DNA of 64,000 nucleotides from assembly GCA_947373185.1 (NCBI GenBank), contig CANBWP010000001.1, positions 62,001 to 126,000 of the forward strand, read 5' to 3'. This DNA is from Comamonadaceae bacterium (GTDB lineage Bacteria > Pseudomonadota > Gammaproteobacteria > Burkholderiales > Burkholderiaceae_C). Below, piece after piece: positions 1-64,000 of this stretch. Within the stretch, counting starts at the first letter, position 1, and every line of letters begins with the position of its first letter. The translations under genes were made by a program, and so were the position numbers. The notes under the pieces are model-generated. The model did no database searches. It worked only from the letters and a program-made list of their open reading frames with translations, and was not told where the DNA came from.

Positions 1-773
1 CCATCGTCACAGGCGCAGGCTGTATCGCCTCTGGTTGGGGCAATGGCCGCGCCATGGCCGTGCGTTTGGCAGAAGAGGGCGCCAAAGTGTTTGCGGTGGA
101 CCGCGATGCCGACAGCTTGGCCGAAACACTCGAACGCGCAGGCAACGCACGTGCATCCATCATTCCACATGTGTGTGATGTCACCAAGTCAGACAGCGTG
201 TTGCAAATGGTGCAAGCCTGCCTCGCGCAATGGGGCACCATTGACATTCTGATCAACAACGTCGGGGGCTCTGCTGCTGGCGGGCCCGTCGAGATGAGTG
301 AAGAAGTGTGGGACACCCAAATGAATGTCAATTTAAAAAGTGTCTTCCTGACCTGCAAGCATGTGCTGCCCACCATGATTGCCAACAAAAAGGGCGCCAT
401 TGTGAACGTGGCTTCAACGTCCGGCACCCGTTGGACGGGCAGTGCGCAAGTGGCGTACGCGGCCACCAAAGCCGGTGTGATTCAGCTGTCCAAAGTGGTG
501 GCAGTTCAGCACGCACCCTTGGGCATTCGCGTCAACACGGTGGTGCCAGGCCAGTTGCACACGCCCATGGTCGAGGCGCGTTTGGCCAAGCAGCGCACGG
601 GGGGTGATGTGCAGGCTTTGTTGGATTCGCGCATCAAGCGCATTCCCTTGGGCTTTATGGGTGACGGCCGCGATACCGCCAGTGCCGCACTGTTTTTGGC
701 CAGCGATGAGGCACAGTTCATTACCGGCACTGAAATTGTGGTGGACGGCGGCATGACAGCCCGCTGCGATTGA
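1..773 (+). CDS. SDR-family oxidoreductase (5' end outside window)
   Basis: NAD(P)-dependent short-chain dehydrogenase, expected to act in the cytoplasm on a hydroxyl/keto group of a catabolic intermediate. The reading frame is open from base 3, before the first internal ATG at 54, so the gene starts outside the window. Visible features are a glycine-rich loop (TGAGCIASGWGNG, longer than the usual TGxxxGxG), an NNVGG motif, a catalytic YAATK with the preceding Ser in STSGT, and a C-terminal VDGG. It is followed after 19 nt by a Bug-family binding protein, so it probably belongs to the same catabolic operon. The substrate cannot be told from sequence. Confidence 0.9.
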   Translation, partial: IVTGAGCIASGWGNGRAMAVRLAEEGAKVFAVDRDADSLAETLERAGNARASIIPHVCDVTKSDSVLQMVQACLAQWGTIDILINNVGGSAAGGPVEMSEEVWDTQMNVNLKSVFLTCKHVLPTMIANKKGAIVNVASTSGTRWTGSAQVAYAATKAGVIQLSKVVAVQHAPLGIRVNTVVPGQLHTPMVEARLAKQRTGGDVQALLDSRIKRIPLGFMGDGRDTASAALFLASDEAQFITGTEIVVDGGMTARCD

Positions 774-792
774 AACAACTAGGAGAATTGCA

Positions 793-1770
793 ATGAACAA
801 ACGACATGTCATCCAAACATTGGCTGTGGCTTCGGCTTTGATGCTGGCGAGTGGCTTGAGCTTTGCCCAAAGCATCAACAAGCCAGTGCGCATCATTGTG
901 GCGTTTGCCGCAGGTGGCCCTGTGGACGCCATGGCGCGCACACTGGCAGAGCCCTTGGGCCGTGCATTGGGCCGGGTGGTGATTGTGGAGAACAAACCCG
1001 GGGCCAGTGGTGCCATTGGTGCCAATGAGGTGATCAAGTCGGAGGCCGATGGTTCTACCTTGTGGCTGACCAGCGTGGGCGCTGCCGCGATCAACCCAGC
1101 GCTGTTTCCCAAGTTGTCCTACAACATGCAAAAAGACTTTGTGCCGGTGTCTTTGGCGGCCAACAATGTGGAAGTGTTTGTGGTGAATGTCAACAACCCC
1201 GCCAAAGATGCGGTGGAGTTCATGGCAGCTGCCAAAGCCAAGAAAGAGCCTTTGGCCATTGGCTCTTCGGGCCGTGGCAGCATTCCGCATTTGGCTTTGT
1301 TGCAGTTGGAGTATTCAACGGGGGTTGACTTGCTGCATGTGCCCTACAACGGCATGGCGCCAGCCCTGAATGATTTGCTGGGTGGTCAAGTCAGTGGCTT
1401 TTTTGCCGATGTGCCCGCTGTCATGGCGCAAATCAAGGGCGGACGCCTGCGCGCGATTGGGATGGCGTCTAAAACAAGGCACGCCTTGCTGGCGGATGTC
1501 AAAACGTTTGAAGAGCAAGGCTTTAAGTCGGTGGACACCAACAATTGGTATGGGTTTTTTGCATCCTCCAAAACTTCTCCAGAAGTGTTGAAGGTCTTGA
1601 ACAAAGCGGTTCAGCAAGCAGTGGCTGATCCTGCGGCCAATGCCAAGTTGACTCAATCGGGTGCAGAACCCAAATCTTCGACGCCCGAAGAGTTGGCGGC
1701 CCTGCTCAAAGTGGACACAGAAAAATGGGCGCAGCTGATTAAATTGCGCAACATCAAAGGTGACGAATGA
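793..1770 (+). CDS. Bug-family (TctC-type) periplasmic substrate-binding protein
   Basis: 325-residue periplasmic binding protein of the tripartite tricarboxylate transporter type. It has an N-terminal signal peptide ending near FAQS, then the family signature KPVRIIVAFAAGGPVDAMAR and ENKPGASGAIGANEV. Family members bind carboxylates and related small molecules. A good ribosome site (AGGAGA) precedes ATG 793. No TctA/TctB membrane genes are present here, as is common for orphan Bug proteins in Burkholderiales. Its stop overlaps the next start (ATGA), so translation is probably coupled. Confidence 0.92.
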   Translation: MNKRHVIQTLAVASALMLASGLSFAQSINKPVRIIVAFAAGGPVDAMARTLAEPLGRALGRVVIVENKPGASGAIGANEVIKSEADGSTLWLTSVGAAAINPALFPKLSYNMQKDFVPVSLAANNVEVFVVNVNNPAKDAVEFMAAAKAKKEPLAIGSSGRGSIPHLALLQLEYSTGVDLLHVPYNGMAPALNDLLGGQVSGFFADVPAVMAQIKGGRLRAIGMASKTRHALLADVKTFEEQGFKSVDTNNWYGFFASSKTSPEVLKVLNKAVQQAVADPAANAKLTQSGAEPKSSTPEELAALLKVDTEKWAQLIKLRNIKGDE

Positions 1771-2294
1771 GCACAGACCACATCCGCGTTCCCCTGGTGG
1801 TGGGCGGCACCAAGCCTGAGTTGAAAGAGATTGAAGCGCGCATTTTGCAAGAGCGCGGCCGAATTTCTTTGCTGTACCAAGTGCTGCTCAACAGCGCCCC
1901 CATTGCACAGGGATGGGAGGCCATGCTGACTGCTGTGCGCAACAAATCTTCTGTGCCTGCCGACTTGCGGGAGTTGATGATTTTGCGTGTGGCCGTCTTG
2001 AACAAGGCCAGTTTTGAGTTTGATGCCCACATTCCGCATGCGCTCAAAGCGGGCGTGCCACAAGCCAAGATTGATGCGATTCGGGCGACAGAACTGTCCG
2101 AGCCCTTCTCGGCCCAAGAGCAATTGCTGCTCAAAATGACCGACCACATGACGCGTGATGTCGAAGTGCCCGCTGAGCTCATGGCCGAGGTGACAAGTCA
2201 GTACACCCCTGGAAAAGTGGTGGAGCTGGTGGCCACGGTGGCCGCCTACAACATGGTGTCGCGCTTTTTGGTGGCCCTGAACATCGTTCACTGA
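1767..2294 (+). CDS. Carboxymuconolactone decarboxylase (CMD/AhpD-fold) family protein
   Basis: 175 residues with the helical CMD/AhpD fold signature: LRELMILRVAVLNKASFEFDAH, then a histidine-containing helix. The CxxC pair of peroxidase-type AhpD is absent, and the position usually holding the acidic/His pair reads FEFDAHIPHA, so a decarboxylase or hydratase-like role on a carboxylic intermediate is more likely than a peroxidase role. It overlaps the upstream gene by 4 nt and sits 10 nt before the next gene, within the catabolic operon. The precise reaction is unknown. Confidence 0.82.
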   Translation: MSTDHIRVPLVVGGTKPELKEIEARILQERGRISLLYQVLLNSAPIAQGWEAMLTAVRNKSSVPADLRELMILRVAVLNKASFEFDAHIPHALKAGVPQAKIDAIRATELSEPFSAQEQLLLKMTDHMTRDVEVPAELMAEVTSQYTPGKVVELVATVAAYNMVSRFLVALNIVH

Positions 2295-2304
2295 CAGGAT
2301 CAAC

Positions 2305-2814
2305 ATGACCGCAACGCATTTATTGGAGCGAACGGGTGATTTTCTCAACGCCGAGGAGTATGCACACAGCAAAAGTGCGCTCACTTGGTGGCAGGCAGTC
2401 GACAAACCCTTGTTTCGGGCCTACTGGGATCAACGCACTTCACCCTTGGTGCCGGCCACATCACTGGACGTGCTCATTGAGTTGAAGGGTGCCAGTTATC
2501 AAAGCGCTGGCCAGTTTCACTATGTCGTTGAAACCGATGTGAAGCCCGAACACGAAGAGGAAATGAATGCTTGGTACAACACCGAGCATTTGGTGGGCTT
2601 GTCCTTGGTGCCAGGCGTGATCAGTGCCAAACGTTACCTGCGCTTAACAGGGGGCCCTCGCTACGTTGCTTGTTATGAGCTGGAGTCGCCGGCCATTTTG
2701 GAAAGCAAAGAGTGGCTGGCGGTTCGGCACACAGCGTGGAGTTCGAGGGTCAGACCCATGTTTTTCAACACCTTTCGACAGCACTTTGTGCGAACTGTTC
2801 CACTTGTGCGTTAA
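2305..2814 (+). CDS. Small dimeric alpha/beta-barrel (EthD/DUF4286-like) protein
   Basis: 169-residue protein not firmly recognised. The C-terminal half (ETDVKPEHEEEMNAWYNTEH, then VPGV and YLRLTGGPRYVACYEL) matches the pattern of ferredoxin-like dimeric alpha/beta-barrel proteins such as EthD or DUF4286, where WYNTEH marks the conserved helix. No signal peptide or membrane segment. It lies between the CMD-family gene (10 nt) and the CoA-transferase genes (9 nt), so it is probably an accessory enzyme of the same pathway. Confidence 0.68.
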   Translation: MTATHLLERTGDFLNAEEYAHSKSALTWWQAVDKPLFRAYWDQRTSPLVPATSLDVLIELKGASYQSAGQFHYVVETDVKPEHEEEMNAWYNTEHLVGLSLVPGVISAKRYLRLTGGPRYVACYELESPAILESKEWLAVRHTAWSSRVRPMFFNTFRQHFVRTVPLVR

Positions 2815-2823
2815 ATTGCAAAC

Positions 2824-3531
2824 ATGATTAACAAAATAGCAGACAGCATCGCGCAGGCGGTGCAAGGCACGCCCGATGGGGCCACGATTTTGATCGGCGG
2901 CTTTGGCACGGCCGGTATTCCCAGTGAGTTGGTTGATGGCCTGATTGATCAGGGCGCCCGTGACCTGGTGGTGGTCAACAACAATGCAGGCAATGCCGAG
3001 CATGGCTTGGCCGCACTTTTAAAAGCGGGTCGGATTCGAAAAATCATTTGCAGCTTTCCCCGTCAAGCAGACTCCTACGTGTTCGATGACTTGTACCGCA
3101 CCAAGAAAGTTGAGCTGGAGTTGGTGCCGCAAGGCAATTTGGCGGAGCGTTTGCGTGCTGCAGGTGCAGGTGTTGGGGCCTTCTTCACGCCGACAGGCTA
3201 TGGCACGCTCATGGCCTCGAATGCCGATGGCAGCCCCAAAGAAACACGCCTGATCAACGGCAAGCACTACGTGCTGGAGTACCCCATTCACGGCGATCTG
3301 GCGCTCATCAAAGCTGAAGCGGGCGACCGCTGGGGCAATTTGATTTACCGAAAAGCGGCCCGCAATTTTGGCCCCGTCATGGCCATGGCGGCCAAAAAAA
3401 CGGTGGCTTCTGTGCACAGGATCGTGGCACTGGGCGAATTGGACCCTGAGTCGGTGATCACCCCAGGCATTTTTGTGAGCAAGATTGTGCGCATTGACCA
3501 CAAGGCGACCGAAGCGGGAGGTTTCAAATGA
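2824..3531 (+). CDS. 3-oxoacid CoA-transferase, subunit A
   Basis: Alpha subunit (235 aa, usual length) of a class I CoA-transferase such as ScoA/PcaI, which moves CoA from succinyl-CoA or another donor to a 3-oxo or dicarboxylic acid in the cytoplasm. The start DGATILIGGFGTAGIPSEL is the family signature (usually GGFGxxGIPE). Later motifs are VVNNNAGN, TPTGYGT and ALIKAEAGDRWGN. It overlaps the B subunit by 4 nt. The surrounding genes suggest the acyl acceptor is the product of this island's ring- or acid-degrading steps, but which acid is unknown. Confidence 0.93.
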   Translation: MINKIADSIAQAVQGTPDGATILIGGFGTAGIPSELVDGLIDQGARDLVVVNNNAGNAEHGLAALLKAGRIRKIICSFPRQADSYVFDDLYRTKKVELELVPQGNLAERLRAAGAGVGAFFTPTGYGTLMASNADGSPKETRLINGKHYVLEYPIHGDLALIKAEAGDRWGNLIYRKAARNFGPVMAMAAKKTVASVHRIVALGELDPESVITPGIFVSKIVRIDHKATEAGGFK

Positions 3532-4187
3532 GCCACTTCACGCCCAGAACCAAACAAGCGTTGGCCCACCGTGTGGCGCAAGACATTCCTGAAGGCGCCT
3601 ATGTCAACTTGGGCATTGGCCAACCCACCTTGGTGGCCAACTTCATTCCCCGCGAACGAGAAGTCATTTTGCACAGCGAAAACGGTATCTTGGGCATGGG
3701 GCCTGCACCTGCCGCTGGCGACGAAGATTTTGATTTGATCAATGCCGGCAAACAGCCCGTCACCCTGCTCAAGGGGGGCGCGTTTTTTCACCATGCCGAC
3801 AGCTTTGCCATGATGCGTGGTGGCCACATTGACATCTGTGTGCTGGGTGCCTTTCAGGTGTCTGCCACCGGCGATTTGGCCAATTGGAGCACGGGCGAAG
3901 AAGGCTCTATTCCCGCTGTGGGCGGTGCCATGGACTTGGCCGTGGGCGCCAAAGAAACATGGGTCATGATGGACTTGCTGACCAAGAAGGGTGAAAGCAA
4001 ATTGGTCGCTGCCTGCACGTACCCCTTGACAGGGGTGGGCTGTGTCAGCCGCATTTATTCTGATCTGGCCACCTTGGCTTGTGGCCCGCAAGGTCTGACG
4101 GTCATCGACTTGGTGGAAGGTTTGGATGTTCAGACGCTTTCTCAGATGATTGGTTTGCCTGTGAGTTTGAAAACTTCAACCCCCTGA
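3528..4187 (+). CDS. 3-oxoacid CoA-transferase, subunit B
   Basis: Beta subunit (219 aa) carrying the catalytic glutamate in the SENGILGMGP motif that forms the glutamyl-CoA thioester in class I CoA-transferases. GAYVNLGIGQPTLVANFIP near the N terminus and LTGVGCVSRIYSDLA near the C terminus are also diagnostic. Start overlaps subunit A (ATGA), ensuring equal expression. Partner of the preceding gene; both resemble ScoAB/PcaIJ, but I do not assign a pathway-specific symbol because no pca or lva genes are adjacent. Confidence 0.94.
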   Translation: MSHFTPRTKQALAHRVAQDIPEGAYVNLGIGQPTLVANFIPREREVILHSENGILGMGPAPAAGDEDFDLINAGKQPVTLLKGGAFFHHADSFAMMRGGHIDICVLGAFQVSATGDLANWSTGEEGSIPAVGGAMDLAVGAKETWVMMDLLTKKGESKLVAACTYPLTGVGCVSRIYSDLATLACGPQGLTVIDLVEGLDVQTLSQMIGLPVSLKTSTP

Positions 4188-4196
4188 ATCAACAAG

Positions 4197-5093
4197 ATGT
4201 CTGTCCCCAAGCTTGCCGAAAATTTTATCCAAACTTATTTGGACATGCCCAGTCAGCCGAAGCTGCAGTTGCCTGCCCATTCATGCGATGCGCACGTGCA
4301 CGTGTTTGGTCCGAGGGCGCAATTTCCATTTGCGTCCAACCGGAAAAGCAGTCCAGCCGATGCGCCCAAAGAAAAGCTCTTTGCGCTGCACAAGCGCTTG
4401 GGCATTGCGCGGTGTGTGATCGTTCAATCGATTGTTCATGGCAACGACAACTCAGTGGTAGAAGATGCCATTGAAGCGGGCGGCGGCAATTACTTGGGTG
4501 TTGCGTTGGTCGATGTGGATGTCTCCAATGATGAGCTCAAACGTTTGGCCAGCCGGGGTTTCAGAGCCTTGCGCTTCCATTTTATGAAGCACATTGCCGG
4601 TGGCTATGACGTTCATGATGTGGTCAAACTCTCGCATCGCTTGGCCATGGTTGGCATGCACTTGCAGGTGCACTTTGAAAGTGAACTGGTGCATACCGTG
4701 GGCCAGGCTTTACTCAACAGTGAAGTTCCTGTGGTGATTGACCACATGGGGCGCGTCGATGCGACTTTGGGGGAATCCCATGCCGATTTTCAGGCGCTGA
4801 TGCGCTTGCTCGACCATGCCCATGTGCATGTCAAAGTGAGTGGCATTGATCGCATTGATGCCACGTCACATGCCGGCAGTGCTTATCCCTTTGGCACACC
4901 ACTGGCTGCTAAATTGGTGTCTGAATTTCCACTTCAATGTGTCTGGGGATTGGATTGGCCCCACCCCAATCACACGCACATTCCGGACGATGGTGAATTG
5001 GTGGATGCGCTGTCCATCATTGCCCCGACGCCGGCTGCACTTGAACGCTTGCTGGTGACCAACCCGCAAGCCTTGTACCGCTTTGAGACCTGA
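4197..5093 (+). CDS. Amidohydrolase family 2 (PDC-lactonase-like) hydrolase
   Basis: 298-residue TIM-barrel metal-dependent hydrolase of the amidohydrolase-2 group, whose members include 2-pyrone-4,6-dicarboxylate lactonase (LigI) and gamma-resorcylate decarboxylase. Metal/active-site motifs are CDAHVHVFGP near residue 29, the barrel His in VIDHMGRVD and the terminal Asp in WGLDWPHPNH. It ends 3 nt before a convergent gene, so it is last in the plus-strand run. It probably opens a lactone-like ring or decarboxylates an intermediate; the substrate is inferred only from family and context. Confidence 0.85.
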   Translation: MSVPKLAENFIQTYLDMPSQPKLQLPAHSCDAHVHVFGPRAQFPFASNRKSSPADAPKEKLFALHKRLGIARCVIVQSIVHGNDNSVVEDAIEAGGGNYLGVALVDVDVSNDELKRLASRGFRALRFHFMKHIAGGYDVHDVVKLSHRLAMVGMHLQVHFESELVHTVGQALLNSEVPVVIDHMGRVDATLGESHADFQALMRLLDHAHVHVKVSGIDRIDATSHAGSAYPFGTPLAAKLVSEFPLQCVWGLDWPHPNHTHIPDDGELVDALSIIAPTPAALERLLVTNPQALYRFET

Positions 5094-5096
5094 GAT

Positions 5097-5966
5097 TCAA
5101 TAGCTGTATTTCTTTTCAAGCCCGTCAAAGAAGGGCTTGTTGACCATGCGTTGACGCTCCAAGAAGGGCACGACCACGTTGGGGTCTTCGTCCAGGCGGC
5201 CATTTTGTTTGAGTTGGCCCAAAGATTTTTGCATGCCCAATGCGGCACCTTGGAGCGCTGCGTTGGCGTACAACACCACACCAAAACCCAGTTCGGCCAA
5301 TTCAGCCTGATCGAGCGCTGGCGTTTTGCCGCCAATCACGATGTTGATCAGTTGAGGCTTTGCCAAGAGCTTGGTCAGTGCCCGAACCTCTTCCATGCTC
5401 TCTGTGGCTTCTACAAACAAAATGTCAGCACCCGCCTGCGTGAACTGAATGGCACGCTCAATGGCGGCTTCAAAACCGTACTTGGCGCGCGCATCGGTGC
5501 GTGCAATGATCTGAAAATTTTGATCTTGGCGCGCATCGACTGCCGCCTTGATTTTGGAAACCATCTCGTCGACGGGGGCCACATCTTTGCCAGAAAAATG
5601 GCCGCAGCGTTTTGGGAAAGTTTGGTCTTCAATTTGCACCGCATCGGCACCGGCGCGCTCCAGGGCGCGCACAGCTTGGCGCACATTCAATGCGTTGCCA
5701 AAGCCGGTGTCAATGTCCACGATCAAGGGGATCTCAACGGCATCTCGAATGGCGCTGGTGTGTTCCACCACATCGCGCAAACTGATGAAGGCCAAGTCGG
5801 GCAGACCGTAATACATGTTGGTGAGGCCGGCGCCGCTGAGGTACACCGCCTCAAAGCCCAGATCGGCAATGGTGCGTGCGCTCAATGCATTGAAGGCGCC
5901 GGGCACGATCATGCCCTTGCGTTGATTGACACGTTCGTGAAGGACGGCTTTGGAATTTTTGGACAT
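5097..5966 (-). CDS. Isocitrate lyase/PEP mutase family C-C lyase
   Basis: 289-residue TIM-barrel enzyme. VDIDTGFGN carries the Mg-binding acidic residues, and the mobile-loop motif KRCGH is the methylisocitrate-lyase/oxaloacetate-hydrolase form (KKCGH) rather than that of true PEP mutase. It probably cleaves a 2-substituted malate or methylisocitrate-like acid. It is the last gene of the minus-strand operon that also holds two MmgE/PrpD proteins, matching a dehydratase-then-lyase order like the methylcitrate cycle. Substrate specificity is inference. Confidence 0.88.
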   Translation of the reverse strand: MSKNSKAVLHERVNQRKGMIVPGAFNALSARTIADLGFEAVYLSGAGLTNMYYGLPDLAFISLRDVVEHTSAIRDAVEIPLIVDIDTGFGNALNVRQAVRALERAGADAVQIEDQTFPKRCGHFSGKDVAPVDEMVSKIKAAVDARQDQNFQIIARTDARAKYGFEAAIERAIQFTQAGADILFVEATESMEEVRALTKLLAKPQLINIVIGGKTPALDQAELAELGFGVVLYANAALQGAALGMQKSLGQLKQNGRLDEDPNVVVPFLERQRMVNKPFFDGLEKKYSY

Positions 5967-5979
5967 GTTGTAGGTGCTT

Positions 5980-7365
5980 CTAAGTGGTTCTCAGGAGAGA
6001 CTGTAATTCTGAAATCGATGAATCTGACTCGCCCTGCAGCAACAAGGCCATCAGTTTGTGCTGCGTGTCAGTCGAGTGACGAAGTGCGGTGTTGTTCAAA
6101 AATTTGGTTTGAAGGTCTTGCAGTGAAGCGGGCCTGTCGGCACTGCCCTTGACTTGGTCGACGCGGGCGTGGGCCGTTTGCCCATTGCGCCATTGCACCG
6201 TCATGTCGGCTTGAAACTTGTTGGGGAAATCGGCATCTTCCATGGGTGACCAGCTGATTTTTTGCGCAAATGCCAACGCGTCTGCATGAACTTGCTCGCC
6301 CAAAAAATGCTGCGCTGTGATGGGAATGTCTAAAAAGGCCAGGGCCATGCAATAGGGCAGGCTGTACTTGGCCTCGTTCAAAATGCTGGGCGATTGTTTG
6401 CGCGGCCACGGCTCGCAAATGATGGCAGCCGCACCTTGAGGCACTTTGCATTCGATGTGAGCAATGTGCTGCCAGCTGGTGCTTGAAGGCAAAGCGGTGG
6501 ACCGCAAACGCGCTACAGCCTCTAAGAAGGGATGAATGTAGTGGCAACACGGAAAGAGTTTGAACGCGGCCTCGCGCAGCATCCAATGCTGACCCAAGCT
6601 GTCTAAAGCTTTGCCCAAGGCAGCCGCAGCACCGGGCTCATCGGTGTAGGTGTTGTACAAACCAAAGCGGCCTTCATAAACGGTTGTGGGCCCTGTCATG
6701 CCCGCCATGGCCAAGGTGGCTGCCAAGTTGCCAGCATGTGCGGCCCAGCCTGGGTGCATGGCTTTGACGGTAGCGCCTTCGCTTAAAAATTCAAAAATGC
6801 CCGACGCTTGACTGCCTGCAATGCCCTGCGCCGAAATCAATTCGCTGCGCGATGCGCCAGCTGCCAAGCCGGCAATCAGGGCGGAGACCAATGCGCCGCC
6901 CACCGACGTGACCTGAAACCCCCGACGTTGAAACGCGCCAGGTGCCGCCAACCCAATGCGCACCAACACTTCCCAACCGATGGTGACCAAGCGCGTGAGC
7001 TCACCCAAACTCAAGTGGTGTGCTTCGGCGGCCGCCAATGCGGCAGGCACAATGACGGCGCTGCCATGCACGATGGATGCCATGTGTGTATCGTCATACT
7101 CCAAGGCATGAATGAAACTGCCGTTCAACAGTGCGGCGTTGGCACTGTGAGTGGGGGCGTCATGACCTAGAACCGTGCAGCCCTCCGTGACCGGCACCTT
7201 CAAAAAGCTGTGCGCCATTTTTTGTTGCACAGCGCCACCCGCCGCTGCAATGCCAACGCCCAAGGCATCAAGGGTGTGCCATCGCGCCAGACCCGCTACA
7301 TCAGTGGGTATGTCAGTCTCTCGCAAGGCGAGTGCAAAGTCGACGATCCGCTGGCTGTGCGTCAT
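5980..7365 (-). CDS. MmgE/PrpD family protein (dehydratase-like), copy 1
   Basis: 461 residues, the usual length for the MmgE/PrpD family (2-methylcitrate dehydratase, cis-aconitate decarboxylase, iminodisuccinate epimerase). Motifs include the N-terminal LALRETDIP...RWHTLDALGVGIAAAGG and FIHALEYDDTHMASIVHGSA (family core with the EYDDTH element), and MHPGWAAHAG in the middle. Its ATG overlaps the stop of the upstream flavoprotein gene by 4 nt. Probably dehydrates or isomerises a hydroxy-tricarboxylate-like acid before the downstream lyase. Confidence 0.88.
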   Translation of the reverse strand: MTHSQRIVDFALALRETDIPTDVAGLARWHTLDALGVGIAAAGGAVQQKMAHSFLKVPVTEGCTVLGHDAPTHSANAALLNGSFIHALEYDDTHMASIVHGSAVIVPAALAAAEAHHLSLGELTRLVTIGWEVLVRIGLAAPGAFQRRGFQVTSVGGALVSALIAGLAAGASRSELISAQGIAGSQASGIFEFLSEGATVKAMHPGWAAHAGNLAATLAMAGMTGPTTVYEGRFGLYNTYTDEPGAAAALGKALDSLGQHWMLREAAFKLFPCCHYIHPFLEAVARLRSTALPSSTSWQHIAHIECKVPQGAAAIICEPWPRKQSPSILNEAKYSLPYCMALAFLDIPITAQHFLGEQVHADALAFAQKISWSPMEDADFPNKFQADMTVQWRNGQTAHARVDQVKGSADRPASLQDLQTKFLNNTALRHSTDTQHKLMALLLQGESDSSISELQSLLRTT

Positions 7366-8774
7366 GCCTCAGGGCCTTGGAGGGTTCCAGCGACTTTCAG
7401 CTCTTGGGTGGCGGCTTTGCCACTCAAGTAGCCCAAGCCAATGGCTGTCAACAGGCCATTGCCAGAGGCGTAGCCCATGGCGCCTGTTTGGCCGCTGATG
7501 CCGCCTGCAGCACCGCCGCCCGCAAACAAATTGGGAATGGGGGTGCCGTCTTTTTTGAGCACGCGCCCCTCGGTGTCGATGGCCAAGCCGCCCTGCGTAT
7601 GGAACAAGCCCGGCGTGACGCGGCAAATCCAGAAGTTGGACTGCAAAGGGGCCATTGCAAATTTGCGGCGACCCATCACATCGGGGCCATGGCCTTGTGC
7701 GGCTTCGTTGTAGGCGCTCAAGGTTTTTGCCAAGGTGTTGGCTGGGAGTTTGAACAACTCTGCCAGGGCTTGCACATTGGCAGCCGACTTGATGCCGCCC
7801 AAATTGACCAGCTCTCTGAATTCATCTTCCTTGTCGGCAATGGCCTTGATGCGATCGTCAAAAATGGCGAACACTTCGGTTTGCTGGGCCAAGACCATGC
7901 GCGCATAACCCGAGTAGCCGATGTCTTCATTGCCAAATCGCTCGCCGCGTGAATTGACCAAGATGCCGCCTTTTTCCAAAGTGGTCCATGACAACAAGGA
8001 GCCATGCGGATAAGCCACAGCGGCATAGCCCTGGTACGCGCCCATGTTGGCCAAGCCGGCGCCCAGTTCGCGGCCCCATTGAACGGCTTCACCTTGGCTG
8101 CCTAAAGCACCAAAATATTCTGCGCCCGCAATTTCGGGGCAAAACTCTTTGACCAAGTCGCGGTTGGCGGCAAAACCATTGCAAGCCAAGATGACTTTGC
8201 CCGCTTTGATGCGGGTGCTCTCAACCCCCTTGCCGCCAATCAGGGCGCCGATCACTTCACCCTTGTCGGAGGTGATCAATGATTGAACAGGGTTGCCAAC
8301 AGCCAGCGGAATGTCGCGCTGCTGCACACCTGCCAACAAATCGTCCATCAAATCTTGGCCTCTTCTTGAAGCGGGTGCATGCAAGCGCGGCACGGTGTGG
8401 CCCACGTGGCAGTAGTCTGTGATGAGGCTCATGCGCGCAGGCACGCGGTCGACCAACCATTCGCACAGTTCTGCCGAGATGCGAGAGAGTTTGTCACTGA
8501 CGTCGCTCAATTCGTGTCGGCCGGCAATGCGTTCTAAATCTGCGATGAGAACTTCTGGCGAGTCCACAATGCCTGCCGCTTTTTGGAATCGGCTACCAGC
8601 GCCCGGAATAGAGCCTGTACTGAGTGCGGTGTTGCCGCCGGGTTGATCGCGTTTTTCAACAATGGCCACCGAGGCGCCATCGTCATGCGCCGCCATGGCG
8701 GCACTGAGGCCGCAGCCACCGGCACCAATGATCAGGACGTCCACTTCCATGTCGGGGTTGTCAAGCGAGCTCAT
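7362..8774 (-). CDS. FAD-dependent fumarate reductase/dehydrogenase-like flavoprotein
   Basis: 470-residue soluble flavoprotein of the FAD_binding_2 family (fumarate reductase, tricarballylate dehydrogenase, 3-ketosteroid dehydrogenase). The N-terminal dinucleotide fold VLIIGAGGCGLSAAMAA is followed by EKRDQPGGNTALSTGS. The C-terminal FHTQGGLAIDTEGRV and IPNLFAGGGAAGGISG close the FAD site. No signal peptide or haem motif, so it is cytoplasmic. It lies between two MmgE/PrpD genes, which suggests an alpha/beta-desaturation of a polycarboxylate (TcuA-like). That substrate is inference. Confidence 0.88.
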   Translation of the reverse strand: MSSLDNPDMEVDVLIIGAGGCGLSAAMAAHDDGASVAIVEKRDQPGGNTALSTGSIPGAGSRFQKAAGIVDSPEVLIADLERIAGRHELSDVSDKLSRISAELCEWLVDRVPARMSLITDYCHVGHTVPRLHAPASRRGQDLMDDLLAGVQQRDIPLAVGNPVQSLITSDKGEVIGALIGGKGVESTRIKAGKVILACNGFAANRDLVKEFCPEIAGAEYFGALGSQGEAVQWGRELGAGLANMGAYQGYAAVAYPHGSLLSWTTLEKGGILVNSRGERFGNEDIGYSGYARMVLAQQTEVFAIFDDRIKAIADKEDEFRELVNLGGIKSAANVQALAELFKLPANTLAKTLSAYNEAAQGHGPDVMGRRKFAMAPLQSNFWICRVTPGLFHTQGGLAIDTEGRVLKKDGTPIPNLFAGGGAAGGISGQTGAMGYASGNGLLTAIGLGYLSGKAATQELKVAGTLQGPEA

Positions 8775-8831
8775 AAGTAACTTTCAAAATGAAAAGACAG
8801 CGAAGGTCAAACGAGGTTGCAAATCAAGGGA

Positions 8832-10238
8832 TCAAGTGTTGACTTGAAACATGTCTTGAATCACGCCTTGCCAAGTCTTGGCCCAAGCCGTGTCGTGGCT
8901 GTTGTGGGCACACAGTGCATGCAGTGATTTCATGGCCTGCGTCAAACCTGGTGCCGAAGTGCGCGACAAGTCTTGAATTTTTTGCCAAAGTTCTTCGTCG
9001 CTGAACGGACGGTCAGGACCGCCGCGCGCGCTCAAGCAGTGGGCACTGTAGCGCTGGCCCTCTGACGTGACCAAGGTCACGAAAGCCGGTCTGTCATGTG
9101 GCCAAGCCAGCTCTTCATCGACCAAGCGCATGGCCACACTTTGGCGCATGCGCGCTACGCGGTCGTCTTGCATCGATTGGGTGCTGAAGGCTTCAGCACC
9201 GCCATGGCCATACACCAAAGAAGCCGCCAAGGCATGCGGCATCGAGAACTTGGCGCCCAAGGTGGTCACTGGTTGCGTGTCGTTCAGGGTCATGCCCAAG
9301 CGGTGTGTTTGCAGCTCAATTTGAGAGACTCCCGTGCCGCCTTGCAGGGCAGGGTTCTGTTGCAAAATGTCGCGCATGGCCTCAATGGCCGAGTGCGCAT
9401 ATTGGCAACACGCATTGATCTTGTGATAGCCCGAGCTCACAGCCCAATCGGTGCCCAGGCCTTGGGTGAGGTCGTCGATGTGCGCTTCACTGTGCAGGGT
9501 CTCGTGGTAAACGTCATGTGGTGTTTCAGACAAGCTGGTGACACCTGCTTGGGCCCAGTCGATGGCTTGCAGGCCATTGAAAATGCCTGCTGCGGCCCAC
9601 GCATTGCGAATCAAGGCGCCGCGCACGGCTTGGCTGTAGGGGCCCACCACACCCAGGGTGCTGGCATTGCAAATGGCGTGGCGCATGGATTCGGCGGGGA
9701 GTCTGCGCAAGAAGCCCACCGCGGCGGCAGCGCCCACGGCATTGAACAAAGCATGCGGGTGAATGCTCAGGGCGCTGAATCGCCAAGCTCTGGCAAAGCG
9801 CGCTGTGACTTCATAGGCCAAGGTGCTTGCGCGAATGACTTCACGCAGGGCGATCTTCTCACTCTCTGCAATGGCCAGGAGAATAGGCAAGGTGTACAAG
9901 CCCGCATGGCAAACAGCTTTTCGGTAACCCTCGTCCAATTCATTCCAGCTGGCGGCCAAAGCGTTGGCCAGTGCGGCTTGCAAGGGGGCCAATTGCGCCC
10001 GATCGCGCCTGATCACGGTGGCATGACCCTTTGGTCCGCTGGCCAACAACATGGCTTGAGAGGCCATGACTTGAGGTTCGCTTTCAGCAGACAACATGGC
10101 GGCCAAATCGTCGGCAATGACCATGACGGTTTGCTGCCGCACTTCAATGGGGATGTCGCTCAGCTCTTGCTGAACCGCCCAGTCAATCAGCGTTTCAACG
10201 GCACGTCCTGCAGACGCTCTCAAAAGGGTGTCGGTCAT
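8832..10238 (-). CDS. MmgE/PrpD family protein, copy 2
   Basis: 468-residue MmgE/PrpD member, clearly diverged from copy 1. The core reads NALAASWNELDEGYRKAVCH in place of the usual EYDD element, so one of the two copies may use a different substrate or be catalytically altered. Later segments SIHPHALFNAVGAAAAVG and SGYHKINACCQYAHSAIEAM match the family. It is separated from the flavoprotein by 57 nt and from the upstream Liv ATPase by 48 nt of A/T-rich sequence, all on one strand, so it is probably co-transcribed with the importer. Confidence 0.86.
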   Translation of the reverse strand: MTDTLLRASAGRAVETLIDWAVQQELSDIPIEVRQQTVMVIADDLAAMLSAESEPQVMASQAMLLASGPKGHATVIRRDRAQLAPLQAALANALAASWNELDEGYRKAVCHAGLYTLPILLAIAESEKIALREVIRASTLAYEVTARFARAWRFSALSIHPHALFNAVGAAAAVGFLRRLPAESMRHAICNASTLGVVGPYSQAVRGALIRNAWAAAGIFNGLQAIDWAQAGVTSLSETPHDVYHETLHSEAHIDDLTQGLGTDWAVSSGYHKINACCQYAHSAIEAMRDILQQNPALQGGTGVSQIELQTHRLGMTLNDTQPVTTLGAKFSMPHALAASLVYGHGGAEAFSTQSMQDDRVARMRQSVAMRLVDEELAWPHDRPAFVTLVTSEGQRYSAHCLSARGGPDRPFSDEELWQKIQDLSRTSAPGLTQAMKSLHALCAHNSHDTAWAKTWQGVIQDMFQVNT

Positions 10239-10286
10239 AAGGGGGCGCCTATGCAGTCAGAAAAAAAATAGAAAAATTTAGAAAAA

Positions 10287-10970
10287 TTAGAACAAGTGCC
10301 AGAGGCTTTTCTCTTCGAGCAATTGCTGGCTGGCACCGTCAAAAATGACGCGTCCAGATTTGAGAACAATCGCGCGATCAACTTGTTTCAAGGTGGCTTG
10401 CACGTTTTGCTCAACGATCAGCACCGTGGTGCCTTCTTTTTGGTTGATGTCTCGAATGGACGTCAGCACATCTCGCACGATGATGGGCGCCAAGCCTGTG
10501 GTGGGCTCGTCCAGCAGCAGCAACCGAGGGCGGGTCATGAGGGCCATGCCCAGGGCCAACATTTGTTGCTGACCGCCACTCAATGAACCTGCAATTTGTT
10601 GTTGGCGTTCTTTCAGAATGGGGAAAATGTCACACACCGTTTTGGCATAGGCGGGGTCATGCAGCAAGCCCGCAATGCGCAGGTTTTGCGCCACTGACAG
10701 TTCCCGAAAGACATTGTGACCTTGCGGCACGAAGCCAATGCCATGGCGCACATTGAGGTGGACTTGGCCCGCTTCAATGGGGTGGTCCTGATAGCGAATC
10801 TGACCTTCAACTTGGGCCAGGTCGCCCACCATGCTTTTGAGCAAGGTGGTTTTGCCGGCGCCGTTGTGGCCAAAGATGCCCACCCTCTCGCCGTCCTGAA
10901 TGCTCAGTGAGAGGTCGTGCAGGACTTGCAGTTTTCCGTAATAGGCGTTGACGTGATCGACTTGAAGCAC
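10287..10970 (-). CDS. livF: Branched-chain amino acid-type ABC transporter ATPase (LivF type), cluster A
   Basis: 227-residue ABC ATPase. Walker A GHNGAGKTTLL, signature SLSGGQQQMLALGMAL, Walker B LLLLDEPTTGLAP and the H-loop region LIVEQN are intact. The start is GTG at 10970, supported by a strong ribosome site (GGAGAGG) 5 nt upstream. It pairs with the LivG ATPase 29 nt upstream to power a Liv-type importer. In catabolic islands such importers often carry aromatic or carboxylic acids rather than amino acids. Confidence 0.94.
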   Translation of the reverse strand: MLQVDHVNAYYGKLQVLHDLSLSIQDGERVGIFGHNGAGKTTLLKSMVGDLAQVEGQIRYQDHPIEAGQVHLNVRHGIGFVPQGHNVFRELSVAQNLRIAGLLHDPAYAKTVCDIFPILKERQQQIAGSLSGGQQQMLALGMALMTRPRLLLLDEPTTGLAPIIVRDVLTSIRDINQKEGTTVLIVEQNVQATLKQVDRAIVLKSGRVIFDGASQQLLEEKSLWHLF

Positions 10971-10999
10971 TTGGGCCTCTCCTTCTGGTTGATCGTCGC

Positions 11000-11758
11000 T
11001 TACGCGCCGAAATACAAATCTGCCAAGGTCTTGCTCGACAGCAGCGTCTCAACACTGCCGCGTTCAAGAATCTTGCCGCTGGCCATGAACACGGCACTGT
11101 TGCAAAGGTCCTTGATGAAGGACACGTTGTGCTCTACCACGCAAACCGCACGGCCTGACGCTGCTTCTTCGCGCACGATGCTCTTCATGGTCTCGTAGGC
11201 ATTGCCTTCCACACCTGCCATCGGTTCGTCCAACAACAAACAATCGCCGTCGTTCATCAAAGCGCGGGCCAAGCCCACCAGTTTTTGCTGGCCAAAGGTG
11301 ATGTCGTTGACGTTGGTGTGAGCAATCGCAGTCAGGTTCATGCGTTCCAAAATGCCCATGGCACGCGCGTGCATGGCTTGGTTTTTGGCCGCAGTTTGCT
11401 GCGGTCTGAAAACGATGTTGGCAATTTTCTCGCCAGGGTAGTCGCTTGGTGCCACCAGCATGTTTTCCAGCACACTCATGCTGGCAAACAATCGCATGTG
11501 CTGCCAAGTGCGTGCCACGCCCAGACGCGCACGTTGGTACAAAGGCAATCCGTCTAAAGAGTGGCCGGCCACTGTGATGCTGCCAGCGTCAACGGGGTAG
11601 ACGCCAGAAATCAGATTGAACAGCGAAGTTTTTCCTGCACCGTTGGGGCCAATCAGACCCAAGATTTCGCCGCGTTGAATGTCAATCGAGATGTGATCTG
11701 CCACCACAATGCCGCCAAAACTTTTGCACACATCTTTGAGAGAAATGAGGGCGCTCAT
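11000..11758 (-). CDS. livG: Branched-chain amino acid-type ABC transporter ATPase (LivG type), cluster A
   Basis: 252-residue LivG-type ATPase. Walker A GPNGAGKTSLFN, the signature-like segment ITFGQQKLVGLARALM, Walker B CLLLDEPMAGVEG and the long LivG-specific insert around ARTWQHMRLFASMSV are visible. The start at 11758 (MSALISLKD) is chosen because it overlaps the LivM stop and begins exactly at the conserved domain; an upstream in-frame extension would run into livM. Confidence 0.94.
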   Translation of the reverse strand: MSALISLKDVCKSFGGIVVADHISIDIQRGEILGLIGPNGAGKTSLFNLISGVYPVDAGSITVAGHSLDGLPLYQRARLGVARTWQHMRLFASMSVLENMLVAPSDYPGEKIANIVFRPQQTAAKNQAMHARAMGILERMNLTAIAHTNVNDITFGQQKLVGLARALMNDGDCLLLDEPMAGVEGNAYETMKSIVREEAASGRAVCVVEHNVSFIKDLCNSAVFMASGKILERGSVETLLSSKTLADLYFGA

Positions 11759-11759
11759 A

Positions 11760-12632
11760 TCAGGCCTCCTTCGCCATGTGGCTTTGCTTGGGGGCAATCA
11801 AACCTTGCGGACGCCAGAACAAAAAGACCAGCACCAAGGTGGTGAAGATCACACCCTGCAAGGGCGCCATGACACTGGGGGGCAAATTCAAGAAGCTGAT
11901 GGCTTGAGGCAACAAGAGCAGCAACACCGCACCAATCACAGGGCCCAGGTGAGAGCCCATGCCCCCCACCACGACCATGGTCAACAGCATGGCCGATTGC
12001 AAAATTTCAAACTGGTCGGGACTGATGTATTGAAAGTAGTAAGCGTAGACGCCGCCTGCAATGCCAGCAAAGCCTGAGCCAATGGCAAACAGAGTGAGTT
12101 TGATCATCATGGCGTTGCGGCCCAAGGCAGAGAAGGCCAATTCATCGTCACGCATGGCGGAGATGACACGGCCATAAGGGCCGGTCAGCAACCACCGAAT
12201 GAGCCACACCACGACCGCGGCAATGAGACAAGACACGATGGCAAAGACGGCACTGCGCGACGAGCCTTCAACGATGTTGGGAATGTTGCCCAAACCGCTG
12301 GCGCCGCCCGTGAAGCCCAAGTGTTTGATGACTTCCAGCAAACCCAGTTGAAAACCAATGCTGGTGATGAGCAGGTAGTCCCCCGAAATTCGAAGCGAGG
12401 GCAGTGACAGCATCATGGAGGCCACAAACGCCACCCCGCCGCCTGCCAACACAGCCAACGCTGGATGGGTTTGGAAGTGGATGGCCAGCAGGCCTGTGGT
12501 GTAGGCGCCTAAGGCAAAAAAGATGGGGTGCGCAATGCTGATCAGGCCGCCAAAGCCAATGATCAGATTGAAGCTGGCACTCAAGGTGATGTAGATGCCA
12601 ACCAAGACCGCTAGAGAGATGAAGTACTCCAT
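11760..12632 (-). CDS. livM: Liv-type ABC permease (LivM), cluster A
   Basis: About 290-residue inner-membrane permease with 8 or more hydrophobic segments and the LivM motif FNLIIGFGGLISIAHPIFF. The EAA-like loop ALGRNAMMIKLTLFAIGSGFAGIAGG contacts the ATPases. Start 12632 (MEYFISLAV) is preferred because a longer frame adds a non-hydrophobic stretch that overlaps livH. It works with LivH, LivF and LivG as the membrane part of one importer. Confidence 0.93.
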   Translation of the reverse strand: MEYFISLAVLVGIYITLSASFNLIIGFGGLISIAHPIFFALGAYTTGLLAIHFQTHPALAVLAGGGVAFVASMMLSLPSLRISGDYLLITSIGFQLGLLEVIKHLGFTGGASGLGNIPNIVEGSSRSAVFAIVSCLIAAVVVWLIRWLLTGPYGRVISAMRDDELAFSALGRNAMMIKLTLFAIGSGFAGIAGGVYAYYFQYISPDQFEILQSAMLLTMVVVGGMGSHLGPVIGAVLLLLLPQAISFLNLPPSVMAPLQGVIFTTLVLVFLFWRPQGLIAPKQSHMAKEA

Positions 12633-12643
12633 GTCAGATACCT

Positions 12644-13564
12644 TTAAAGAGCGGCTGATTGTTTTTTCGACACACGAATCAGTTGTTTGAAGGTTTTCAA
12701 ACTGACGCCCTGTGGGAAAAACAAAATGGTGATGAAAAGAAACACGTACAAAATCAGGCCTTGCCATTCAGAAGGAATGACCAAGATGCTCAGACCTTGA
12801 ATGAGCGACAGTGCAATGGCTGCCACTGCAGCGCCAAAAATTCGGCCCATACCGCCCAGCAGGGTGGCAATCACGGCAAACAACATCATTTGCAAGGGCG
12901 TGTTAGGAATGATGGAGGCGCGTGTGCCAAACAAATACATGCCCGAGGTGATCAAGATGCCGGTGATCACGAAAGTGATGAGGTAAGCGCGCGTGACATG
13001 GATGCCATAAAAGCGCGAGAGTTCGGGGTTGTCGGCCACGGCCGCCATGAATTGGCCGTCGTGGGTGCGAGTCATGAACACATAGAGTGCTGTCAGCAAC
13101 ACGACGGTGACACACACCGCCTCAATGTCCCAATTGCTGATGACGATGCCATGCACAATGTTGACGCCCGACATGATGTTGGGCTTCAAGGCGACAGGTT
13201 CTGTGCCAAAAATCATGGCCAACAGATAGGCTAAAAATTCGGACACCACGAGGGTGAAAATAAAGAAGGTGAGGCTCGGTGAGTTTCTGTTGCGCAGTGT
13301 TTGCAAGCCATAGCGGTCCATGAAGACGTTGGCGGCAATGGTGGCGCACAGGCCAACCCCCACGGAGGGCAGCAGCGGTATGCCAAATTTGTTGTGAGCG
13401 GCGTACATCACATAAAAGGACAGCGCCATGATGCCGGCTTGCGCAAAGTTCCAAACCTTGACCACTTTGACCACCAGCGAGAACGCGACCGCAAACAAAA
13501 TGGCGTAAGTGGAGGCCGCCAGGCCTGTCCACACAATCTGCAGCAGAATAGAAATATCAATCAC
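12644..13564 (-). CDS. livH: Liv-type ABC permease (LivH), cluster A
   Basis: 306-residue polytopic inner-membrane protein with the LivH pattern VVKVVKVWNFAQAGIMALSF in the first third (usual FGVLRIINFAHGE region) and a C-terminal loop around LGGMGRIFGAAVAAIALSL. It forms the permease dimer with LivM. It lies 74 nt downstream of the binding-protein gene, with a strong hairpin in that gap. Confidence 0.93.
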   Translation of the reverse strand: MIDISILLQIVWTGLAASTYAILFAVAFSLVVKVVKVWNFAQAGIMALSFYVMYAAHNKFGIPLLPSVGVGLCATIAANVFMDRYGLQTLRNRNSPSLTFFIFTLVVSEFLAYLLAMIFGTEPVALKPNIMSGVNIVHGIVISNWDIEAVCVTVVLLTALYVFMTRTHDGQFMAAVADNPELSRFYGIHVTRAYLITFVITGILITSGMYLFGTRASIIPNTPLQMMLFAVIATLLGGMGRIFGAAVAAIALSLIQGLSILVIPSEWQGLILYVFLFITILFFPQGVSLKTFKQLIRVSKKQSAAL

Positions 13565-13587
13565 ACCAATCCTTTAGGTGACGTTAG

Positions 13588-13623
13588 GACCACGGCGCCA
13601 AACACATGGCTGGCGCCGTGGTC
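13588..13623. promoter_or_regulatory. Intercistronic 13-bp perfect hairpin between binding protein and livH
   Basis: GACCACGGCGCCA at 13588-13600 is exactly repeated in inverted form at 13611-13623, with a 10-nt loop. It sits between the stop of the binding-protein gene and the start of livH on the transcribed (minus) strand. No T-run follows on that strand, so it looks like an mRNA-stabilising or partial-attenuation element rather than a terminator. Such elements usually keep the binding protein in excess over the membrane subunits. Confidence 0.72.
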
Positions 13624-13637
13624 AAGTCAAAGACGCT

Positions 13638-14798
13638 TTACTTGATGGTTGCCAAAGGCACGAACTGGCCCTTGTCCACGGTCAACAGGTAAACCGGTTT
13701 GTTCACGCGGTGATCTTCACCAACAGACAAGCCACCGGTCATGGGCAGGTCAAAGTTCTTGGCTGTGATCAAAGCTTTGCGCATGTTTTCACCGGTGGCT
13801 GGCATTTTGTTTTTCTCCAGCCATTTGTAGAGTTCAGCCACCAAGTAAGGGCCGTCATACAGGTACTGGGTGTAAGGCAAGCCATTGGGCACGCGCTTCT
13901 CGGTTTCTTTCCAGCGGTTGATGAAGGGGCCAACGTTGGCGTTGTCAGACACACCGGGCGCCAAAGAAGTCACGATCAGGCCTTCAGCGGCTGCGCCCAA
14001 TTGTTCAATCACCTTGGGGTTGTAACCGGCAGAGTAAGTAGACACGCGTTGTTGCAGACCGAGTTGACGCATCTGCGCAATCACTTGGGGCAAGTCAGAC
14101 ACCAAACCTTGAATGTGAATCATGTCGGGGTTGGCCGCTTTCACCTTCAGCAAAGCACCTGTGAATTCAGTGGCCTTGGTGTCGTAGGCTTCATAAGCCA
14201 CCACCTTGCCGCCTGCTTTTTCAAAGACGCTTTTGTAAATCGCTGCACCTTCAACACCGCTGTCGTTGTTGATGTACATCACGGCAGCAGTTTTCTTGCC
14301 CAGCGTGGTGTAGGTGTATTTGGCCAAGCCGCTCACGTCCACTTCCGCCAATGGGAAAGTGGTGTAAACGTAGTCGCCCAATTTGGCAATGTCAGGTGAG
14401 TTGGCGCCCACGCTGAGCTCCAACACTTTGTCGCGGTTGGCAATGGGGGCCACGGCCTTTACCACAGCACTCCATGCGGTAATGAACACAGGCACGTTGT
14501 CCACAGAGGTCAAGCGTTTGACAGCGTTGATGCCCAACTGTGGGTCAGCTTGAGTGTCCAGCACAATCATTTCAAGTTGTTTGCCATTCACGCCACCTTT
14601 GGCGTTGATGTCAGCAACCGCCCATTGCGCGGCTTTGACCTGGTCGGCACCATACAGGGCTTGTGAACCAGACAGAGGCATGGCAAGACCAAACTTCAGG
14701 GTCTCTTTGCCTTGCGCCAACGCAGCGCCAGTGAACGCTGCGCCACTCATGATCAGCGCTGACAGCGCCAACATACGACGTCGATTTGAAAGTTTCAT
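13638..14798 (-). CDS. Liv-type ABC substrate-binding protein, cluster A
   Basis: About 386-residue periplasmic binding protein (type 1 periplasmic fold, LivJ/LivK-like). Signal peptide MKLSNRRRMLALSALIMSGA ends near ALAQG. The mature N terminus (LKFGLAMPLSGSQALYGADQ) and the segment VADINAKGGVNGKQLEMIVL are family hallmarks. Start 14798 has a GGAGAG ribosome site, unlike the longer frame from 14822. First gene of the importer operon. Ligand unknown; the surrounding genes suggest a ring or carboxylic acid compound. Confidence 0.94.
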   Translation of the reverse strand: MKLSNRRRMLALSALIMSGAAFTGAALAQGKETLKFGLAMPLSGSQALYGADQVKAAQWAVADINAKGGVNGKQLEMIVLDTQADPQLGINAVKRLTSVDNVPVFITAWSAVVKAVAPIANRDKVLELSVGANSPDIAKLGDYVYTTFPLAEVDVSGLAKYTYTTLGKKTAAVMYINNDSGVEGAAIYKSVFEKAGGKVVAYEAYDTKATEFTGALLKVKAANPDMIHIQGLVSDLPQVIAQMRQLGLQQRVSTYSAGYNPKVIEQLGAAAEGLIVTSLAPGVSDNANVGPFINRWKETEKRVPNGLPYTQYLYDGPYLVAELYKWLEKNKMPATGENMRKALITAKNFDLPMTGGLSVGEDHRVNKPVYLLTVDKGQFVPLATIK

Positions 14799-14883
14799 TT
14801 TCTCTCCAGGTTGGTGGAACAAACATTGGCCAAAATGGGCCGACTCTTAGGGGAACTTAACAAGGGAACGGAAATCAGGAAAT

Positions 14884-15558
14884 TCAAATTTTTCTCAAAG
14901 TTTCTAAAACTTCTTGGGTCGGAGCCACATCAGCATACTTCTCTGACATGTCAAACAAATTCACAGCGTGCGAGACATGGCTTCTGTCGTACACCGCGTC
15001 TTCCGGCACCAAGACTTTGAAATTCAGTGAGAACGCATCAACCACGCTGGAGCGCACGCACCCACTGGTACTGCAGCCGGTCACGATCAGGGTGTCGGCT
15101 TGCAAGTCAATCAGGTGGCTGGTCAGGGCCGTTGCAAAAAAAGCACTGGGGTGTTTCTTGGGCAAGAGCACATCGCCGGGTTGCGGCTCGATGTCTTTGA
15201 CAAACTGATAGCCATTGGCCGCAATGTTCATGATGGCTGGCACTTTGTCTGCCAAACGGCCACCTTCGTTTTGCACCTTGGGTGCCACGTGCGGGTACAA
15301 GACGGGCCAGCCGCGCTTTCGGAATTCATCGGCCAACAACTTGATGTTGCCCACGGCTTTCCAAGCCACGTCGCCGCAACTGGTGGGGAATTCTTTGATG
15401 GCTTCAAAGAAGGGCAAAGGGGTGGTGCCAGTGGTGCGGTACTGCACATCGATGATGAGCAAGGCTGGGCGTTTGCCAATGCCCGTGGGCCGACCAAAGC
15501 CGGCGGCGCGGTAGGCGCGTTGTTCTTCTTCGCTGATGATGCCGTGCCAAGGTTTCAT
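14884..15558 (-). CDS. Isochorismatase-family cysteine hydrolase
   Basis: 224-residue cysteine hydrolase of the N-carbamoylsarcosine amidase / maleamate amidohydrolase type. The catalytic triad is visible: Asp in LLIIDVQYR, Lys in LPKKHPSAF and Cys in VTGCSTSGCVRSS. It probably hydrolyses an amide or carbamoyl group. Its start overlaps the stop of the dihydropyrimidinase-like gene by 4 nt, and the pair resembles a two-step opening of a cyclic amide followed by amide hydrolysis. The true substrate is unknown. Confidence 0.88.
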   Translation of the reverse strand: MKPWHGIISEEEQRAYRAAGFGRPTGIGKRPALLIIDVQYRTTGTTPLPFFEAIKEFPTSCGDVAWKAVGNIKLLADEFRKRGWPVLYPHVAPKVQNEGGRLADKVPAIMNIAANGYQFVKDIEPQPGDVLLPKKHPSAFFATALTSHLIDLQADTLIVTGCSTSGCVRSSVVDAFSLNFKVLVPEDAVYDRSHVSHAVNLFDMSEKYADVAPTQEVLETLRKI

Positions 15559-16946
15559 GGCTGTGCTCCTTCTTTGGGTTCCGCCAAAGAGCGGAACAGG
15601 TAATGGCCGTAGCCGGGTTGGCCCAGAATCTTGCCGTTGGACATGACGGTGTTGCCGCGGACGATGGTCTGCACTGGCCAGCCTTTGAGGTTCTGTCCTT
15701 CGTACAAGCTGTAATCGGAATACGACCCCAACTCAGCGGGGTTGACCACACGGTTCAAGTTCAGATCGACCAAGGTGATGTCGGCATCGGCGCCCACAGC
15801 CAAACTGCCTTTGTAGGGCGCCACATTGAAAATCTTGGCTGGCGCATGGGTCAGCACTTCTGCAATGCGCCGCAAACTCAAACGCCCTTTGTGATAACCC
15901 TCATGCAAGAGCACCGGCAAGATGGTGGCCGTGCCAGGAAAACCCTGCGAGGCCAGCCACAGTGGCTTTTCTTTGGTGGCCCGTTTGCGGGGGCAATGGT
16001 CGGAGCCCACCACGTCAATGCTGCCGTCTTGCAGTCCCTCCCACATGGCGGCCACATCGTCGGCCGTTCTGAACGGCGGATTGGCTTTGCCCATGCCCAG
16101 CAAGTCGGAGTCTTCAGTGTGGGTGAGGTAATGTGGGCAAGTTTCGACAAAGACTTTGTCGTAGCGGCAGCGCCATTTGCGAACTTCGTCCAGGGCCATG
16201 CGGGTGCTGATGTGCGGAATGTAAATTTGTGCGCCCAAGTGCTCTGCAAAGTACATGGCACGCACAGCACTTTCAGCTTCTGTGAAGGCGGGTTTGGCGT
16301 GCGACCAGTCTTTGAGCGTCGAGCCACCACTGGCTTGAATGCGCGCGCGAATGCGGTTGACGATTTCAATGTTCTCGGTGTGGCAAACCACTTTGACATC
16401 GCCAATGCTGGCCGCTTTGGTCAAGAGGTCAAACAAATAGCCATCGTCGGTGCCGTCCAGCCCCAAGTAGCGGCCTTCTTCACCTTTGAAATTCATGAAG
16501 TATTTGAAGGATGTCACGCCATAGGTTTTGACGTAGTCGGCCAGCTCTTGAATGTGTTCTTCATTGGCGGTACTGAAGTGAAACGCATAGTCAATGTAGG
16601 CGCGCGTTTTGGCGTATGCCTGCTCGCGTTTGTAGACATCGGCGTAAGCTTCGTTGTTTAAAAAGTAGCCCAGCACCGTGGTGAAACCGCCTTGTGCGGC
16701 ATAGATGGTTTCGGTTTCGTATTCGGTGATTTTTTCGCCAAAGCCAAAGTGCATGTGCGCATCGATCAAGCCTGGAAAAATATGCAAACCTTTGGCCGAC
16801 TGCACAGGAATGGACGCATCCACTGGGGTGCCGGGGGCCAGGTGGGCCGCAATCTTGCCATTTCGAATGAGCAAGTCCATGGGCGTGCCGTCGGTGCTGG
16901 CATCGACCAGGGTGCCATCGCGCAAGACAAATTCAGGGGGGTTCAT
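15555..16946 (-). CDS. Cyclic amidohydrolase (dihydropyrimidinase/hydantoinase-like)
   Basis: 463-residue amidohydrolase of the dihydroorotase/hydantoinase group. HMHFGFGE supplies the first metal histidines, the Lys in SFKYFMNF is the likely carboxylated bridging residue, and CHTEN, PHISTR and VGSDHCPR follow in order. Start 16946 (MNPPEF) is chosen for its AAAGAGA site; a start at 16973 would overlap the upstream GTPase gene by 14 nt. It probably opens a cyclic amide ring, feeding the downstream isochorismatase-fold enzyme. Confidence 0.88.
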   Translation of the reverse strand: MNPPEFVLRDGTLVDASTDGTPMDLLIRNGKIAAHLAPGTPVDASIPVQSAKGLHIFPGLIDAHMHFGFGEKITEYETETIYAAQGGFTTVLGYFLNNEAYADVYKREQAYAKTRAYIDYAFHFSTANEEHIQELADYVKTYGVTSFKYFMNFKGEEGRYLGLDGTDDGYLFDLLTKAASIGDVKVVCHTENIEIVNRIRARIQASGGSTLKDWSHAKPAFTEAESAVRAMYFAEHLGAQIYIPHISTRMALDEVRKWRCRYDKVFVETCPHYLTHTEDSDLLGMGKANPPFRTADDVAAMWEGLQDGSIDVVGSDHCPRKRATKEKPLWLASQGFPGTATILPVLLHEGYHKGRLSLRRIAEVLTHAPAKIFNVAPYKGSLAVGADADITLVDLNLNRVVNPAELGSYSDYSLYEGQNLKGWPVQTIVRGNTVMSNGKILGQPGYGHYLFRSLAEPKEGAQP

Positions 16947-16959
16947 GCGGGTCTCTTTT

Positions 16960-17988
16960 TCAAAAACATTCATTCAACTCTTCCAGACTACGGGGTCTGC
17001 AAGACGCTTCTGTCAGGGTCAGGGCTTTGAGGCTGGCTTGAAGCCAATCGGGGTCAAGGCCTTCTCCAATGCACACAATGCGGCCGCGCGCATCGGCGTC
17101 GGGCCAAGCTTGTAAAAACGTGGGGGAGTGAAACACTTTGCCCACGCCTTGAATCAGCACAAAGGGTTTGGCATCGTTGACGGTCAGCAAAGCCTTGCAC
17201 CTGAGCAACTGGTTGCCAAACTTGAGTGTGAGCAAATGCCACCAGGCTGCAATGCCCACCCAGGTAGGGCTGATGTCTGTGAAGACGCTCCAGCTGCCAA
17301 TGTCGGCGCCGTGAGGGCTGCGCAACAACTGCGCATGCTGGCCGTGTTCATTCAAAGCTTGCGGCAATAATTTGAAGCTGTGGTGGTGCAGGTCATTTGT
17401 AAAAATACCTTCTGCTGCACTGCCCGAGACGGACTCTGTGATTTGGGCATAAGGGTTGAGCTGCTGCAATTGCTGCTGAAGTGCCTGCACATGGTGTGGT
17501 TGCGCCATGTCGGTTTTGGTCAGCACCAAGTGCTCAGCCACGCTGGCTTGTTTGCGCGATTCAAGGTGATTTTGGAGTTGCTGCAAGCCCTGCACGGCAT
17601 CGACGGTGGCAATGACTTGCCCCAAACGAAAGTGCTGCATGAGGGACTTGTCGCCAAGCAGGGCATGCATGACGGGCAGGGGGTCGGCGAGGCCCGTGGT
17701 TTCAATCACGACGCGCCGCAGAGGGGGGCGCCCCATGCGAAGCGCCAGGTCCTTGATTGCCAAAAGTGTTTCGCGCAATGAGTGCGTGACAGTGCAGCAA
17801 AGGCAGCCGTTGTCCAGCAAATAAACGTCTTCGGAAAGTTCTTGGTATTGAAGTTGATCGAGCCCGATGGCGCCAAACTCATTGACGATGACAGCCGTGT
17901 CTTGACCTGCTTCGAGTCGAAGGAATGCGTTGAGGAGCGTGGTTTTGCCACTTCCTAGAAATCCCGTGAGCAGATCAAAAACAATCAT
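16960..17988 (-). CDS. CobW/COG0523-family metallochaperone GTPase
   Basis: 342-residue G3E-family GTPase. P-loop TGFLGSGKTTLLN, the metal-binding CxCC motif in NGCLCCTV, ETTGLADP (Walker B region) and TKTD (base recognition, NKxD equivalent) are present, followed by a C-terminal CobW domain and a histidine pair DLHHHSF. Such proteins insert Zn, Co or Fe into partner metalloenzymes. Being first in the operon with a metal-dependent amidohydrolase suggests it services that enzyme. The latter role is inference. Confidence 0.92.
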   Translation of the reverse strand: MIVFDLLTGFLGSGKTTLLNAFLRLEAGQDTAVIVNEFGAIGLDQLQYQELSEDVYLLDNGCLCCTVTHSLRETLLAIKDLALRMGRPPLRRVVIETTGLADPLPVMHALLGDKSLMQHFRLGQVIATVDAVQGLQQLQNHLESRKQASVAEHLVLTKTDMAQPHHVQALQQQLQQLNPYAQITESVSGSAAEGIFTNDLHHHSFKLLPQALNEHGQHAQLLRSPHGADIGSWSVFTDISPTWVGIAAWWHLLTLKFGNQLLRCKALLTVNDAKPFVLIQGVGKVFHSPTFLQAWPDADARGRIVCIGEGLDPDWLQASLKALTLTEASCRPRSLEELNECF

Positions 17989-18046
17989 TCTTGAGGGCTG
18001 GGTCCGTGTTAATTCAGGCTTGGAACGATTTCATTAGATCATATTT

Positions 18047-18061
18047 TTACGCCTAGCGTAA
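18047..18061. promoter_or_regulatory. Perfect 6-3-6 inverted repeat in divergent promoter region
   Basis: TTACGCCTAGCGTAA is a perfect inverted repeat (TTACGC, CTA, GCGTAA) between the GTPase operon start (17988, minus) and the IclR gene (18173, plus). Its place and symmetry suit an operator for the adjacent IclR-type regulator or a factor controlling the divergent operon. No experimental consensus for this regulator is known to me. Confidence 0.5.
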
Positions 18062-18110
18062 TTTTATTTCGCCTGATGTGCCTATCTTTGGATCACAATA
18101 CATGCCAAAT

Positions 18111-18170
18111 CGAGACACATCGAGACACATCGAGTTCCATCGAGACACTACGAGACACTACGAGATCACA
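18111..18170 (+). repeat. Six tandem 10-bp direct repeats upstream of an IclR gene
   Basis: Six consecutive 10-mers begin with CGAG: CGAGACACAT twice, CGAGTTCCAT, CGAGACACTA twice and CGAGATCACA. They end 2 nt before the IclR start codon. A 10-bp period puts each copy on the same DNA face, as in a multi-copy operator, and repeat-number change could also alter the 5' leader. No Shine-Dalgarno sequence is visible in this block. Confidence 0.85.
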
Positions 18171-18172
18171 GC

Positions 18173-19036
18173 ATGCCCACTCCGACCGTGAAGCTTTCCG
18201 CTGCCAAAGTCAAAGCCCGTCCAGCGTCGCCAGGAAAAGACGAGGGACGCAAGACCAATTCGGTCGAGGCGGTCAAGGTGGCCATGCGCTTGCTCAACGA
18301 GATGGCACTGGCCAGGCGCGCCATGCGCATTACCGAGTTGGCCGATTTGATGGGCGAAACCAAGCCTCGCATTCACCGTCACTTGGCCACCCTCAAAGAG
18401 ATGGGCATGGTGGAGCAAGAGCACTCCACCGAGCGGTATCGCCTAGGCTGGCGTTTGTTTCAATTGGGAGAGGCCGCCGGGGCGCAATTTGATTTGCGTT
18501 ACAGAGCTGAGCCTTATTTGGTCAAGCTGCGCGATGAATTGCGGCAGACCGCTGTGTTGGCCATTCCCATCAATGGCCAACCCATGGTGATTGCCACTTC
18601 TGACAATATTTACGCTCGCATTTGCATCTCGGTCAAGCCTGGCAACAGGCCTTTGCCCCATTGCTCTGCCTTTGGCCGAATGATGCTGGCCTATGCACCC
18701 GAGCCGGTGCAGCGCAGCCTGCTGGCGGAGTCTTTGGTGGCTGAAACCGATCAATCCCTGATTGATCCCCAAACTGTGTTGGACCGACTCCCTTTGATTC
18801 GCGCGCGTTTTTATGATTACGCGGCAGGCGAAATGTTGCTCGGTATCAACACCATTGCGGTGCCTATTTTCAGAGACGACGACGTCTTGGCAGGTGCCCT
18901 TGGCATCGTGGGCTCGATCCAAGAAATTCCAGATCCTCCGCCTGCCGCTCAAATTGATTTGCTGCGCCAATATGCCGATGAACTCTCGGTGCAACTCAAA
19001 AGCAATGCGTATCGCAAGATCCGCCCCGCGCCATGA
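18173..19036 (+). CDS. IclR-family transcriptional regulator, cluster A
   Basis: 287 residues: a basic N-terminal tail, a winged HTH (LNEMALARRAMRITELADLM then KPRIHRHLATLKEMGMV) and an IclR effector domain (VLAIPINGQPMVIATSDN, HCSAFGRMMLAYAP, and IAVPIFRDDDVLAGALGIVG). It faces the GTPase/amidohydrolase/importer operon and probably controls it in response to the imported compound. ATG 18173 lacks a clear ribosome site because the tandem repeats occupy that position, so a downstream start is possible. Confidence 0.92.
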   Translation: MPTPTVKLSAAKVKARPASPGKDEGRKTNSVEAVKVAMRLLNEMALARRAMRITELADLMGETKPRIHRHLATLKEMGMVEQEHSTERYRLGWRLFQLGEAAGAQFDLRYRAEPYLVKLRDELRQTAVLAIPINGQPMVIATSDNIYARICISVKPGNRPLPHCSAFGRMMLAYAPEPVQRSLLAESLVAETDQSLIDPQTVLDRLPLIRARFYDYAAGEMLLGINTIAVPIFRDDDVLAGALGIVGSIQEIPDPPPAAQIDLLRQYADELSVQLKSNAYRKIRPAP

Positions 19037-19434
19037 GCGAGCCGGTCGACAAAGTGCTGGACGTTGCGACGCTTCAAGCCTTATGTACAGCCAAACCCGA
19101 TGCGTGCACTTGCGCCCTCAAGCATTGCCACGGCTGGGAAAGTGTGAGTGAAGATCGCTGGCCTGCAGCCAGCATGCAGCTCAAAGGCAGCTTGCGAGAG
19201 ACCCTGCCAGAGGGGCAAATGGAAGCCAGTTTTGAAGAGTTTCACCCCGAAGGGACTCGCTATGACTCGCCCCTGGCCCCCATTGCCCCGCCGTTCTTCC
19301 CTTACAACCGCTGTGATGCATTTGCCTGCAAGAAGTGCGGTTGCGGTGTGCTCAAGTACACCGAATACGGGGGCTATTACGTCGACCACCGGGTCCGACT
19401 GATAGACCCCGATCTCGTGACCACCGTGTCATAA
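19033..19434 (+). CDS. Cysteine-rich protein of unknown function
   Basis: 133 residues, overlapping the IclR gene by 4 nt and so translationally coupled to it. The N-terminal half has C..C.C....C (LCTAKPDACTCALKHC). The C-terminal half has CDAFACKKCGCGVLKYTEYG followed by a Tyr-rich GGYYVDHRVRLI. The seven or so cysteines suggest Zn or Fe-S binding. No signal peptide or membrane segment. Family not recognised; co-expression with the regulator suggests an accessory or sensing role. Confidence 0.75.
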   Translation: MSEPVDKVLDVATLQALCTAKPDACTCALKHCHGWESVSEDRWPAASMQLKGSLRETLPEGQMEASFEEFHPEGTRYDSPLAPIAPPFFPYNRCDAFACKKCGCGVLKYTEYGGYYVDHRVRLIDPDLVTTVS

Positions 19435-19513
19435 AGAGCTGTCTGTGCGTCATGTCTTCTTTGCGCGGCACTTTTGACTTAACTTCGCAGCCCAAAAAAC
19501 GAGCACCGAAGTT

Positions 19514-20275
19514 TCACACCCCCTGAGGGCTGGCGTGCGCACCACCCAAGAACAATCGTTCCATGTGGGGGTCATTCAAAATGTCGGACGCTGGTTTGTG
19601 CAACACCAAGCGGCCCGATTCCAAAGCGATGGCATCGTCTGAATAAGCCAAAGCGCTCTTCACGTTTTGTTCCACCATGAGCACCGTGGTGCCTTGTGCG
19701 GCCAGTTTGTGCAGCAACTTGAAGACATCCAGCACCACCATGGGCGAGAGACCGATCGACGGTTCGTCAATCAGCAAAACCTGCGGACGCAGCAGCAGGG
19801 CACGCCCAATTTCCAATTGTTTTTGCTCGCCACCCGAGAGTGACGCCGCACGTGAATTCAAGCGCTCTTTTACACGGGGGAAAAATTCCAGCACTTCAGG
19901 AATGCGCTCATGCGTGGTTTTCATGCCCAGCGTGATGCCGCCCAACTCGAGGTTCTCGTACACCGTCAGTTGGCCAAATAAATTGCGACCCTGCGGCACA
20001 AAGGCAATGCCTTTGGCCAACAGGTCTTTTTGGCTGGCGCCGTTGATGTTCTCGCCGTTTAAAAGAATGTCGCCTTGTCGGGGGGTGAGCAAACCAAACA
20101 GTGTTTTGAGGACGGTTGATTTGCCCGCGCCATTGGGGCCAATCAACAAGGTGATGGCGCCTCGACGGGCTTTGAAGCTCAGGTTGTTCAGGATCATGAA
20201 GTCCTTGTATCCCGAGACCACGTCCTTGAATTCAATGCAGGCGTCAGCGCTGTTGATGTCGTTGCTTGTTGTCAT
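19514..20275 (-). CDS. livF: Liv-type ABC transporter ATPase (LivF type), cluster B
   Basis: 253-residue ABC ATPase with Walker A GPNGAGKSTVLK, signature SLSGGEQKQLEIGRALL, Walker B VLLIDEPSIGLSP and the H-loop region MVEQN. Clearly distinct from the cluster A copy, so not a recent tandem duplication. Its start lies 2 nt before the LivG stop on the minus strand. It powers the second importer and ends the operon, convergent with the Cys-rich gene. Confidence 0.94.
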   Translation of the reverse strand: MTTSNDINSADACIEFKDVVSGYKDFMILNNLSFKARRGAITLLIGPNGAGKSTVLKTLFGLLTPRQGDILLNGENINGASQKDLLAKGIAFVPQGRNLFGQLTVYENLELGGITLGMKTTHERIPEVLEFFPRVKERLNSRAASLSGGEQKQLEIGRALLLRPQVLLIDEPSIGLSPMVVLDVFKLLHKLAAQGTTVLMVEQNVKSALAYSDDAIALESGRLVLHKPASDILNDPHMERLFLGGAHASPQGV

Positions 20276-20277
20276 GT

Positions 20278-21024
20278 TCAGCTTCCCAAGTAGGCGTCGA
20301 GCACCTGTTTGTTGGCACGAATTTCTTCAGGGGTACCAATGGCCATCACTTTGCCTTCCACCATCACCATGATGCGGTGACACAGGCCCATGACGAAGTC
20401 CATGTTGTGTTCAATGACCACGAAAGAGCCCTTTCGGGTTTGATTCAGTTCACGCAGCAGTGTGCTGATGCCGCCTACCAAGGAAGGGTTGACACCGGCG
20501 CACGGTTCGTCCAACAGCACCAGGTCGGGCTCGCTCATGAACGCCATGGCAATGTCGACCAGCTTTTGTTGGCCGTAGCTCAGCTCTCCGGCTTTCTTGT
20601 GGGCCACGTGCGAAATGCGAAACTGCTCAATCAAGGCATCAGCTTTCTCGCCCAGGTTGGAATCACTGGGGGCAAACATGCGGCTGAACATGCTGCCTTG
20701 GTGCTCTTGGGCCGCCACAATCAAGTTGTCACGTACCGTCATCTTGCCAAACACTTGCAGCGTCTGAAAGGTACGACCAACGCCTCGGCGGTTCAATTCC
20801 AATGGCCCCAACTCGGTCACATCTTCTCCTTTGAGGTCAATGCGGCCTTCATCGGGTGTGATTTGTCCCAGCATGCTGTTGAACAGCGTGGTTTTGCCCG
20901 AGCCATTGGGCCCAATCACGCCAAAGATTTCGCCAGGGCGAACTTCAAAGGAAACACCGCCGACAGCCTGAATGGCGCCATAGGCTTTTTTCAAGTTGTG
21001 AACTTGCAAGACGGGCGCGCTCAT
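20278..21024 (-). CDS. livG: Liv-type ABC transporter ATPase (LivG type), cluster B
   Basis: 248-residue LivG-type ATPase. Walker A GPNGSGKTTLFNSML, the Q-loop region GVGRTFQTLQVFGKM, signature ELSYGQQKLVDIAMAFM and Walker B LVLLDEPCAGVNP are intact. It overlaps the LivM stop by 4 nt (ATGA). Partner of the LivF-type ATPase downstream. Confidence 0.94.
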   Translation of the reverse strand: MSAPVLQVHNLKKAYGAIQAVGGVSFEVRPGEIFGVIGPNGSGKTTLFNSMLGQITPDEGRIDLKGEDVTELGPLELNRRGVGRTFQTLQVFGKMTVRDNLIVAAQEHQGSMFSRMFAPSDSNLGEKADALIEQFRISHVAHKKAGELSYGQQKLVDIAMAFMSEPDLVLLDEPCAGVNPSLVGGISTLLRELNQTRKGSFVVIEHNMDFVMGLCHRIMVMVEGKVMAIGTPEEIRANKQVLDAYLGS

Positions 21025-22013
21025 ACGGCACCTCCTTTTTGTGCAGGCTGTGCAGACAAACGGCGCGCTTCAGATTCTTGGCGAGACTGGCGGCGTGCGC
21101 GAATCCGATCTGGCAAGCTGAACAACCCATCGGGCAACCAAATCATGAGCAAGACCACGGCCGTGCCAAACACGAACAAATACCAGGCTTGTGCAAAGCG
21201 CAGCCATTCTGGCAAGACCACCCCCACGGCAGAACCCAAGACAGGGCCGAGGAAGTAACCTGGGCCGCCCACCACCACCATCAGATACATCATGATGGAG
21301 GCGCCCACTGTAAACAGCGCCGGGTCAATGAAGCCCACTTGGGCGGCGTACAAGCCGCCGGCAATGCCCGCAAATGCAGCGCCAATGGCAAAGCTCATCA
21401 AGGTGTAGCCCCGGGTGTCGATGCCCAAACTTTCAGCGCGAATGGCATTGTCGCGCAGCGCTGTGAACGCCTTGCCCCAAGGTGAGCGCAACAAGGCGCC
21501 CAAAATGAGGGCCAACACAATCGTGAACACCAAAACCATGCGGTAGTAGGCCAGGTTGCCTTCCAAGCTGATGTCGCCCAAGCTGGGCCGAGCAATGTTG
21601 TTGATGCCAAAGGTGCCGCCTGTCAGCCATTCTTCATTGCGCATCACCAACCATGCAGCGGTGTTGAAACCCAAAGTGGCAAATGCCAGGTAAATGGTCT
21701 GCACGCGCAGGGCTGGAAAGCCCACGATCAAGCCTGTGAAAAAGCACAGAAGCGCACCGGCAGGCAGCGCCAACCAAAAGCTGATGCCGGCCTTCAGGCA
21801 GATGGCCACGGTGTAGGCCCCAATGCCAAAAAAGGCAGCATGCCCCAAAGATTTTTGACCGGCATACCCCACTGTCAAATTCAAGCCCATGGTTGCAATG
21901 ATGAACACCAACCAGGTGGTGAAGATGTGCACGCCGTAGCTTTTGAGATAGGCGGGCACGATGGCCAGCGCAATCAACAGCGCCAAGCCTATGAACAGAT
22001 TGAGCTTCTTCAT
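21021..22013 (-). CDS. livM: Liv-type ABC permease (LivM), cluster B
   Basis: 330-residue membrane permease. About nine hydrophobic segments; LivM motif LNLTVGYAGQKSLGHAAFFG and EAA-like loop SFAIGAAFAGIAGGLYAAQ. The C-terminal cytoplasmic tail is Arg-rich (RIRARRQSRQESEARR). It overlaps both neighbours by 4 nt, so the whole importer is translationally coupled. Confidence 0.94.
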   Translation of the reverse strand: MKKLNLFIGLALLIALAIVPAYLKSYGVHIFTTWLVFIIATMGLNLTVGYAGQKSLGHAAFFGIGAYTVAICLKAGISFWLALPAGALLCFFTGLIVGFPALRVQTIYLAFATLGFNTAAWLVMRNEEWLTGGTFGINNIARPSLGDISLEGNLAYYRMVLVFTIVLALILGALLRSPWGKAFTALRDNAIRAESLGIDTRGYTLMSFAIGAAFAGIAGGLYAAQVGFIDPALFTVGASIMMYLMVVVGGPGYFLGPVLGSAVGVVLPEWLRFAQAWYLFVFGTAVVLLMIWLPDGLFSLPDRIRARRQSRQESEARRLSAQPAQKGGAV

Positions 22014-22885
22014 ACTTTGCGCTCCTCTTTGCGACCCAAGAGGCCTTGTGGTTTGAACAAAATGACCACCATGAAAATCACCAAAGCCACAGCATCTTTG
22101 TAGGCAGAAGAAATGTAGGCCGCTGCCAAGTTTTCACACACTCCCACAATCAAACCGCCCAGCAAGGCACCACGGGTGTTGTTAAAGCCGCCAATGATGG
22201 CCGCGAAGAAAGCCTTGGTGCCCAATGATTCGCCCATGTCAAATTTGGCCAAATAAATGGGGGTGACCAACAACGCGGCAGCAGCTGCCAGCACCGCATT
22301 GATGGCGAAGGTGTAGAAAATCATGCGCGGCACATTGATGCCCAGCACCGAGGCACTTTCCGTGTTTTGTGCCACCGCTTGCATGGCCCGACCGGTGACG
22401 GTTTTGGCCAAGAAAGCCTGCGTGATCAAGACCAAGCCCAGCGCCATGAAGAAGGTGCCAATGTCAGATGCGGAGATGTTCACGCCGGCCCAGTTGTAGA
22501 CCTGGTCAGGAAAAATAGAAGGAAAGGGCTGAGGTTCGGAGCTGTAGCCAGCCCGTACCCCATTGCGCATGGCAATTGACAAACCGATGGTGGCCACCAC
22601 GATGGGCATCATGCCGTATTTAAAAAGTGGGTCCACCAAGCCCCGCTTGAACAACCAGCCTAAAGTCAACACGGACACCACCACACTGATGGCAAAACTG
22701 GCCGAAAGGGCCATGCCGTTGTGCAGCATGATGACCATGATGAACGCTGGCAGCATGACAAATTCGCCTTGGGCGAAATTGATGGTGCCAGAAGCTTGCC
22801 ACAGCAAGGTAAAGCCCAACGCAGCCAGTGCGTAGATGCTGCCTGTGGCCAGTCCACTGAAGAAAAGTTGAAAGAAGTCGGTCAT
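22010..22885 (-). CDS. livH: Liv-type ABC permease (LivH), cluster B
   Basis: 291-residue membrane permease with the LivH core LLWQASGTINFAQGEFVMLP near the N terminus and the IGGFNNTRGALLGGLIVG loop near the C terminus. About eight membrane segments. It lies 7 nt downstream of an amidohydrolase gene, and the order amidohydrolase-LivH-M-G-F suggests the importer and hydrolase act on related substrates. Confidence 0.94.
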   Translation of the reverse strand: MTDFFQLFFSGLATGSIYALAALGFTLLWQASGTINFAQGEFVMLPAFIMVIMLHNGMALSASFAISVVVSVLTLGWLFKRGLVDPLFKYGMMPIVVATIGLSIAMRNGVRAGYSSEPQPFPSIFPDQVYNWAGVNISASDIGTFFMALGLVLITQAFLAKTVTGRAMQAVAQNTESASVLGINVPRMIFYTFAINAVLAAAAALLVTPIYLAKFDMGESLGTKAFFAAIIGGFNNTRGALLGGLIVGVCENLAAAYISSAYKDAVALVIFMVVILFKPQGLLGRKEERKV

Positions 22886-22892
22886 CGTTTGT

Positions 22893-23714
22893 TCACCATC
22901 CTAAAATTTTGGCGGGGGTGTCCCACATCATGGCTTGCAGTTGCGCGGGTGTGAACCAGCGCTCCGTCAACTTGAGCAAGGTGCCGTAATCAAGGCGGTA
23001 CGCCCCCCTGAGGTACGGCCAATCCGAAGCCCAGATGCAACGTTCAGGCCCAAATGCTTGAAACACTTTCAGGGTGTGCGCGTGCGCGTCATCAAAGGGA
23101 AAACCTGTTTCAGAAAACTTGGCATAACCCGAAATTTTGATCACCCCCAAGCCACTGTCGGCGAGTTTCCAAAGAGCTTGCAAGCCGGGTGCGTTGGGGC
23201 CATCGGCCAACTGAGGTCGGCCGCAATGGTCAATCATGGTTTTCACGCCAATGCGCTCAATGCGAGGCCAAAGTGCTTCCAATTGATTGGCCGACACTTG
23301 AAACTGCGCCCACATGTCGAGGTCTCGCAGATGAACCAGCAGGGGGTCAATGTCGGCGTAATGGTCCAAGCCATGCAAAGACGTATTGAAGGCAATGCCC
23401 ACAATGCCTTGGGCTTTGAAATCTTTCAGGCCTTGCAGGCCAATGTCAGCTGGCACCACGGCGATGCCTTTGAAGCGGCCTTCGCCTCGCGCAATGGCAT
23501 CGAGCAAGCATCGGTTGTCCAGGCCATAGCCTGAATTCGGGCCCACCAGCAAAGCATGCTTCACGCCATAGGCGTCCATCACGTGCTTGTAGTAATCGGC
23601 TGAGCCAATTTCTTGGCCTTGGGGGTGATAGGGCACTTCAGCGGGATAAGGAAAGTGCTGTGGATCGAGGACGTGGCAGTGTCCATCGATCTTGGGCCGA
23701 TCGAAGATGTTCAT
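22893..23714 (-). CDS. Amidohydrolase family 2 protein, cluster B
   Basis: 273-residue TIM-barrel hydrolase/decarboxylase. Metal motif KIDGHCHVLDP at the N terminus, MIDHCGRPQ in the middle and WASDWPYLRG near the C terminus match the amidohydrolase-2 family and resemble the cluster A relative. Start 23714 (MNIFDRP) is chosen since an upstream extension overlaps the shikimate-dehydrogenase gene and is not family-like. It could open a pyrone/lactone or act on a dicarboxylate; substrate unknown. Confidence 0.85.
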   Translation of the reverse strand: MNIFDRPKIDGHCHVLDPQHFPYPAEVPYHPQGQEIGSADYYKHVMDAYGVKHALLVGPNSGYGLDNRCLLDAIARGEGRFKGIAVVPADIGLQGLKDFKAQGIVGIAFNTSLHGLDHYADIDPLLVHLRDLDMWAQFQVSANQLEALWPRIERIGVKTMIDHCGRPQLADGPNAPGLQALWKLADSGLGVIKISGYAKFSETGFPFDDAHAHTLKVFQAFGPERCIWASDWPYLRGAYRLDYGTLLKLTERWFTPAQLQAMMWDTPAKILGW

Positions 23715-23727
23715 CAGAGAGCCTGAC

Positions 23728-24567
23728 TTAAAAAGTAGCTTGCACCACGGCGCGCAGTTCGGCCGTGACTTGCGGCCTGACGCCAAACCAAGCTTCAAAC
23801 GCGGGCACCGCTTGGTTGAGCAACATCCCCAAACCATTGACAGTCACGTGGCCACGCTGGCGAGCCACTGCAAGCAGTGGTGTTTCAAGCGGAATGTAAA
23901 TGGCATCAGAGACCATGGCACCAAGGGGCAGCGCATCTAATTTCACATCGAGTGCAGGCTGGCCATGCATGCCTTGGGTGGTGGTGTTCACCAAGAGTTT
24001 CACATCGGCCATCGCGTCGTTGCGTTCAGCCCATGAGACCACTTTCACGCGCGGGCCAAAGGCATCGGCCAAGGCTTGCGCGCGTTCGGGTGTTCGGTTG
24101 GCAATGCGCACTTCGGGCACGCCTTGTTCGAGCAAACCCACCACAATGGCGCGGGCGGCGCCACCAGCGCCCAACACGAGGGCAGGGCCGGCATCGCCGC
24201 GCCATGCGGGGTTGGCATCGCGAAGGCTTTGGATGTAGCCATTGCCGTCGTTGTTGGCACCCAACAAACTGCCATCGGGGCGAACCACGATGGTGTTGAT
24301 GGCTGCGATGTGACGCGCTGCAGGGGTCAGCTCGTCCATCAGTTTCATGGCGTTCACTTTGTGCGGCACCGTCACGTTACAACCTGCAAAACCCAGCGCG
24401 GGCAGGCCGCGAATGGCGGCCTCCAAGTGCTCGGGTTGCACAGGCAATTGCACATAGGCACCCTTCAGGCCGTGCTTGGCAATCCAATGGTTGTGAATGG
24501 CGGGAGACCGTGTGTGGGCCACGGGCCAACCCATGACCCCCGCTAAAACAAATCGCATGTCTGACAT
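23728..24567 (-). CDS. Shikimate/quinate dehydrogenase-like enzyme
   Basis: 279-residue AroE-fold oxidoreductase. The N-terminal GWPVAHTRSPAIHNHW, catalytic Lys in CNVTVPHKVNAM, Asp in LGANNDGNGYIQSL (usually GxNTDxxG) and NADP-binding LGAGGAARAIVVGLLEQG are present. Its place inside a catabolic operon next to a PcaR-type regulator suggests a quinate/shikimate-catabolic or related paralogue rather than the biosynthetic AroE. Start could also be 24558 (MRFVLAG). 14 nt separate it from the downstream amidohydrolase. Confidence 0.88.
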   Translation of the reverse strand: MSDMRFVLAGVMGWPVAHTRSPAIHNHWIAKHGLKGAYVQLPVQPEHLEAAIRGLPALGFAGCNVTVPHKVNAMKLMDELTPAARHIAAINTIVVRPDGSLLGANNDGNGYIQSLRDANPAWRGDAGPALVLGAGGAARAIVVGLLEQGVPEVRIANRTPERAQALADAFGPRVKVVSWAERNDAMADVKLLVNTTTQGMHGQPALDVKLDALPLGAMVSDAIYIPLETPLLAVARQRGHVTVNGLGMLLNQAVPAFEAWFGVRPQVTAELRAVVQATF

Positions 24568-24600
24568 CTTGAATACCGATACAAAGTTAACGCGCTGAGA

Positions 24601-25734
24601 TTACTTCTTGTTCAAAGGTGGCAGCGTTTCTGCCACAACGGTTTTGCCGTTGCGAATTTCAGTGATGAAACTTTCGCGGTCAATGTCACCTTTGTCATCA
24701 AAGCACACATCCATCAAAACACCAGGATATTGTTTGGCAGAGAAGCAGCTGTTGCGAATGGCCGCAGCGGCCGCTTTGCGGTCAACCTTGCCAGACTTTT
24801 CGATGGCCGCCTTCAAGATGTACATGGCGGTGTAGCCTTTGACGCCGTTGTGATCAGACACCGTGTTGAACATGGCTTGGTAACGTTTGCCCCAGGCCTG
24901 CAACTGAGGTGCTTCCACGGTCAATCCCACGTGCGCCACAGCGCCGTTGGCGGCTTCACCTGCCAGTTCAACCACTTTGGCACTGGTCAACACCGTTTCG
25001 CCAATCACAGGCTTGTTCCAACCTTGTTTGCGCAATTCGCGCAACAGGCGTGCAGACTCTTCTTCATTGGTGTAAGCGAACAAAGCATCAGCGCCAGATT
25101 GTTTGGCTTGAATCACGGCGGCAGAGAAATCCACTTGACCTGACTCTGTGGAAATTTCAGTCACGATTTGGGTAGGACCTGTTGCCAGCAATTGCTTGAT
25201 GGTGGACTGACCACCTTTGCCGAAGTCGTTGTTCACGTACAGGACGGCCAGCTTTTTAGATTTGGTTTGGATGTAACGCGCTAATTTGGGGAATGAGACA
25301 CTTTGGCCAAATGCAGTGCGGAAAATCCATGGATTGCCCTGTTGCGTGATGGCGCCTGCTTCACCACCGGTGAAGTTGGGTGTTTCACCGCGCTTGCTTT
25401 CCGTCATGGACACCATGATGGAGCCAGAAAACACGGGACCCATGATGGCAAACACGTCGTTGTCGATGGCTTTTTGGGTGAGGCCTTTGGCCACGCCAGG
25501 GTTGGATTGCGTGTCTTCGGACGTGTAGCTGATTTTGCGACCAGAGATGCCGCCTGCGGCATTGATTTCTTTGATGGCCATCTCAACGCCTTGCTTGAAC
25601 ATCACGCCGGATGTGGTGCCAGGTCCAGACATCTCAACGATGTTGGCAATCTTGATATCTTGCGCTTGGGCCACAGCTGCGCCAGCGGTGATGACCGTGG
25701 CCAACGCAATGCGAGTCAGTTTCTGAATAGACAT
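24601..25734 (-). CDS. Liv-type ABC substrate-binding protein, cluster B
   Basis: About 377-residue periplasmic binding protein. Signal peptide from MSIQKLTRIALATVITAGAA ends near AQAQD. Mature motifs IKIANIVEMSGPGTTSG and VEMAIKEINAAGGISGRKI are LivJ/K-like. Start 25734 carries a GGAAAT ribosome site; the longer frame from 25773 lacks a typical signal sequence. It leads the operon with the shikimate-dehydrogenase-like gene, amidohydrolase and LivHMGF, opposite the PcaR-type regulator. Confidence 0.94.
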   Translation of the reverse strand: MSIQKLTRIALATVITAGAAVAQAQDIKIANIVEMSGPGTTSGVMFKQGVEMAIKEINAAGGISGRKISYTSEDTQSNPGVAKGLTQKAIDNDVFAIMGPVFSGSIMVSMTESKRGETPNFTGGEAGAITQQGNPWIFRTAFGQSVSFPKLARYIQTKSKKLAVLYVNNDFGKGGQSTIKQLLATGPTQIVTEISTESGQVDFSAAVIQAKQSGADALFAYTNEEESARLLRELRKQGWNKPVIGETVLTSAKVVELAGEAANGAVAHVGLTVEAPQLQAWGKRYQAMFNTVSDHNGVKGYTAMYILKAAIEKSGKVDRKAAAAAIRNSCFSAKQYPGVLMDVCFDDKGDIDRESFITEIRNGKTVVAETLPPLNKK

Positions 25735-25887
25735 AATTTCATTTCCTTGAGTCTGAAAGACCAGGCCTTGCAAAACGACCTAGCGCTGAGTGAACACACC
25801 TTTGCGGGCCTTGGCCAACAATTTGCGTGAGCAGTTGAAGAATGTACCCAGTGGAGGAACATCGGGTCCATTTTTAAGGCTTGTTTT

Positions 25888-25923
25888 GTGCGATAAACGT
25901 ACTATAGCGTGCGATGATCGTAC
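25888..25923 (+). promoter_or_regulatory. Two 15-bp PcaR/PobR-like IclR boxes, 21 bp apart
   Basis: GTGCGATAAACGTAC (25888-25902) and GTGCGATGATCGTAC (25909-25923) differ at two positions and start 21 bp apart, two helical turns. Both match the Pseudomonas PcaR box as I recall it (GTTCGATAATCGCAC) at 12 of 15 positions. They lie 16 bp before the PcaR-like gene and about 150 bp before the divergent transport operon, fitting autoregulation and control of that operon. Confidence 0.72.
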
Positions 25924-25938
25924 GATTCTAGGGAAAAC

Positions 25939-26754
25939 ATGGAGGCTGGCTTGAAAAAAGAAGTGATTTCGCGCAAAGCAGGTCCCACCGAGCAAGGGGC
26001 CTTGCAAGCACGTGATTGGATCGCCGGGCTCGAGCGTGGCATCTCGGTGATTGAAGCATTCGATGAGAGTCATTCGCGCATGACGGCCCAACAAGTGGGT
26101 GAACGCTGTGGCCTGACACGCACAGCAGCACGTCGCTATTTGCTGACCTTGCAGCACTTAGGCTATGTGAGTGGCGACAGCAAACATTTTTGGTTAACGC
26201 CGCGCATCATGCGTTTGGGGCAGTCCTATTTGGCGTCGGCCAGATTGCCCAGAATCGTTCAGCCCGTGTTGCAACGGGTGTCTTCAAGCCTGCAAGAAGT
26301 CGTCTATTTGGCCGTGCTCGATGCCGGTGAAGTGGTTTACGTGTCGCGCAATGGCCCCAACCGCGCCATGAGTTCAGGTTTTGTTTTGGGGGCACGCGTG
26401 CCAGGCCATGTGACTTCAGCCGGCATGTTGATGTTGGCCAATTTGTCAGCCACTCAATTAGATGCGTGGTTGGCAACCCACAGGCTACCTGCTTACACAC
26501 CCTACACCATCGCAAATGAGGACGATCTCAGAAAAGCGCTCAAACGCATCCGTCAGCAAGGCTGGTCATTGTCCGAGCAACAATTTGATTTGTCATTTCG
26601 CGGCATTGCCGTGCCCCTGAAAGATTTGCGCGGCGAATGGGTGGGTGCGCTCAGTGTGCTCATGCCCATGCAAGGAGAAAGCTCGGAATTTGCAGTGAAA
26701 CGAATCGTGCCAGTCCTTCAGGAAGCCTCGCAGTCTTTGCGTAACTTGATCTGA
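25939..26754 (+). CDS. IclR-family regulator, PcaR/PcaU/PobR-type
   Basis: 271-residue regulator. Winged HTH (GLERGISVIEAF, AQQVGERCGLTRTAARRYLL, TLQHLGYV) followed by an IclR sensor domain (VVYLAVLDAGEVVYVSRNGP, GHVTSAGMLMLANLS). The GLERG-AARRYLLTL-LGYV pattern and effector domain match the PcaR/PcaU/PobR branch, which usually senses aromatic acids such as protocatechuate or beta-ketoadipate. Two matching 15-bp boxes lie just upstream. It is divergent from the cluster B transport operon. Confidence 0.92.
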   Translation: MEAGLKKEVISRKAGPTEQGALQARDWIAGLERGISVIEAFDESHSRMTAQQVGERCGLTRTAARRYLLTLQHLGYVSGDSKHFWLTPRIMRLGQSYLASARLPRIVQPVLQRVSSSLQEVVYLAVLDAGEVVYVSRNGPNRAMSSGFVLGARVPGHVTSAGMLMLANLSATQLDAWLATHRLPAYTPYTIANEDDLRKALKRIRQQGWSLSEQQFDLSFRGIAVPLKDLRGEWVGALSVLMPMQGESSEFAVKRIVPVLQEASQSLRNLI

Positions 26755-26816
26755 TCCATGGGGTCGACAACGTGTGGGTCTCTGGTGTGTTGGCTATGAT
26801 GGCGCTGAGAAAACTC

Positions 26817-26823
26817 AGGAGGT
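26817..26823 (+). promoter_or_regulatory. Perfect Shine-Dalgarno for the SDR gene
   Basis: AGGAGGT lies 6 nt before ATG 26830 and settles the start. The out-of-frame ATG at 26826 is too close to the site to be used efficiently. Confidence 0.8.
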
Positions 26824-26829
26824 AAATGC

Positions 26830-27612
26830 ATGTCCCATCGACTTCAAAACCAAGTGGCCATCATCACAGGCGCCAGCCGTGGGATTGGCTTGGCCATTGC
26901 TCAGGCTTATGCGGCCGAGGGCGCCAAGCTGTGCCTGATCGCCACGGACCCTGCCAAGTTGCAAGCCGTCAAAGCCGATCTGGCATTGCCCGAGGATCGC
27001 ATCATGACCCTTGGCTTGAACGTGACAGATCGCGACGCATGCTTTCGTGCGGTGGACCAAGTGACCCAGCGCTATGGCCGGGTTGATGTGTTGGTGAATA
27101 ACGCAGGGGTGTACCGCGCCAAAACTTTCTTGGACCATTCGCCGCAAGATTTTCAAGACATGTTGGATGTCAATTTGTTTGGGGTTCTGAATTTCATGCA
27201 GGCCTGTTTGCCTGGCATGCAAGCGCGCAAACATGGCCGCATCATCAACATGGCATCGACGGCTGGCAAGTGGGGGTCTCGCAACCAAAGTGCCTACAAC
27301 GTCAGCAAGCATGCGGTGGTGGGCATCACACGTTGCGTGGCTTTAGAGGCCAGTCCGTATGCCGTGACCGTCAATGCCATCTGCCCGGGTTTCATTCAAA
27401 CCGACATGGTGGAAGAACTCAAAGCCCAGGTTTCACAAAGCACAGGCCAGAGCCCTGATGACATGGTCAAAGCAGCGCTGGCGCGCGTGCCCTTGGGCCG
27501 CGTCTTGCAAACCAACGAAATTTCAGGCTTGGCGGTTTATTTGGGTTCGGCAGAATCCAGTGGCATGACGGGTCAGTCCATCCATGTTGATGGGGGCATG
27601 GTTTTAAGTTGA
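26830..27612 (+). CDS. SDR-family oxidoreductase (3-hydroxyacyl/alcohol dehydrogenase-like)
   Basis: 260-residue classic SDR. NAD(P) motif ITGASRGIGLAIA, NNAGVYRAK, active-site Ser in NMASTAGKWG, YNVSK and C-terminal SIHVDGGMVLS are all in place. Probably oxidises a hydroxyl group of a catabolic intermediate; resembles 3-hydroxybutyrate dehydrogenase and FabG-like enzymes but the substrate is open. It ends overlapping the 3' end of the convergent rquA gene by 9 nt. Confidence 0.9.
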   Translation: MSHRLQNQVAIITGASRGIGLAIAQAYAAEGAKLCLIATDPAKLQAVKADLALPEDRIMTLGLNVTDRDACFRAVDQVTQRYGRVDVLVNNAGVYRAKTFLDHSPQDFQDMLDVNLFGVLNFMQACLPGMQARKHGRIINMASTAGKWGSRNQSAYNVSKHAVVGITRCVALEASPYAVTVNAICPGFIQTDMVEELKAQVSQSTGQSPDDMVKAALARVPLGRVLQTNEISGLAVYLGSAESSGMTGQSIHVDGGMVLS

Positions 27613-28380
27613 GTCTTGCGACTGTTCAGCGCGTGTGATTTCAAGGATTTGATACAAACCGCCAAAACAAGTGCTGTGTGTGATGTGTGAAACAGTTGCA
27701 TGCCGAGGCAAATAATCTGTGAGGGGCTTGTGCCACAAGTCCATGGCAAAGGGCTCTAAATGTCGAAAGACCCACTTCATCAGGGGACGCAGTGGATGCC
27801 AGGGGTGGGGGCGGTGATAGTCGGTGATGACAAGGCGCCCACCCGGTTTTAGAACGCGAATCGCCTCGCGCAAAGTCTGCCTGCGGCTGGCTTCAGGTTG
27901 CTCATGTAACAAAAAGAACAGAAGTGCTTGGTCGAACTGGGCGTCGCCATAGGGCAAGGCGGTTGAGTCACAAGTTTCAAGGGCAACGCGGGGGTCTGGT
28001 GTGATTTTTCGCGCTAAGTTTTCAAGTTGAACAGGGACCACGTCCACCACCTTGAGGCTGGCACTTGACGTCATGCGCTGAATCAACTGGGCTGTGAGAT
28101 TGCCATAAACGCAAGCGATTTGGAGCGTCTTGCCGGCAATGAGATGTGTCTGTCCATGTTGGCTCAACTTGCACAGCGCCATGTCTCTGAGCCGGCTGTA
28201 ATTGCCAAACAAAATGAGATTGACCAACCATTCGCGCTCAAAGAGTTTGACAGCCCTTGGGTCTATATAGGCCCACCAGTAAACCGTTTGCAAGTAGCTG
28301 GGAATGGCGGGGGTCTGTGCAAGGGACAAAACTTGCGGGGTGGCAATGGAAGTTGTGGGGTGAACTTGAGCAGACGACAT
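27604..28380 (-). CDS. rquA: Rhodoquinone biosynthesis enzyme RquA
   Basis: 258-residue class I SAM-fold protein recognised as RquA, which swaps a ubiquinone methoxy group for an amino group to make rhodoquinone. Signature YWWAYIDPRAVKLFEREW, LILFGNYSRLRDMAL, and an unusual SAM-loop QIACVYGNLTAQL in place of the DxGxGxG of methyltransferases, then KVVDVVPVQLENLARK. Start 28380 (MSSAQ) has an AAGAGG site 8 nt upstream; an ATG at 28413 has none. Rhodoquinone supports fumarate respiration at low oxygen, and a perfect FNR-type box sits just upstream. Confidence 0.88.
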   Translation of the reverse strand: MSSAQVHPTTSIATPQVLSLAQTPAIPSYLQTVYWWAYIDPRAVKLFEREWLVNLILFGNYSRLRDMALCKLSQHGQTHLIAGKTLQIACVYGNLTAQLIQRMTSSASLKVVDVVPVQLENLARKITPDPRVALETCDSTALPYGDAQFDQALLFFLLHEQPEASRRQTLREAIRVLKPGGRLVITDYHRPHPWHPLRPLMKWVFRHLEPFAMDLWHKPLTDYLPRHATVSHITHSTCFGGLYQILEITRAEQSQDST

Positions 28381-28428
28381 GCAATGAACCTCTTTGCCTG
28401 AAGTCTGATTCATTGCATTTTTTCAACA

Positions 28429-28442
28429 TTGATGCGGATCAA
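28429..28442. promoter_or_regulatory. Perfect FNR/ANR-type box upstream of rquA
   Basis: TTGATGCGGATCAA is an exact TTGAT-N4-ATCAA FNR consensus. Its centre is about 55 nt before the chosen rquA start on the minus strand, as expected for activation at about -41.5 with a short leader. It lies between rquA and the heavy-metal-binding gene transcribed in the same direction. Confidence 0.85.
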
Positions 28443-28464
28443 GAAATCCGCTGTGCGCGCACGC

Positions 28465-28743
28465 TCAAGTCATACGACCCAACGCACAACTCACAAATGA
28501 TTTGGCGTTGGTGATGCCAGCTTCCAGTCCTGCAACAGAACCTTTTTCTGGGTAACCCATCGAACGCAATTTGTCGATCACCGTTTGCTTGATGGCTGCT
28601 TCACCCGAAAAACTCACCATTTGCTTGTCTCGATCAATGCTGAGATCAGTGACCTGTGCAACGCTGTTGATGCCTTTGACGATGGAGTTTTCGCAGCCAC
28701 CGCATTTGATGTTTTCTACTTCAATTTGGAAAGTTTGAGTCAT
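28465..28743 (-). CDS. Heavy-metal-associated (HMA) domain protein
   Basis: 92-residue soluble protein with one HMA domain. IKCGGCENSIVKGI supplies the CxxC metal site (C-G-G-C), and a C-terminal GYPEKG loop is typical. A tail of about 30 residues with one further Cys follows the domain. Likely a cytoplasmic copper or related metal chaperone. AAAGGA ribosome site upstream. Divergent from a Crp/Fnr regulator, with an FNR-type palindrome between them. Confidence 0.9.
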   Translation of the reverse strand: MTQTFQIEVENIKCGGCENSIVKGINSVAQVTDLSIDRDKQMVSFSGEAAIKQTVIDKLRSMGYPEKGSVAGLEAGITNAKSFVSCALGRMT

Positions 28744-28797
28744 TTGGTGTTCCTTTCTGAAACCCCGCTGTACGAAGTTCGTTAGCGGTCAAAGCAA

Positions 28798-28803
28798 AGT
28801 ATG
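28798..28803 (-). promoter_or_regulatory. Candidate -10 element for the HMA gene
   Basis: On the minus strand CATACT (28803 to 28798) is centred 32 bp from the middle of the 28825-28840 palindrome, the spacing expected when an FNR-type activator binds at -41.5. Four of six positions match TATAAT. It would give a leader of about 45 nt to the HMA start. Confidence 0.4.
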
Positions 28804-28824
28804 TGCTTCATGATGGGATTGTCG

Positions 28825-28840
28825 TATGATTTAAATCATA
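28825..28840. promoter_or_regulatory. 16-bp perfect palindrome with FNR-type core
   Basis: TATGATTTAAATCATA is fully palindromic and contains TGAT-N4-ATCA, the core of FNR/ANR/DNR sites (only the outer T/A pair differs from TTGAT-N4-ATCAA). It reaches the start codon of the Crp/Fnr gene at 28840 and is well placed to activate the divergent HMA gene. Binding here could also repress the regulator's own start. Confidence 0.78.
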
Positions 28841-29451
28841 TGGAAACACCCATTTTGCCAGTTGCCTTGGCTGCTTTGCTGCCTCAGCCCCTGCATGCGA
28901 CATGCGTGGGCGCGCGCTTTGGCAAGCACGAAAAACTCTTTCTCGCGGGGCATGCGCCGCAGTGGATGTTTTTTGTCGTGAAGGGGGAGGTGACCCTCGA
29001 GCGAACAGGGCAGCATGGCGAGCCGGTGGTCCTGCAGCGTACCCGCCAAGGATTTGTCAGTGAAGCCAGCTTAAAGACCCGCCACTACCATTGCGACGCG
29101 TTGGCGGCGCTTGAAACCAATGTGATCAAGGTGCCCGTGCCAGATTTGGCCTTGGCCTTGGAGCGCGATCCGGCATTTGCTGGGCGCTGGATCGACATGT
29201 TGAACTTGGAGGTCAAACGACTTCGCCTTCACTGCGAAAGACTCAGCATGAAGTCCATCCAGGACAAAGTGCTGCATTTGGTGCAAACCGAGGGTCAGGG
29301 GGGGCATTATGCGGTGCCCTCTGGCTTGAAAAGTTTGGCGGGCGAACTGGGGGTGACACATGAAGCTTTGTACCGAAGCCTGGCCAGGCTGCAAAAGTCT
29401 GGGTTACTGCGAAAAATCGAGGGTGATTTGGTGCTTGGGCAAGACCCATAA
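28840..29451 (+). CDS. Crp/Fnr-family transcriptional regulator
   Basis: About 203 residues: a cyclic-nucleotide-type beta-roll (FFVVKGEVTLERTGQHGEP, GFVSEASL), a long dimer helix and a C-terminal HTH (SLAGELGVTHEALYRSLARL). The N-terminal cysteines of Fe-S FNR are missing, so it resembles DNR or other Crp/Fnr subgroups. METPIL at 28840 is chosen as start although no ribosome site is seen; starts at 28801-28813 are possible. The FNR-type palindrome overlaps this start. Confidence 0.85.
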   Translation: METPILPVALAALLPQPLHATCVGARFGKHEKLFLAGHAPQWMFFVVKGEVTLERTGQHGEPVVLQRTRQGFVSEASLKTRHYHCDALAALETNVIKVPVPDLALALERDPAFAGRWIDMLNLEVKRLRLHCERLSMKSIQDKVLHLVQTEGQGGHYAVPSGLKSLAGELGVTHEALYRSLARLQKSGLLRKIEGDLVLGQDP

Positions 29452-29506
29452 TGCTCACTTAGAATTTACGTCAACCTCTCCTCACCTCTGAAATCTGAAA
29501 TTTCCC

Positions 29507-29749
29507 ATGAGCCTCAAAATCGTTGTGTATTCCAAGTCTGCTTGCCCTCAATGCGAGTCCGCCAAAATGATCCTTAAATCCAAATCGTTGGCTTACGAAG
29601 AAATCAAAATTGACGATGAAGCCGAGCGCATGGCTTTCTATGAAAAGTGCGGCCCCTCCGTTCGGCAGATGCCCCAAATTTTCATCAACGACCAGCGCGT
29701 GGGTGGCTTGGCGGGCCTTCAAGCGGCGCTGGCACAGATCACGCAGTGA
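29507..29749 (+). CDS. grxC: Glutaredoxin (GrxC type)
   Basis: 80-residue thioredoxin-fold redox protein. VVYSKSACPQCESAK has the dithiol CPQC active site (more usually CPYC), and VRQMPQIFINDQRVGG is the GSH-binding loop of GrxC-type glutaredoxins. It reduces protein disulfides and protein-glutathione mixed disulfides in the cytoplasm. Downstream of the Crp/Fnr gene with a gap of 55 nt, possibly its own promoter. Name is from family resemblance. Confidence 0.9.
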   Translation: MSLKIVVYSKSACPQCESAKMILKSKSLAYEEIKIDDEAERMAFYEKCGPSVRQMPQIFINDQRVGGLAGLQAALAQITQ

Positions 29750-29767
29750 GGATTCAGATCAACCAAG

Positions 29768-30643
29768 TCATTCAGACTTGGATTGCAACTGATCCTGTGT
29801 GCGAGTTAAGAAATCGCTCGCATCGTGGCGTTCGTGAAGCTGAGTTTCTAGCGGCCCCATCACGCGGTTGACCATGCGGCCGCGCTTCACGGCAGGGCGG
29901 GCTTCAATTTCATCGGCCCAGCGAATCACGTGGGTGTATTCATGCACTTGCAAGAATTCGCCGGCATCGTATCGCTCACCTTTGGCCAGGCCGCCATACC
30001 AGGGCCAAATGGCCATGTCGGCAATGGTGTACTCGTCGCCGCCAATGAAGCGGTGCTGCGCCAAACGCTGGTTCAAGACATCCAACTCACGTTTGACTTC
30101 CATGGCAAAGCGGTCAATGGCATATTCGATTTTGGTGGGCGCGTAGGTATAAAAGTGACCAAAGCCACCGCCCAAGTAGGGCGCGCTGCCCATTTGCCAC
30201 ATCAGCCAAGACATGCACTCGGTGCGCTTGACGACATCGGTTGGCAAGAAGGCTTTGAATTTTTCTGCCAAGTAAAAAAGAATCGAGCCCGACTCAAACA
30301 CACGGATGGGTTCAGTGCCGCTGTGATCCATCAGGGCTGGAATTTTGGAGTTGGGATTGACTTCGACAAAGCCACTGCTGAACTGCATGCCCTCGTTGAT
30401 GCGAATCAGCCAAGCGTCATATTCGGCGCCAGCGTGACCCAGCTCTAACAGTTCCTCCAACATCACCGTCACTTTGATGCCATTGGGTGTGCCAAGTGAA
30501 TACAACTGCAAGGGATGCTTGCCTTTGGGCAGTGCTTGTTCGTGTGTTGCGCCGGCGACAGGGCGATTGATGTTGGCGAAACGTCCGCCATTGGCTTTTT
30601 GCCAAGTCCAGACTTTGGGAGGTGTGTAAGCGGCATCGGTCAT
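29768..30643 (-). CDS. yghU: GSH-dependent disulfide-bond oxidoreductase (YghU-type GST)
   Basis: 291 residues, a close match to E. coli YghU along its whole length as I recall it: VWTWQKANGGRFANINRPVA, HPLQLYSLGTPNGIKV, SGFVEVNPNSKIPAL and VFESGSIL, then a helical C-terminal GST domain with GGGFGHFY and DEYTIADMAIWPW. The family binds two glutathiones and reduces disulfide-bonded substrates. Start 30643 (MTDAAYT) replaces a longer in-frame opening with no family sequence. Divergent from a nitronate monooxygenase gene. Confidence 0.95.
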   Translation of the reverse strand: MTDAAYTPPKVWTWQKANGGRFANINRPVAGATHEQALPKGKHPLQLYSLGTPNGIKVTVMLEELLELGHAGAEYDAWLIRINEGMQFSSGFVEVNPNSKIPALMDHSGTEPIRVFESGSILFYLAEKFKAFLPTDVVKRTECMSWLMWQMGSAPYLGGGFGHFYTYAPTKIEYAIDRFAMEVKRELDVLNQRLAQHRFIGGDEYTIADMAIWPWYGGLAKGERYDAGEFLQVHEYTHVIRWADEIEARPAVKRGRMVNRVMGPLETQLHERHDASDFLTRTQDQLQSKSE

Positions 30644-30772
30644 GTCAATTCCTTTTAGGCTGATGGCGAGTTTAATTGATTCGAATTTTCTTGACATAGC
30701 GCATAGGTCTTTGTGGCCCGCCAGTTGCACAGTAAGAGGTTCAATGGTTGTTGATTGTGAAGAGAAGTCGCT

Positions 30773-31999
30773 ATGTTGATGCAAGAATTGCCTGCGTTGG
30801 AAACACTTCACCCAAGTGGCTTAGCGTCTGGGCTGCGCATGTTGCAGCTCGGGGGGCAAAGTTTTTTGCCCGTGGTGCAAGGGGGCATGGGCGTGGGGGT
30901 TTCAGCGGGTGGCTTGGCTGGCGCTGTGGCCAAGTTGGGTGCCATGGGCACCATCTCCTGCGTTGATTTGCGGCGCTTGCACCCAGACCTCATGGCCCTC
31001 ACAGGCCAGTTGGACAAAGAGCCTGATGCCAAGCAGCAAATAGAGGCTGCCAATTTGATTGCGCTTGACAGAGAAATTCAGCGCGCCAAAGTCATTGCCC
31101 AAGGTCGCGGGCTGATTGCCGTCAACATCATGAAGGCCTTGAGTCAGTACGCGGGCTATGTTGAACAATCCTTGTCTTCGGGTGCCGATGCCATTGTGGT
31201 GGGTGCAGGCTTGCCGCTTGATCTGCCAGAGCTGGCCAAGGACTATCCCAACACGGCGCTCATTCCTATTTTGTCTGACGCGCGCGGGGTTCAATTGGTG
31301 GTGCGCAAATGGGAGAAGAAAGGCCGACTGCCTTCGGCCATTGTCATTGAGCATCCTAAGCTGGCCGGCGGCCATTTGGGTGCGGCCAACATCGCCGATT
31401 TGAATGACCCTCGGTTTAATTTTGAGGTGGCCATTCCAGCCATTTTGGAATTTTTCAAAACGGCAGGTCTGGAAGGGCAAATTCCTTTGATTGCCGCTGG
31501 GGGTATCTCCTGCAGAGACGACATTGTTCGCTTGCAAGCACTGGGTGCGTCGGCCGTGCAATTGGGGACAGCGTTTGCGGTCACGCAGGAGTGCGATGCA
31601 CCCTTGGCCTTCAAAGAAATATTGGCGCATGCCAAACCCGATGACCTGCAAGAGTTCATCAGCGTTGCAGGACTCCCTGCGCGCGCCGTCAAAACACCTT
31701 GGCTTGATAAATACATTCGCATCGAATCGAAACTTCAAGAGCGTGCACATGTGAAGAAAAAATGCAACATGTCCTTTGATTGTTTGCAGCACTGTGGCCT
31801 TCGCGATGGGCAATCCAAAATGGGACAATTCTGCATTGACCAACAGTTGGGCCACGCGTTCACGGGCGATGTCCAAAAAGGCCTTTTCTTCAGGGGTGCA
31901 GGTGTTCTGCCTTTTGGCGACAGCATTCGCTCGGTCGCAGACTTGATGAACTGGCTGATACAGGGTGTATCACCCTTGCCCCTTGCCCATACCCCATAA
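30773..31999 (+). CDS. Nitronate monooxygenase-family flavoprotein
   Basis: 408-residue FMN-dependent TIM-barrel of the NPD/nitronate monooxygenase class, oxidising alkyl nitronates. QGGMGVGVSAGGLAGAVAKL near the N terminus is the phosphate-binding start; ADAIVVGAGLPLDLP, EHPKLAGGHLGA and IPLIAAGGIS with ASAVQLGTAF follow. Beyond the barrel a four-Cys segment (KKCNMSFDCLQHCGL, then GQFC) could hold a metal site or a structural disulfide pair. Detoxification role is by family only. Confidence 0.87.
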   Translation: MLMQELPALETLHPSGLASGLRMLQLGGQSFLPVVQGGMGVGVSAGGLAGAVAKLGAMGTISCVDLRRLHPDLMALTGQLDKEPDAKQQIEAANLIALDREIQRAKVIAQGRGLIAVNIMKALSQYAGYVEQSLSSGADAIVVGAGLPLDLPELAKDYPNTALIPILSDARGVQLVVRKWEKKGRLPSAIVIEHPKLAGGHLGAANIADLNDPRFNFEVAIPAILEFFKTAGLEGQIPLIAAGGISCRDDIVRLQALGASAVQLGTAFAVTQECDAPLAFKEILAHAKPDDLQEFISVAGLPARAVKTPWLDKYIRIESKLQERAHVKKKCNMSFDCLQHCGLRDGQSKMGQFCIDQQLGHAFTGDVQKGLFFRGAGVLPFGDSIRSVADLMNWLIQGVSPLPLAHTP

Positions 32000-32065
32000 A
32001 CCCTTGTTTCTCCTGCCACTGGTCATTCGGTTACGATCCTTGGCAAGTCAGCAGGAAAACAAGCA

Positions 32066-33085
32066 ATGGACACCGAACAACTTTCTGAGTGGATACACGA
32101 CCATGCCTTTGATGAAGGCAGCGAAAAGGCCGAACGCAGCACGCGCCTTGTGATGTGGATCACGGCGGCCATGATGGTGGTCGAAATTGCGGCAGGCTGG
32201 TGGTACAACTCGATGGCCTTGCTGGCCGATGGTTGGCACATGAGCTCGCATGCGGTGGCCATTGGACTCTCCGCCTTGGCCTATGCCACGGCGCGTCGTT
32301 ATGCCCAAGACCCTCGGTTTGCATTTGGTACTTGGAAAATTGAAGTCTTGGCTGGTTTTGCCAGTGCCATCTTTTTACTGGGTGTTGCGGTCATGATGGT
32401 GGTGGGTTCGGTGGAGCGAATTTTGAGCCCACAGCCCATTCATTACCAAGAGGCCATGCTGGTGGGGGTTCTGGGTTTGATGGTCAACATGGTGTGCGCC
32501 ATGTTGCTGGGCAACGCGCATCACCACGATCATGGCCAGGGTCACCACCATGGCCATCATGATCACCATCCAGAGAATCACCACGATCACCATCAAGAAC
32601 ATCACCATCAACTTCACCAAGAACATCACCAAGAACATCACCAAGAACATCACCACGATTTGAATTTGAAGTCAGCCTACCTCCATGTCATTGCCGACGC
32701 CGCCACATCTGTGTTGGCCATTGTGGCCTTGGCCGGCGGTTGGATGTATGGCTGGTCTTGGTTAGACCCTGTCATGGGCTTGCTGGGCGCCGTTTTGGTG
32801 GCCGTCTGGTCGAAGGAGCTGATCGTTCAAACCGGCAAAGTCTTGCTGGACAGGGAAATGGACCACCCTGTGGTCGATGAAATTCGGGATGAGGTGGAAG
32901 CTGATCAAGCCTCAGGTGCCACACACATCACCGATTTGCACGTGTGGCGTGTGGGCAAAAAAGTGTATTCGTGCGCGTTGACGGTGGTCACCCAGAACCG
33001 ACTACTCACCCCCAAGGTCATCAGGCAACGATTGGCAGTGCACGAGGAAATCGTGCATGCCACCATCGAGATACACCACGCCTGA
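32066..33085 (+). CDS. dmeF: CDF-family Co(II)/Ni(II) efflux transporter DmeF
   Basis: 339-residue inner-membrane cation diffusion facilitator recognised as DmeF, exporting Co and Ni in exchange for protons. The domain has six membrane segments, with ALLADGWHMSSHAVAIG and AYLHVIADAATSVLAIVAL holding the metal site (HxxxD pairs). A cytoplasmic His-rich loop of about 45 residues lies between segments IV and V, built from a 12-bp DNA repeat. The C-terminal domain (THITDLHVWRVGKKVYSC) is the metallochaperone-like part. AGGAAA site upstream. Confidence 0.92.
   Translation: MDTEQLSEWIHDHAFDEGSEKAERSTRLVMWITAAMMVVEIAAGWWYNSMALLADGWHMSSHAVAIGLSALAYATARRYAQDPRFAFGTWKIEVLAGFASAIFLLGVAVMMVVGSVERILSPQPIHYQEAMLVGVLGLMVNMVCAMLLGNAHHHDHGQGHHHGHHDHHPENHHDHHQEHHHQLHQEHHQEHHQEHHHDLNLKSAYLHVIADAATSVLAIVALAGGWMYGWSWLDPVMGLLGAVLVAVWSKELIVQTGKVLLDREMDHPVVDEIRDEVEADQASGATHITDLHVWRVGKKVYSCALTVVTQNRLLTPKVIRQRLAVHEEIVHATIEIHHA
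32591..32650 (+). repeat. 12-bp minisatellite coding for the DmeF His-rich loop
   Basis: Five 12-bp units, the last three identical (CACCAAGAACAT at 32615, 32627 and 32639), encode HQEH-type tetrapeptides. Copy number can change by slippage without breaking the frame, changing the number of metal-binding histidines. Confidence 0.85.
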
Positions 33086-33670
33086 TTACTTCTGCATCGC
33101 TTCCAGCGAAATTTCAATGCGAACGTCGTCGCCGACGTAAGGCGCATATTTGCCAGCGTTGAACTCAGAGCGTTTGATCACCGTAAAGGCATTGGCGCCA
33201 ATCGCCTCTTTCTTCAACATAGGATGGGGCATGGCTTGAAATGCCGTGACGGTGAGGGTCACTGTCTTGCTGATGCCCTTGATGGTCAAGAGGCCTTCAA
33301 TGCTGGCCGGTTTGCCGTCTTGAAATGTCACTTGGGTTGATTTGAAAGTAGCCTTGGGAAACTTGGCCGTGTCCAAAAAATCTTCACCTTGAATGTGGCC
33401 GTTGAAATCGACAAAACCTGTGTTGACAGATTTCATGTCAATGCTGATGTCCACGGCGCCTGTTTTGGCTTGCGCATCAAACACCACGGTGCCAGTGGTG
33501 CTGTCAAAGCGGCTGACCTGCGTGGAATAGCCAAAGTGTGAATAAGAAAAACGTGGAAAGGTGTGGCTGCCATCGATCTCGTATGTCTTGGGCGCGGCCA
33601 AGGCTGAGGTCGATGCAAAGGATGCCAATGCCAAAGCGGCGGCCATGCTTTTCAAATTGTTAAGTTTCAT
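33086..33670 (-). CDS. YceI-family periplasmic protein, copy 2
   Basis: 194-residue lipocalin-like protein that binds isoprenoid quinones or other amphiphilic ligands. Signal peptide MKLNNLKSMAAALALASFAS ends near ALAA, then YEIDGSHTFPRFSYSHFGY, TGAVDISIDMKSVNTGFVDF and FPKATFKSTQV are family motifs. Start 33670 has AGG 9 nt upstream; the longer frame is not signal-like. Last gene of a yceI-yceI-cytochrome b561 operon, the same combination as E. coli yceI-yceJ. Confidence 0.92.
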   Translation of the reverse strand: MKLNNLKSMAAALALASFASTSALAAPKTYEIDGSHTFPRFSYSHFGYSTQVSRFDSTTGTVVFDAQAKTGAVDISIDMKSVNTGFVDFNGHIQGEDFLDTAKFPKATFKSTQVTFQDGKPASIEGLLTIKGISKTVTLTVTAFQAMPHPMLKKEAIGANAFTVIKRSEFNAGKYAPYVGDDVRIEISLEAMQK

Positions 33671-33699
33671 CAAAATACGCCTGGTAAAAAAAGAAAAAA

Positions 33700-34278
33700 T
33701 CATTTGCTCGTGAGCGCCGTGAATTGGAAGGTGACGGGAATTTCATTGGCCACAATGTCAAACTTGGCCCACATGCCCTCGCCAATGTTGAAGTCGGCAC
33801 GGCGCAACACAAAGCTGCCTGAAAAAACACCCGCATTGCTTTGCGCGACGTACTTCAGCGGAAAGCTCATGTCTTTGGTCTGCCCTTTGATGCTCAACTT
33901 ACCCAGCACTTCAAACTGATTGGCGCCGGTTTGTTTAATTTGCGAACTCACAAACGTCGCCTTCGGAAACGCAGCCGTGTTGAACCAAGCTTTGCCGATC
34001 ACTTCTTGGTCCGCTTCGCTGGAGCCTGTATCGACTGAAGCCAACTCAATCTCGATGTGGGTCTTTGCGGTGGCTGGTTTGGCCGGGTCAAAGCTCAATT
34101 GGGTCGAGAATTTTTTGAACTTGCCCTCCATGCCCACGCCCATTTGCTTGTAGCTGAAAGCCACAATGCTTTTGGCTGCATCCATTGATTTGTATTCCAC
34201 GCCAGACGCCTTCAGTGCCATCAAACCGATGCTGGCCGCGGCCACATAAACGGCCCAAGATGTGGATGAGGGTTTCAT
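33700..34278 (-). CDS. YceI-family periplasmic protein, copy 1
   Basis: 192-residue YceI-like protein with an N-terminal hydrophobic segment (MKPSSTSWAVYVAAASIGLM) likely to be a signal or anchor. SIVAFSYKQMGVGMEGKFKK, KTHIEIELASVDTGSSEADQ and FPKATFVSSQI mark the fold. Its start overlaps the stop of the cytochrome b561 gene by 4 nt. Diverged from copy 2, so two ligand-binding forms are present in one operon. Confidence 0.9.
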   Translation of the reverse strand: MKPSSTSWAVYVAAASIGLMALKASGVEYKSMDAAKSIVAFSYKQMGVGMEGKFKKFSTQLSFDPAKPATAKTHIEIELASVDTGSSEADQEVIGKAWFNTAAFPKATFVSSQIKQTGANQFEVLGKLSIKGQTKDMSFPLKYVAQSNAGVFSGSFVLRRADFNIGEGMWAKFDIVANEIPVTFQFTALTSK

Positions 34279-34823
34279 GAGGATTCTTTCGATGAGTGAA
34301 ATGGGACCATGCGCAGCAACGTGTCGTCACGGTCGATGAAATGGTGCTTGAGCGCCGCAGCCATATGGCCGGCGACCAAGCTCACCATGATCCAGCTCAA
34401 TGCGCCATGCACGTCTTCTAGCAAGTGCCCCAGGGCTTTGTCTTTGCCAATCAGGTCGGGCAGCGGCAACACGCCAAACCAAACGGTTTGCACCCCCTTG
34501 GCAGAACTCATCAACCAGCCGGTGAGGGGGATGATCAGCATGAAGGCGTACAAAGCAATGTGACCCGCATGAGCCAGCCTTTGCACATTGACGGAGATGC
34601 TGCCAGGGTAAGCGGGCGGTGGGCTGATAAAGCGGTATGTCAACCGAATCCAAACCAAGGCAAAGACACTGACACCAGCCCACTTGTGCCAAGAAAAATA
34701 CTGTAATTTTTCAGGGGAAAGGGGCATGTCGCTCATGATGCTGCCCAATGTCACCAAGCCAATGATGCCCAGTGCCATCGACCAGTGAAGGGCTTTTGCA
34801 AATGGAGAATAGGTTTTTTTCAT
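34275..34823 (-). CDS. Cytochrome b561-family membrane protein
   Basis: 182-residue four-helix membrane protein of the bacterial b561 (CybB/YceJ) type. Haem-ligand histidines are in KALHWSMALG, SWHKWAGVSVFALVW, RLAHAGHIALYAFM and EDVHGALSWIMVS. It transfers electrons between quinones and small periplasmic acceptors. First gene of the operon with the two YceI proteins, whose quinone-binding fold fits a redox partnership. Confidence 0.92.
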   Translation of the reverse strand: MKKTYSPFAKALHWSMALGIIGLVTLGSIMSDMPLSPEKLQYFSWHKWAGVSVFALVWIRLTYRFISPPPAYPGSISVNVQRLAHAGHIALYAFMLIIPLTGWLMSSAKGVQTVWFGVLPLPDLIGKDKALGHLLEDVHGALSWIMVSLVAGHMAAALKHHFIDRDDTLLRMVPFHSSKESS

Positions 34824-34832
34824 GAAGTCTCT

Positions 34833-35621
34833 TTAAACAAATTGGTAGCCGTCCATGGCAATCACATGACTGCTGATGCCGCGGTAAAAGGCTTGGGCTG
34901 TGGCGTCTTTGCCGGCTGCGCCCAGCGCAACGAACAAGGGCAGCAGGTGATCTTCGGTGGGGTGCGAGCGAACGCCTTCAGGTGAGTGCTGTCGATAGTC
35001 GATCAGATTTTGTAAACGCTTGGCGTTCAATTGCGCTTGCACCCAATCGGCAAACACCTGAACATAAGGGGGAGTTTGGCCTGCGCGCATGGCGGCCATT
35101 TGGTAGTCACCCAAATTGTGGGTGATGTTGCCCGAAGCAATGAGCAGAAAACCTTTTTGCGTCAGCTCTTGGAGCGCCTCGCCCATGGCCAAAGCATGGG
35201 CAGTGCCTGCGCGGCTTTGAATGGACACGGGAATGATCGGTATGTCGGCTTCAGGAAACATTTGACGCAAGGGCGTCCATGCGCCGTGGTCCAAGCCTCG
35301 TGTCGGGTCGATGGCCACCTGAGGAAATCTTTTTTGTAAAGCCGCCACGACTTCCTGCGCACCTTCAGGGCAGCCGGTGGCGGGGTATTTGATGCTGTAA
35401 AGCGCGTTGGGAAAACCGTGAAAGTCATAAATGGTTTCCAGTTGCTTGGCGGTGCTCACCGTCGGGATGGAGGTGTCCCAATGGGGGCTGACCACGATGA
35501 TGGCCCGGGGCGTTGGCAGGACGTTGGCCACTTGGCTCATGGCGGCGCCTGCCGCGCCAGGATCGATGGCGAAGGTGGGGGCGCCGTGGGGCACAAAGAG
35601 CACATTGCGTGGATTGTTCAT
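34833..35621 (-). CDS. Class III extradiol dioxygenase (YgiD/DODA-type)
   Basis: 262-residue Zn/Fe-dependent LigB-fold protein resembling E. coli YgiD (4,5-DOPA extradiol dioxygenase). Conserved histidines appear in VLFVPHGAPTFAID, IVVSPHWDTSIPT, RGLDHGAWTPL and ASGNITHNLGDYQMA. Cleaves catechol-type rings. Divergent from a LysR regulator, which is likely to control it, with a TTGC-N7-GCAA motif in the shared promoter region. Confidence 0.92.
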   Translation of the reverse strand: MNNPRNVLFVPHGAPTFAIDPGAAGAAMSQVANVLPTPRAIIVVSPHWDTSIPTVSTAKQLETIYDFHGFPNALYSIKYPATGCPEGAQEVVAALQKRFPQVAIDPTRGLDHGAWTPLRQMFPEADIPIIPVSIQSRAGTAHALAMGEALQELTQKGFLLIASGNITHNLGDYQMAAMRAGQTPPYVQVFADWVQAQLNAKRLQNLIDYRQHSPEGVRSHPTEDHLLPLFVALGAAGKDATAQAFYRGISSHVIAMDGYQFV

Positions 35622-35716
35622 GGTGAGTCTCGAGCAGTTTGGGCGGTCTCTCTAGGAAGGTTCAGACTGTAGGCTTTCAATTGCTTTTAAAAAAGTAGCC
35701 AATTTGCAAATATTTG

Positions 35717-35731
35717 TTGCAAAATTAGCAA
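35717..35731. promoter_or_regulatory. TTGC-N7-GCAA inverted repeat, candidate LysR site
   Basis: TTGCAAAATTAGCAA is an imperfect palindrome ending 2 nt before the LysR start codon, with a further TTGCAA copy at 35704-35709. LysR family sites are commonly T-N11-A palindromes; this place suits autoregulation and control of the divergent dioxygenase gene. Not an experimentally known sequence. Confidence 0.4.
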
Positions 35732-35733
35732 CA

Positions 35734-36624
35734 ATGGACAAATTCAACGCAATGCAAATTTTTGTTCGCGTGGCGGAGGCGGGCAGTTTTACGGCGGTCG
35801 CTCAGCAAGAGAATGTGGCGCGCTCCGTCATCACGCGGCAAATCGCTGGCTTAGAAAAAAAGCTGGGCAGCAAACTCATCATTCGCAGTACACGCAGCTT
35901 GACGCTCACCACAGCGGGCGCCGCATACCTGGAACGTTGCCGTGTCATTTTGAACATGGTGGATGCGGCAGAGTCCAGCCTCTCCGAAGAAAAGGTGGAA
36001 CCCAGGGGCCGCATTCGATTGGGCCTGCCTTTGAGCTTTGGCCTGCAACGCTTGATGCCCACGCTGGCTGAGTTTTCAAAGCGACATCCGCACATTCAAC
36101 TGGTCTTGGATTTTTCTGACCGGCGATCGAATTTGATTGAAGAAGGCATTGACCTGTCGGTTCGAATCACGGCCGACTTGGAGCCCAGTGACATCGTGCG
36201 CAAACTCGGCACTTGCCAAATTCTCACCCTGGCCTCACCTGAGTATTTGGCGCTGCATGGGCGACCCAAGCATCCGCGTGATTTGCAAAACCATGAATGC
36301 CTGGCGTACTCAATTGATTTGAAGCCCGCCAACTGGACCTATGAGGTCAACGCCAGCCGCTTCCATGTCCCCATTCGCGGGCGTGTGGTGGCCAACAATG
36401 GTGAAGCACTGACAAGGGCCACTGCAGCCGGCATTGGCATCACGCGCCAGCCCGATTTCATTGCCAAGCCCTTTCTTGAAAGTGGCGAAGTGGTCGAGAT
36501 TTTGAAAAAATTTGCCACCGAGCCGCTGGGCATTTATGCCGTATTGCCCAGCAACCGGTACATCCCTCACAGGGTGTCGGTATTGATTGAGTTTCTGTCG
36601 GCAGCCCTTCAAACGCCTTTGTAA
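35734..36624 (+). CDS. LysR-family transcriptional regulator
   Basis: 296 residues. N-terminal winged HTH ([37 protein letters not shown]) plus a substrate-binding domain ([20 protein letters not shown]). Start 35734 (MDKFNAM) fits the family; an upstream in-frame ATG at 35704 lies inside the palindromic control region. Likely regulates the divergent ygiD-like gene. The 3' end overlaps the queC stop by 16 nt. Confidence 0.92.
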
Positions 36625-37319
36625 CGCGCGTGGCCAATGCGCCTGAGCTCACACGCCGGGCAGTTGTTGCAGCCATAACCCCAAGCATGCCGGTGTTGCC
36701 TGTCGCCCAGGTAGCAGGTGTGCGTTTCTTCTTCTATCAATGACACCAACGCACTGCCGCCTAAGTTCTCGGCCAGTTGCCAGGTCTGTGCTTTGTCGAT
36801 CCACATCAAGGGTGTTTCAAGCACCAGGCGCGTGTCTAGCCCAAGACTGAGCGCGACTTGGAGTGCCTTGATGGTGTCATCACGGCAGTCGGGGTAACCT
36901 GAGTAATCGGTTTCACACATGCCGCCCACAATCATTTTGAGCTGACGTCGGTAGGCTACGGCGGCGGCGAAGGTCAGAAACAAAAGGTTGCGCCCCGGCA
37001 CAAAGGTGTTGGGCAAACCGCTTTGCTTCATCTCAATTTCTTTTTCTTGGGTCAAAGCCGTGTCGCTGATTTGGCCCAGCAGGCTGAGGTCCAGCAAATG
37101 GTCTTGCCCAAGTTTGTGGGCCCATTGCGGGTATTGACGTTTCAAGGCCTCTCGAAATTTTTCACGGCATTCAAGTTCGACCACGTGGCGTTGCCCATAG
37201 CTGAAGCCGATGGTTTCGACGGTGTCATAGCGGTCTAGGGCCCATGCCAAGCAGGTGGCAGAGTCTTGCCCACCAGAGTAGAGGACCAGAGCGGAGGCGT
37301 TGAAATGGGACATGGTCAT
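36609..37319 (-). CDS. queC: 7-cyano-7-deazaguanine synthase QueC
   Basis: 236-residue enzyme that makes preQ0 from 7-carboxy-7-deazaguanine with ATP and ammonia for queuosine synthesis. The PP-loop [16 protein letters not shown] binds ATP, and the four Zn ligands are in HTCYLGD and [33 protein letters not shown] is also diagnostic. Start is ATG 37319 or 37313. No other queuosine genes are nearby, so it stands alone. Confidence 0.96.
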
Positions 37320-37358
37320 GTGCGGAAATTGAATCGATGGGCTATTTTGCTTGAATTG

Positions 37359-37374
37359 TGTGCGCTAGCGTACA
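37359..37374. promoter_or_regulatory. Palindrome TGTnCGnnnnCGTACA, copy A, before tpsB
   Basis: TGTGCGCTAGCGTACA is nearly a perfect palindrome around CTAG. Similar 16-mers occur twice in the promoter of the Crp-type gene at 41619-42275. Its centre is 32 bp before a TATGCT hexamer (37396-37401), the distance of a class II Crp/Fnr-activated promoter. Confidence 0.6.
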
Positions 37375-37395
37375 TACGAAATGTGAGTGGATTTC

Positions 37396-37401
37396 TATGC
37401 T
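37396..37401 (+). promoter_or_regulatory. Candidate -10 element for the two-partner secretion operon
   Basis: TATGCT (4 of 6 matches to TATAAT) lies 32 bp from the centre of palindrome copy A and about 45 nt before the tpsB start at 37446. No good -35 element is seen in front of it, in keeping with an activator-dependent promoter. Confidence 0.4.
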
Positions 37402-37445
37402 CTGTGTGTGAATTGACTTTTTACCACGCACACAGTTGGACGCGC

Positions 37446-39107
37446 ATGAACATTCGATATTTGACACTCTGGGCTACGCTGGTGGGGTCCATTGGCTGTG
37501 AAGCCGTCACGCTGCCCCTTTCTGGTGGGGCCCTGCAACAGCTGCCGCCCGAACAAATTGCCCCAGCACCAGCACCGCAGCTGCGTGTAGAGCCTGCTTC
37601 TGAAAATACAAGCCTTGCACCGGCATCGTTGCCTTTGCAAATCACCTTGCGAACGCTTGACATCCAAGGCGCGAAAATTTATTCGGAAACAGAGTTGAGG
37701 GCTGTGGCCGAATTCAAGCCGAACACGAAAATGGCCATCAACGACTTGCGTTGGATGCTTCAAAAAATCACAACGCATTATCAAAGCCACGGCTATGTGG
37801 CGGCCCAAGCATACTTACCGCAACAAGACATCGCAGAGGGCAACCTGGTGATTGCTGTGGTTGAAGGGCATTACGGCAAGATACAGGTTCAAAATCAAAC
37901 CAACATGGCTGGCAGTGTCATTGCCGATTTGCTAGACGAGATGGCAATCGGTGACCTCGTACGGGCGTCTGTGCTCGAGTCTCAATTGTTGCAAGTGGCC
38001 GCTTTGCCTGGCGTCAAAGTCAATTCAAGTTTGGTTCCAGGAGAAAAGTTTGGAACCACAGACCTGCGCATAGACCTGGTGCCCAACAAACGTGTGACCG
38101 GCACCCTGGATGCCGACAATGCTGGCAACGTGTACACAGGGGCCTACCGCATTGGCGGCAGCTTGTTTTTGAACGAACCTCTGGGCCAAGGCGATGTGGC
38201 CAGCATCCGCTTGCTCACTTCCGCCAGTGGGCTTAATTTTTTTCATGCCAATTACCAAATGCACGTGGGTCGAGCCATCGTGGGCGCTGGCTATCAGAGC
38301 TTGGAATATTCCCTTGGCAAAGAATTTCAAAGTTTGATTGCCAATGGCACCGCCAAGATCGGCAACTTTTTTGCGAACTACCCGCTTCAAACTTCTTTGG
38401 CGCAAAACATGTCTGTGGGATTGAATCTGGCCAATAAAACTTTTCAAGACCACGTCACTTCTGTCGGCAGTATTTCCGACAAGGCGGCCCATGTGCTGAC
38501 GGGCACATACACCGGCGATTTTGAAGACACTGTTTGGGGCCGATCTGCCAATGCCTACACGGCCGCGGTCACGCTAGGCAATATTCAGATTCAGTCGCTT
38601 GGACCGCGAACATTGGACATTGAAACGTCCAAAAGTGGTGGTCACTTCAGCAAATTGTCTTGGAGTGCCAGTCGAACACAGACCCTGAATGACAACTGGT
38701 TTTTATTTGGAGGGCTCAGCGGTCAAGTGGCTTCCAAAAACCTGGACATTTCCGAAAAAATGGAACTGGGTGGCATGTACGGTGTTCGTGCATATCCTGA
38801 AGGTGAAGCCTACGCTGACAACGCTGTGTTACTGACATTGGAGGCGCGTTGGCGCTTGGCCAACACGCTTCCAAATGTTCAGTGGATTGCATTCTTTGAC
38901 AACGGCGTGGCCCAATTGAATGCCAAGCCATGGACTTCGGACCTCAATCGTCGCCATCTTCAAGCCGCTGGCTTGGGATTCAATTGGCATGCAAAGCATG
39001 ACGTGTATGTGCGGGCCAATGTCGCCTTCAAAGTGGGCGATGAAGCAGCCAAGTCTTCTAAAGATGCCGCCAGCAGACTTTGGTTGCAGGCGGTTCAATC
39101 TTATTAA
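37446..39107 (+). CDS. Two-partner secretion outer-membrane transporter (ShlB/FhaC/HecB, TpsB)
   Basis: 553 residues. Signal peptide (MNIRYLTLWATLVGSIG), a POTRA_2 region with LRTLDIQGAKIYSETELRAV and a second POTRA, then a 16-strand Omp85-type barrel (LDADNAGNVYTGAYRIGGS; AYPEGEAYADNAVLLTLEAR; VRANVAFKVGDEAAKSSKDA). VRAYPEGE is the conserved L6 (VRGY/F) motif. It exports the TpsA protein encoded next, 13 nt downstream. Start 37446 gives the signal peptide; a longer frame has no such sequence. Confidence 0.92.
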   Translation: MNIRYLTLWATLVGSIGCEAVTLPLSGGALQQLPPEQIAPAPAPQLRVEPASENTSLAPASLPLQITLRTLDIQGAKIYSETELRAVAEFKPNTKMAINDLRWMLQKITTHYQSHGYVAAQAYLPQQDIAEGNLVIAVVEGHYGKIQVQNQTNMAGSVIADLLDEMAIGDLVRASVLESQLLQVAALPGVKVNSSLVPGEKFGTTDLRIDLVPNKRVTGTLDADNAGNVYTGAYRIGGSLFLNEPLGQGDVASIRLLTSASGLNFFHANYQMHVGRAIVGAGYQSLEYSLGKEFQSLIANGTAKIGNFFANYPLQTSLAQNMSVGLNLANKTFQDHVTSVGSISDKAAHVLTGTYTGDFEDTVWGRSANAYTAAVTLGNIQIQSLGPRTLDIETSKSGGHFSKLSWSASRTQTLNDNWFLFGGLSGQVASKNLDISEKMELGGMYGVRAYPEGEAYADNAVLLTLEARWRLANTLPNVQWIAFFDNGVAQLNAKPWTSDLNRRHLQAAGLGFNWHAKHDVYVRANVAFKVGDEAAKSSKDAASRLWLQAVQSY

Positions 39108-39120
39108 GAACAGACAGCAC

Positions 39121-41589
39121 ATGGCCTTGCAATTTTTATTCCGCTACGCCTTTGTCTGCAGCGGCCTGCTCGCAGTGGCAGAAGGCGCCTTTGCGTTGCC
39201 CGTAGGCGGTGTGGTCGTGAATGGCATTGCGGGCATTCACACCGCTCTTGATTCTTTGAATGTGACGCAATCCAGTGCGAATGCCCTGATTCAATGGCAG
39301 AGCTTCAGCATCGGACGCGATCAGCGCGTGACGTTTGTTCAGCCTAGCAATCAATCTGTCACCATCAATCAGGTCATGGGCAGCGACCCCTCCAACCTGT
39401 TGGGCAGCATGACGGCCAACGGCAAGTTGTTTTTGCTGAACCCCAATGGCATTCTGTTTGGACCGCATGCCACGGTCAATGTGGGGGGCTTGCTGGCCAC
39501 AACATTGCGCATGCTCAATTCGGATGCTGCGACGGGTCCTTCTCAATTCAGCGGCGACAGCACCGCATCGGTTGTGAATGTGGGGCAGATCCATGCTGCG
39601 GACGGTGGCCAGATTGCCTTGGTGGGTGCGCATGTGGCCAATGAAGGTGCGATGGTGGCCCCTTTGGGCGCTATTCACCTTGTGGCGGCAAGTGGGGTGA
39701 ATTTGAATCTTGACGCTCACGGCGCTGCTGGCTTTTTCACCCCTGTTGTCACCAAGGGTGCAGAGCGCGCGGATGTGCTCAATGCTGGGCTTTTACAGGC
39801 TGATGGTGGTGTCGTGAATATCTTGACCCTCAGTGCTGGCGGCCCGATGCACGTGGCAGTCAACCAAACGGGCATGATTCGCGCGCAAACCTTGGAAAAT
39901 CAAACGGGTGTCATTCGCATCATCGGCGACATGCAATCTGGCATCGTGAACCTTTCGGGCTCACTCGATGCGTCTGCCCCAGTGGGCGGCAATGGCGGGT
40001 GGATTGAAACTTCTGCGGCGCGGGTCAAGGTTCATCAGCTGGACGTGAACACAAGCTCGGCATCTGGAAAACGGGGGGTGTGGCTCATCGACCCTACAGA
40101 TTTTGTCATTGGCGGGGACGGTGCAGACATCAAAATCGAGGATCTGCGCAAAAGCTTGGAGCGCAACGATGTGACCATCGTGACCCACAGCAGCGACGAA
40201 GGGGGAGCTGGCAAGAATGGTGACATTCTGGTCAATGAAGCATTGACATGGGTTGCCAGCAAAGAATTGCCAACCACCTTGATTCTCAATGCTTTCAGAA
40301 ACATGGATGTCAATTTTCCGATCACCACAACTTTTGGCAGTCTTGGGCTGAATGCCGGACAAGACGTCAATGTCTATGCAGCCATCACCACCACCAATGG
40401 CAGCATTTTGTCAACGGCGGGTCGAGACATCAACATCATCAATGACAGTAGAGCGCGCCTAGGCGCTGTCACCACGACAGATGGCGGCATGAGTTGGATC
40501 GCAGGCCGCGCGGTGCTCATTGACAGGGCGGCACTGACCACAACAGGTGGAAATGTTGTTTTGGGTGCGGGCAGTGACGGACGTGGTGAAGGTGCTGTCA
40601 CGTTCACAGAGGAAACGCCTGCGTTTGCAGTCACGGGCAAGGTCAGCGTGAAGGTCTTCAATCCATTTTCAGCTTCTCAGCCCATCGATCACAGCAGCCA
40701 CTTTTCGTTGACCGAGGGAGCACAGCTGTCGCAATTCGTGTGGGTCACTCAGGCGGGCTTAACGGGTCCCGTTGGACCCATTGGTTTGACCGGTTCAGTA
40801 GGGGCTATGGGCTTAACCGGTCCTGCCGGAGCCAATGGACGTGATGGTTTGCGAGGGGCCGTGGGTGCCATTGGTCCTGCAGGTGCCAATGGTGCTGCAG
40901 GTGCTGCAGGTGCCAGTGGTCCTGCGGGTTCCAGCGGTTCGAAGGGGGATACGGGTACAACTGGTGCAACTGGAACCACGGGTGCTACTGGCGCAGAGGG
41001 GCAAGCAGGCAAGGAGGGCGGGGTGGGGCCTGAAGGTCCAGCAGGCTCAGCAGGCTCAGTAGGTCCAGTAGGTCCAGTAGGTCCAGTAGGTCCAGTAGGC
41101 GCATTGGGGGGCGCAGGAGAGCTTGGTTCACAGGGGATGCCTGGCGCAAAGGGCGCTACGGGTGAGATAGGTGCTACAGGTGCTACAGGTGCGATTGGGT
41201 CAATTGGGGCCGCAGGTGCAGAGGGCCCAGCAGGTCTGACGGGTGCAGTGGGCGCTGCAGGCATTACTGGGGTTTCGGGTGTACAAGGTTCGACGGGTGA
41301 ACGAGGCGCTGTGGGTGAAGCAGGCATGAAGGGCAATACAGGTGCAACAGGTCCTAAGGGCGAGGGCAATATGGGCAATCCAGTTTTAGAAGTGGAATTG
41401 TCGGGCTATAAAACGCTGGGTGTTGTTCAAGAATTGATACAGGGCCAGTGCGGCATTGGCGGTAGGCAAAATTGTGTGGCTGCCCAAAAATTGCCAGCTG
41501 TTCAACTGGATGCCTCTGAAGATTCTGAAAAATCAAAGCCAAACAACATCAGTCAAGATGTGAGACCGGTGCCAACGAAAGCGCCCTGA
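39121..41589 (+). CDS. Two-partner-secreted TpsA exoprotein with collagen-like repeat domain
   Basis: 822 residues exported by the adjacent TpsB. Signal peptide 1-25; TPS/haemagglutinin domain at about 26-150 with ANALIQWQSFSIG, VNQ-type repeats and the hallmark NPNGILFGP. A beta-helix stalk follows to about 540 (NGGWIETSAARVKVHQLDVN, WLIDPTDFVIGGDG). Residues 546-749 are 68 Gly-X-Y triplets in a row. The last 73 residues are acidic/polar with two cysteines. TpsA proteins with a collagen-like triple-helix domain are unusual; it likely projects a fibre from the surface. Confidence 0.88.
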   Translation: MALQFLFRYAFVCSGLLAVAEGAFALPVGGVVVNGIAGIHTALDSLNVTQSSANALIQWQSFSIGRDQRVTFVQPSNQSVTINQVMGSDPSNLLGSMTANGKLFLLNPNGILFGPHATVNVGGLLATTLRMLNSDAATGPSQFSGDSTASVVNVGQIHAADGGQIALVGAHVANEGAMVAPLGAIHLVAASGVNLNLDAHGAAGFFTPVVTKGAERADVLNAGLLQADGGVVNILTLSAGGPMHVAVNQTGMIRAQTLENQTGVIRIIGDMQSGIVNLSGSLDASAPVGGNGGWIETSAARVKVHQLDVNTSSASGKRGVWLIDPTDFVIGGDGADIKIEDLRKSLERNDVTIVTHSSDEGGAGKNGDILVNEALTWVASKELPTTLILNAFRNMDVNFPITTTFGSLGLNAGQDVNVYAAITTTNGSILSTAGRDINIINDSRARLGAVTTTDGGMSWIAGRAVLIDRAALTTTGGNVVLGAGSDGRGEGAVTFTEETPAFAVTGKVSVKVFNPFSASQPIDHSSHFSLTEGAQLSQFVWVTQAGLTGPVGPIGLTGSVGAMGLTGPAGANGRDGLRGAVGAIGPAGANGAAGAAGASGPAGSSGSKGDTGTTGATGTTGATGAEGQAGKEGGVGPEGPAGSAGSVGPVGPVGPVGPVGALGGAGELGSQGMPGAKGATGEIGATGATGAIGSIGAAGAEGPAGLTGAVGAAGITGVSGVQGSTGERGAVGEAGMKGNTGATGPKGEGNMGNPVLEVELSGYKTLGVVQELIQGQCGIGGRQNCVAAQKLPAVQLDASEDSEKSKPNNISQDVRPVPTKAP
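40756..41367 (+). repeat. Collagen-like Gly-X-Y coding repeat region
   Basis: 68 perfect Gly-X-Y triplets without interruption (40756-41367). Motifs include GPV, GPA, GAT, GER and GEK-like charged triplets (GRD, GKE, GPK) but few Pro in Y, so stability relies on charge pairs and Thr/Ala as in bacterial collagens. Inside, GGTCCAGTA is repeated four times at 41062-41097, showing expansion by slippage. Confidence 0.93.
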
Positions 41590-41618
41590 TGATTGAACGC
41601 TTTCAGGCTTGGAGGGGG

Positions 41619-42275
41619 CTAAGAGGCCATGTGGGTCAAGGCCAGCGCATTTAAAAACTGAATATGCCCCCTGCGGTAATCAATCAAGCCCAAATTTTTC
41701 ATCTCTTTGGCTGCCAGCGTGATGCTGGCTCGCCGCACGCCCAACATCTGCGCCATGTGTTCATGTGTCATGCGCAAAGGCTCGGGTTGACAACATGCCA
41801 TGCTCATCAGGAGCCAATTGGCAAGTCGGATTTTGATGTCTTGCGTATGAGACAGCGCGGCCAAACGAGCAATGTCTTGATAATTGCGCCAAAGTGCATT
41901 TGAAAATACCAAGCGCCAATGCGGTCGCCGTTTCATCAAACCTTGAAGCTTGACGCTTTCAATCACATAGGCAAAGCCAGCCGATTGAACCATTGGCGTG
42001 ATATTGCCAATACCCAAACCCATTGCCGCTTGCAAGTTGACTGCACCTGTTCGCCCAATCAAGCCAACGGCCAATCCAGTATGTGCAGCGTTCATGGGGG
42101 TGCCCACAAAGAGGGCCACTGAACCACTGCCCAAAAAATAGATGGCTGGAAGTTCAGGTTGTTGGGCTGTCAACAGGTCGCCCGCTTTGAGTTCTGCAAG
42201 TCGGGCGCTCCGAATCAGCAATGCTTGATCTGGTTCGGAAAGCTGGGAAATCAAACCGTTGGAATGAGGAAACAC
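41619..42275 (-). CDS. Crp-type regulator, copy 1 (adjacent to TPS locus)
   Basis: About 218 residues: N-terminal cyclic-nucleotide-type fold (GDLLTAQQPELPAIYFLGSG, GLIGRTGAVNLQAAMG) and C-terminal HTH (HEHMAQMLGVRRASITLAAK, LIDYRRGHIQFL). The start GTG at 42275 has AAAAGG 6 nt upstream; TTG at 42293 has no ribosome site. Its promoter region holds two copies of the palindrome that also precedes tpsB. Convergent with tpsA and likely to regulate it. Confidence 0.85.
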   Translation of the reverse strand: MFPHSNGLISQLSEPDQALLIRSARLAELKAGDLLTAQQPELPAIYFLGSGSVALFVGTPMNAAHTGLAVGLIGRTGAVNLQAAMGLGIGNITPMVQSAGFAYVIESVKLQGLMKRRPHWRLVFSNALWRNYQDIARLAALSHTQDIKIRLANWLLMSMACCQPEPLRMTHEHMAQMLGVRRASITLAAKEMKNLGLIDYRRGHIQFLNALALTHMAS

Positions 42276-42373
42276 AAACTGCCTTTTTGTCAATCGAGCG
42301 CAATGTCAAACATGCGAAGTGTAGGCAGATTCAGCGCGGAATTTTGATCTCATGTCGCAGCAAAATTCAGCGA

Positions 42374-42389
42374 TGTTCGTTACCGTACG
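42374..42389. promoter_or_regulatory. Palindrome TGTnCGnnnnCGTACR, copy B, upstream of Crp-type gene 1
   Basis: TGTTCGTTACCGTACG agrees with copies A and C at the CG and CGTAC half-site positions. It lies between copy C and the Crp-type start, about +34 from a start site driven by copy C, where it could give feedback repression. Confidence 0.5.
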
Positions 42390-42421
42390 CACCTGTTCAA
42401 TTCAAAAACAATTGAGACGCA

Positions 42422-42427
42422 ATCTTA
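42422..42427 (-). promoter_or_regulatory. Candidate -10 element for Crp-type gene 1
   Basis: On the minus strand TAAGAT (42427 to 42422) matches TATAAT at four of six positions and is centred 32 bp from the centre of palindrome copy C, again the class II spacing. It would give a leader of about 140 nt that includes copy B. Confidence 0.4.
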
Positions 42428-42448
42428 GGGATGCCCTCGTTTTTTTTC

Positions 42449-42464
42449 TGTTCGGTGACGTACA
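42449..42464. promoter_or_regulatory. Palindrome TGTnCGnnnnCGTACA, copy C
   Basis: TGTTCGGTGACGTACA shares TGT-CG and CGTACA (CGTACATA with copy A) in the 42276-42498 gap upstream of the Crp-type gene at 41619-42275. Placed correctly to activate that gene from the minus strand. Confidence 0.55.
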
Positions 42465-42498
42465 TAAAGCAGATTGATTGATTTGTCTGTTTTGAAAT

Positions 42499-43206
42499 TC
42501 AATCACAGCCAGGTAACAAGCGCTTGTATTCATTTCGAACGACGGCATAGCATTCGCAGGTGCGCAACTCCAGACCTTGTCGATTGAGAACTTTGATGTG
42601 GCCTCGTTTGTATTGAATCAGGCCCTCCTTTTGTAACTGCAATGCGGCGGCTGTCACCCCTTCGCGCCGCACGCCCAGCATGTTGGCAATCAGCTCTTGG
42701 GTCATGATGAGCTCGTTGCCAGGTAAGCGATCTAGACTGAGAAGCAGCCACCGACACAATTGTTTGTCCAGGGTGTGGTGGCGGTTACAGACCGCGGTCT
42801 GTGACATTTGCGTTAGCAAGGCTAGTGTGTACTTCAGACACAATTGCCGCACGCTTTCAAACTGGTGAAATTCAGATTTGAGCCACTGGGCTTTGATTCG
42901 AATGCCTTCACCCGCACTTTGAACCACTGCGCGGCTGGGCGTGCTGTCTCCGCCCATGAACAATGAAACACCGACGAGACCTTCACGGCCGACGACGGCA
43001 ATTTCTGCAGAGTCCCCGTTTTCGATCACATAAATTATGGCCACGATGGCCGACGTGGGGAAGTAGGCATAGGCCATCGTGACGCCAGATTCGCAAAGGA
43101 CTTGACCCGGTTGCAGCTCGACCATTTCTAGCGAGCGCTCCCAGCGTGCCCAAACAGCAGCAGGCAGTGATGCCAGTAAATGATTTGAATTCTTAAGTTC
43201 TATCAT
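42499..43206 (-). CDS. Crp-type regulator, copy 2
   Basis: 235 residues with an N-terminal Crp-like beta-roll (PGQVLCESGVTMAYAYFPTS, VGREGLVGVSLFMGG), dimer helix and C-terminal HTH (MTQELIANMLGVRREGVTAA, GLIQYKRGHIKVLNRQGLE). Similar architecture to copy 1 and lying 223 nt upstream in the same direction, so the two may be an old duplication. No typical SD is seen in front of ATG 43206. Target unknown; a role at the TPS-collagen locus is likely from position only. Confidence 0.85.
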   Translation of the reverse strand: MIELKNSNHLLASLPAAVWARWERSLEMVELQPGQVLCESGVTMAYAYFPTSAIVAIIYVIENGDSAEIAVVGREGLVGVSLFMGGDSTPSRAVVQSAGEGIRIKAQWLKSEFHQFESVRQLCLKYTLALLTQMSQTAVCNRHHTLDKQLCRWLLLSLDRLPGNELIMTQELIANMLGVRREGVTAAALQLQKEGLIQYKRGHIKVLNRQGLELRTCECYAVVRNEYKRLLPGCD

Positions 43207-43392
43207 GATTCAATTTAATAAATACTTAAGTGAACATTAAACGAATTGGAACTTAAATTTCCATGATACGCATCAATCAATGCCGACATTGATGGGTATC
43301 TGAGAGAACTCTGTCTGTTTGATGACGAAACAACAGGCTGCGGTCCACCCGAGCTTCATCTAGCGGGGCCGTCCAGTGCGGCACCGCACAAC

Positions 43393-44895
43393 TTATTTCT
43401 TCAGAGAAGACACGCGCAATAGAAAAATCAAGGGCAAGGCAGACAGGGTGACCCACATCATCAATCTGAAGTCTTGCAGATAAGCCAAGGTGGCCGCCTC
43501 TCGCGTCACCAAGGCATTGATCAGCGCCAAGCCCTGCGGGGAGTTGATATCGGCCAGACCACTGTCCACCGCTTGTCGCAAGGTTTGGCTGAAGCTGTTG
43601 ATCTGCTCAGAAAATACGGCGTGATTGGCTTGCGTTCTTTGAGCCAAATAAGTGATGACCACCGAAATGCCGATGCTGCTGCCAATGTTGCGCAGCAAAC
43701 TGAAGAGCGCTGCGCCTTCGTTGCGGTAGCGCGGATCCAGTGTGGTGAATGTGATGGTGGCCAAGGGCGGAAAGATAAAGCCCAGGCCCAGCCCTTGAAT
43801 CAGACCTGTGATCACAATGTCGCGCCCCGAGATGTCGGCTGTGAACAGGGTCATCAGCCACATGGACAAAGCCGTCAGCATGAGGCCCACAAAAATGAGC
43901 ACTCTGCTGTCGATGCGGTGGGTGAGCTTGCCCACCAACATCATGGCAATCATGGTGCCCACACCGCGCGGAGCCAAAACAAATCCAATGTCAATGATGG
44001 GATAGCCCATCAGGCCTTGCATGAAAGGCGGAAGCAGCGCCATGGTGGCCAACAAAATAATGCCGACCACAAAAATGAAAATCAAGCCGACGCTGAAATT
44101 GCGGTCCTTGAAAAGGCTGGGCTCAATGAAGGGTTGGTCGTACGTCAAAATATGTGCCACAAACAAATAGAAACAGGCGCTTGCCAAGCTGGCTTCGAGA
44201 ATGACTTCGGCACTTAAAAACCAGTCGAGCGACTCCCCGCGGTCCAGCATCATTTGTAACGCGCCCAAAGACACGCTGAGCAACGCAAAGCCGAGCCAGT
44301 CAAATTTGCGCGTCCGATCAAGGGGCGATTCGCGCACATAGGCGGCCAAGCCAAACCAGGTGAGCAAGCCCAAAGGCAGGTTGATGTAGAACACCCAGCG
44401 CCAACTGTAATATTCGGTGAGCCAGCCGCCTAAGCTGGGGCCCAAGATAGGGCCAATCATCACGCCCACGCCCCACAAGGCCATGGCCGTGCCGTGTTTT
44501 TCTTTGGGATAACTGTCTAACAGCACGGATTGCGACAAGGGCACCAGGCTGGCGCCAAATACCCCTTGTAACAATCGGAACACAACAATTTGCGCAAGGC
44601 TCTGTGCAGCACCGCACAACATCGAAGCCAAGGTGAAACCCACCACCGCCCAGATGAAAATTCGCTTGCGGCCAAAGCGAGCTGTTAGAAAACCAGTCAA
44701 GGGCATGAAGATGGCCGCCGCCACAATGTAGGACGTTAAGACCCAAGACATCTGATCTTGGGTCGCCCCCATGGCGCCTTGCATGTGTGGCAAAGCCACG
44801 TTGGCAATGGTGGTGTCCAGCGCTTGCATGATGGTGGCCAACATCACTGAAACAGTGATGAAGCCACGGTGCGAGGTGTCGCTGGTGTCCGTCAT
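43393..44895 (-). CDS. EmrB/DHA2-family multidrug MFS transporter
   Basis: 500-residue drug:proton antiporter with 14 membrane segments. TIMQALDTTIANVALPHMQG (motif D1 region), FMPLTGFLTARFGRKRIFIW (motif A), RLLQGVFGASLVPLSQSVLL and GVGVMIGPILGPSLGGWL (motif C) are visible. Start 44895 (MTDTSD) replaces a TTG two codons upstream. It follows the membrane-fusion protein gene by 21 nt, forming an EmrAB-like tripartite pump that needs an outer-membrane factor not encoded here. Confidence 0.94.
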   Translation of the reverse strand: MTDTSDTSHRGFITVSVMLATIMQALDTTIANVALPHMQGAMGATQDQMSWVLTSYIVAAAIFMPLTGFLTARFGRKRIFIWAVVGFTLASMLCGAAQSLAQIVVFRLLQGVFGASLVPLSQSVLLDSYPKEKHGTAMALWGVGVMIGPILGPSLGGWLTEYYSWRWVFYINLPLGLLTWFGLAAYVRESPLDRTRKFDWLGFALLSVSLGALQMMLDRGESLDWFLSAEVILEASLASACFYLFVAHILTYDQPFIEPSLFKDRNFSVGLIFIFVVGIILLATMALLPPFMQGLMGYPIIDIGFVLAPRGVGTMIAMMLVGKLTHRIDSRVLIFVGLMLTALSMWLMTLFTADISGRDIVITGLIQGLGLGFIFPPLATITFTTLDPRYRNEGAALFSLLRNIGSSIGISVVITYLAQRTQANHAVFSEQINSFSQTLRQAVDSGLADINSPQGLALINALVTREAATLAYLQDFRLMMWVTLSALPLIFLLRVSSLKK

Positions 44896-44916
44896 GGCCA
44901 AGGCTAACTCTGGGTG

Positions 44917-45951
44917 TTAGAGTGAAAAACCTAAAAGTGTTCTGCGGTGGCCCGTGTCAATTTCGACCTTGGTGCTCAGACCTGTTCGAAGTTCTGGTGC
45001 GCCATCGCTGGGTTTGATTTTGATGCGAACCGCGACACGCTGTGCAATCTTGATCCAATTGCCTGATGCGTTTTGTGCGGGAATGAGTGCAAACTCAGAG
45101 CCCGTGGCAGCGCTCAAACTTTCGACTTCACCTTGCCAAGTACGGTCGGGGTAAGTGTCAATGTGAATGGCCACTGGCTGGCCTGCACGCACATAAGTCA
45201 GGTCCGTTTCTGTGAGGTTGGCCTCAATCCACAAGTTGCTGTTGACCACCAGGGCCATGGCCATGCTGCCGGCTGGCATGAACTGTCCCAACTTGGGCGG
45301 CTTGTTGACGGTGCCTGAGACGGCCGCGTGCACTTCCGTTCGAGAGAGGTCCAATTTGTTTTGAGCCAGTTCAGCTTGCGCCGTCAGGTAAGCAGGGTGC
45401 TTCTCGACCGGCGTGTTGACATTGCCGCCCAAAGACTCGGCAATGCGTTGCAGGTCTTGTTGCAGCGCCAGCACTTGCATGGCTGCCAGCTCGGTGTTTT
45501 GCTTGGCTTCGTCATACTTAGAAGCAGAGACAAAATTCTTGTTCAGAAGCTCAGCTTGTCGCGCTTGTTCTTTCACCGCAAACTGATGTTTGCTGTTGGC
45601 CAAGTTGATCTCGGCTTGCTTGGCTCGGTAGCTGGCTTTGAGAGCCGCCAAATCGGCGCGCACTTGCAGCAGTTTGGCATCGGCTTTGTCATGGGCAATG
45701 GCAATGGGCGCAGGGTCCAGCTTGAACAACACATCGCCCGCTTTGACGTTTTGGTTGTCAGCCACCAAGACCTCTTTCACCACCCCCGAAATTTCGGAAT
45801 TGACCGGCACTTTGTCGGCTTTGAGGTAGGCGTTTTCTGTCTCAATGATGCGACCGCCCCGCAGGTATACAAAAGCACCAAAGCCTGCCGCCAACAAGGG
45901 CACCAGAATGAGGAGGATGAAACGTTGGGTGGTTTTGGAAGATGTCGACAT
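44917..45951 (-). CDS. HlyD/EmrA-family membrane-fusion protein
   Basis: 344-residue inner-membrane anchored adaptor. One N-terminal membrane helix (FILLILVPLLAAGFGAFVYL), biotinyl-lipoyl half (VPVNSEISGVVKEVLVADNQ, VKAGDVLFKLDP), long coiled-coil hairpin from about 85 to 180 and the second half NVNTPVEKHPAYL to GTVNKPPKLGQF, then the beta-barrel with VRAGQPVAIHIDTYPD. Partner of the downstream EmrB-like transporter. Confidence 0.94.
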   Translation of the reverse strand: MSTSSKTTQRFILLILVPLLAAGFGAFVYLRGGRIIETENAYLKADKVPVNSEISGVVKEVLVADNQNVKAGDVLFKLDPAPIAIAHDKADAKLLQVRADLAALKASYRAKQAEINLANSKHQFAVKEQARQAELLNKNFVSASKYDEAKQNTELAAMQVLALQQDLQRIAESLGGNVNTPVEKHPAYLTAQAELAQNKLDLSRTEVHAAVSGTVNKPPKLGQFMPAGSMAMALVVNSNLWIEANLTETDLTYVRAGQPVAIHIDTYPDRTWQGEVESLSAATGSEFALIPAQNASGNWIKIAQRVAVRIKIKPSDGAPELRTGLSTKVEIDTGHRRTLLGFSL

Positions 45952-45975
45952 GGTGCTTGAGGGGGAGTCGCTTCA

Positions 45976-46806
45976 TTATAGAAGCCGACCCGCGCACCAC
46001 AGGATGGCAGGAAAACTGGCCAGCCAAGCCCAAAAGAAACGGTTCAAGCCAAAAAACCAAAACACCAAGAAATGAAACAGCGCGGCGATGAGACAAAAAA
46101 CCAGTGCCCATCGCACATCCAGAAGTGCCAGGGGTGAAGCACACTCCCACAAAATAAAAGTCCAAGAACCCACTGCTGCGAGCCAAGGCTTGCGAAGCAC
46201 ATGCGCAGGTCGCAAGGGACCATGAATGGCCGCATTCAAGAAAATGGTCATGGCGCTGCCATTTCGCCATTCCGCCTTGAGCAACTTCACCGCCCCCGAC
46301 ACAAAATAGGAGGTGATGGACTGAATGGTGATGTACCCAAAGCAGGCCCGCCAGGCCAGCTCGGGCAAGCCCAACTTTAAGAGACATTGCGCGAGGAGCA
46401 GGCCCGTGAGGACCACCAAGGTCATGAAGTCGCTGCCACCATTGAAAGCGCCGCGCCATCGAATCAAAACCCCCACATTGCTGATGAACAAAAAGCCAAC
46501 GCTGATGAGGCTACCGCCTTGAAATGCCAAACTCAGCAGTGCCAACAATCGCGCTAGAAGCAGCCAACGAAAGCCGAGCTTGGAAAACACAAGGTCCAAT
46601 GCCTGACGCATCATGCGGTTCGGGATGTCTTGCCTTTGGAGTGCCCAAGACCATAAGCCTGAGTCTTGCATGGCTTTGCCCATGCGCAAGTACTCTAGCG
46701 TTTGAATGCTGGCGCTCCAAGCAAACAGCAGCGTCGTCGCGCGAATGGCCGTGTCTGTGCTCATGCTGAAGTCAGCCAAGCCTTGCCATGACACGTCCCA
46801 GATCAT
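45976..46806 (-). CDS. HTTM/vitamin-K-carboxylase-like membrane protein
   Basis: 276-residue polytopic membrane protein of about 6-7 segments. FNGGSDFMTLVVLTGLLLAQ resembles the NGSD-type motif of HTTM domain proteins (relatives of the gamma-glutamyl carboxylase membrane domain), and GYITIQSITSYFVSGAVKL then WRNGSAMTIF also fit. Function in bacteria is poorly known. It overlaps the 171-residue partner gene by 4 nt. Confidence 0.68.
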   Translation of the reverse strand: MIWDVSWQGLADFSMSTDTAIRATTLLFAWSASIQTLEYLRMGKAMQDSGLWSWALQRQDIPNRMMRQALDLVFSKLGFRWLLLARLLALLSLAFQGGSLISVGFLFISNVGVLIRWRGAFNGGSDFMTLVVLTGLLLAQCLLKLGLPELAWRACFGYITIQSITSYFVSGAVKLLKAEWRNGSAMTIFLNAAIHGPLRPAHVLRKPWLAAVGSWTFILWECASPLALLDVRWALVFCLIAALFHFLVFWFFGLNRFFWAWLASFPAILWCAGRLL

Positions 46807-47318
46807 GATTTGGCCGCCACCGGCGAAGTCATCATCACGTGGGTCTGCATGGTTTGCGTGGTGTTGTCCAGCAGCATGCGCAATTCAAACTGGCTGTGCG
46901 AAAAGTCAGGGTACTTTTCCTGCAACACACCCTCGACAAAGTGCGCCACCATTTTGTAAGTAACGAACTGGCGAGGGTCGCTGCCATCAGGGGCATCTTG
47001 CAGGTCAGCCCAGAAATGATCAATCAGGTTTTGCTGCGCCAAGCCCAAATTGGTTTGAGGGTTGTGAAACAAGTGCCAAAAATTCTGAAGGCTGCGGGGG
47101 TAGAGGTGCTCCCATTGCGACCATTCAAGCTCACCAGAGGCGCTGCGTGAGGCCGCGCGTGCATACAAGTGCGGCACATAGCCAACGGCATGAAAAAACT
47201 TCCAATTGGGAAAAAAAGCGCGCAGCAAAAAAAGCCAAGGCCCCCGAACGATGGGCGTTTTGTAAATCAAGGCGATCAAGAGCACCAAGAAGTAAGCGAT
47301 GACCCCATACACAGTCAT
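46803..47318 (-). CDS. Unknown protein, partner of HTTM-like gene
   Basis: 171 residues with an N-terminal membrane helix (VIAYFLVLLIALIYKTPIV) and a soluble domain rich in aromatic residues (FFPNWKFFHAVGYVPHLYAR, QWEHLYPRSLQNFWHLFHNP). Not recognised by me, though HTTM-like proteins are often next to such short partner genes. Its stop overlaps the HTTM start, so both subunits are probably made together. Divergent from the DUF599 gene. Confidence 0.7.
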   Translation of the reverse strand: MTVYGVIAYFLVLLIALIYKTPIVRGPWLFLLRAFFPNWKFFHAVGYVPHLYARAASRSASGELEWSQWEHLYPRSLQNFWHLFHNPQTNLGLAQQNLIDHFWADLQDAPDGSDPRQFVTYKMVAHFVEGVLQEKYPDFSHSQFELRMLLDNTTQTMQTHVMMTSPVAAKS

Positions 47319-47440
47319 GGTGGTAATGGGCGCAAGTGGCCGCCAATGAGGCTGTCGTCTTTGCGCAAGGGAAGAGTCAAAAGGCCCATTCTAAGCAGGA
47401 TTTTGATAGCCTAGGCCCAGATTGCGGATAGGATCGCTGT

Positions 47441-48145
47441 ATGAAAATTCTGACGCTTCTTCCCTGGGCCGATTGGCTGGCCATGGCCTTGTTCTTTGGC
47501 CTGTGGCTCGGTTACGCATGGTTTGCCAAGGTCAATGGCAAACGCAACATGACCCTGATCGCGACCACCAACCACTATCGTCAATTGTGGATGTTGCAGG
47601 CCACAGCCCGAGACCCTCGCATGTTGGACGGCCTGATTACGCAAAACCTCTCGCACACGCCGTCCTTCTTTTCTTCAACTTCCATCATCATCATTGGTGG
47701 ATTGTTTGCCTTGCTCGGCACCACGGACAAAGCGGCTGAGTTGGTGCGCGAAATCCCCTTCGCCCAGCAAACCCCATTGTTGGTCTTTGAGTTCAAAGTC
47801 TTGGTCTTGGTCGGTATTTTTGTGTATGCTTTTTTTCGTTTTTCTTGGTCGATGCGCCAATACACCTTTGTAGCGCTGGTGATTGGCGCCATGCCTTTTC
47901 CCAAAGAGTTTGCAGAGGGACGGCAAGACCGCGTTAAATTTGCCGAGCGCGCCGGCAATTTGGTCAGTGCCGCGGCTGAAACATTCAACGATGGCTTGCG
48001 GGCCTACTATTTTTCATTTGCTGCCATGGCTTGGTTTTTCTCGCCCATTGCATTGGTGTTGGCCACAGCATTGGTGGTGTTGATTTTGTATGGGCGAGAA
48101 TTTAAGTCGGATGTGCTGGAAGTGCTTCGGGACGAGCGTGAGTGA
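47441..48145 (+). CDS. DUF599-family membrane protein
   Basis: 234-residue membrane protein with about four hydrophobic segments. Motifs NHYRQLWMLQATARDPRMLD, LSHTPSFFSSTSIIIIGGLF and FRFSWSMRQYTFVALVIGA match the DUF599 family; biological role unknown. A plausible ribosome site is AGGA 8 nt before the ATG. It is divergent from the HTTM pair and convergent with the SET-domain gene, so single. Confidence 0.86.
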   Translation: MKILTLLPWADWLAMALFFGLWLGYAWFAKVNGKRNMTLIATTNHYRQLWMLQATARDPRMLDGLITQNLSHTPSFFSSTSIIIIGGLFALLGTTDKAAELVREIPFAQQTPLLVFEFKVLVLVGIFVYAFFRFSWSMRQYTFVALVIGAMPFPKEFAEGRQDRVKFAERAGNLVSAAAETFNDGLRAYYFSFAAMAWFFSPIALVLATALVVLILYGREFKSDVLEVLRDERE

Positions 48146-48192
48146 AGCCTGTTCCACATGGCGACCGTGGGATGGCTGAACCTCAGTAGCAC

Positions 48193-48768
48193 TTACTTTC
48201 TTTTGAGATCACTGATTTTTGCTTTGATTTTCTCTAATTGTTGTTTCAACTCTTTAAGTTGAGATTTCTTCCCCGATGCCGATTTTTTCTTCGTTGCAAG
48301 CAATGTGCCTCGGCACTTGGCACTGCCACACCAACAAGGATATTGCGCAATCAATTTTTTGGTCAAGGGCTCATCAATGATGAGGCCGTAGTCATAGTTC
48401 AGTTCGGTTCCCGCGGGAATGTCTTTTTTTGCCTTGATGAAGACGCGGTTGTCTTTAACTTCGGGCTCACAATTGGGTGAACAGCAATGATTGATCCAGC
48501 GAGACGAGTTGCCTCCGTGCAGTGCATCAATGACTTTGTCATCGTCGATTTGAAAATAAAACGTGTGATTGGGGTCTGAAGGGTCGTGCGGATGTCTGTC
48601 TTCGGCTTCTTGCGCGCTGATGATTTCACCAACGTATTCAATAAGCGTATCGCCCTTGGCGATGTCCTGCAGGGCGAATACACCCTTGCCGTGGACACCC
48701 GATTTTCGAACCTGGATCTTCCGTTGTGATGTCTGAGATCCCGTTGATGAAGTATTTGTATTTTTCAT
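48193..48768 (-). CDS. SET-domain lysine methyltransferase-like protein
   Basis: 191 residues. A complete SET domain (RKSGVHGKGVFALQDIAKGD, TLIEYVGEIIS, WINHCCSPNCEPEVKDN, FIKAKKDIPAGTELNYDYG) is followed by a post-SET Zn cluster (PCWCGSAKCRGTLL). The last 45 residues are Lys-rich coiled coil (KKSQLKELKQQLEKIKAKIS). The NHCCSPNC and YDYG motifs are those of active SAM-dependent lysine methyltransferases, mostly eukaryotic but known in some bacteria. Substrate unknown; the basic tail could bind DNA or RNA. Confidence 0.92.
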   Translation of the reverse strand: MKNTNTSSTGSQTSQRKIQVRKSGVHGKGVFALQDIAKGDTLIEYVGEIISAQEAEDRHPHDPSDPNHTFYFQIDDDKVIDALHGGNSSRWINHCCSPNCEPEVKDNRVFIKAKKDIPAGTELNYDYGLIIDEPLTKKLIAQYPCWCGSAKCRGTLLATKKKSASGKKSQLKELKQQLEKIKAKISDLKRK

Positions 48769-48840
48769 GAACGCATGTTGCCAGAAATAGTGCGCACGAT
48801 AGCTCTGATTGCTGCGGGTCTTGCGAATTTAAAAGGTTCG

Positions 48841-48858
48841 GCGTCATAAATATTTCAT
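48841..48858 (+). promoter_or_regulatory. Pho-box-like direct repeat upstream of olsB
   Basis: GCGTCAT (48841-48847), AAAT, ATTTCAT (48852-48858) follow the 7-4-7 layout of a PhoB box (CTGTCAT-N4-CTGTCAT) with 10 of 14 repeat positions matching. It lies about 70 nt before the olsB-type start. The match is imperfect and no strong -10 element follows, so this is a candidate only. Confidence 0.45.
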
Positions 48859-48929
48859 ATAAATGCAACATCTTTGAAATTGAAGGTCCGCATCATTAAC
48901 TACCAAGTAAAGCCAACTTGGAGACATTG

Positions 48930-49769
48930 ATGAAAGAACTGCCAAACCCCACATTCCCCATTTCGCAAATCGCTTTGCCACGGGGGTCACTTCATCAAAG
49001 CCCTCAAATTCAAGTTTCAACCAGCGGCACAAAAGATTCGAAATCTCCCATCAAAGTTACATGGGCTAAACATCAGGATGAAATAAGAGAGGCACAAAAA
49101 CTTCGTTACGAAGTTTTTGCCAAAGAGATGGGTGCTCGATTGCCTGCAACCATCGCAGGCCATGACATTGACTTGTTTGACGATTATTGCGAACACCTGC
49201 TCGTGCGTGATGGTGAAAGCAATACGGTCATTGGAACCTACCGCGTATTGACCCCTGTCCAAGCCAAACGAGTCGGCGGAACTTACACAGACACAGAATT
49301 TGATTTGACCAGGTTGCGCTTCATGCGTGAACGCATGGTCGAACTAGGCCGTAGCTGTGTGCACCCTGAGCATCGTCATGGCGGTGTGATTCTGGCACTC
49401 TGGGGTGCATTGTTTGAATTCATGTCGCGCAACCAATTGGACACCATGATTGGTTGTGCCAGCATTCCGATGCTTCACAACGGCATTGTCAGTGGCGATG
49501 CCGCCGCCAGTATGTGGAAGCAACTGTCGATGTCTCATTTAGCCTCCATTGAATTCCATGTCAGACCTAGACTCCCATTGCCCATCGAAGAGCTTGATTC
49601 GGATTTACCCGTTGAGCCGCCAGCGCTGATCAAAGGTTACTTAAGGTTAGGCGCCAAGATTTTAGGTGCGCCAGCTTGGGATCCAGATTTCAATACTGCA
49701 GATTTGCCGATGCTGATGCAAGTGAAAGATTTGCCCATGCGCTATCGCAAGCATTTTGTGGGTGCATGA
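48930..49769 (+). CDS. olsB: GNAT acyltransferase, OlsB-type (lyso-ornithine lipid synthesis)
   Basis: 279-residue acyltransferase of the OlsB/putative-haemolysin group. EAQKLRYEVFAKEMGARLPA, GHDIDLFDDYCEHLLVRD, ERMVELGRSCVHPEHRHGGV and the later AKILGAPAWDPDFNTADL match the family, which attaches a 3-hydroxyacyl chain to the alpha-amine of ornithine. The start 48930 has GGAG 6 nt upstream; a TTG 4 codons earlier would overlap that site. Its stop overlaps the next start (ATGA). OlsA is not in the window. Confidence 0.85.
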   Translation: MKELPNPTFPISQIALPRGSLHQSPQIQVSTSGTKDSKSPIKVTWAKHQDEIREAQKLRYEVFAKEMGARLPATIAGHDIDLFDDYCEHLLVRDGESNTVIGTYRVLTPVQAKRVGGTYTDTEFDLTRLRFMRERMVELGRSCVHPEHRHGGVILALWGALFEFMSRNQLDTMIGCASIPMLHNGIVSGDAAASMWKQLSMSHLASIEFHVRPRLPLPIEELDSDLPVEPPALIKGYLRLGAKILGAPAWDPDFNTADLPMLMQVKDLPMRYRKHFVGA

Positions 49770-50596
49770 TGATGTTCAAAGACGTTCAGGAATTTATGCC
49801 AGGCGAGAGCTCGCAAAAGAAGCACTACCGTGCCATCTTTATTTCTGATCTCCATCTGGGAACCCCAGGATGTCAAGCCGAAGCGCTTTTAGAGTTTTTA
49901 AAAACACATACATGTGACACGCTGTATTTGGTAGGTGACATCATTGATGGTTGGCAATTGCGAAGAAAATGGTATTGGCCGCAAGCGCACAACGACGTGG
50001 TTCAAAAACTATTGCGAAAGGCCCGAAAAGGTTGTCGCGTGGTGTATGTGCCAGGCAATCACGACGAGTTTGCACGCGACTTTTTAGACCATTCATTTGG
50101 TGGCGTGGAGGTCCTTGAACATGCCGTTCACATCACAGCGACTGGCAAAAAGCTCTGGGTTATTCATGGCGATTATTTTGATGGCGTGATTCAATTCGCC
50201 AAATGGTTGGCTTATGTGGGTGACACTCTTTATGAGTGGGCTCTCAAAGCCAACCGGCATTTGAATTACATGCGAGGTCGAATGGGCCTGCCTTACTGGT
50301 CGTTGTCTGCTTATCTGAAGTTAAAAGTGAAAAAAGCGGTCAACTTCATTTCCGATTTTGAAGTAGCTGTCGCACACGAAGCGAAGAAATTGGGGTATGA
50401 CGGGGTCGTCTGCGGTCACATTCACCATGCGGAAATCAGAGACATTGACGGTGTGATTTACTGCAATGACGGTGATTGGGTTGAGAGCCTCAGTACGCTG
50501 GTTGAGCATCATGATGGGCGCTTAGAAATACTGACATTTGACCCCTACTCAGAAGTCAAAGTCGCAAGCAAAGCGACCACTTTGGTCATTGCATGA
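49766..50596 (+). CDS. Metallophosphoesterase (PlcP / UDP-2,3-diacylglucosamine-hydrolase type)
   Basis: 276 residues with the calcineurin-like metal motifs in order: ISDLHLGTPG, VGDIIDGW, PGNHDEFARD, VIHGDYFD and CGHIHHAEI. Annotated relatives are LpxH-like, but the family includes PlcP, which removes phospholipid headgroups during phosphate starvation and is often next to a GT4 gene, as here. The gene starts inside the 3' end of the OlsB-type gene. A C-terminal helix (SLSAYLKLKVKKAVNF) may aid membrane contact. Confidence 0.85.
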   Translation: MMMFKDVQEFMPGESSQKKHYRAIFISDLHLGTPGCQAEALLEFLKTHTCDTLYLVGDIIDGWQLRRKWYWPQAHNDVVQKLLRKARKGCRVVYVPGNHDEFARDFLDHSFGGVEVLEHAVHITATGKKLWVIHGDYFDGVIQFAKWLAYVGDTLYEWALKANRHLNYMRGRMGLPYWSLSAYLKLKVKKAVNFISDFEVAVAHEAKKLGYDGVVCGHIHHAEIRDIDGVIYCNDGDWVESLSTLVEHHDGRLEILTFDPYSEVKVASKATTLVIA

Positions 50597-51627
50597 AGAT
50601 CGTTCTCGTCACTGACGCGTGGCAACCTCAAGTCAATGGTGTAGTGACAACGTTGGTTGAACTTGTCAAAGAGCTGGAGATTGCAGGTCATACGGTTCAA
50701 GTGATACATCCGGGTCTGTTTAAAACCAAGCCCTGTCCAGGCTATGCTGGCATCGATTTGGCGGTCAATCCAAAAGCACATTTAAAAAACTTGTTGATGT
50801 CGTCGGAGTTTGACGCCATCCATTTAGCGACAGAGGGGCCATTAGGGTGGGCGGCACGCAGTATATGCGCTTCAAATCGCTGGAAATACACAACGGCATA
50901 TCACACGCGATTCCCTGAAATTTTGAAGGCAGCTTTGCGACTTCCTTTGTTTGTGGGTTATGCCTTGTTCAAGTATTTCCATCGCCACTCTGCCGGTGTG
51001 ATGGTGCCTACCATTGGGGTACAAAATCTTCTAAGTGAACGTGGATTTAAAAACCTAAAACCATGGACACATGGTGTGGATGTTCGTTTGTTCAACTACG
51101 CACCTGAACCACTCGAATATCCAGATTTTGCACAAATCAAACGCCCCATCGCCGTCTTTGTTGGCAGAGTTTCCTATGAGAAAAACATAGAGGCTTTTTT
51201 AAAGATGCCATTTGAAGGCTCTAAAGTGGTCTGTGGGGTGGGGCCTTTGGAGAGCGATCTAAAGCGACGTTATCAAAGTGTGACGTGGTTGGGATTGCTG
51301 CCACGTCCAGAGTTGGCGATTGTCTACAGTGCAGCAGACGTTTTTGTCTTTCCCAGTCGCAATGAAACGTTTGGTTTGGTCATGCTGGAGGCGATGGCTT
51401 GTGGCACGCCCGTGGCAGCTTATCCAGTCGATGGACCTCAAGAGGTTCTGATTGACCATGAAACTTGCGTCATCAAAGGTGGTATTCTGAGTGAGGACTT
51501 GGCGGGCGCAACCGAGACTGCGATGCACATTCCTCGAAGCCAAGCAAGAGAACGTGCGTTGGAATTTAGCTGGGAAAAATCTGGAATTTTGTTCCTGAAA
51601 AATTTGGTTGCGGCCAAATTAAATTGA
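50593..51627 (+). CDS. GT4-family glycosyltransferase (Agt/MgtA-like)
   Basis: 344-residue GT-B fold glycosyltransferase of family 4. N-terminal KIVLVTDAWQPQVNGVVTTL is the usual start of diacylglycerol or polyprenol glycosyltransferases; the donor half has VFVGRVSYEKNIEAFL and the EX7E motif SRNETFGLVMLEAMACG. In the plcP-agt cassette this enzyme glycosylates the diacylglycerol freed by PlcP to make phosphorus-free glycolipids. It overlaps the PlcP-like gene by 4 nt. Sugar specificity cannot be read from sequence. Confidence 0.88.
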   Translation: MKIVLVTDAWQPQVNGVVTTLVELVKELEIAGHTVQVIHPGLFKTKPCPGYAGIDLAVNPKAHLKNLLMSSEFDAIHLATEGPLGWAARSICASNRWKYTTAYHTRFPEILKAALRLPLFVGYALFKYFHRHSAGVMVPTIGVQNLLSERGFKNLKPWTHGVDVRLFNYAPEPLEYPDFAQIKRPIAVFVGRVSYEKNIEAFLKMPFEGSKVVCGVGPLESDLKRRYQSVTWLGLLPRPELAIVYSAADVFVFPSRNETFGLVMLEAMACGTPVAAYPVDGPQEVLIDHETCVIKGGILSEDLAGATETAMHIPRSQARERALEFSWEKSGILFLKNLVAAKLN

Positions 51628-51641
51628 TTGAGCGTATCGAG

Positions 51642-52265
51642 TCAGCGAACGGCAGGTGCAACCAATCGCTTCAAATCTTCCTCGGAAATCAATTCAAAGA
51701 CTTTCACTACTTTTTGGATGCCCGAGATTTGACTGCGGCTGATTAAGTCAGTCACTCTTTGAGATTCGGTCGATGTCACGCGTCCCATGAAGTAAACAAT
51801 GCCGCGTTCTGTCACGATTGTGATAGCAGATGAATGAATGTCTTTGGCTTGAATCAGCAATGCTCTGACTTGGCCGGTCACGACTTTGTCCTGGGCTCGT
51901 TGTGTCAAGGAGCTTTCAGCACGGATGGCCAAATCATTCACAACTGTTTTGACATTGTCTTGACTCTTTACAAATCGTTCTGCTTGAACCCGATCATTGT
52001 CACTGTTGACTTCACCTGTTAACAAAACCATGAGGTTGTAACTGCTAACCCTGACATGTGAATTTTTAGGCAATAGAGTGCGCAATCCAGACTCAGATCG
52101 CAATTCAATGGCTTCGTCCTCCAATTGAATACCAGCCGTTCTTCTGTCGTTGAACACTTTGCCAACCACAGCCGCACTGCCTATGACGGCAGGCGCACAT
52201 GCAGTCAATTGGCTGCCTGCAATTAGCAGGAAAGTGACGAGGACATAATTCGATCGAGCGTTCAT
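51642..52265 (-). CDS. BON-domain outer-membrane lipoprotein
   Basis: 207 residues with a lipoprotein signal peptide (lipobox LTAC near residue 23) and two BON domains (SYNLMVLLTGEVNSDNDRV, VTERGIVYFMGRVTSTESQ). The VIGSAAVVGKVFNDRRT segment is the YraP/OsmY-type N terminus. Such proteins bind phospholipids and help outer-membrane integrity. Start 52265 overlaps the TRAP permease stop (ATGA), so it is the last member of the minus-strand transport operon. Confidence 0.9.
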   Translation of the reverse strand: MNARSNYVLVTFLLIAGSQLTACAPAVIGSAAVVGKVFNDRRTAGIQLEDEAIELRSESGLRTLLPKNSHVRVSSYNLMVLLTGEVNSDNDRVQAERFVKSQDNVKTVVNDLAIRAESSLTQRAQDKVVTGQVRALLIQAKDIHSSAITIVTERGIVYFMGRVTSTESQRVTDLISRSQISGIQKVVKVFELISEEDLKRLVAPAVR

Positions 52266-54142
52266 TTGAAACCTGAGAGGTGAATTGACGATGGGATCAG
52301 CAATTGAGGCAATGCCATGACCCAAAGAGGGAACCAAGACAAAACGATGGTGCCAATGAAGATGGCCATCAGCGCGGTTATCACTGAGCGCATGACCTCT
52401 TTGAGGGGCTTCTTAAAGACTGCGCTTGCAAAGTAAATGTTCATGCCGGCTGGCGGGCATAAAAAGCCCATTTCCAAATTGGCTAAGAAAATGATTCCGA
52501 AGTGAACGGGGTCGATGCCATAGCTTGTAGCCAGTGGCAGCAGCAGTGGCACCAACACAATGATGGCGGCATAGATCTCCATCAAGGCCCCAGCAAAAAA
52601 TAGGAAGACATTCAAAGCCAATAAGAATACATATTTGTTGGCGGTGATGCTTTGCACCCATGAAGATGCCATGTCTGGAAGACCCACATCAATCAGGTAA
52701 TTGGTCAATCCAAGTGCCATGCCCATGATCAGCAAAATGCCGCCAATGATTTGAGCTGCTTGATTCAAACAATGTTGGAAATTGATAAACTTTAATTCTC
52801 GGTGAATGAGTCCTTGAGTGATCAAGGCATAGGCGACTGTCAGAGCAGCTCCTTCGGTCGGGGTGGCCAAACCAGAGATGAGTCCTCCTATGGCAATCAC
52901 GGGAGCCAGTAACTCCCATTTGCTTGTCCATAGTGCCGCCCTCAAGGAAGGTTGCTGACTTTTTTGTGTGGCCGCACTATGAGCTTGGTCAGTGTGTGTT
53001 TGACTGTTTACGCCAGATTTGAAGTGGATGAATTGACCAAACAAAGTCAGACAGAAAACCATCAATAAGGCAGGCACCAGGCCTGCAATGAACATGGTAT
53101 TGATTGGGACTCTTGCCATGATGGCATACATGATGAGTGGCACTGAGGGCGCAAGCAATACACCCAAAGAACTGGCACTTGTGATCAGACCAATGCCTTT
53201 GGACTCTGGATACTCAACTTTAAGTAAGAGCGGCAACATCAAGCCACCCAGCGCGAGAATGGTCACGCCACTGCCACCCGTGAGTGCTGTAAAACAACTG
53301 CACAGACAAGCAACTGCCAAAACAGTTCCCCTTTGGCCCGTTCCAAATGCGGCCGTGAACAGTTGGCTCAGTCTGACGGCTGCTTGAGTGTTGGCAAATA
53401 TCAGACCGGCCAGTGTGAAAAGGGGCAACGCTGGTAAAGATGGATTGACTGTAATTTGATAGTGTGACAAGGCTAAAGAAGCCATCGGAATGGATTCTTG
53501 AGAAAATAAAAACCAAGACAAAGCGCCCAATGCCAAAAAAATGGGACCGCCTAACATCAAAAAACTCAAAAGCAGTAAAGCAATCCAGGTGCCTGGAATG
53601 GCTGTGGAGAAAACCCACAGATTGATCCACTTTGCCGATCCCAGGATGAAGAGCACCCCAATCCACTGGAAACGGATGCTGTCGTGCCAACGTCGTCCCA
53701 ATTGAATGCCAAGGACAACGAATCCCAAAGGCAATGCACACAAAAATTGCCATGTAGGAATGCCATAGGCAATTTGGTGACCTGTTTCAAACTCAGACGC
53801 AACCAACTCAAAACAGCCCTGTGCCAATACACCACAAATCAAGGCGGCACCTAAGTAGACCCAAGCGCGTGCGATGGCACGAAGGCTCGGTTGTTTGATG
53901 TCTTGCCAAAGTGAGCCGAGACTGGTTAAGTGCCCGGTTCTTTCTGCATAAATAGCACCTGTCAACGAAAAAATCAGGCCGAGGTGTTGTACCAATACCG
54001 GAGCGTTGTCAATGCCACTGCCCTGCAGGGGTCTAAGCAATACCTCAATGACAGGAATTAAAACCATTGCGCAAAGCGCGACCGATGCCAAAGCTGCATC
54101 CCAATGAACCATGGCGCGCAAGCTGCTGATCAGCAAATTCAT
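52262..54142 (-). CDS. Fused TRAP transporter permease (DctQ-DctM type)
   Basis: 626-residue inner-membrane protein with about 16 hydrophobic segments. The first ~170 residues look like the small DctQ subunit (four segments, including LTGAIYAERTGHLT), and the rest is the large DctM subunit (LSFLMLGGPIFLALGALSWF, LPLFTLAGLIFANT, NLEMGFLCPPAGMNIYFASA). Fused TRAP permeases exist but are less common than split ones. It uses the TRAP binding protein upstream and a Na+ or H+ gradient. ATGA overlap with the BON gene. Confidence 0.9.
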   Translation of the reverse strand: MNLLISSLRAMVHWDAALASVALCAMVLIPVIEVLLRPLQGSGIDNAPVLVQHLGLIFSLTGAIYAERTGHLTSLGSLWQDIKQPSLRAIARAWVYLGAALICGVLAQGCFELVASEFETGHQIAYGIPTWQFLCALPLGFVVLGIQLGRRWHDSIRFQWIGVLFILGSAKWINLWVFSTAIPGTWIALLLLSFLMLGGPIFLALGALSWFLFSQESIPMASLALSHYQITVNPSLPALPLFTLAGLIFANTQAAVRLSQLFTAAFGTGQRGTVLAVACLCSCFTALTGGSGVTILALGGLMLPLLLKVEYPESKGIGLITSASSLGVLLAPSVPLIMYAIMARVPINTMFIAGLVPALLMVFCLTLFGQFIHFKSGVNSQTHTDQAHSAATQKSQQPSLRAALWTSKWELLAPVIAIGGLISGLATPTEGAALTVAYALITQGLIHRELKFINFQHCLNQAAQIIGGILLIMGMALGLTNYLIDVGLPDMASSWVQSITANKYVFLLALNVFLFFAGALMEIYAAIIVLVPLLLPLATSYGIDPVHFGIIFLANLEMGFLCPPAGMNIYFASAVFKKPLKEVMRSVITALMAIFIGTIVLSWFPLWVMALPQLLIPSSIHLSGFK

Positions 54143-55173
54143 GGGTTTTTTGTGCTTCGGTATGTTTTCAGATGGGCAAATACTTCATCGAAAGTATCTG
54201 CTGGCACCATTTTCCCTCTGATACGTGGATAGAGTGCTTCGCTCAATGCGCGCCATTCTTTCATTTGTTCTGCGTTGGGCTGGTTGACCTGTAGTCCCCA
54301 TTTTTTCATGGCCTCGACTGCTTCTTCGACTTCTTTGCGAGCTTGTTTTCGAATCACTGCGCCCGCATCATCAGATGAAGTTCTCAGTATTTTTTGAGCA
54401 TCTGGCGACATCTCGTCCCACGTTTTTTTATTGATCACGAATGCACCGACGATGGGCGCCCAATTGATTTCCAACATGTTTGGTGCGCTGTTGTAAATTT
54501 GCGAAGCCAGTGCGAAGTAGGGCGTTGACGGCACCACATTGATCATGCCTGTTTGGATGGCTGGCAAAATATCTGTTGGCTCCAAGGGAACGGGTGTGTA
54601 GCCTAGGCTCTTCATAATTTCCTGTTGCTCCGCTTCGGCACCCCAGGCGAAAAATTTCATTTTTTTGAAATCTTCAGGACTCCAAGCTGCTTGTTTCGAA
54701 AAAAAGCGGACCCAACCTGCATCACCCCAAGCCAATACAACAAAACCTTTTTCGAGAAACTTCTTTTCCATTCCGGTGCGCATTTTTTCGCGCACATAGT
54801 CCAATTCGTCCCAAGATCGAAATGCCAGTGGCAGATTTTGCAGTGCTGCAATAGAGGGCTCTATTTCCCGAAGTCCCACAACAGACAGAAGTGCAGCTTG
54901 CAGTTGTCCAATGCGCATTCTGCGTACCATTTCTGCTTCGCCGCCTTGGCTGCCATCTGTGAAGACATTGAAACGAGGCGTACCGATTTGACTCTTTTTC
55001 CACGCTTCCCCAATTTCCATCAATTGCCGGTGGTAAAGAGAATTTTTAGGTACCAAAGAACCAATTTTTAACTGAGCTTCGGCTGCATTTGAGATGCTTG
55101 TAGAGACAGATAAGCAGGCCAATGCCATGCCTAAAAATGATTTCCGTGAAAGGAGATAATTCATCATGATCAT
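54139..55173 (-). CDS. TRAP transporter solute-binding protein (DctP type, TatP-like)
   Basis: 344-residue periplasmic binding protein. Signal peptide with a twin-basic start (LLSRKSFLGMALACLSVSTS) is followed by QLKIGSLVPKNSLYHRQLME and the TRAP-P core FVVLAWGDAGWVRFFSKQAA. It lies 5 nt from the TatT lipoprotein gene, as P and T components do in TPAT systems. Carboxylates are the usual ligands of TRAP proteins, but TPAT ligands may be hydrophobic. Start 55173 or 55167 (MMNY). Confidence 0.9.
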   Translation of the reverse strand: MIMMNYLLSRKSFLGMALACLSVSTSISNAAEAQLKIGSLVPKNSLYHRQLMEIGEAWKKSQIGTPRFNVFTDGSQGGEAEMVRRMRIGQLQAALLSVVGLREIEPSIAALQNLPLAFRSWDELDYVREKMRTGMEKKFLEKGFVVLAWGDAGWVRFFSKQAAWSPEDFKKMKFFAWGAEAEQQEIMKSLGYTPVPLEPTDILPAIQTGMINVVPSTPYFALASQIYNSAPNMLEINWAPIVGAFVINKKTWDEMSPDAQKILRTSSDDAGAVIRKQARKEVEEAVEAMKKWGLQVNQPNAEQMKEWRALSEALYPRIRGKMVPADTFDEVFAHLKTYRSTKNP

Positions 55174-55178
55174 GTGAT

Positions 55179-56072
55179 CTAAAAAAGGTTGTCGCTTGAT
55201 TCCAATAGCCAGCGTGCACGCCGAACCATGATCACGTTGCTCAGGTCAGATTTGTCTTTGCCCAATTCAATGGCCTGAGTCAGAAGTTGAATGAATGCGT
55301 CCTTGTTGTTTGCAGCAACAGCCCAGTTTTCAGCTTTAGCAACAAAGGGTGAAATTTGGTCAAGTCGCCATTCAATGGCTGAATCAAAGTAGGCTTGTGC
55401 ACGACCAAGGTTGCCGCCAGGTCTGGCCAATTCAAGTGTGCCCATCATGCTGGCAAGTCCGCCCTTGTCGAATCTGGGGTTGGCGATCCAAGTAGCCTCT
55501 GCCAATTTTAAAACTTGGGGCAGATCAGCCACGATGTCGGGGCTGTCTTTGGAAAGAGAAATAGCGCCAGCCCATGCCGTCATGGTCCAATAGGCCAGTC
55601 CTACATCTGCAGGCGCAATTTCAATTGACGCGCTAGACTTTTTGTCTTGCGCACTGGCATCCCACAAAGGGTATCTGCGTGACAGGGTTTGAAGGCCGAG
55701 TGATTTGGCACGCAAAAGCATTTTGGCTGCGCGCGATCTAAGTTGGTTGGCTTTTTGAATGCCTTCAGACTCGGTTCGGTCAGCCTCGTCCATCAAATAG
55801 ACATAGGCATATTGTGTGTAACCGCGAGTGACAGATTCTGCCAACTTCACATGGTCGGGAATTTCTTGCAGCAGCGCTTGAGATACTTTCAGGTGGTAAG
55901 CACTGGCATGCTGGAGAAGCTCCAAGTCTTCGTCATCAGTGACGGTTTCTTTGGACAATAATTCGCCCGCGTTATTGAGCAGATGACTCTGTACAGCGCA
56001 TCCCGTGAGAAAAGACAGAAAGAGGGCACCGGCCAACACATACCGTATGTCATGAAAGAATGTATGTCTCAA
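55179..56072 (-). CDS. tatT: TRAP transporter TatT-component lipoprotein
   Basis: About 297-residue lipoprotein (lipobox LTGCAVQ) matching the TatT family described with T. pallidum Tp0956, the TPR-like subunit of TPAT TRAP transporters. All-helical with repeats (VSQALLQEIPDHVKLAESVT, ANPRFDKGGLASMMGTLELA, AQAYFDSAIEWRL). TTG at 56072 is preferred (AGGGA 5 nt upstream, gives a 24-residue signal peptide); the open frame reaches TTG 56117, inside the exbB 3' end. TatT trimers are proposed to hand hydrophobic ligands to the P component. Confidence 0.82.
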   Translation of the reverse strand: MRHTFFHDIRYVLAGALFLSFLTGCAVQSHLLNNAGELLSKETVTDDEDLELLQHASAYHLKVSQALLQEIPDHVKLAESVTRGYTQYAYVYLMDEADRTESEGIQKANQLRSRAAKMLLRAKSLGLQTLSRRYPLWDASAQDKKSSASIEIAPADVGLAYWTMTAWAGAISLSKDSPDIVADLPQVLKLAEATWIANPRFDKGGLASMMGTLELARPGGNLGRAQAYFDSAIEWRLDQISPFVAKAENWAVAANNKDAFIQLLTQAIELGKDKSDLSNVIMVRRARWLLESSDNLF

Positions 56073-56091
56073 ACCGGTCCCTGTGAGAAAA

Positions 56092-56664
56092 TCAAATGGT
56101 TTGATTGGACATTTCAAGCAGCGCTAATTTGGTCTCGTCTCCAAGCCGTTCAACTTTGGCAAGAAATGCGTTGTAGACGATCAAACAAATGAGTGCCGTG
56201 CCAATGCCAATGGCCGTTGCCAACAAGGCCGTACCAATCCCGGCACTGACCCCTTGTGGGTCAGAAATGCCGGATTTGGCCAACGCAGTGAAGGTGTCAA
56301 ATATGCCCAAAATGGTACCAAGCAAGCCCAACAAAGGTGCAGCTGTCACAATGGTGTCCAACGCCCACAGGTGTTGGTTCAATTGATGCTGTACCCTGAT
56401 GAATGCTTGTTCAGCCACATCGTCAGCCACCTTTTGCGAAGCTGAAGGATGAAGTCCGTTGGCAAAGGCATGTGCAACCACCTCGCCCACATCACCTGTT
56501 TTGAATTCAGGCAATGAGGACTTGGTTTTCAAGGCTTGAAGCAGGCTTTTAATTTGACGATTTGCATGTGTATAAAAAATCGTGCGCTCAACGGCCAAGA
56601 ATACAGCCAATCCCAACGCAAAATACAACAAATACAAAGACAAATCATGCAAGAAAACCATCAT
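56092..56664 (-). CDS. exbB: ExbB/TolQ/MotA-family proton channel protein
   Basis: 190-residue inner-membrane protein with three membrane helices. An N-terminal helix (LYLLYFALGLAVFLAVERTI) is followed by a cytoplasmic loop, then TIVTAAPLLGLLGTILGIFDTF and ISDPQGVSAGIGTALLATAI, the ExbB pore-forming helices. Works with ExbD and TonB to energise the TonB-dependent receptor. It is separated from ExbD by TonB and the receptor, an unusual order; a 10 nt gap follows the receptor. Confidence 0.9.
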   Translation of the reverse strand: MMVFLHDLSLYLLYFALGLAVFLAVERTIFYTHANRQIKSLLQALKTKSSLPEFKTGDVGEVVAHAFANGLHPSASQKVADDVAEQAFIRVQHQLNQHLWALDTIVTAAPLLGLLGTILGIFDTFTALAKSGISDPQGVSAGIGTALLATAIGIGTALICLIVYNAFLAKVERLGDETKLALLEMSNQTI

Positions 56665-56674
56665 GGGTTTCGCC

Positions 56675-59050
56675 TTAGAAGTCGGAACGCAAAGTCACGC
56701 TAGCAAAGCGAGGTGCGCCGATGTTATAGCTGGGATTTGAACCAGCCAAAGAACCCAATGCCAAAGCACGGGTTGTGAAGCTAGAACCACTGGGTGAACT
56801 GATTCGCTTGTATGCCGTGTTGGTCAGGTTGTCGACATTGACGCGGATTTCAGGCGATTTGAAAAAGCCTGTTTCTGGCAATTTGTAACCTGCTGCCAAA
56901 TTCCACAAAGCATATGCATCCATGGCTTGGTCATTCACCAAGGTTGAGTAAGCTTTGCCTGTGTGTTTACCTGTCAACTGTCCAAACCACGAACCTTCTC
57001 TGTAGTTCAAGGCCATGGCGGCCATGAAACGGGGCGTATCAGGCATTTGTTTGCCGGCTGTCGCTTCAGTCAAAGTGGTTGAAACTTTCAAGTCTTGTTT
57101 CATCAAGCTTTCTGTGTATGTCAGGGAGCTGTAGAAAGAGAATTGATTGTTCAGTTTTTGCGCCCATTCAAACTCAGCACCTTTCATTCGGACATTGCCT
57201 ACGTTGTAATCCAATGAGCTCTGGCTGACTGGGTCCCATGCAGCAGCAATGCGATCTTTGAAATTGACCACAAAGACAGATCCGGAGAGGGTGGTTTCTT
57301 TGGACTGTAAACGGTAGCCCAAGTCAAAGTTGGTGGAGGTTTCAATGCCAACCGCAGGATTACGCAAGGTCGAGCCTGTGAGGACGCCATTTACAACAGT
57401 GCCACCTGTGAGTAGGTTGGACAGCACGAAGTTGGATGGTGCGCGAAAATTCTCCGCTACGTTAAAGAAGACAGACTTTTCTGCATCCAAATTGTATTTG
57501 GCACCAAAACTTGGCAATACTTTGCTGTAAGTACGCTTGATTTCGTAGTCTAAGTCAGCACGACCAACGCCATAGGTTCCTGAGTTGGCGTAGTTGATGA
57601 AGTCACGGTCAATGGAGGAGTTGCGAACACCAATTTGAAGCGCCAGTTTGTCTTGCAGCAATGCAATGCTGTCTTGCGCAAACAAAGAAGTGCCAGTGCT
57701 GATTGTTTTCCAATCGCGTGCTTGGTAAGGCTGGCCATCAGGTCGCAATATAAAGGCAGCGGTATTGTCGAGCCAAGCACTGGAAGCGTTGCCTGCATTG
57801 TCAAACGTCACACGAGGTCCTGTTTGACGGTGGACAGCACGCTCTGTCCAGTAACCCACATTGACATTGTGATTGTCTACATGGTAATTGGCTTTAAAGG
57901 TCACGCCAGGTCGATTTGTTTCAGTCACGCTGCTGCCGTAGGTCATGACTTTGTCAAGCGTGTCGCCATCGCCATTGATGTCTCTGACGCGTGTGGCCAT
58001 CGTGCCTGTTCCACCTTCAGACAGCAATTGCAACTGACTGCCACCAGTGCCGTAGCCGTACCAAAAGTAGGGTTCGGCACTCACAGTCAAGTCTTTGTTG
58101 ACTTTGAATTCTGCTTTGCTCGTCAACAAGTAATTGCGAAATGGATTGACGTTGTACTTGTAGTAGCCATCAGCAGGAGATGATTCTGTTTGAGCCGTTC
58201 CAGCAACTGGTGTTAAGTGTTGGGGGGCCACATTGCTGAAATCAAAGCTGGCGCCATATTGGGCAATTTGTGCATTTGTCAGCGCTCGGAAATTGTTGTT
58301 GATCGCTTTGTTGTACAAAACGCTTGCGCTTAATAAAACATCTGCATTGGGACGGACTTCAGTGGCGAAATCAATGTGCTCGCGCTGAGCTTCACCGGGG
58401 CCCTTGAACTTGTCAGCTGATGTTTTCGAATAGGACACAAAAGCTTTTGCATCACTAGGGCCAAATTTTCCGGTATCGACTCGAACAAAAGCACGTTGGT
58501 AGCTTAATTGACCGCCAGAAATGGCAGTACGCATGCCAAATTTGTCTTTGGGTGAGCATGTCACCATGCCCAAATTGCCGCCCGAAGCGCCGACATGGGG
58601 CGCATCAGTGTCTGTAGAGCCTTGCGTCACAAACACTTCGCACAAATTTTCCGAATCAGTGTACTCTTGGGGATAAACGGCAAAGTTACCTGAGTCGTTG
58701 ACGGGGGCACCGTTGATTGTCAGACCCATTTGATCGCCAGCAAAACCGCGCACACGTATGCCGCCTCCAAAAAGTCCAGTGGCATCGGTGCTGAAGGCGT
58801 TGACGCCAGGCAGCAAGTCAATCACCTGAAATGCGTTCGCAGATGGATTTAATTTGTCCAAGTAGGCGCGATTCACAGAGCTACGTGCTTTGGGTGTTTC
58901 TTCTTGGGACACCAAGCCAGTGTCAGTGCCGCCGGCCTGGCCTTCAACATTGATTTTGCCGACATCGGTCGCTTGTTGCGCCATGATGAGGGGGGACGTA
59001 AATGCCAGGCTGATGAGCAAGGCAAGCGGTGTCGGTCTGAACTTTTTCAT
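56675..59050 (-). CDS. TonB-dependent outer-membrane receptor
   Basis: 791 residues. Signal peptide MKKFRPTPLALLISLAFTSP ending near MAQQ; plug domain (RSSVNRAYLDKLNPSANAFQ, LLPGVNAFSTDATGLFGGGI, IRVRGFAGDQMGLTINGAPV, two Cys in ENLCEVF and VTCSPKD); then a 22-strand barrel ending in Phe (FASVTLRSDF). Start 59050 has AGGAG 5 nt upstream; the longer frame into tonB lacks a signal. Sits amid tonB, exbB/D and the TRAP genes, so it probably brings the TRAP ligand over the outer membrane. Ligand unknown. Confidence 0.93.
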   Translation of the reverse strand: MKKFRPTPLALLISLAFTSPLIMAQQATDVGKINVEGQAGGTDTGLVSQEETPKARSSVNRAYLDKLNPSANAFQVIDLLPGVNAFSTDATGLFGGGIRVRGFAGDQMGLTINGAPVNDSGNFAVYPQEYTDSENLCEVFVTQGSTDTDAPHVGASGGNLGMVTCSPKDKFGMRTAISGGQLSYQRAFVRVDTGKFGPSDAKAFVSYSKTSADKFKGPGEAQREHIDFATEVRPNADVLLSASVLYNKAINNNFRALTNAQIAQYGASFDFSNVAPQHLTPVAGTAQTESSPADGYYKYNVNPFRNYLLTSKAEFKVNKDLTVSAEPYFWYGYGTGGSQLQLLSEGGTGTMATRVRDINGDGDTLDKVMTYGSSVTETNRPGVTFKANYHVDNHNVNVGYWTERAVHRQTGPRVTFDNAGNASSAWLDNTAAFILRPDGQPYQARDWKTISTGTSLFAQDSIALLQDKLALQIGVRNSSIDRDFINYANSGTYGVGRADLDYEIKRTYSKVLPSFGAKYNLDAEKSVFFNVAENFRAPSNFVLSNLLTGGTVVNGVLTGSTLRNPAVGIETSTNFDLGYRLQSKETTLSGSVFVVNFKDRIAAAWDPVSQSSLDYNVGNVRMKGAEFEWAQKLNNQFSFYSSLTYTESLMKQDLKVSTTLTEATAGKQMPDTPRFMAAMALNYREGSWFGQLTGKHTGKAYSTLVNDQAMDAYALWNLAAGYKLPETGFFKSPEIRVNVDNLTNTAYKRISSPSGSSFTTRALALGSLAGSNPSYNIGAPRFASVTLRSDF

Positions 59051-59069
59051 AAAAACTCCTGATTGAAAA

Positions 59070-59759
59070 TTAATTAAAAGGGACAAAATCGAGCGTGACT
59101 GTGAACTTGTGTTGAGTTTGGGAAGGCCAGCTTCCTTCAGGCCATGGTGCATAGTCGGTGCGTCTGACCGTGGTCAGGGCTGCGTTGTCCAGCAGGATTG
59201 AATTGCTGGACTCTTCGATGCCAGCCTCTTGCAAGCTGCCATTGCGAAATAGCACAAACCAAACCCTGGCTTTGCCCGCGGGTCTTTGTAAACTGGCTTC
59301 TCGGCCAGTTGGGTAACGCTTATTGGCATTGAGCGTGGCTCGGACGTTGCTGACGTAATTGTTTTCTACATTGACGTTGACGGGAATTTGGGCAACGACT
59401 TTGGGAGCCTCTGCCAGCGCTTGTGCAGGAGCCAGTTGCGGCATGGCTTGTGTTGGCAAGGGTGATGGGCGGCTAGGTTCAGTCGGAGTGAGTGCCTTGA
59501 AAGTTTCTGCGGGCATTGCCATGGGCGCCTCACGGGTGACGACTTGTTGGGGCTCAGCTCGTTTGGGGGGCTGAGGTGTCGCGGGAGCCCGTTGCAGTAG
59601 TGGCTCAATCAATGTTGTCGTCAGTTCGATGGCTTCTTGCGCGACCATTTCAGCTGGCGCCTGAAGTGATTGCGCCATGACATACACCGCAAGAACCCCC
59701 GCCAGCGAAATCAAGCTCGAAAGCTTGTATCTTCCGTGATGAAGACGGTCAATTAGCAT
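59070..59759 (-). CDS. tonB: TonB energy-transducing protein
   Basis: 229 residues: one N-terminal membrane helix (LSSLISLAGVLAVYVMAQSL), a Pro-rich linker (PATPQPPKRAEPQ, PSRPSPLPTQAMPQLAPAQA) and a C-terminal TonB domain (YPTGREASLQRPAGKARVWF, SSNSILLDNAALTTVRRT). Lies between exbD and the receptor, so likely dedicated to this receptor. Its start is 2 nt before the ExbD stop. Confidence 0.92.
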   Translation of the reverse strand: MLIDRLHHGRYKLSSLISLAGVLAVYVMAQSLQAPAEMVAQEAIELTTTLIEPLLQRAPATPQPPKRAEPQQVVTREAPMAMPAETFKALTPTEPSRPSPLPTQAMPQLAPAQALAEAPKVVAQIPVNVNVENNYVSNVRATLNANKRYPTGREASLQRPAGKARVWFVLFRNGSLQEAGIEESSNSILLDNAALTTVRRTDYAPWPEGSWPSQTQHKFTVTLDFVPFN

Positions 59760-59761
59760 GT

Positions 59762-60175
59762 TTATGTACGCCCACGGGCAGCCAAGGACACTTTGCCAAG
59801 CCCAGACTTTTTAATTTCGTCCATCACGTCGATCAAGGTTTGCACTTCTGCGCCTTTGTCGCTGTTCACAATGACTGCAATTTGATCTGCACTGCCTGCT
59901 TTTTGACGCACTGCATTAGCAAGCGCGGTGATTTCAACGCCTTTGCCATCAACTTGAATGATGTTTTCTTTGCCAAGGGTCACGACAACTTGGACGTCTT
60001 TGGTTTTCAGTTGTTGTGCTTGTGAAGAAGAGGGCTGCTGAGTTTTGATGCCCAGAGCCGGAATCACATTGACACTGATCAAGACGAAAAAAACCAATAA
60101 GAACATCATCACGTCGATCATGGGAATGATCTCTATGCGTGCTTTTTTTCTTTCAGTTTTCTGCCAATGGCGCAT
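59762..60175 (-). CDS. exbD: ExbD/TolR-family protein
   Basis: 137-residue protein with one membrane helix (IPMIDVMMFLLVFFVLISVN), containing the conserved Asp in PMIDVMM, and a periplasmic domain (VVVTLGKENIIQVDGKGVEI, TLIDVMDEIKKSGLGKVSLA). It stabilises ExbB and couples proton flow. ATG 60175 is chosen; a TTG at 60205 is possible but lacks a ribosome site. First of the TonB cluster, 83 nt downstream of the nucleotidase gene. Confidence 0.92.
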   Translation of the reverse strand: MRHWQKTERKKARIEIIPMIDVMMFLLVFFVLISVNVIPALGIKTQQPSSSQAQQLKTKDVQVVVTLGKENIIQVDGKGVEITALANAVRQKAGSADQIAVIVNSDKGAEVQTLIDVMDEIKKSGLGKVSLAARGRT

Positions 60176-60227
60176 GATGCTTTGCCGTAATAGGAACAAT
60201 GGCAAAGAATAATTTCAGAGTGTGACA

Positions 60228-60256
60228 ATAGTGTTAAACCCTGATTGAGTTTGCAA
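60228..60256 (-). promoter_or_regulatory. Candidate promoter for exbD-tonB-receptor-TRAP genes
   Basis: On the minus strand a TTGCAA (60256-60251) and CACTAT (60233-60228) are 17 bp apart. Only half of the -10 consensus matches. The place, between the nucleotidase stop and the exbD start, is the only gap above 50 nt in the run, so an internal promoter here is plausible. Confidence 0.3.
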
Positions 60257-60258
60257 TT

Positions 60259-62019
60259 TCACAACATTCGTATGCGATGTCGTGAGGGTGCGTTGATACC
60301 GGGATTGACTCGCAAATACTCTGCCAGTGCATCGACGTCCAATTCACCCCCAGTCACTGTGCGGACTGAATTGAATTGCCCAAAACCATCGCCACCACTG
60401 GCTAAATAACTGTTCATCGTGACGCGATACTCGCGCTGTGCTTGCAGTGCTTGTTGACGAATTTGAATGTTTGAAATTCGCTGCCCTTGAACTTGATTGA
60501 GGTTGACCTCATAACTTAAATTGGAAGAAGGGAACAAAACTTTGATCCGTTCAAGATTGGCATATTGAAACTCTAGCAAATCCTTGATCTGCTGGCCTGA
60601 CATACTTTTGACAACCAGCGTATTGCCAAAAGGCTGTATCTTGAAAAGCTGACCAAAATTAACAGTACCACCTCCTGGTGGAATGATTAAATCAGCACGA
60701 ACGCCACCGGCATTCATGAGTGCAAAATCAGAAGCGCCACGAAGGGGACTGGCTGTTGAAAACCATTGGGCATCGGCAATCAAATTACCAAGTTCTGATT
60801 CTCCGGAAGGTGATGTTTTCCGATCCATAGAAGCCGGTAGGTGGCTGATGACTTTTTGAACTTGAACCTGGGATGCAAGTCGATAGTTGTTCACGATTTT
60901 TTCAACAGATTTGTCTTTGCCATAAGAGGGCAGCAATGACGAAACGGGAATCTTCATACCCGCCGTGTTGACAAAAGTTTCGCTTTGCACAACGTGGTTC
61001 AAGGCAGATTTTTTGATCACTGTGTGATTGATGGGGTCGATGTCCAACTCAATGTGCGTCAGCAACGTTCCATATTGACCTGCACTGGTGAGCAAAAACG
61101 GTTTGTTTGGGTTCATGCGCTGGAATTCACAGGCATAGGCGCGATGGGTGTGTCCTGAGACCACCACATCAAAGGCCGGATCTAATTTGTTCAAAATAGG
61201 AACAATGTCGCCAGACAGACCAGGACAACTCGGATCATTGTGACTGCCTTTGATGAGGCCGCCTTCGTGAATCACCAAAACCAAAGCGCTCACACCTTGT
61301 GCTTTGAGTGTTGGCACCCATGCGTTGGCAGTGGCCGCTTCATCTTCGAACTTGAGTCCTTTGATGCCATCTGGCATGACCATGTTGGGCGTGCCTTTGA
61401 GCGTCATCCCTACAAATCCTACCTTCACCACGTGCAGTCCTTGTTTGAAACTCTTGATGCCATAAGAAGGAAACAAAGTCTGGTCATTGTCTTGTTTGAC
61501 ATTCGCTGCTAAAAACTGAAAGTTAGCGCCTGCAAACTGGCGATTGACTTGGCATGGTTCAAACCGAGTGTGCTTTTCACATCCACCGCGCTGCATTCGC
61601 TGAAGTTCCTTTGAACCTTTGTCAAATTCATGGTTGCCAACGGCATTGAAGTCAATTCCCATTTCATTGACCGCTTCAATGGTGGGTTCATCTAAAAATA
61701 AGGCAGAAGTCAGGGGTGATGCGCCAATCATGTCGCCAGCGGAAACAACGGCATGCAGAGGATTTTGCTGTTTGTAATGTTGAATGGCAGCTGCCAAATA
61801 GGCGATCCCGCCTGCTGGCACGTCTGTCAGATCATTGCCAAGTTGTTCTTTGACAGAAATTTGAGGTGGCTCTAAATGACCATGCAAATCGTTGAACGCC
61901 AGAATGCTGATGTGCATAGACTCTGATGTGGGCGATGTGTTTTCTGACAAGGGTGCGCAGGCACCTATGAACGCCAGAGTCAGACAGACAAAAGAAAGCG
62001 AAAATTTGGAATGATTCAC
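60259..62019 (-). CDS. 5'-nucleotidase / UshA-like metallophosphoesterase lipoprotein
   Basis: 586-residue exported enzyme. Lipoprotein signal (IGACAP lipobox near residue 21); dinuclear metal motifs FNDLHGHLEP, SAGDMIGAS, VGNHEFDKGS and VSGHTHRAYAC; then the C-terminal nucleotide-binding domain (MNAGGVRADLI, FKIQPFGNTLVV, SGGDGFGQFN). It dephosphorylates nucleotides, sugars or other phosphate esters at the cell surface or in the periplasm. Start overlaps the psd stop by 4 nt, so both are co-transcribed. Confidence 0.92.
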   Translation of the reverse strand: MNHSKFSLSFVCLTLAFIGACAPLSENTSPTSESMHISILAFNDLHGHLEPPQISVKEQLGNDLTDVPAGGIAYLAAAIQHYKQQNPLHAVVSAGDMIGASPLTSALFLDEPTIEAVNEMGIDFNAVGNHEFDKGSKELQRMQRGGCEKHTRFEPCQVNRQFAGANFQFLAANVKQDNDQTLFPSYGIKSFKQGLHVVKVGFVGMTLKGTPNMVMPDGIKGLKFEDEAATANAWVPTLKAQGVSALVLVIHEGGLIKGSHNDPSCPGLSGDIVPILNKLDPAFDVVVSGHTHRAYACEFQRMNPNKPFLLTSAGQYGTLLTHIELDIDPINHTVIKKSALNHVVQSETFVNTAGMKIPVSSLLPSYGKDKSVEKIVNNYRLASQVQVQKVISHLPASMDRKTSPSGESELGNLIADAQWFSTASPLRGASDFALMNAGGVRADLIIPPGGGTVNFGQLFKIQPFGNTLVVKSMSGQQIKDLLEFQYANLERIKVLFPSSNLSYEVNLNQVQGQRISNIQIRQQALQAQREYRVTMNSYLASGGDGFGQFNSVRTVTGGELDVDALAEYLRVNPGINAPSRHRIRML

Positions 62020-62888
62020 GATAATTTCTCAAGCAAAGCTTGGCCCATTTTGATTCGTTGTCCTGTTGCGATGCCCTGGGCAAGTTTGTATCCCTTGGGT
62101 AAAAAAACCAAAATGGTTGACCCGTGTTGAAACCAGCCTAACTCCTGACCTTTGTAAGTTTGAATGGCACAAGGAATTTCGTTGGGACCTTCATAGTCCA
62201 CATGGAACAATAAATTCACAGCATGGAGCCGAAGACTTGCCACCAAAATTGCCGCGACTGGCACCAAAATCATTGGAGAGCCGTCGGCCAATTTGAAATT
62301 GAGTACAGCCCGTTCATTTTTGCAAAAAAGTTGTTCGACTCGCTTCAGGGCAATCGGGTTGACATTCCACGTATCTCCCGCGATGTGTGTGACATGCGTC
62401 AATGTTGCATCTGCTGGTGCATGAAATCGGTGATACATGCTTGAGGTGAGTCTCAGGGTGACGTAAGTCCCGTTTTTGATGGACTCTACAAGTTCACCAG
62501 TTCGAGGCGTAAAGCCCATCAGACTCGAAAGGCTGTACGGGAAACCTTTTGCTTGAAAGACTTGTGTGTAATCAATGGTGCCGCACTCGCCCACAATGGC
62601 ATCGCAGGGGCTGCTCAAGACATGATGCCGCATGTCAACCGAGCGTGAACCAGGTTTGAGTTCTCTTGTAAAGCAGTCATGCATGCTGTCAAATTTTGTT
62701 TTGGCAGCCTCAGACAAATCCAGATCAGAAAATAACTTCCAAACGCCAATGGAAACATCGCGAATGATGGGGTTTTTGATTTGACTCCACCAGCCGATGA
62801 ACCGTGTCAATGCGATTCTCGGTATGCGATTGGTCAACAGAAAATTCAAGTCCTCCTGCGTTGTGATTCTTTGAATTAATTGTTTCAT
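62016..62888 (-). CDS. psd: Phosphatidylserine decarboxylase proenzyme
   Basis: 290-residue pyruvoyl enzyme that makes phosphatidylethanolamine from phosphatidylserine. Active-site motifs SSMYHRFHAPADA and the self-cleavage HGST (FQHGSTILVF; usually LGST) are present, with SPCDAIVGECG upstream (the catalytic Asp region). Start 62888 (MKQLIQR) has AGGA 8 nt upstream; other in-frame starts are 62894, 62933 (ATG) and 62936 (GTG). First gene of the minus-strand run and divergent from the aminotransferase. Confidence 0.9.
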   Translation of the reverse strand: MKQLIQRITTQEDLNFLLTNRIPRIALTRFIGWWSQIKNPIIRDVSIGVWKLFSDLDLSEAAKTKFDSMHDCFTRELKPGSRSVDMRHHVLSSPCDAIVGECGTIDYTQVFQAKGFPYSLSSLMGFTPRTGELVESIKNGTYVTLRLTSSMYHRFHAPADATLTHVTHIAGDTWNVNPIALKRVEQLFCKNERAVLNFKLADGSPMILVPVAAILVASLRLHAVNLLFHVDYEGPNEIPCAIQTYKGQELGWFQHGSTILVFLPKGYKLAQGIATGQRIKMGQALLEKLS

Positions 62889-62953
62889 TTTCATTTTCCT
62901 GTCACGAAATCTAAATAAAAAGAGGTCTTCCATCACTCAGCTTCGGATTCAAC

Positions 62954-64000
62954 GTGTCTGTTCAACTTGCCTTGTCTCTTGGTGCACTTGCGCTCTCATT
63001 GCCTTACGTTAAGCGTCGCTTGGAATTGTCCAGGGCGAAGCATCCTTCTCTCACGGGTCATTCCAGGATGGCGAAGCGAGTTGTTTCAATTCTGCCGGGC
63101 TATGAATTTAACGAAGATCAATTTTTTTCATGTGATGGCGCACCAGATTCAGTGGCCAACATCAGACGCGCTGCATTTTTTACTTTGGCAAACTTGTTGC
63201 AAACAAGACATGCAAAAAGCATTGAAATGACAACTCAGGCGCGTGAAATCATTTCCGATTTGCAATTCACTGGTGCCTATCGAGTGCCATTCCAATTCAG
63301 TCCGGTTGTTCGCCAACACATGAAAGTAGGTGCTTTTATACAGTCTGCTCATGGCGTATTTGTGACAGACCAAGATGGGCAAAAATTTTTCGACCTCACA
63401 GGCTCTTACGGCGTCAATGTTTTTGGTGCAGATTTCTACAAAACATGCATGGATGAGGGGGCCAAACGTGTGCATGATGTTGGTGCGACATTGGGGGCGT
63501 ATCACCCCTGTGTGGCTTACAACGTGCAACGCTTGAAGGAAATTTCTGGGCTAGAGCAAGTCTCATTTCACATGTCAGGGACTGAGGCCGTGATGCAAGC
63601 TGTCCGGTTGGCCCGTTATCACACAGGTCGTCAAAATTTGGTTCGCTTTTGTGGTGCGTACCATGGTTGGTGGGAGGATGTTCAGCCAGGGCCCGGCAAT
63701 CCAATGCCGCCCCGTGAAACTTACACATTAAGGGACATGCATGCCAATTCTCTGAAGGTGTTACGTACCCGCAAGGACATCGCCTGTGTTTTGATCAATC
63801 CTTTACAGGCACTTCACTTGAATCAAGGTGCCCCTGGTGATTCGTCTCTTGTCGATAGCAGCCGTAAAGCCTCCTATGACCGAGCAGCCTACACAGCTTG
63901 GCTGAAGGCTTTGAGGCAAGTTTGCGCAGAGCGTGGCATCGTTCTGATATTTGATGAGGTTTTTTTGGGATTTAGATTGGCCAAAGGTGGTGCCCAAGAG
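62954..64000 (+). CDS. Class III (glutamate-1-semialdehyde-type) aminotransferase, 3' end outside window
   Basis: PLP-dependent aminotransferase cut by the window end, 349 residues visible. The frame opens at a stop upstream of 62954; GTG 62954 is the first usual start, and ATG 63068 is another choice. Family motifs: FDLTGSYGVNVFGADFYK, SFHMSGTEAVMQAVRLARYH (PLP phosphate loop), RFCGAYHGWWEDV and IVLIFDEVFLGFRLAKGG (Asp that contacts the PLP ring). The active Lys lies beyond 64000. Divergent from psd, so possibly linked to aminolipid or amino-alcohol metabolism; this is inference. Confidence 0.9.
   Translation, partial: MSVQLALSLGALALSLPYVKRRLELSRAKHPSLTGHSRMAKRVVSILPGYEFNEDQFFSCDGAPDSVANIRRAAFFTLANLLQTRHAKSIEMTTQAREIISDLQFTGAYRVPFQFSPVVRQHMKVGAFIQSAHGVFVTDQDGQKFFDLTGSYGVNVFGADFYKTCMDEGAKRVHDVGATLGAYHPCVAYNVQRLKEISGLEQVSFHMSGTEAVMQAVRLARYHTGRQNLVRFCGAYHGWWEDVQPGPGNPMPPRETYTLRDMHANSLKVLRTRKDIACVLINPLQALHLNQGAPGDSSLVDSSRKASYDRAAYTAWLKALRQVCAERGIVLIFDEVFLGFRLAKGGAQE

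Follow-up and report, generated by a model that had tools for sequence, protein, structure and literature searches.

A gene run that joins a TonB system and its receptor to a TPAT-type TRAP transporter raises the question of whether import steps at the two membranes of the envelope are encoded together, and for what substrate. The window, the whole stretch of 64,000 nucleotides that was analysed, comes from a genome belonging to Limnohabitans; receptors 71–89% identical to the one encoded here are carried by Limnohabitans sp. MMS-10A-178, a strain not tagged as a MAG that contains the complete run, and by further Comamonadaceae and Burkholderiales records. The run occupies the minus strand and comprises psd2, for a phosphatidylserine decarboxylase (62016..62894; PF02666, 179 bits), a 5'-nucleotidase or UshA-like metallophosphatase with a lipoprotein-type signal (60259..62019; PF02872 and PF00149), exbD (59762..60175; PF02472, 101 bits), tonB (59070..59759; PF03544, 34.7 bits, and TIGR01352), a TonB-dependent receptor of an organophosphate-associated family (56675..59050), exbB (56092..56664; PF01618, 95 bits), tatT, for a TRAP transporter T-component lipoprotein (55179..56117), dctP, for a TatP-like solute-binding protein (54139..55173; PF03480, 136 bits, and a match to TatP Tp0957), a fused dctQM permease (52262..54142; PF04290 and PF06808, and placed in a tree) and a BON-domain lipoprotein (51642..52265; PF04972, with NF008247 below its cut-off), which we take to be DolP/YraP-like. 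The preliminary description had seen these ten named families on one strand with overlaps or short gaps, and the Pfam assignments and gap lengths bear this out, the exception being 83 bp before exbD, the sole long gap between psd2 and the BON gene. PF01618, PF02472 and PF03544 (the TonB C-terminal domain) within a single run constitute an ExbB–ExbD–TonB system, and the nucleotidase N-terminus shows, by eye, a lipobox-like ...IGAC. That psd2 is one of two psd copies in the genome had gone unnoticed in the preliminary description; because the other copy sits elsewhere, psd2 is no sign of a housekeeping lipid operon, and that interpretation was dropped.

The transporter half has the hallmarks of the TPAT class. 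TatT is a PF16811 T-component with the Tp0956 fold, and its lipobox, LTGC, has a cysteine that is invariant in 9/9 aligned sequences, a signature of a lipoprotein as distinct from its chemistry. A column check places Phe at the canonical TRAP Arg in the window DctP, as in an Arg-less TPAT binding protein, and Phe or Trp occupies this column in the aligned relatives that cover it (rows L076, L131 and L159 do not). As far as the available text of the source goes, the TatT–TatP–TatQM system of Treponema pallidum (Tp0956–Tp0957) is alike in its TatT lipoprotein, its TatP-like protein lacking the TRAP Arg and its fused DctQM, but the Treponema operon has three genes, whereas the window TPAT is part of a run with a TonB system, a receptor and a phosphatase (PMC5812351). 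The T-component Tp0956 is described there as having a hydrophobic pore (PMC5812351), and the T-component BstC of Methylococcus is ascribed a role in sterol transport; the excerpt available places BstC together with an RND transporter and with a PhnD-like protein, unlike the TRAP DctP and DctQM found here (PMC10942540). A solved bacterial TPAT-family protein (8g52 and 8g53) is likened to these by its PDB title alone. In such literature as was at hand, TPAT cargo is deduced chiefly from structures.

The receptor has the plug and beta-barrel domains of a TonB-dependent receptor. A structure search returned a generic receptor fold that points to no ligand, and phmmer with the receptor gave no solved relative at E ≤0.001. 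Scored against the heme models TIGR01785 and TIGR01786, it reached 78.2 and 78.6 bits, the curated cut-offs being 316.85 and 323.75 bits, and with scores so far under the cut-offs its designation as a heme receptor was dropped. The wider proposal that the receptor takes up iron, heme or cobalamin, with the hydrolases as bystanders, is highly improbable. Its sub-cut-off matches to heme and transferrin receptor models would fit, as would the siderophore, heme and BtuB receptors among its fold neighbours, but the fold cannot separate these ligands, and the receptor has no His between its FRAP-like and NP motifs. Moreover, dissimilar hydrolases recur next to the receptor, which argues against their being bystanders.

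The extent of this recurrence is apparent outside Limnohabitans, where an extracytoplasmic phosphate-ester hydrolase of one of eight families lies within 4 kb of receptor relatives at 55/72 loci, a count that is not a blind test because the families were picked after the loci had been viewed. PLD-like proteins need not be phosphatases, and the count without them is 46/72. At TPAT control loci, a hydrolase of the eight families is present in 0/35 within 4 kb and in 1/35 within 8 kb. The 72 loci consist of 12 from the order sample and 60 of 80 receptor relatives, 20 Limnohabitans loci having been dropped; the receptors all differ but are related, and two genomes supply two loci each. By family, the hydrolases near the receptor are Nuc (28), PLD-like (17), PhoD-like (8), NPP (7), PhoD (4), metallophosphatase (4), PhoA (1) and phytase-like (1), and the type varies by lineage; examples were assigned by Pfam. 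The commonest partner of the receptor family is a phosphate-ester hydrolase, rather than a TPAT, so that phosphorus is the main theme, one that the preliminary description had missed. The family is widespread in Burkholderiales, and its likely role is phosphorus scavenging.

This pairing has a counterpart in Flavobacterium, in which TonB transporters lie beside phosphatases and are induced by phosphate depletion, according to the part of the report available (PMC8115612). In these Pus loci (PusCD, low-Pi-induced TBDTs), TBDTs adjoin phosphomonoesterases or phosphodiesterases and are proposed to import organic phosphorus; they are from Bacteroidetes and mostly of SusCD type, whereas the present receptor is a stand-alone one from Burkholderiales that has a dedicated exbD–tonB–exbB and, in one clade, a TPAT beside it (PMC8115612). 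The window receptor resembles them in being co-located with an extracytoplasmic phosphate-ester hydrolase, the nucleotidase. A SusD-type Pfam model has no match among the ten proteins of the run, and the receptor is therefore not a PusCD pair. In view of the Flavobacterium loci, the receptor–hydrolase half is a variant of something already known. The Caulobacter receptor gene cc0171 likewise adjoins a phosphate-starvation lipoprotein gene, elpS, but it is reported to be constitutively expressed, and the available text names no TonB genes or TRAP transporter beside it (PMC2996285).

The neighbours of the run also point to phosphate starvation. Convergent with it is a plus-strand cluster of an olsB-like N-acyltransferase of ornithine-lipid type (48918..49769; PF13444, and NF052554 at 1e-45, below its cut-off), a metallophosphoesterase named plcP-like from its gene context (49766..50596; PF12850 and PF00149) and an agt-like family-4 glycosyltransferase (50593..51627; PF00534), whose gene ends 15 bp from the end of the BON gene on the opposite strand. 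Such plcP–agt neighbours are familiar from phosphate-starvation lipid remodelling; the known clusters are alike in that a metallophosphoesterase adjoins a glycosyltransferase, a pair that in the window follows an olsB-like gene, but the portion of the source available mentions no TonB receptor or TPAT, and the window plcP is assigned by family and context alone (PMC4796936). Outside the genus, olsB-like or plcP-like genes also lie near the receptor, in L143, L146, L147, L151, L154 and L181.

PHO-box-like elements are associated with both the run and the convergent cluster. One, in a footprint aligned across the genus, lies before exbD (60222..60239, minus strand) and overlaps a promoter-like match; the other is a motif match before the olsB-like gene (48841..48858, plus strand). 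Single sites of this kind mean little because the window holds 49 of them against 26.6 in mononucleotide shuffles. The best match to the direct repeat falls 61–65 bp before exbD in 13/20 distinct genus sequences, and at −89 to −91 of the olsB-like gene in 7/13 distinct regions, 9/13 of which score ≥12.5. On the same strand, 18/20 exbD regions score ≥11.5, compared with 27% of 214 upstream regions in the background; at ≥12.5, however, the figure is only 9/20, the background being 19%. A score of 15 at 62888 was set aside since the site lies on the psd2 start codon, where its conservation may reflect coding or ribosome-binding constraint. These sequence patterns hint at PhoB control of the locus but do not prove it.

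We turn now to the link between receptor and TPAT. Among 90 Limnohabitans genomes, the receptor is present in 22 and tatT in 42. tatT occurs in 21/22 genomes with the receptor and in 21/68 others (Fisher p 5e-8, kinship ignored). Among independent pairs differing in the receptor, tatT follows the receptor in 6–7 and runs counter to it in 0 to 1 (median p 0.016; 0.031 for the reverse test), on a species tree that covers 80/90 genomes (20 of the 22 with receptor) and was built by a quick search without bootstraps from psd1 and two neighbours, with many rows half-filled. The joint gain or loss of physically joined genes needs no common function, a point that counts against the reading we favour below.

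The arrangements vary. Twelve genomes have the collinear order of the window, contig ends truncating it in five, within the receptor in G003 and G083 and within tatT in G005, G073 and G092; in G109, the receptor–TPAT arrangement is interrupted by contig ends. In six genomes (Limnohabitans clade B), the receptor operon and the TPAT are convergent, with 26 bp to 4 kb separating them. L072 and L075 each have two phoA genes in this interval, and a PHO box of full score precedes one phoA gene in L072. A phytase-like gene adjoins tatT in L073, L074, L075, L112, L037 and L109, the last two from genomes without the receptor. Other cases weigh against our favoured reading: G087 and G093 carry receptor and TPAT on separate contigs and have a TPAT of the other clade; G081, a genome 77% complete, yielded a receptor of 50% identity and no tatT; and L039 and L041, with an A-type TPAT, have psd2 beside tatT–dctP–dctQM without the nucleotidase, TonB genes or receptor, L039 also keeping BON. 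From such arrangements, the TonB block appears to come and go, while the TPAT can stay alone. Receptor and TPAT are apart in most TPAT-only Limnohabitans.

Beyond the genus, TatT is found in 26/250 order-sample genomes at E ≤0.001 (21 above the family cut-off) and in 11/398 phylum-sample genomes (8 above it), the source genome being counted in both totals. At all 19 TPAT loci outside the genus that were reached through tatT, in stretches of 6.6–20 kb, there was no match to genus-built profiles of ExbB, ExbD, TonB or the receptor; weak tatT matches were left out of this comparison except that of G050 (L043), which also has no TonB block. Conversely, 10 other order-sample genomes have receptor relatives at 40–51% identity, and all 10 are absent from the tatT list. 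A TPAT gene is absent from 67 of the 72 receptor loci, some of them on short contigs, which again counts against the favoured reading. At the other five, proximity recurs. In L184, L186 and L191, a tatT–dctP–dctQM operon and a type-I phosphodiesterase lie directly upstream of exbD–tonB–receptor–exbB; in L159, a TPAT-type dctP–dctQM 7.7 kb away is convergent with the receptor, the contig stopping before any tatT; and in L152, a divergent tatT at a contig edge is separated from the receptor by 2.3 kb. About 0.03 such neighbours would be expected over the flanks searched, a rough figure for which a genome size was assumed. In the DctQM tree, the collinear, convergent and L184-type TPATs form one clade of 23 rows (SH-aLRT 98, from a quick search without bootstraps that gave a long-branch warning), four rows of which (L037, L039, L041 and L109) lack the receptor, and the other clade holds 16/18 TPAT-only rows, the two different-contig rows and L159. 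We conclude that the receptor–TPAT link is genuine yet largely confined to a single TPAT clade.

The single system of the preliminary description thus survives in part: receptor and TPAT occur together more often than chance would allow, and their linkage recurs outside the genus, but the gene order expected to be conserved in several genera is not kept. Separation of the blocks in most relatives, which had been named as evidence against one system, is indeed what the TPAT loci and receptor genomes outside the genus and most TPAT-only Limnohabitans display. These absences, the patchy presence across the genus and the lack of hydrolases at the TPAT control loci would all be expected if the blocks had become adjacent through island transfer alone, the TPAT being unrelated to phosphorus. 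We nevertheless regard this as improbable, given the recurrence of proximity outside the genus, well above the rough expectation, and the restriction of the link by TPAT clade.

The reading that we favour, with a probability of roughly 0.5, is a phosphate-starvation locus for organophosphate uptake in which a TPAT has been co-opted to take in what remains after dephosphorylation, probably a hydrophobic residue. The receptor, powered by its own ExbB–ExbD–TonB, would carry an organic phosphate across the outer membrane; the nucleotidase lipoprotein, or other hydrolases in relatives, would release phosphate in the periplasm; and the freed phosphate would enter by the ordinary phosphate transporter of the cell. 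In one TPAT clade, TatT, the TatP-like protein and DctQM would have been recruited to import the leftover organic residue, probably hydrophobic or amphipathic. Gene context gives good support to the phosphorus part, the pairing of receptor and hydrolase, while we infer the TPAT cargo, the receptor ligand and the direction of flow. The TPAT step is suggested by co-occurrence, by near-restriction to one clade and by the hydrolase neighbours of that clade. In the open-access literature, none of the matches listed, in so far as their text was available, links a TPAT with a TonB receptor, and no paper was found that combines the terms 'TonB-dependent receptor', 'TatT' and 'TRAP transporter'.

The main alternative is that two phosphate-starvation modules with separate substrates share an island, the TonB–receptor–nucleotidase block scavenging organophosphates and the TPAT, with psd2 and BON, handling the cell's own membrane-remodelling lipids. 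This is possible, if on the unlikely side. It accounts for L039 and L041, which keep the psd2–TPAT block without the TonB block, and for the olsB/plcP/agt-like genes adjoining the run; psd lies near 4/35 TPAT control loci (L026 and L102, with identical DctQM, L093 and L095), and T-components are tied to lipids in the available part of PMC10942540. It fits less well with the linked TPAT clade having a phytase-like neighbour even where the receptor is missing (L037 and L109), and with the blocks staying close in several relative arrangements.

The favoured uptake reading can be extended, tentatively and with rather low likelihood, to a trans-envelope system for hydrophobic, most likely phospholipid-derived, phosphate esters, by which one Pho-controlled locus would yield both phosphorus and carbon. 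The receptor would then import or extract the ester, the periplasmic hydrolase would cut off the phosphate, and TatT, anchored in the outer membrane, would pass the lipid residue to TatP and on to DctQM. If so, a class of substrates and a receptor in the outer membrane could be assigned to a TPAT.

The 2.8-Mb Limnohabitans genome containing the window gave twelve matches to the TonB-receptor plug, and the receptor of the main gene run is therefore one among many. A second TonB-dependent receptor cluster with ExbB–ExbD, differing from the main-run receptor, is located 5–7 kb from tatT in two of the loci fetched from relatives (872–4345 in L037, whose genome lacks the main-run receptor, and 1502–2561 in the Limnohabitans locus L112), where it is accompanied by a metallophosphatase and a phytase-like gene. 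Close to the receptor in L116, L165, L166, L167–L172 and other loci of the Collimonas/Herbaspirillum type is a phospholipase-D-like gene, which either replaces the nucleotidase or occurs alongside it.

The decarboxylase gene psd2 is divergent from a class-III aminotransferase-like gene (62954–64000, plus strand) that continues past the window end and whose cluster occupies the equivalent position in relatives. In the Limnohabitans locus L073, a gene for an LplT-like lysophospholipid transporter lies close to this cluster. The olsB-like gene forms a divergent pair with a minus-strand gene (48193–48768) encoding a 191-residue protein that appears SET-domain-like by eye; its match to NF043024 is weak, at 42.7 bits far under the cut-off of 550. 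Elsewhere in the window, a plus-strand gene (38920–41589) encodes a large protein in which, as judged by eye, a filamentous-haemagglutinin-like N-terminal part is followed by a stretch of collagen-like Gly-X-Y repeats.
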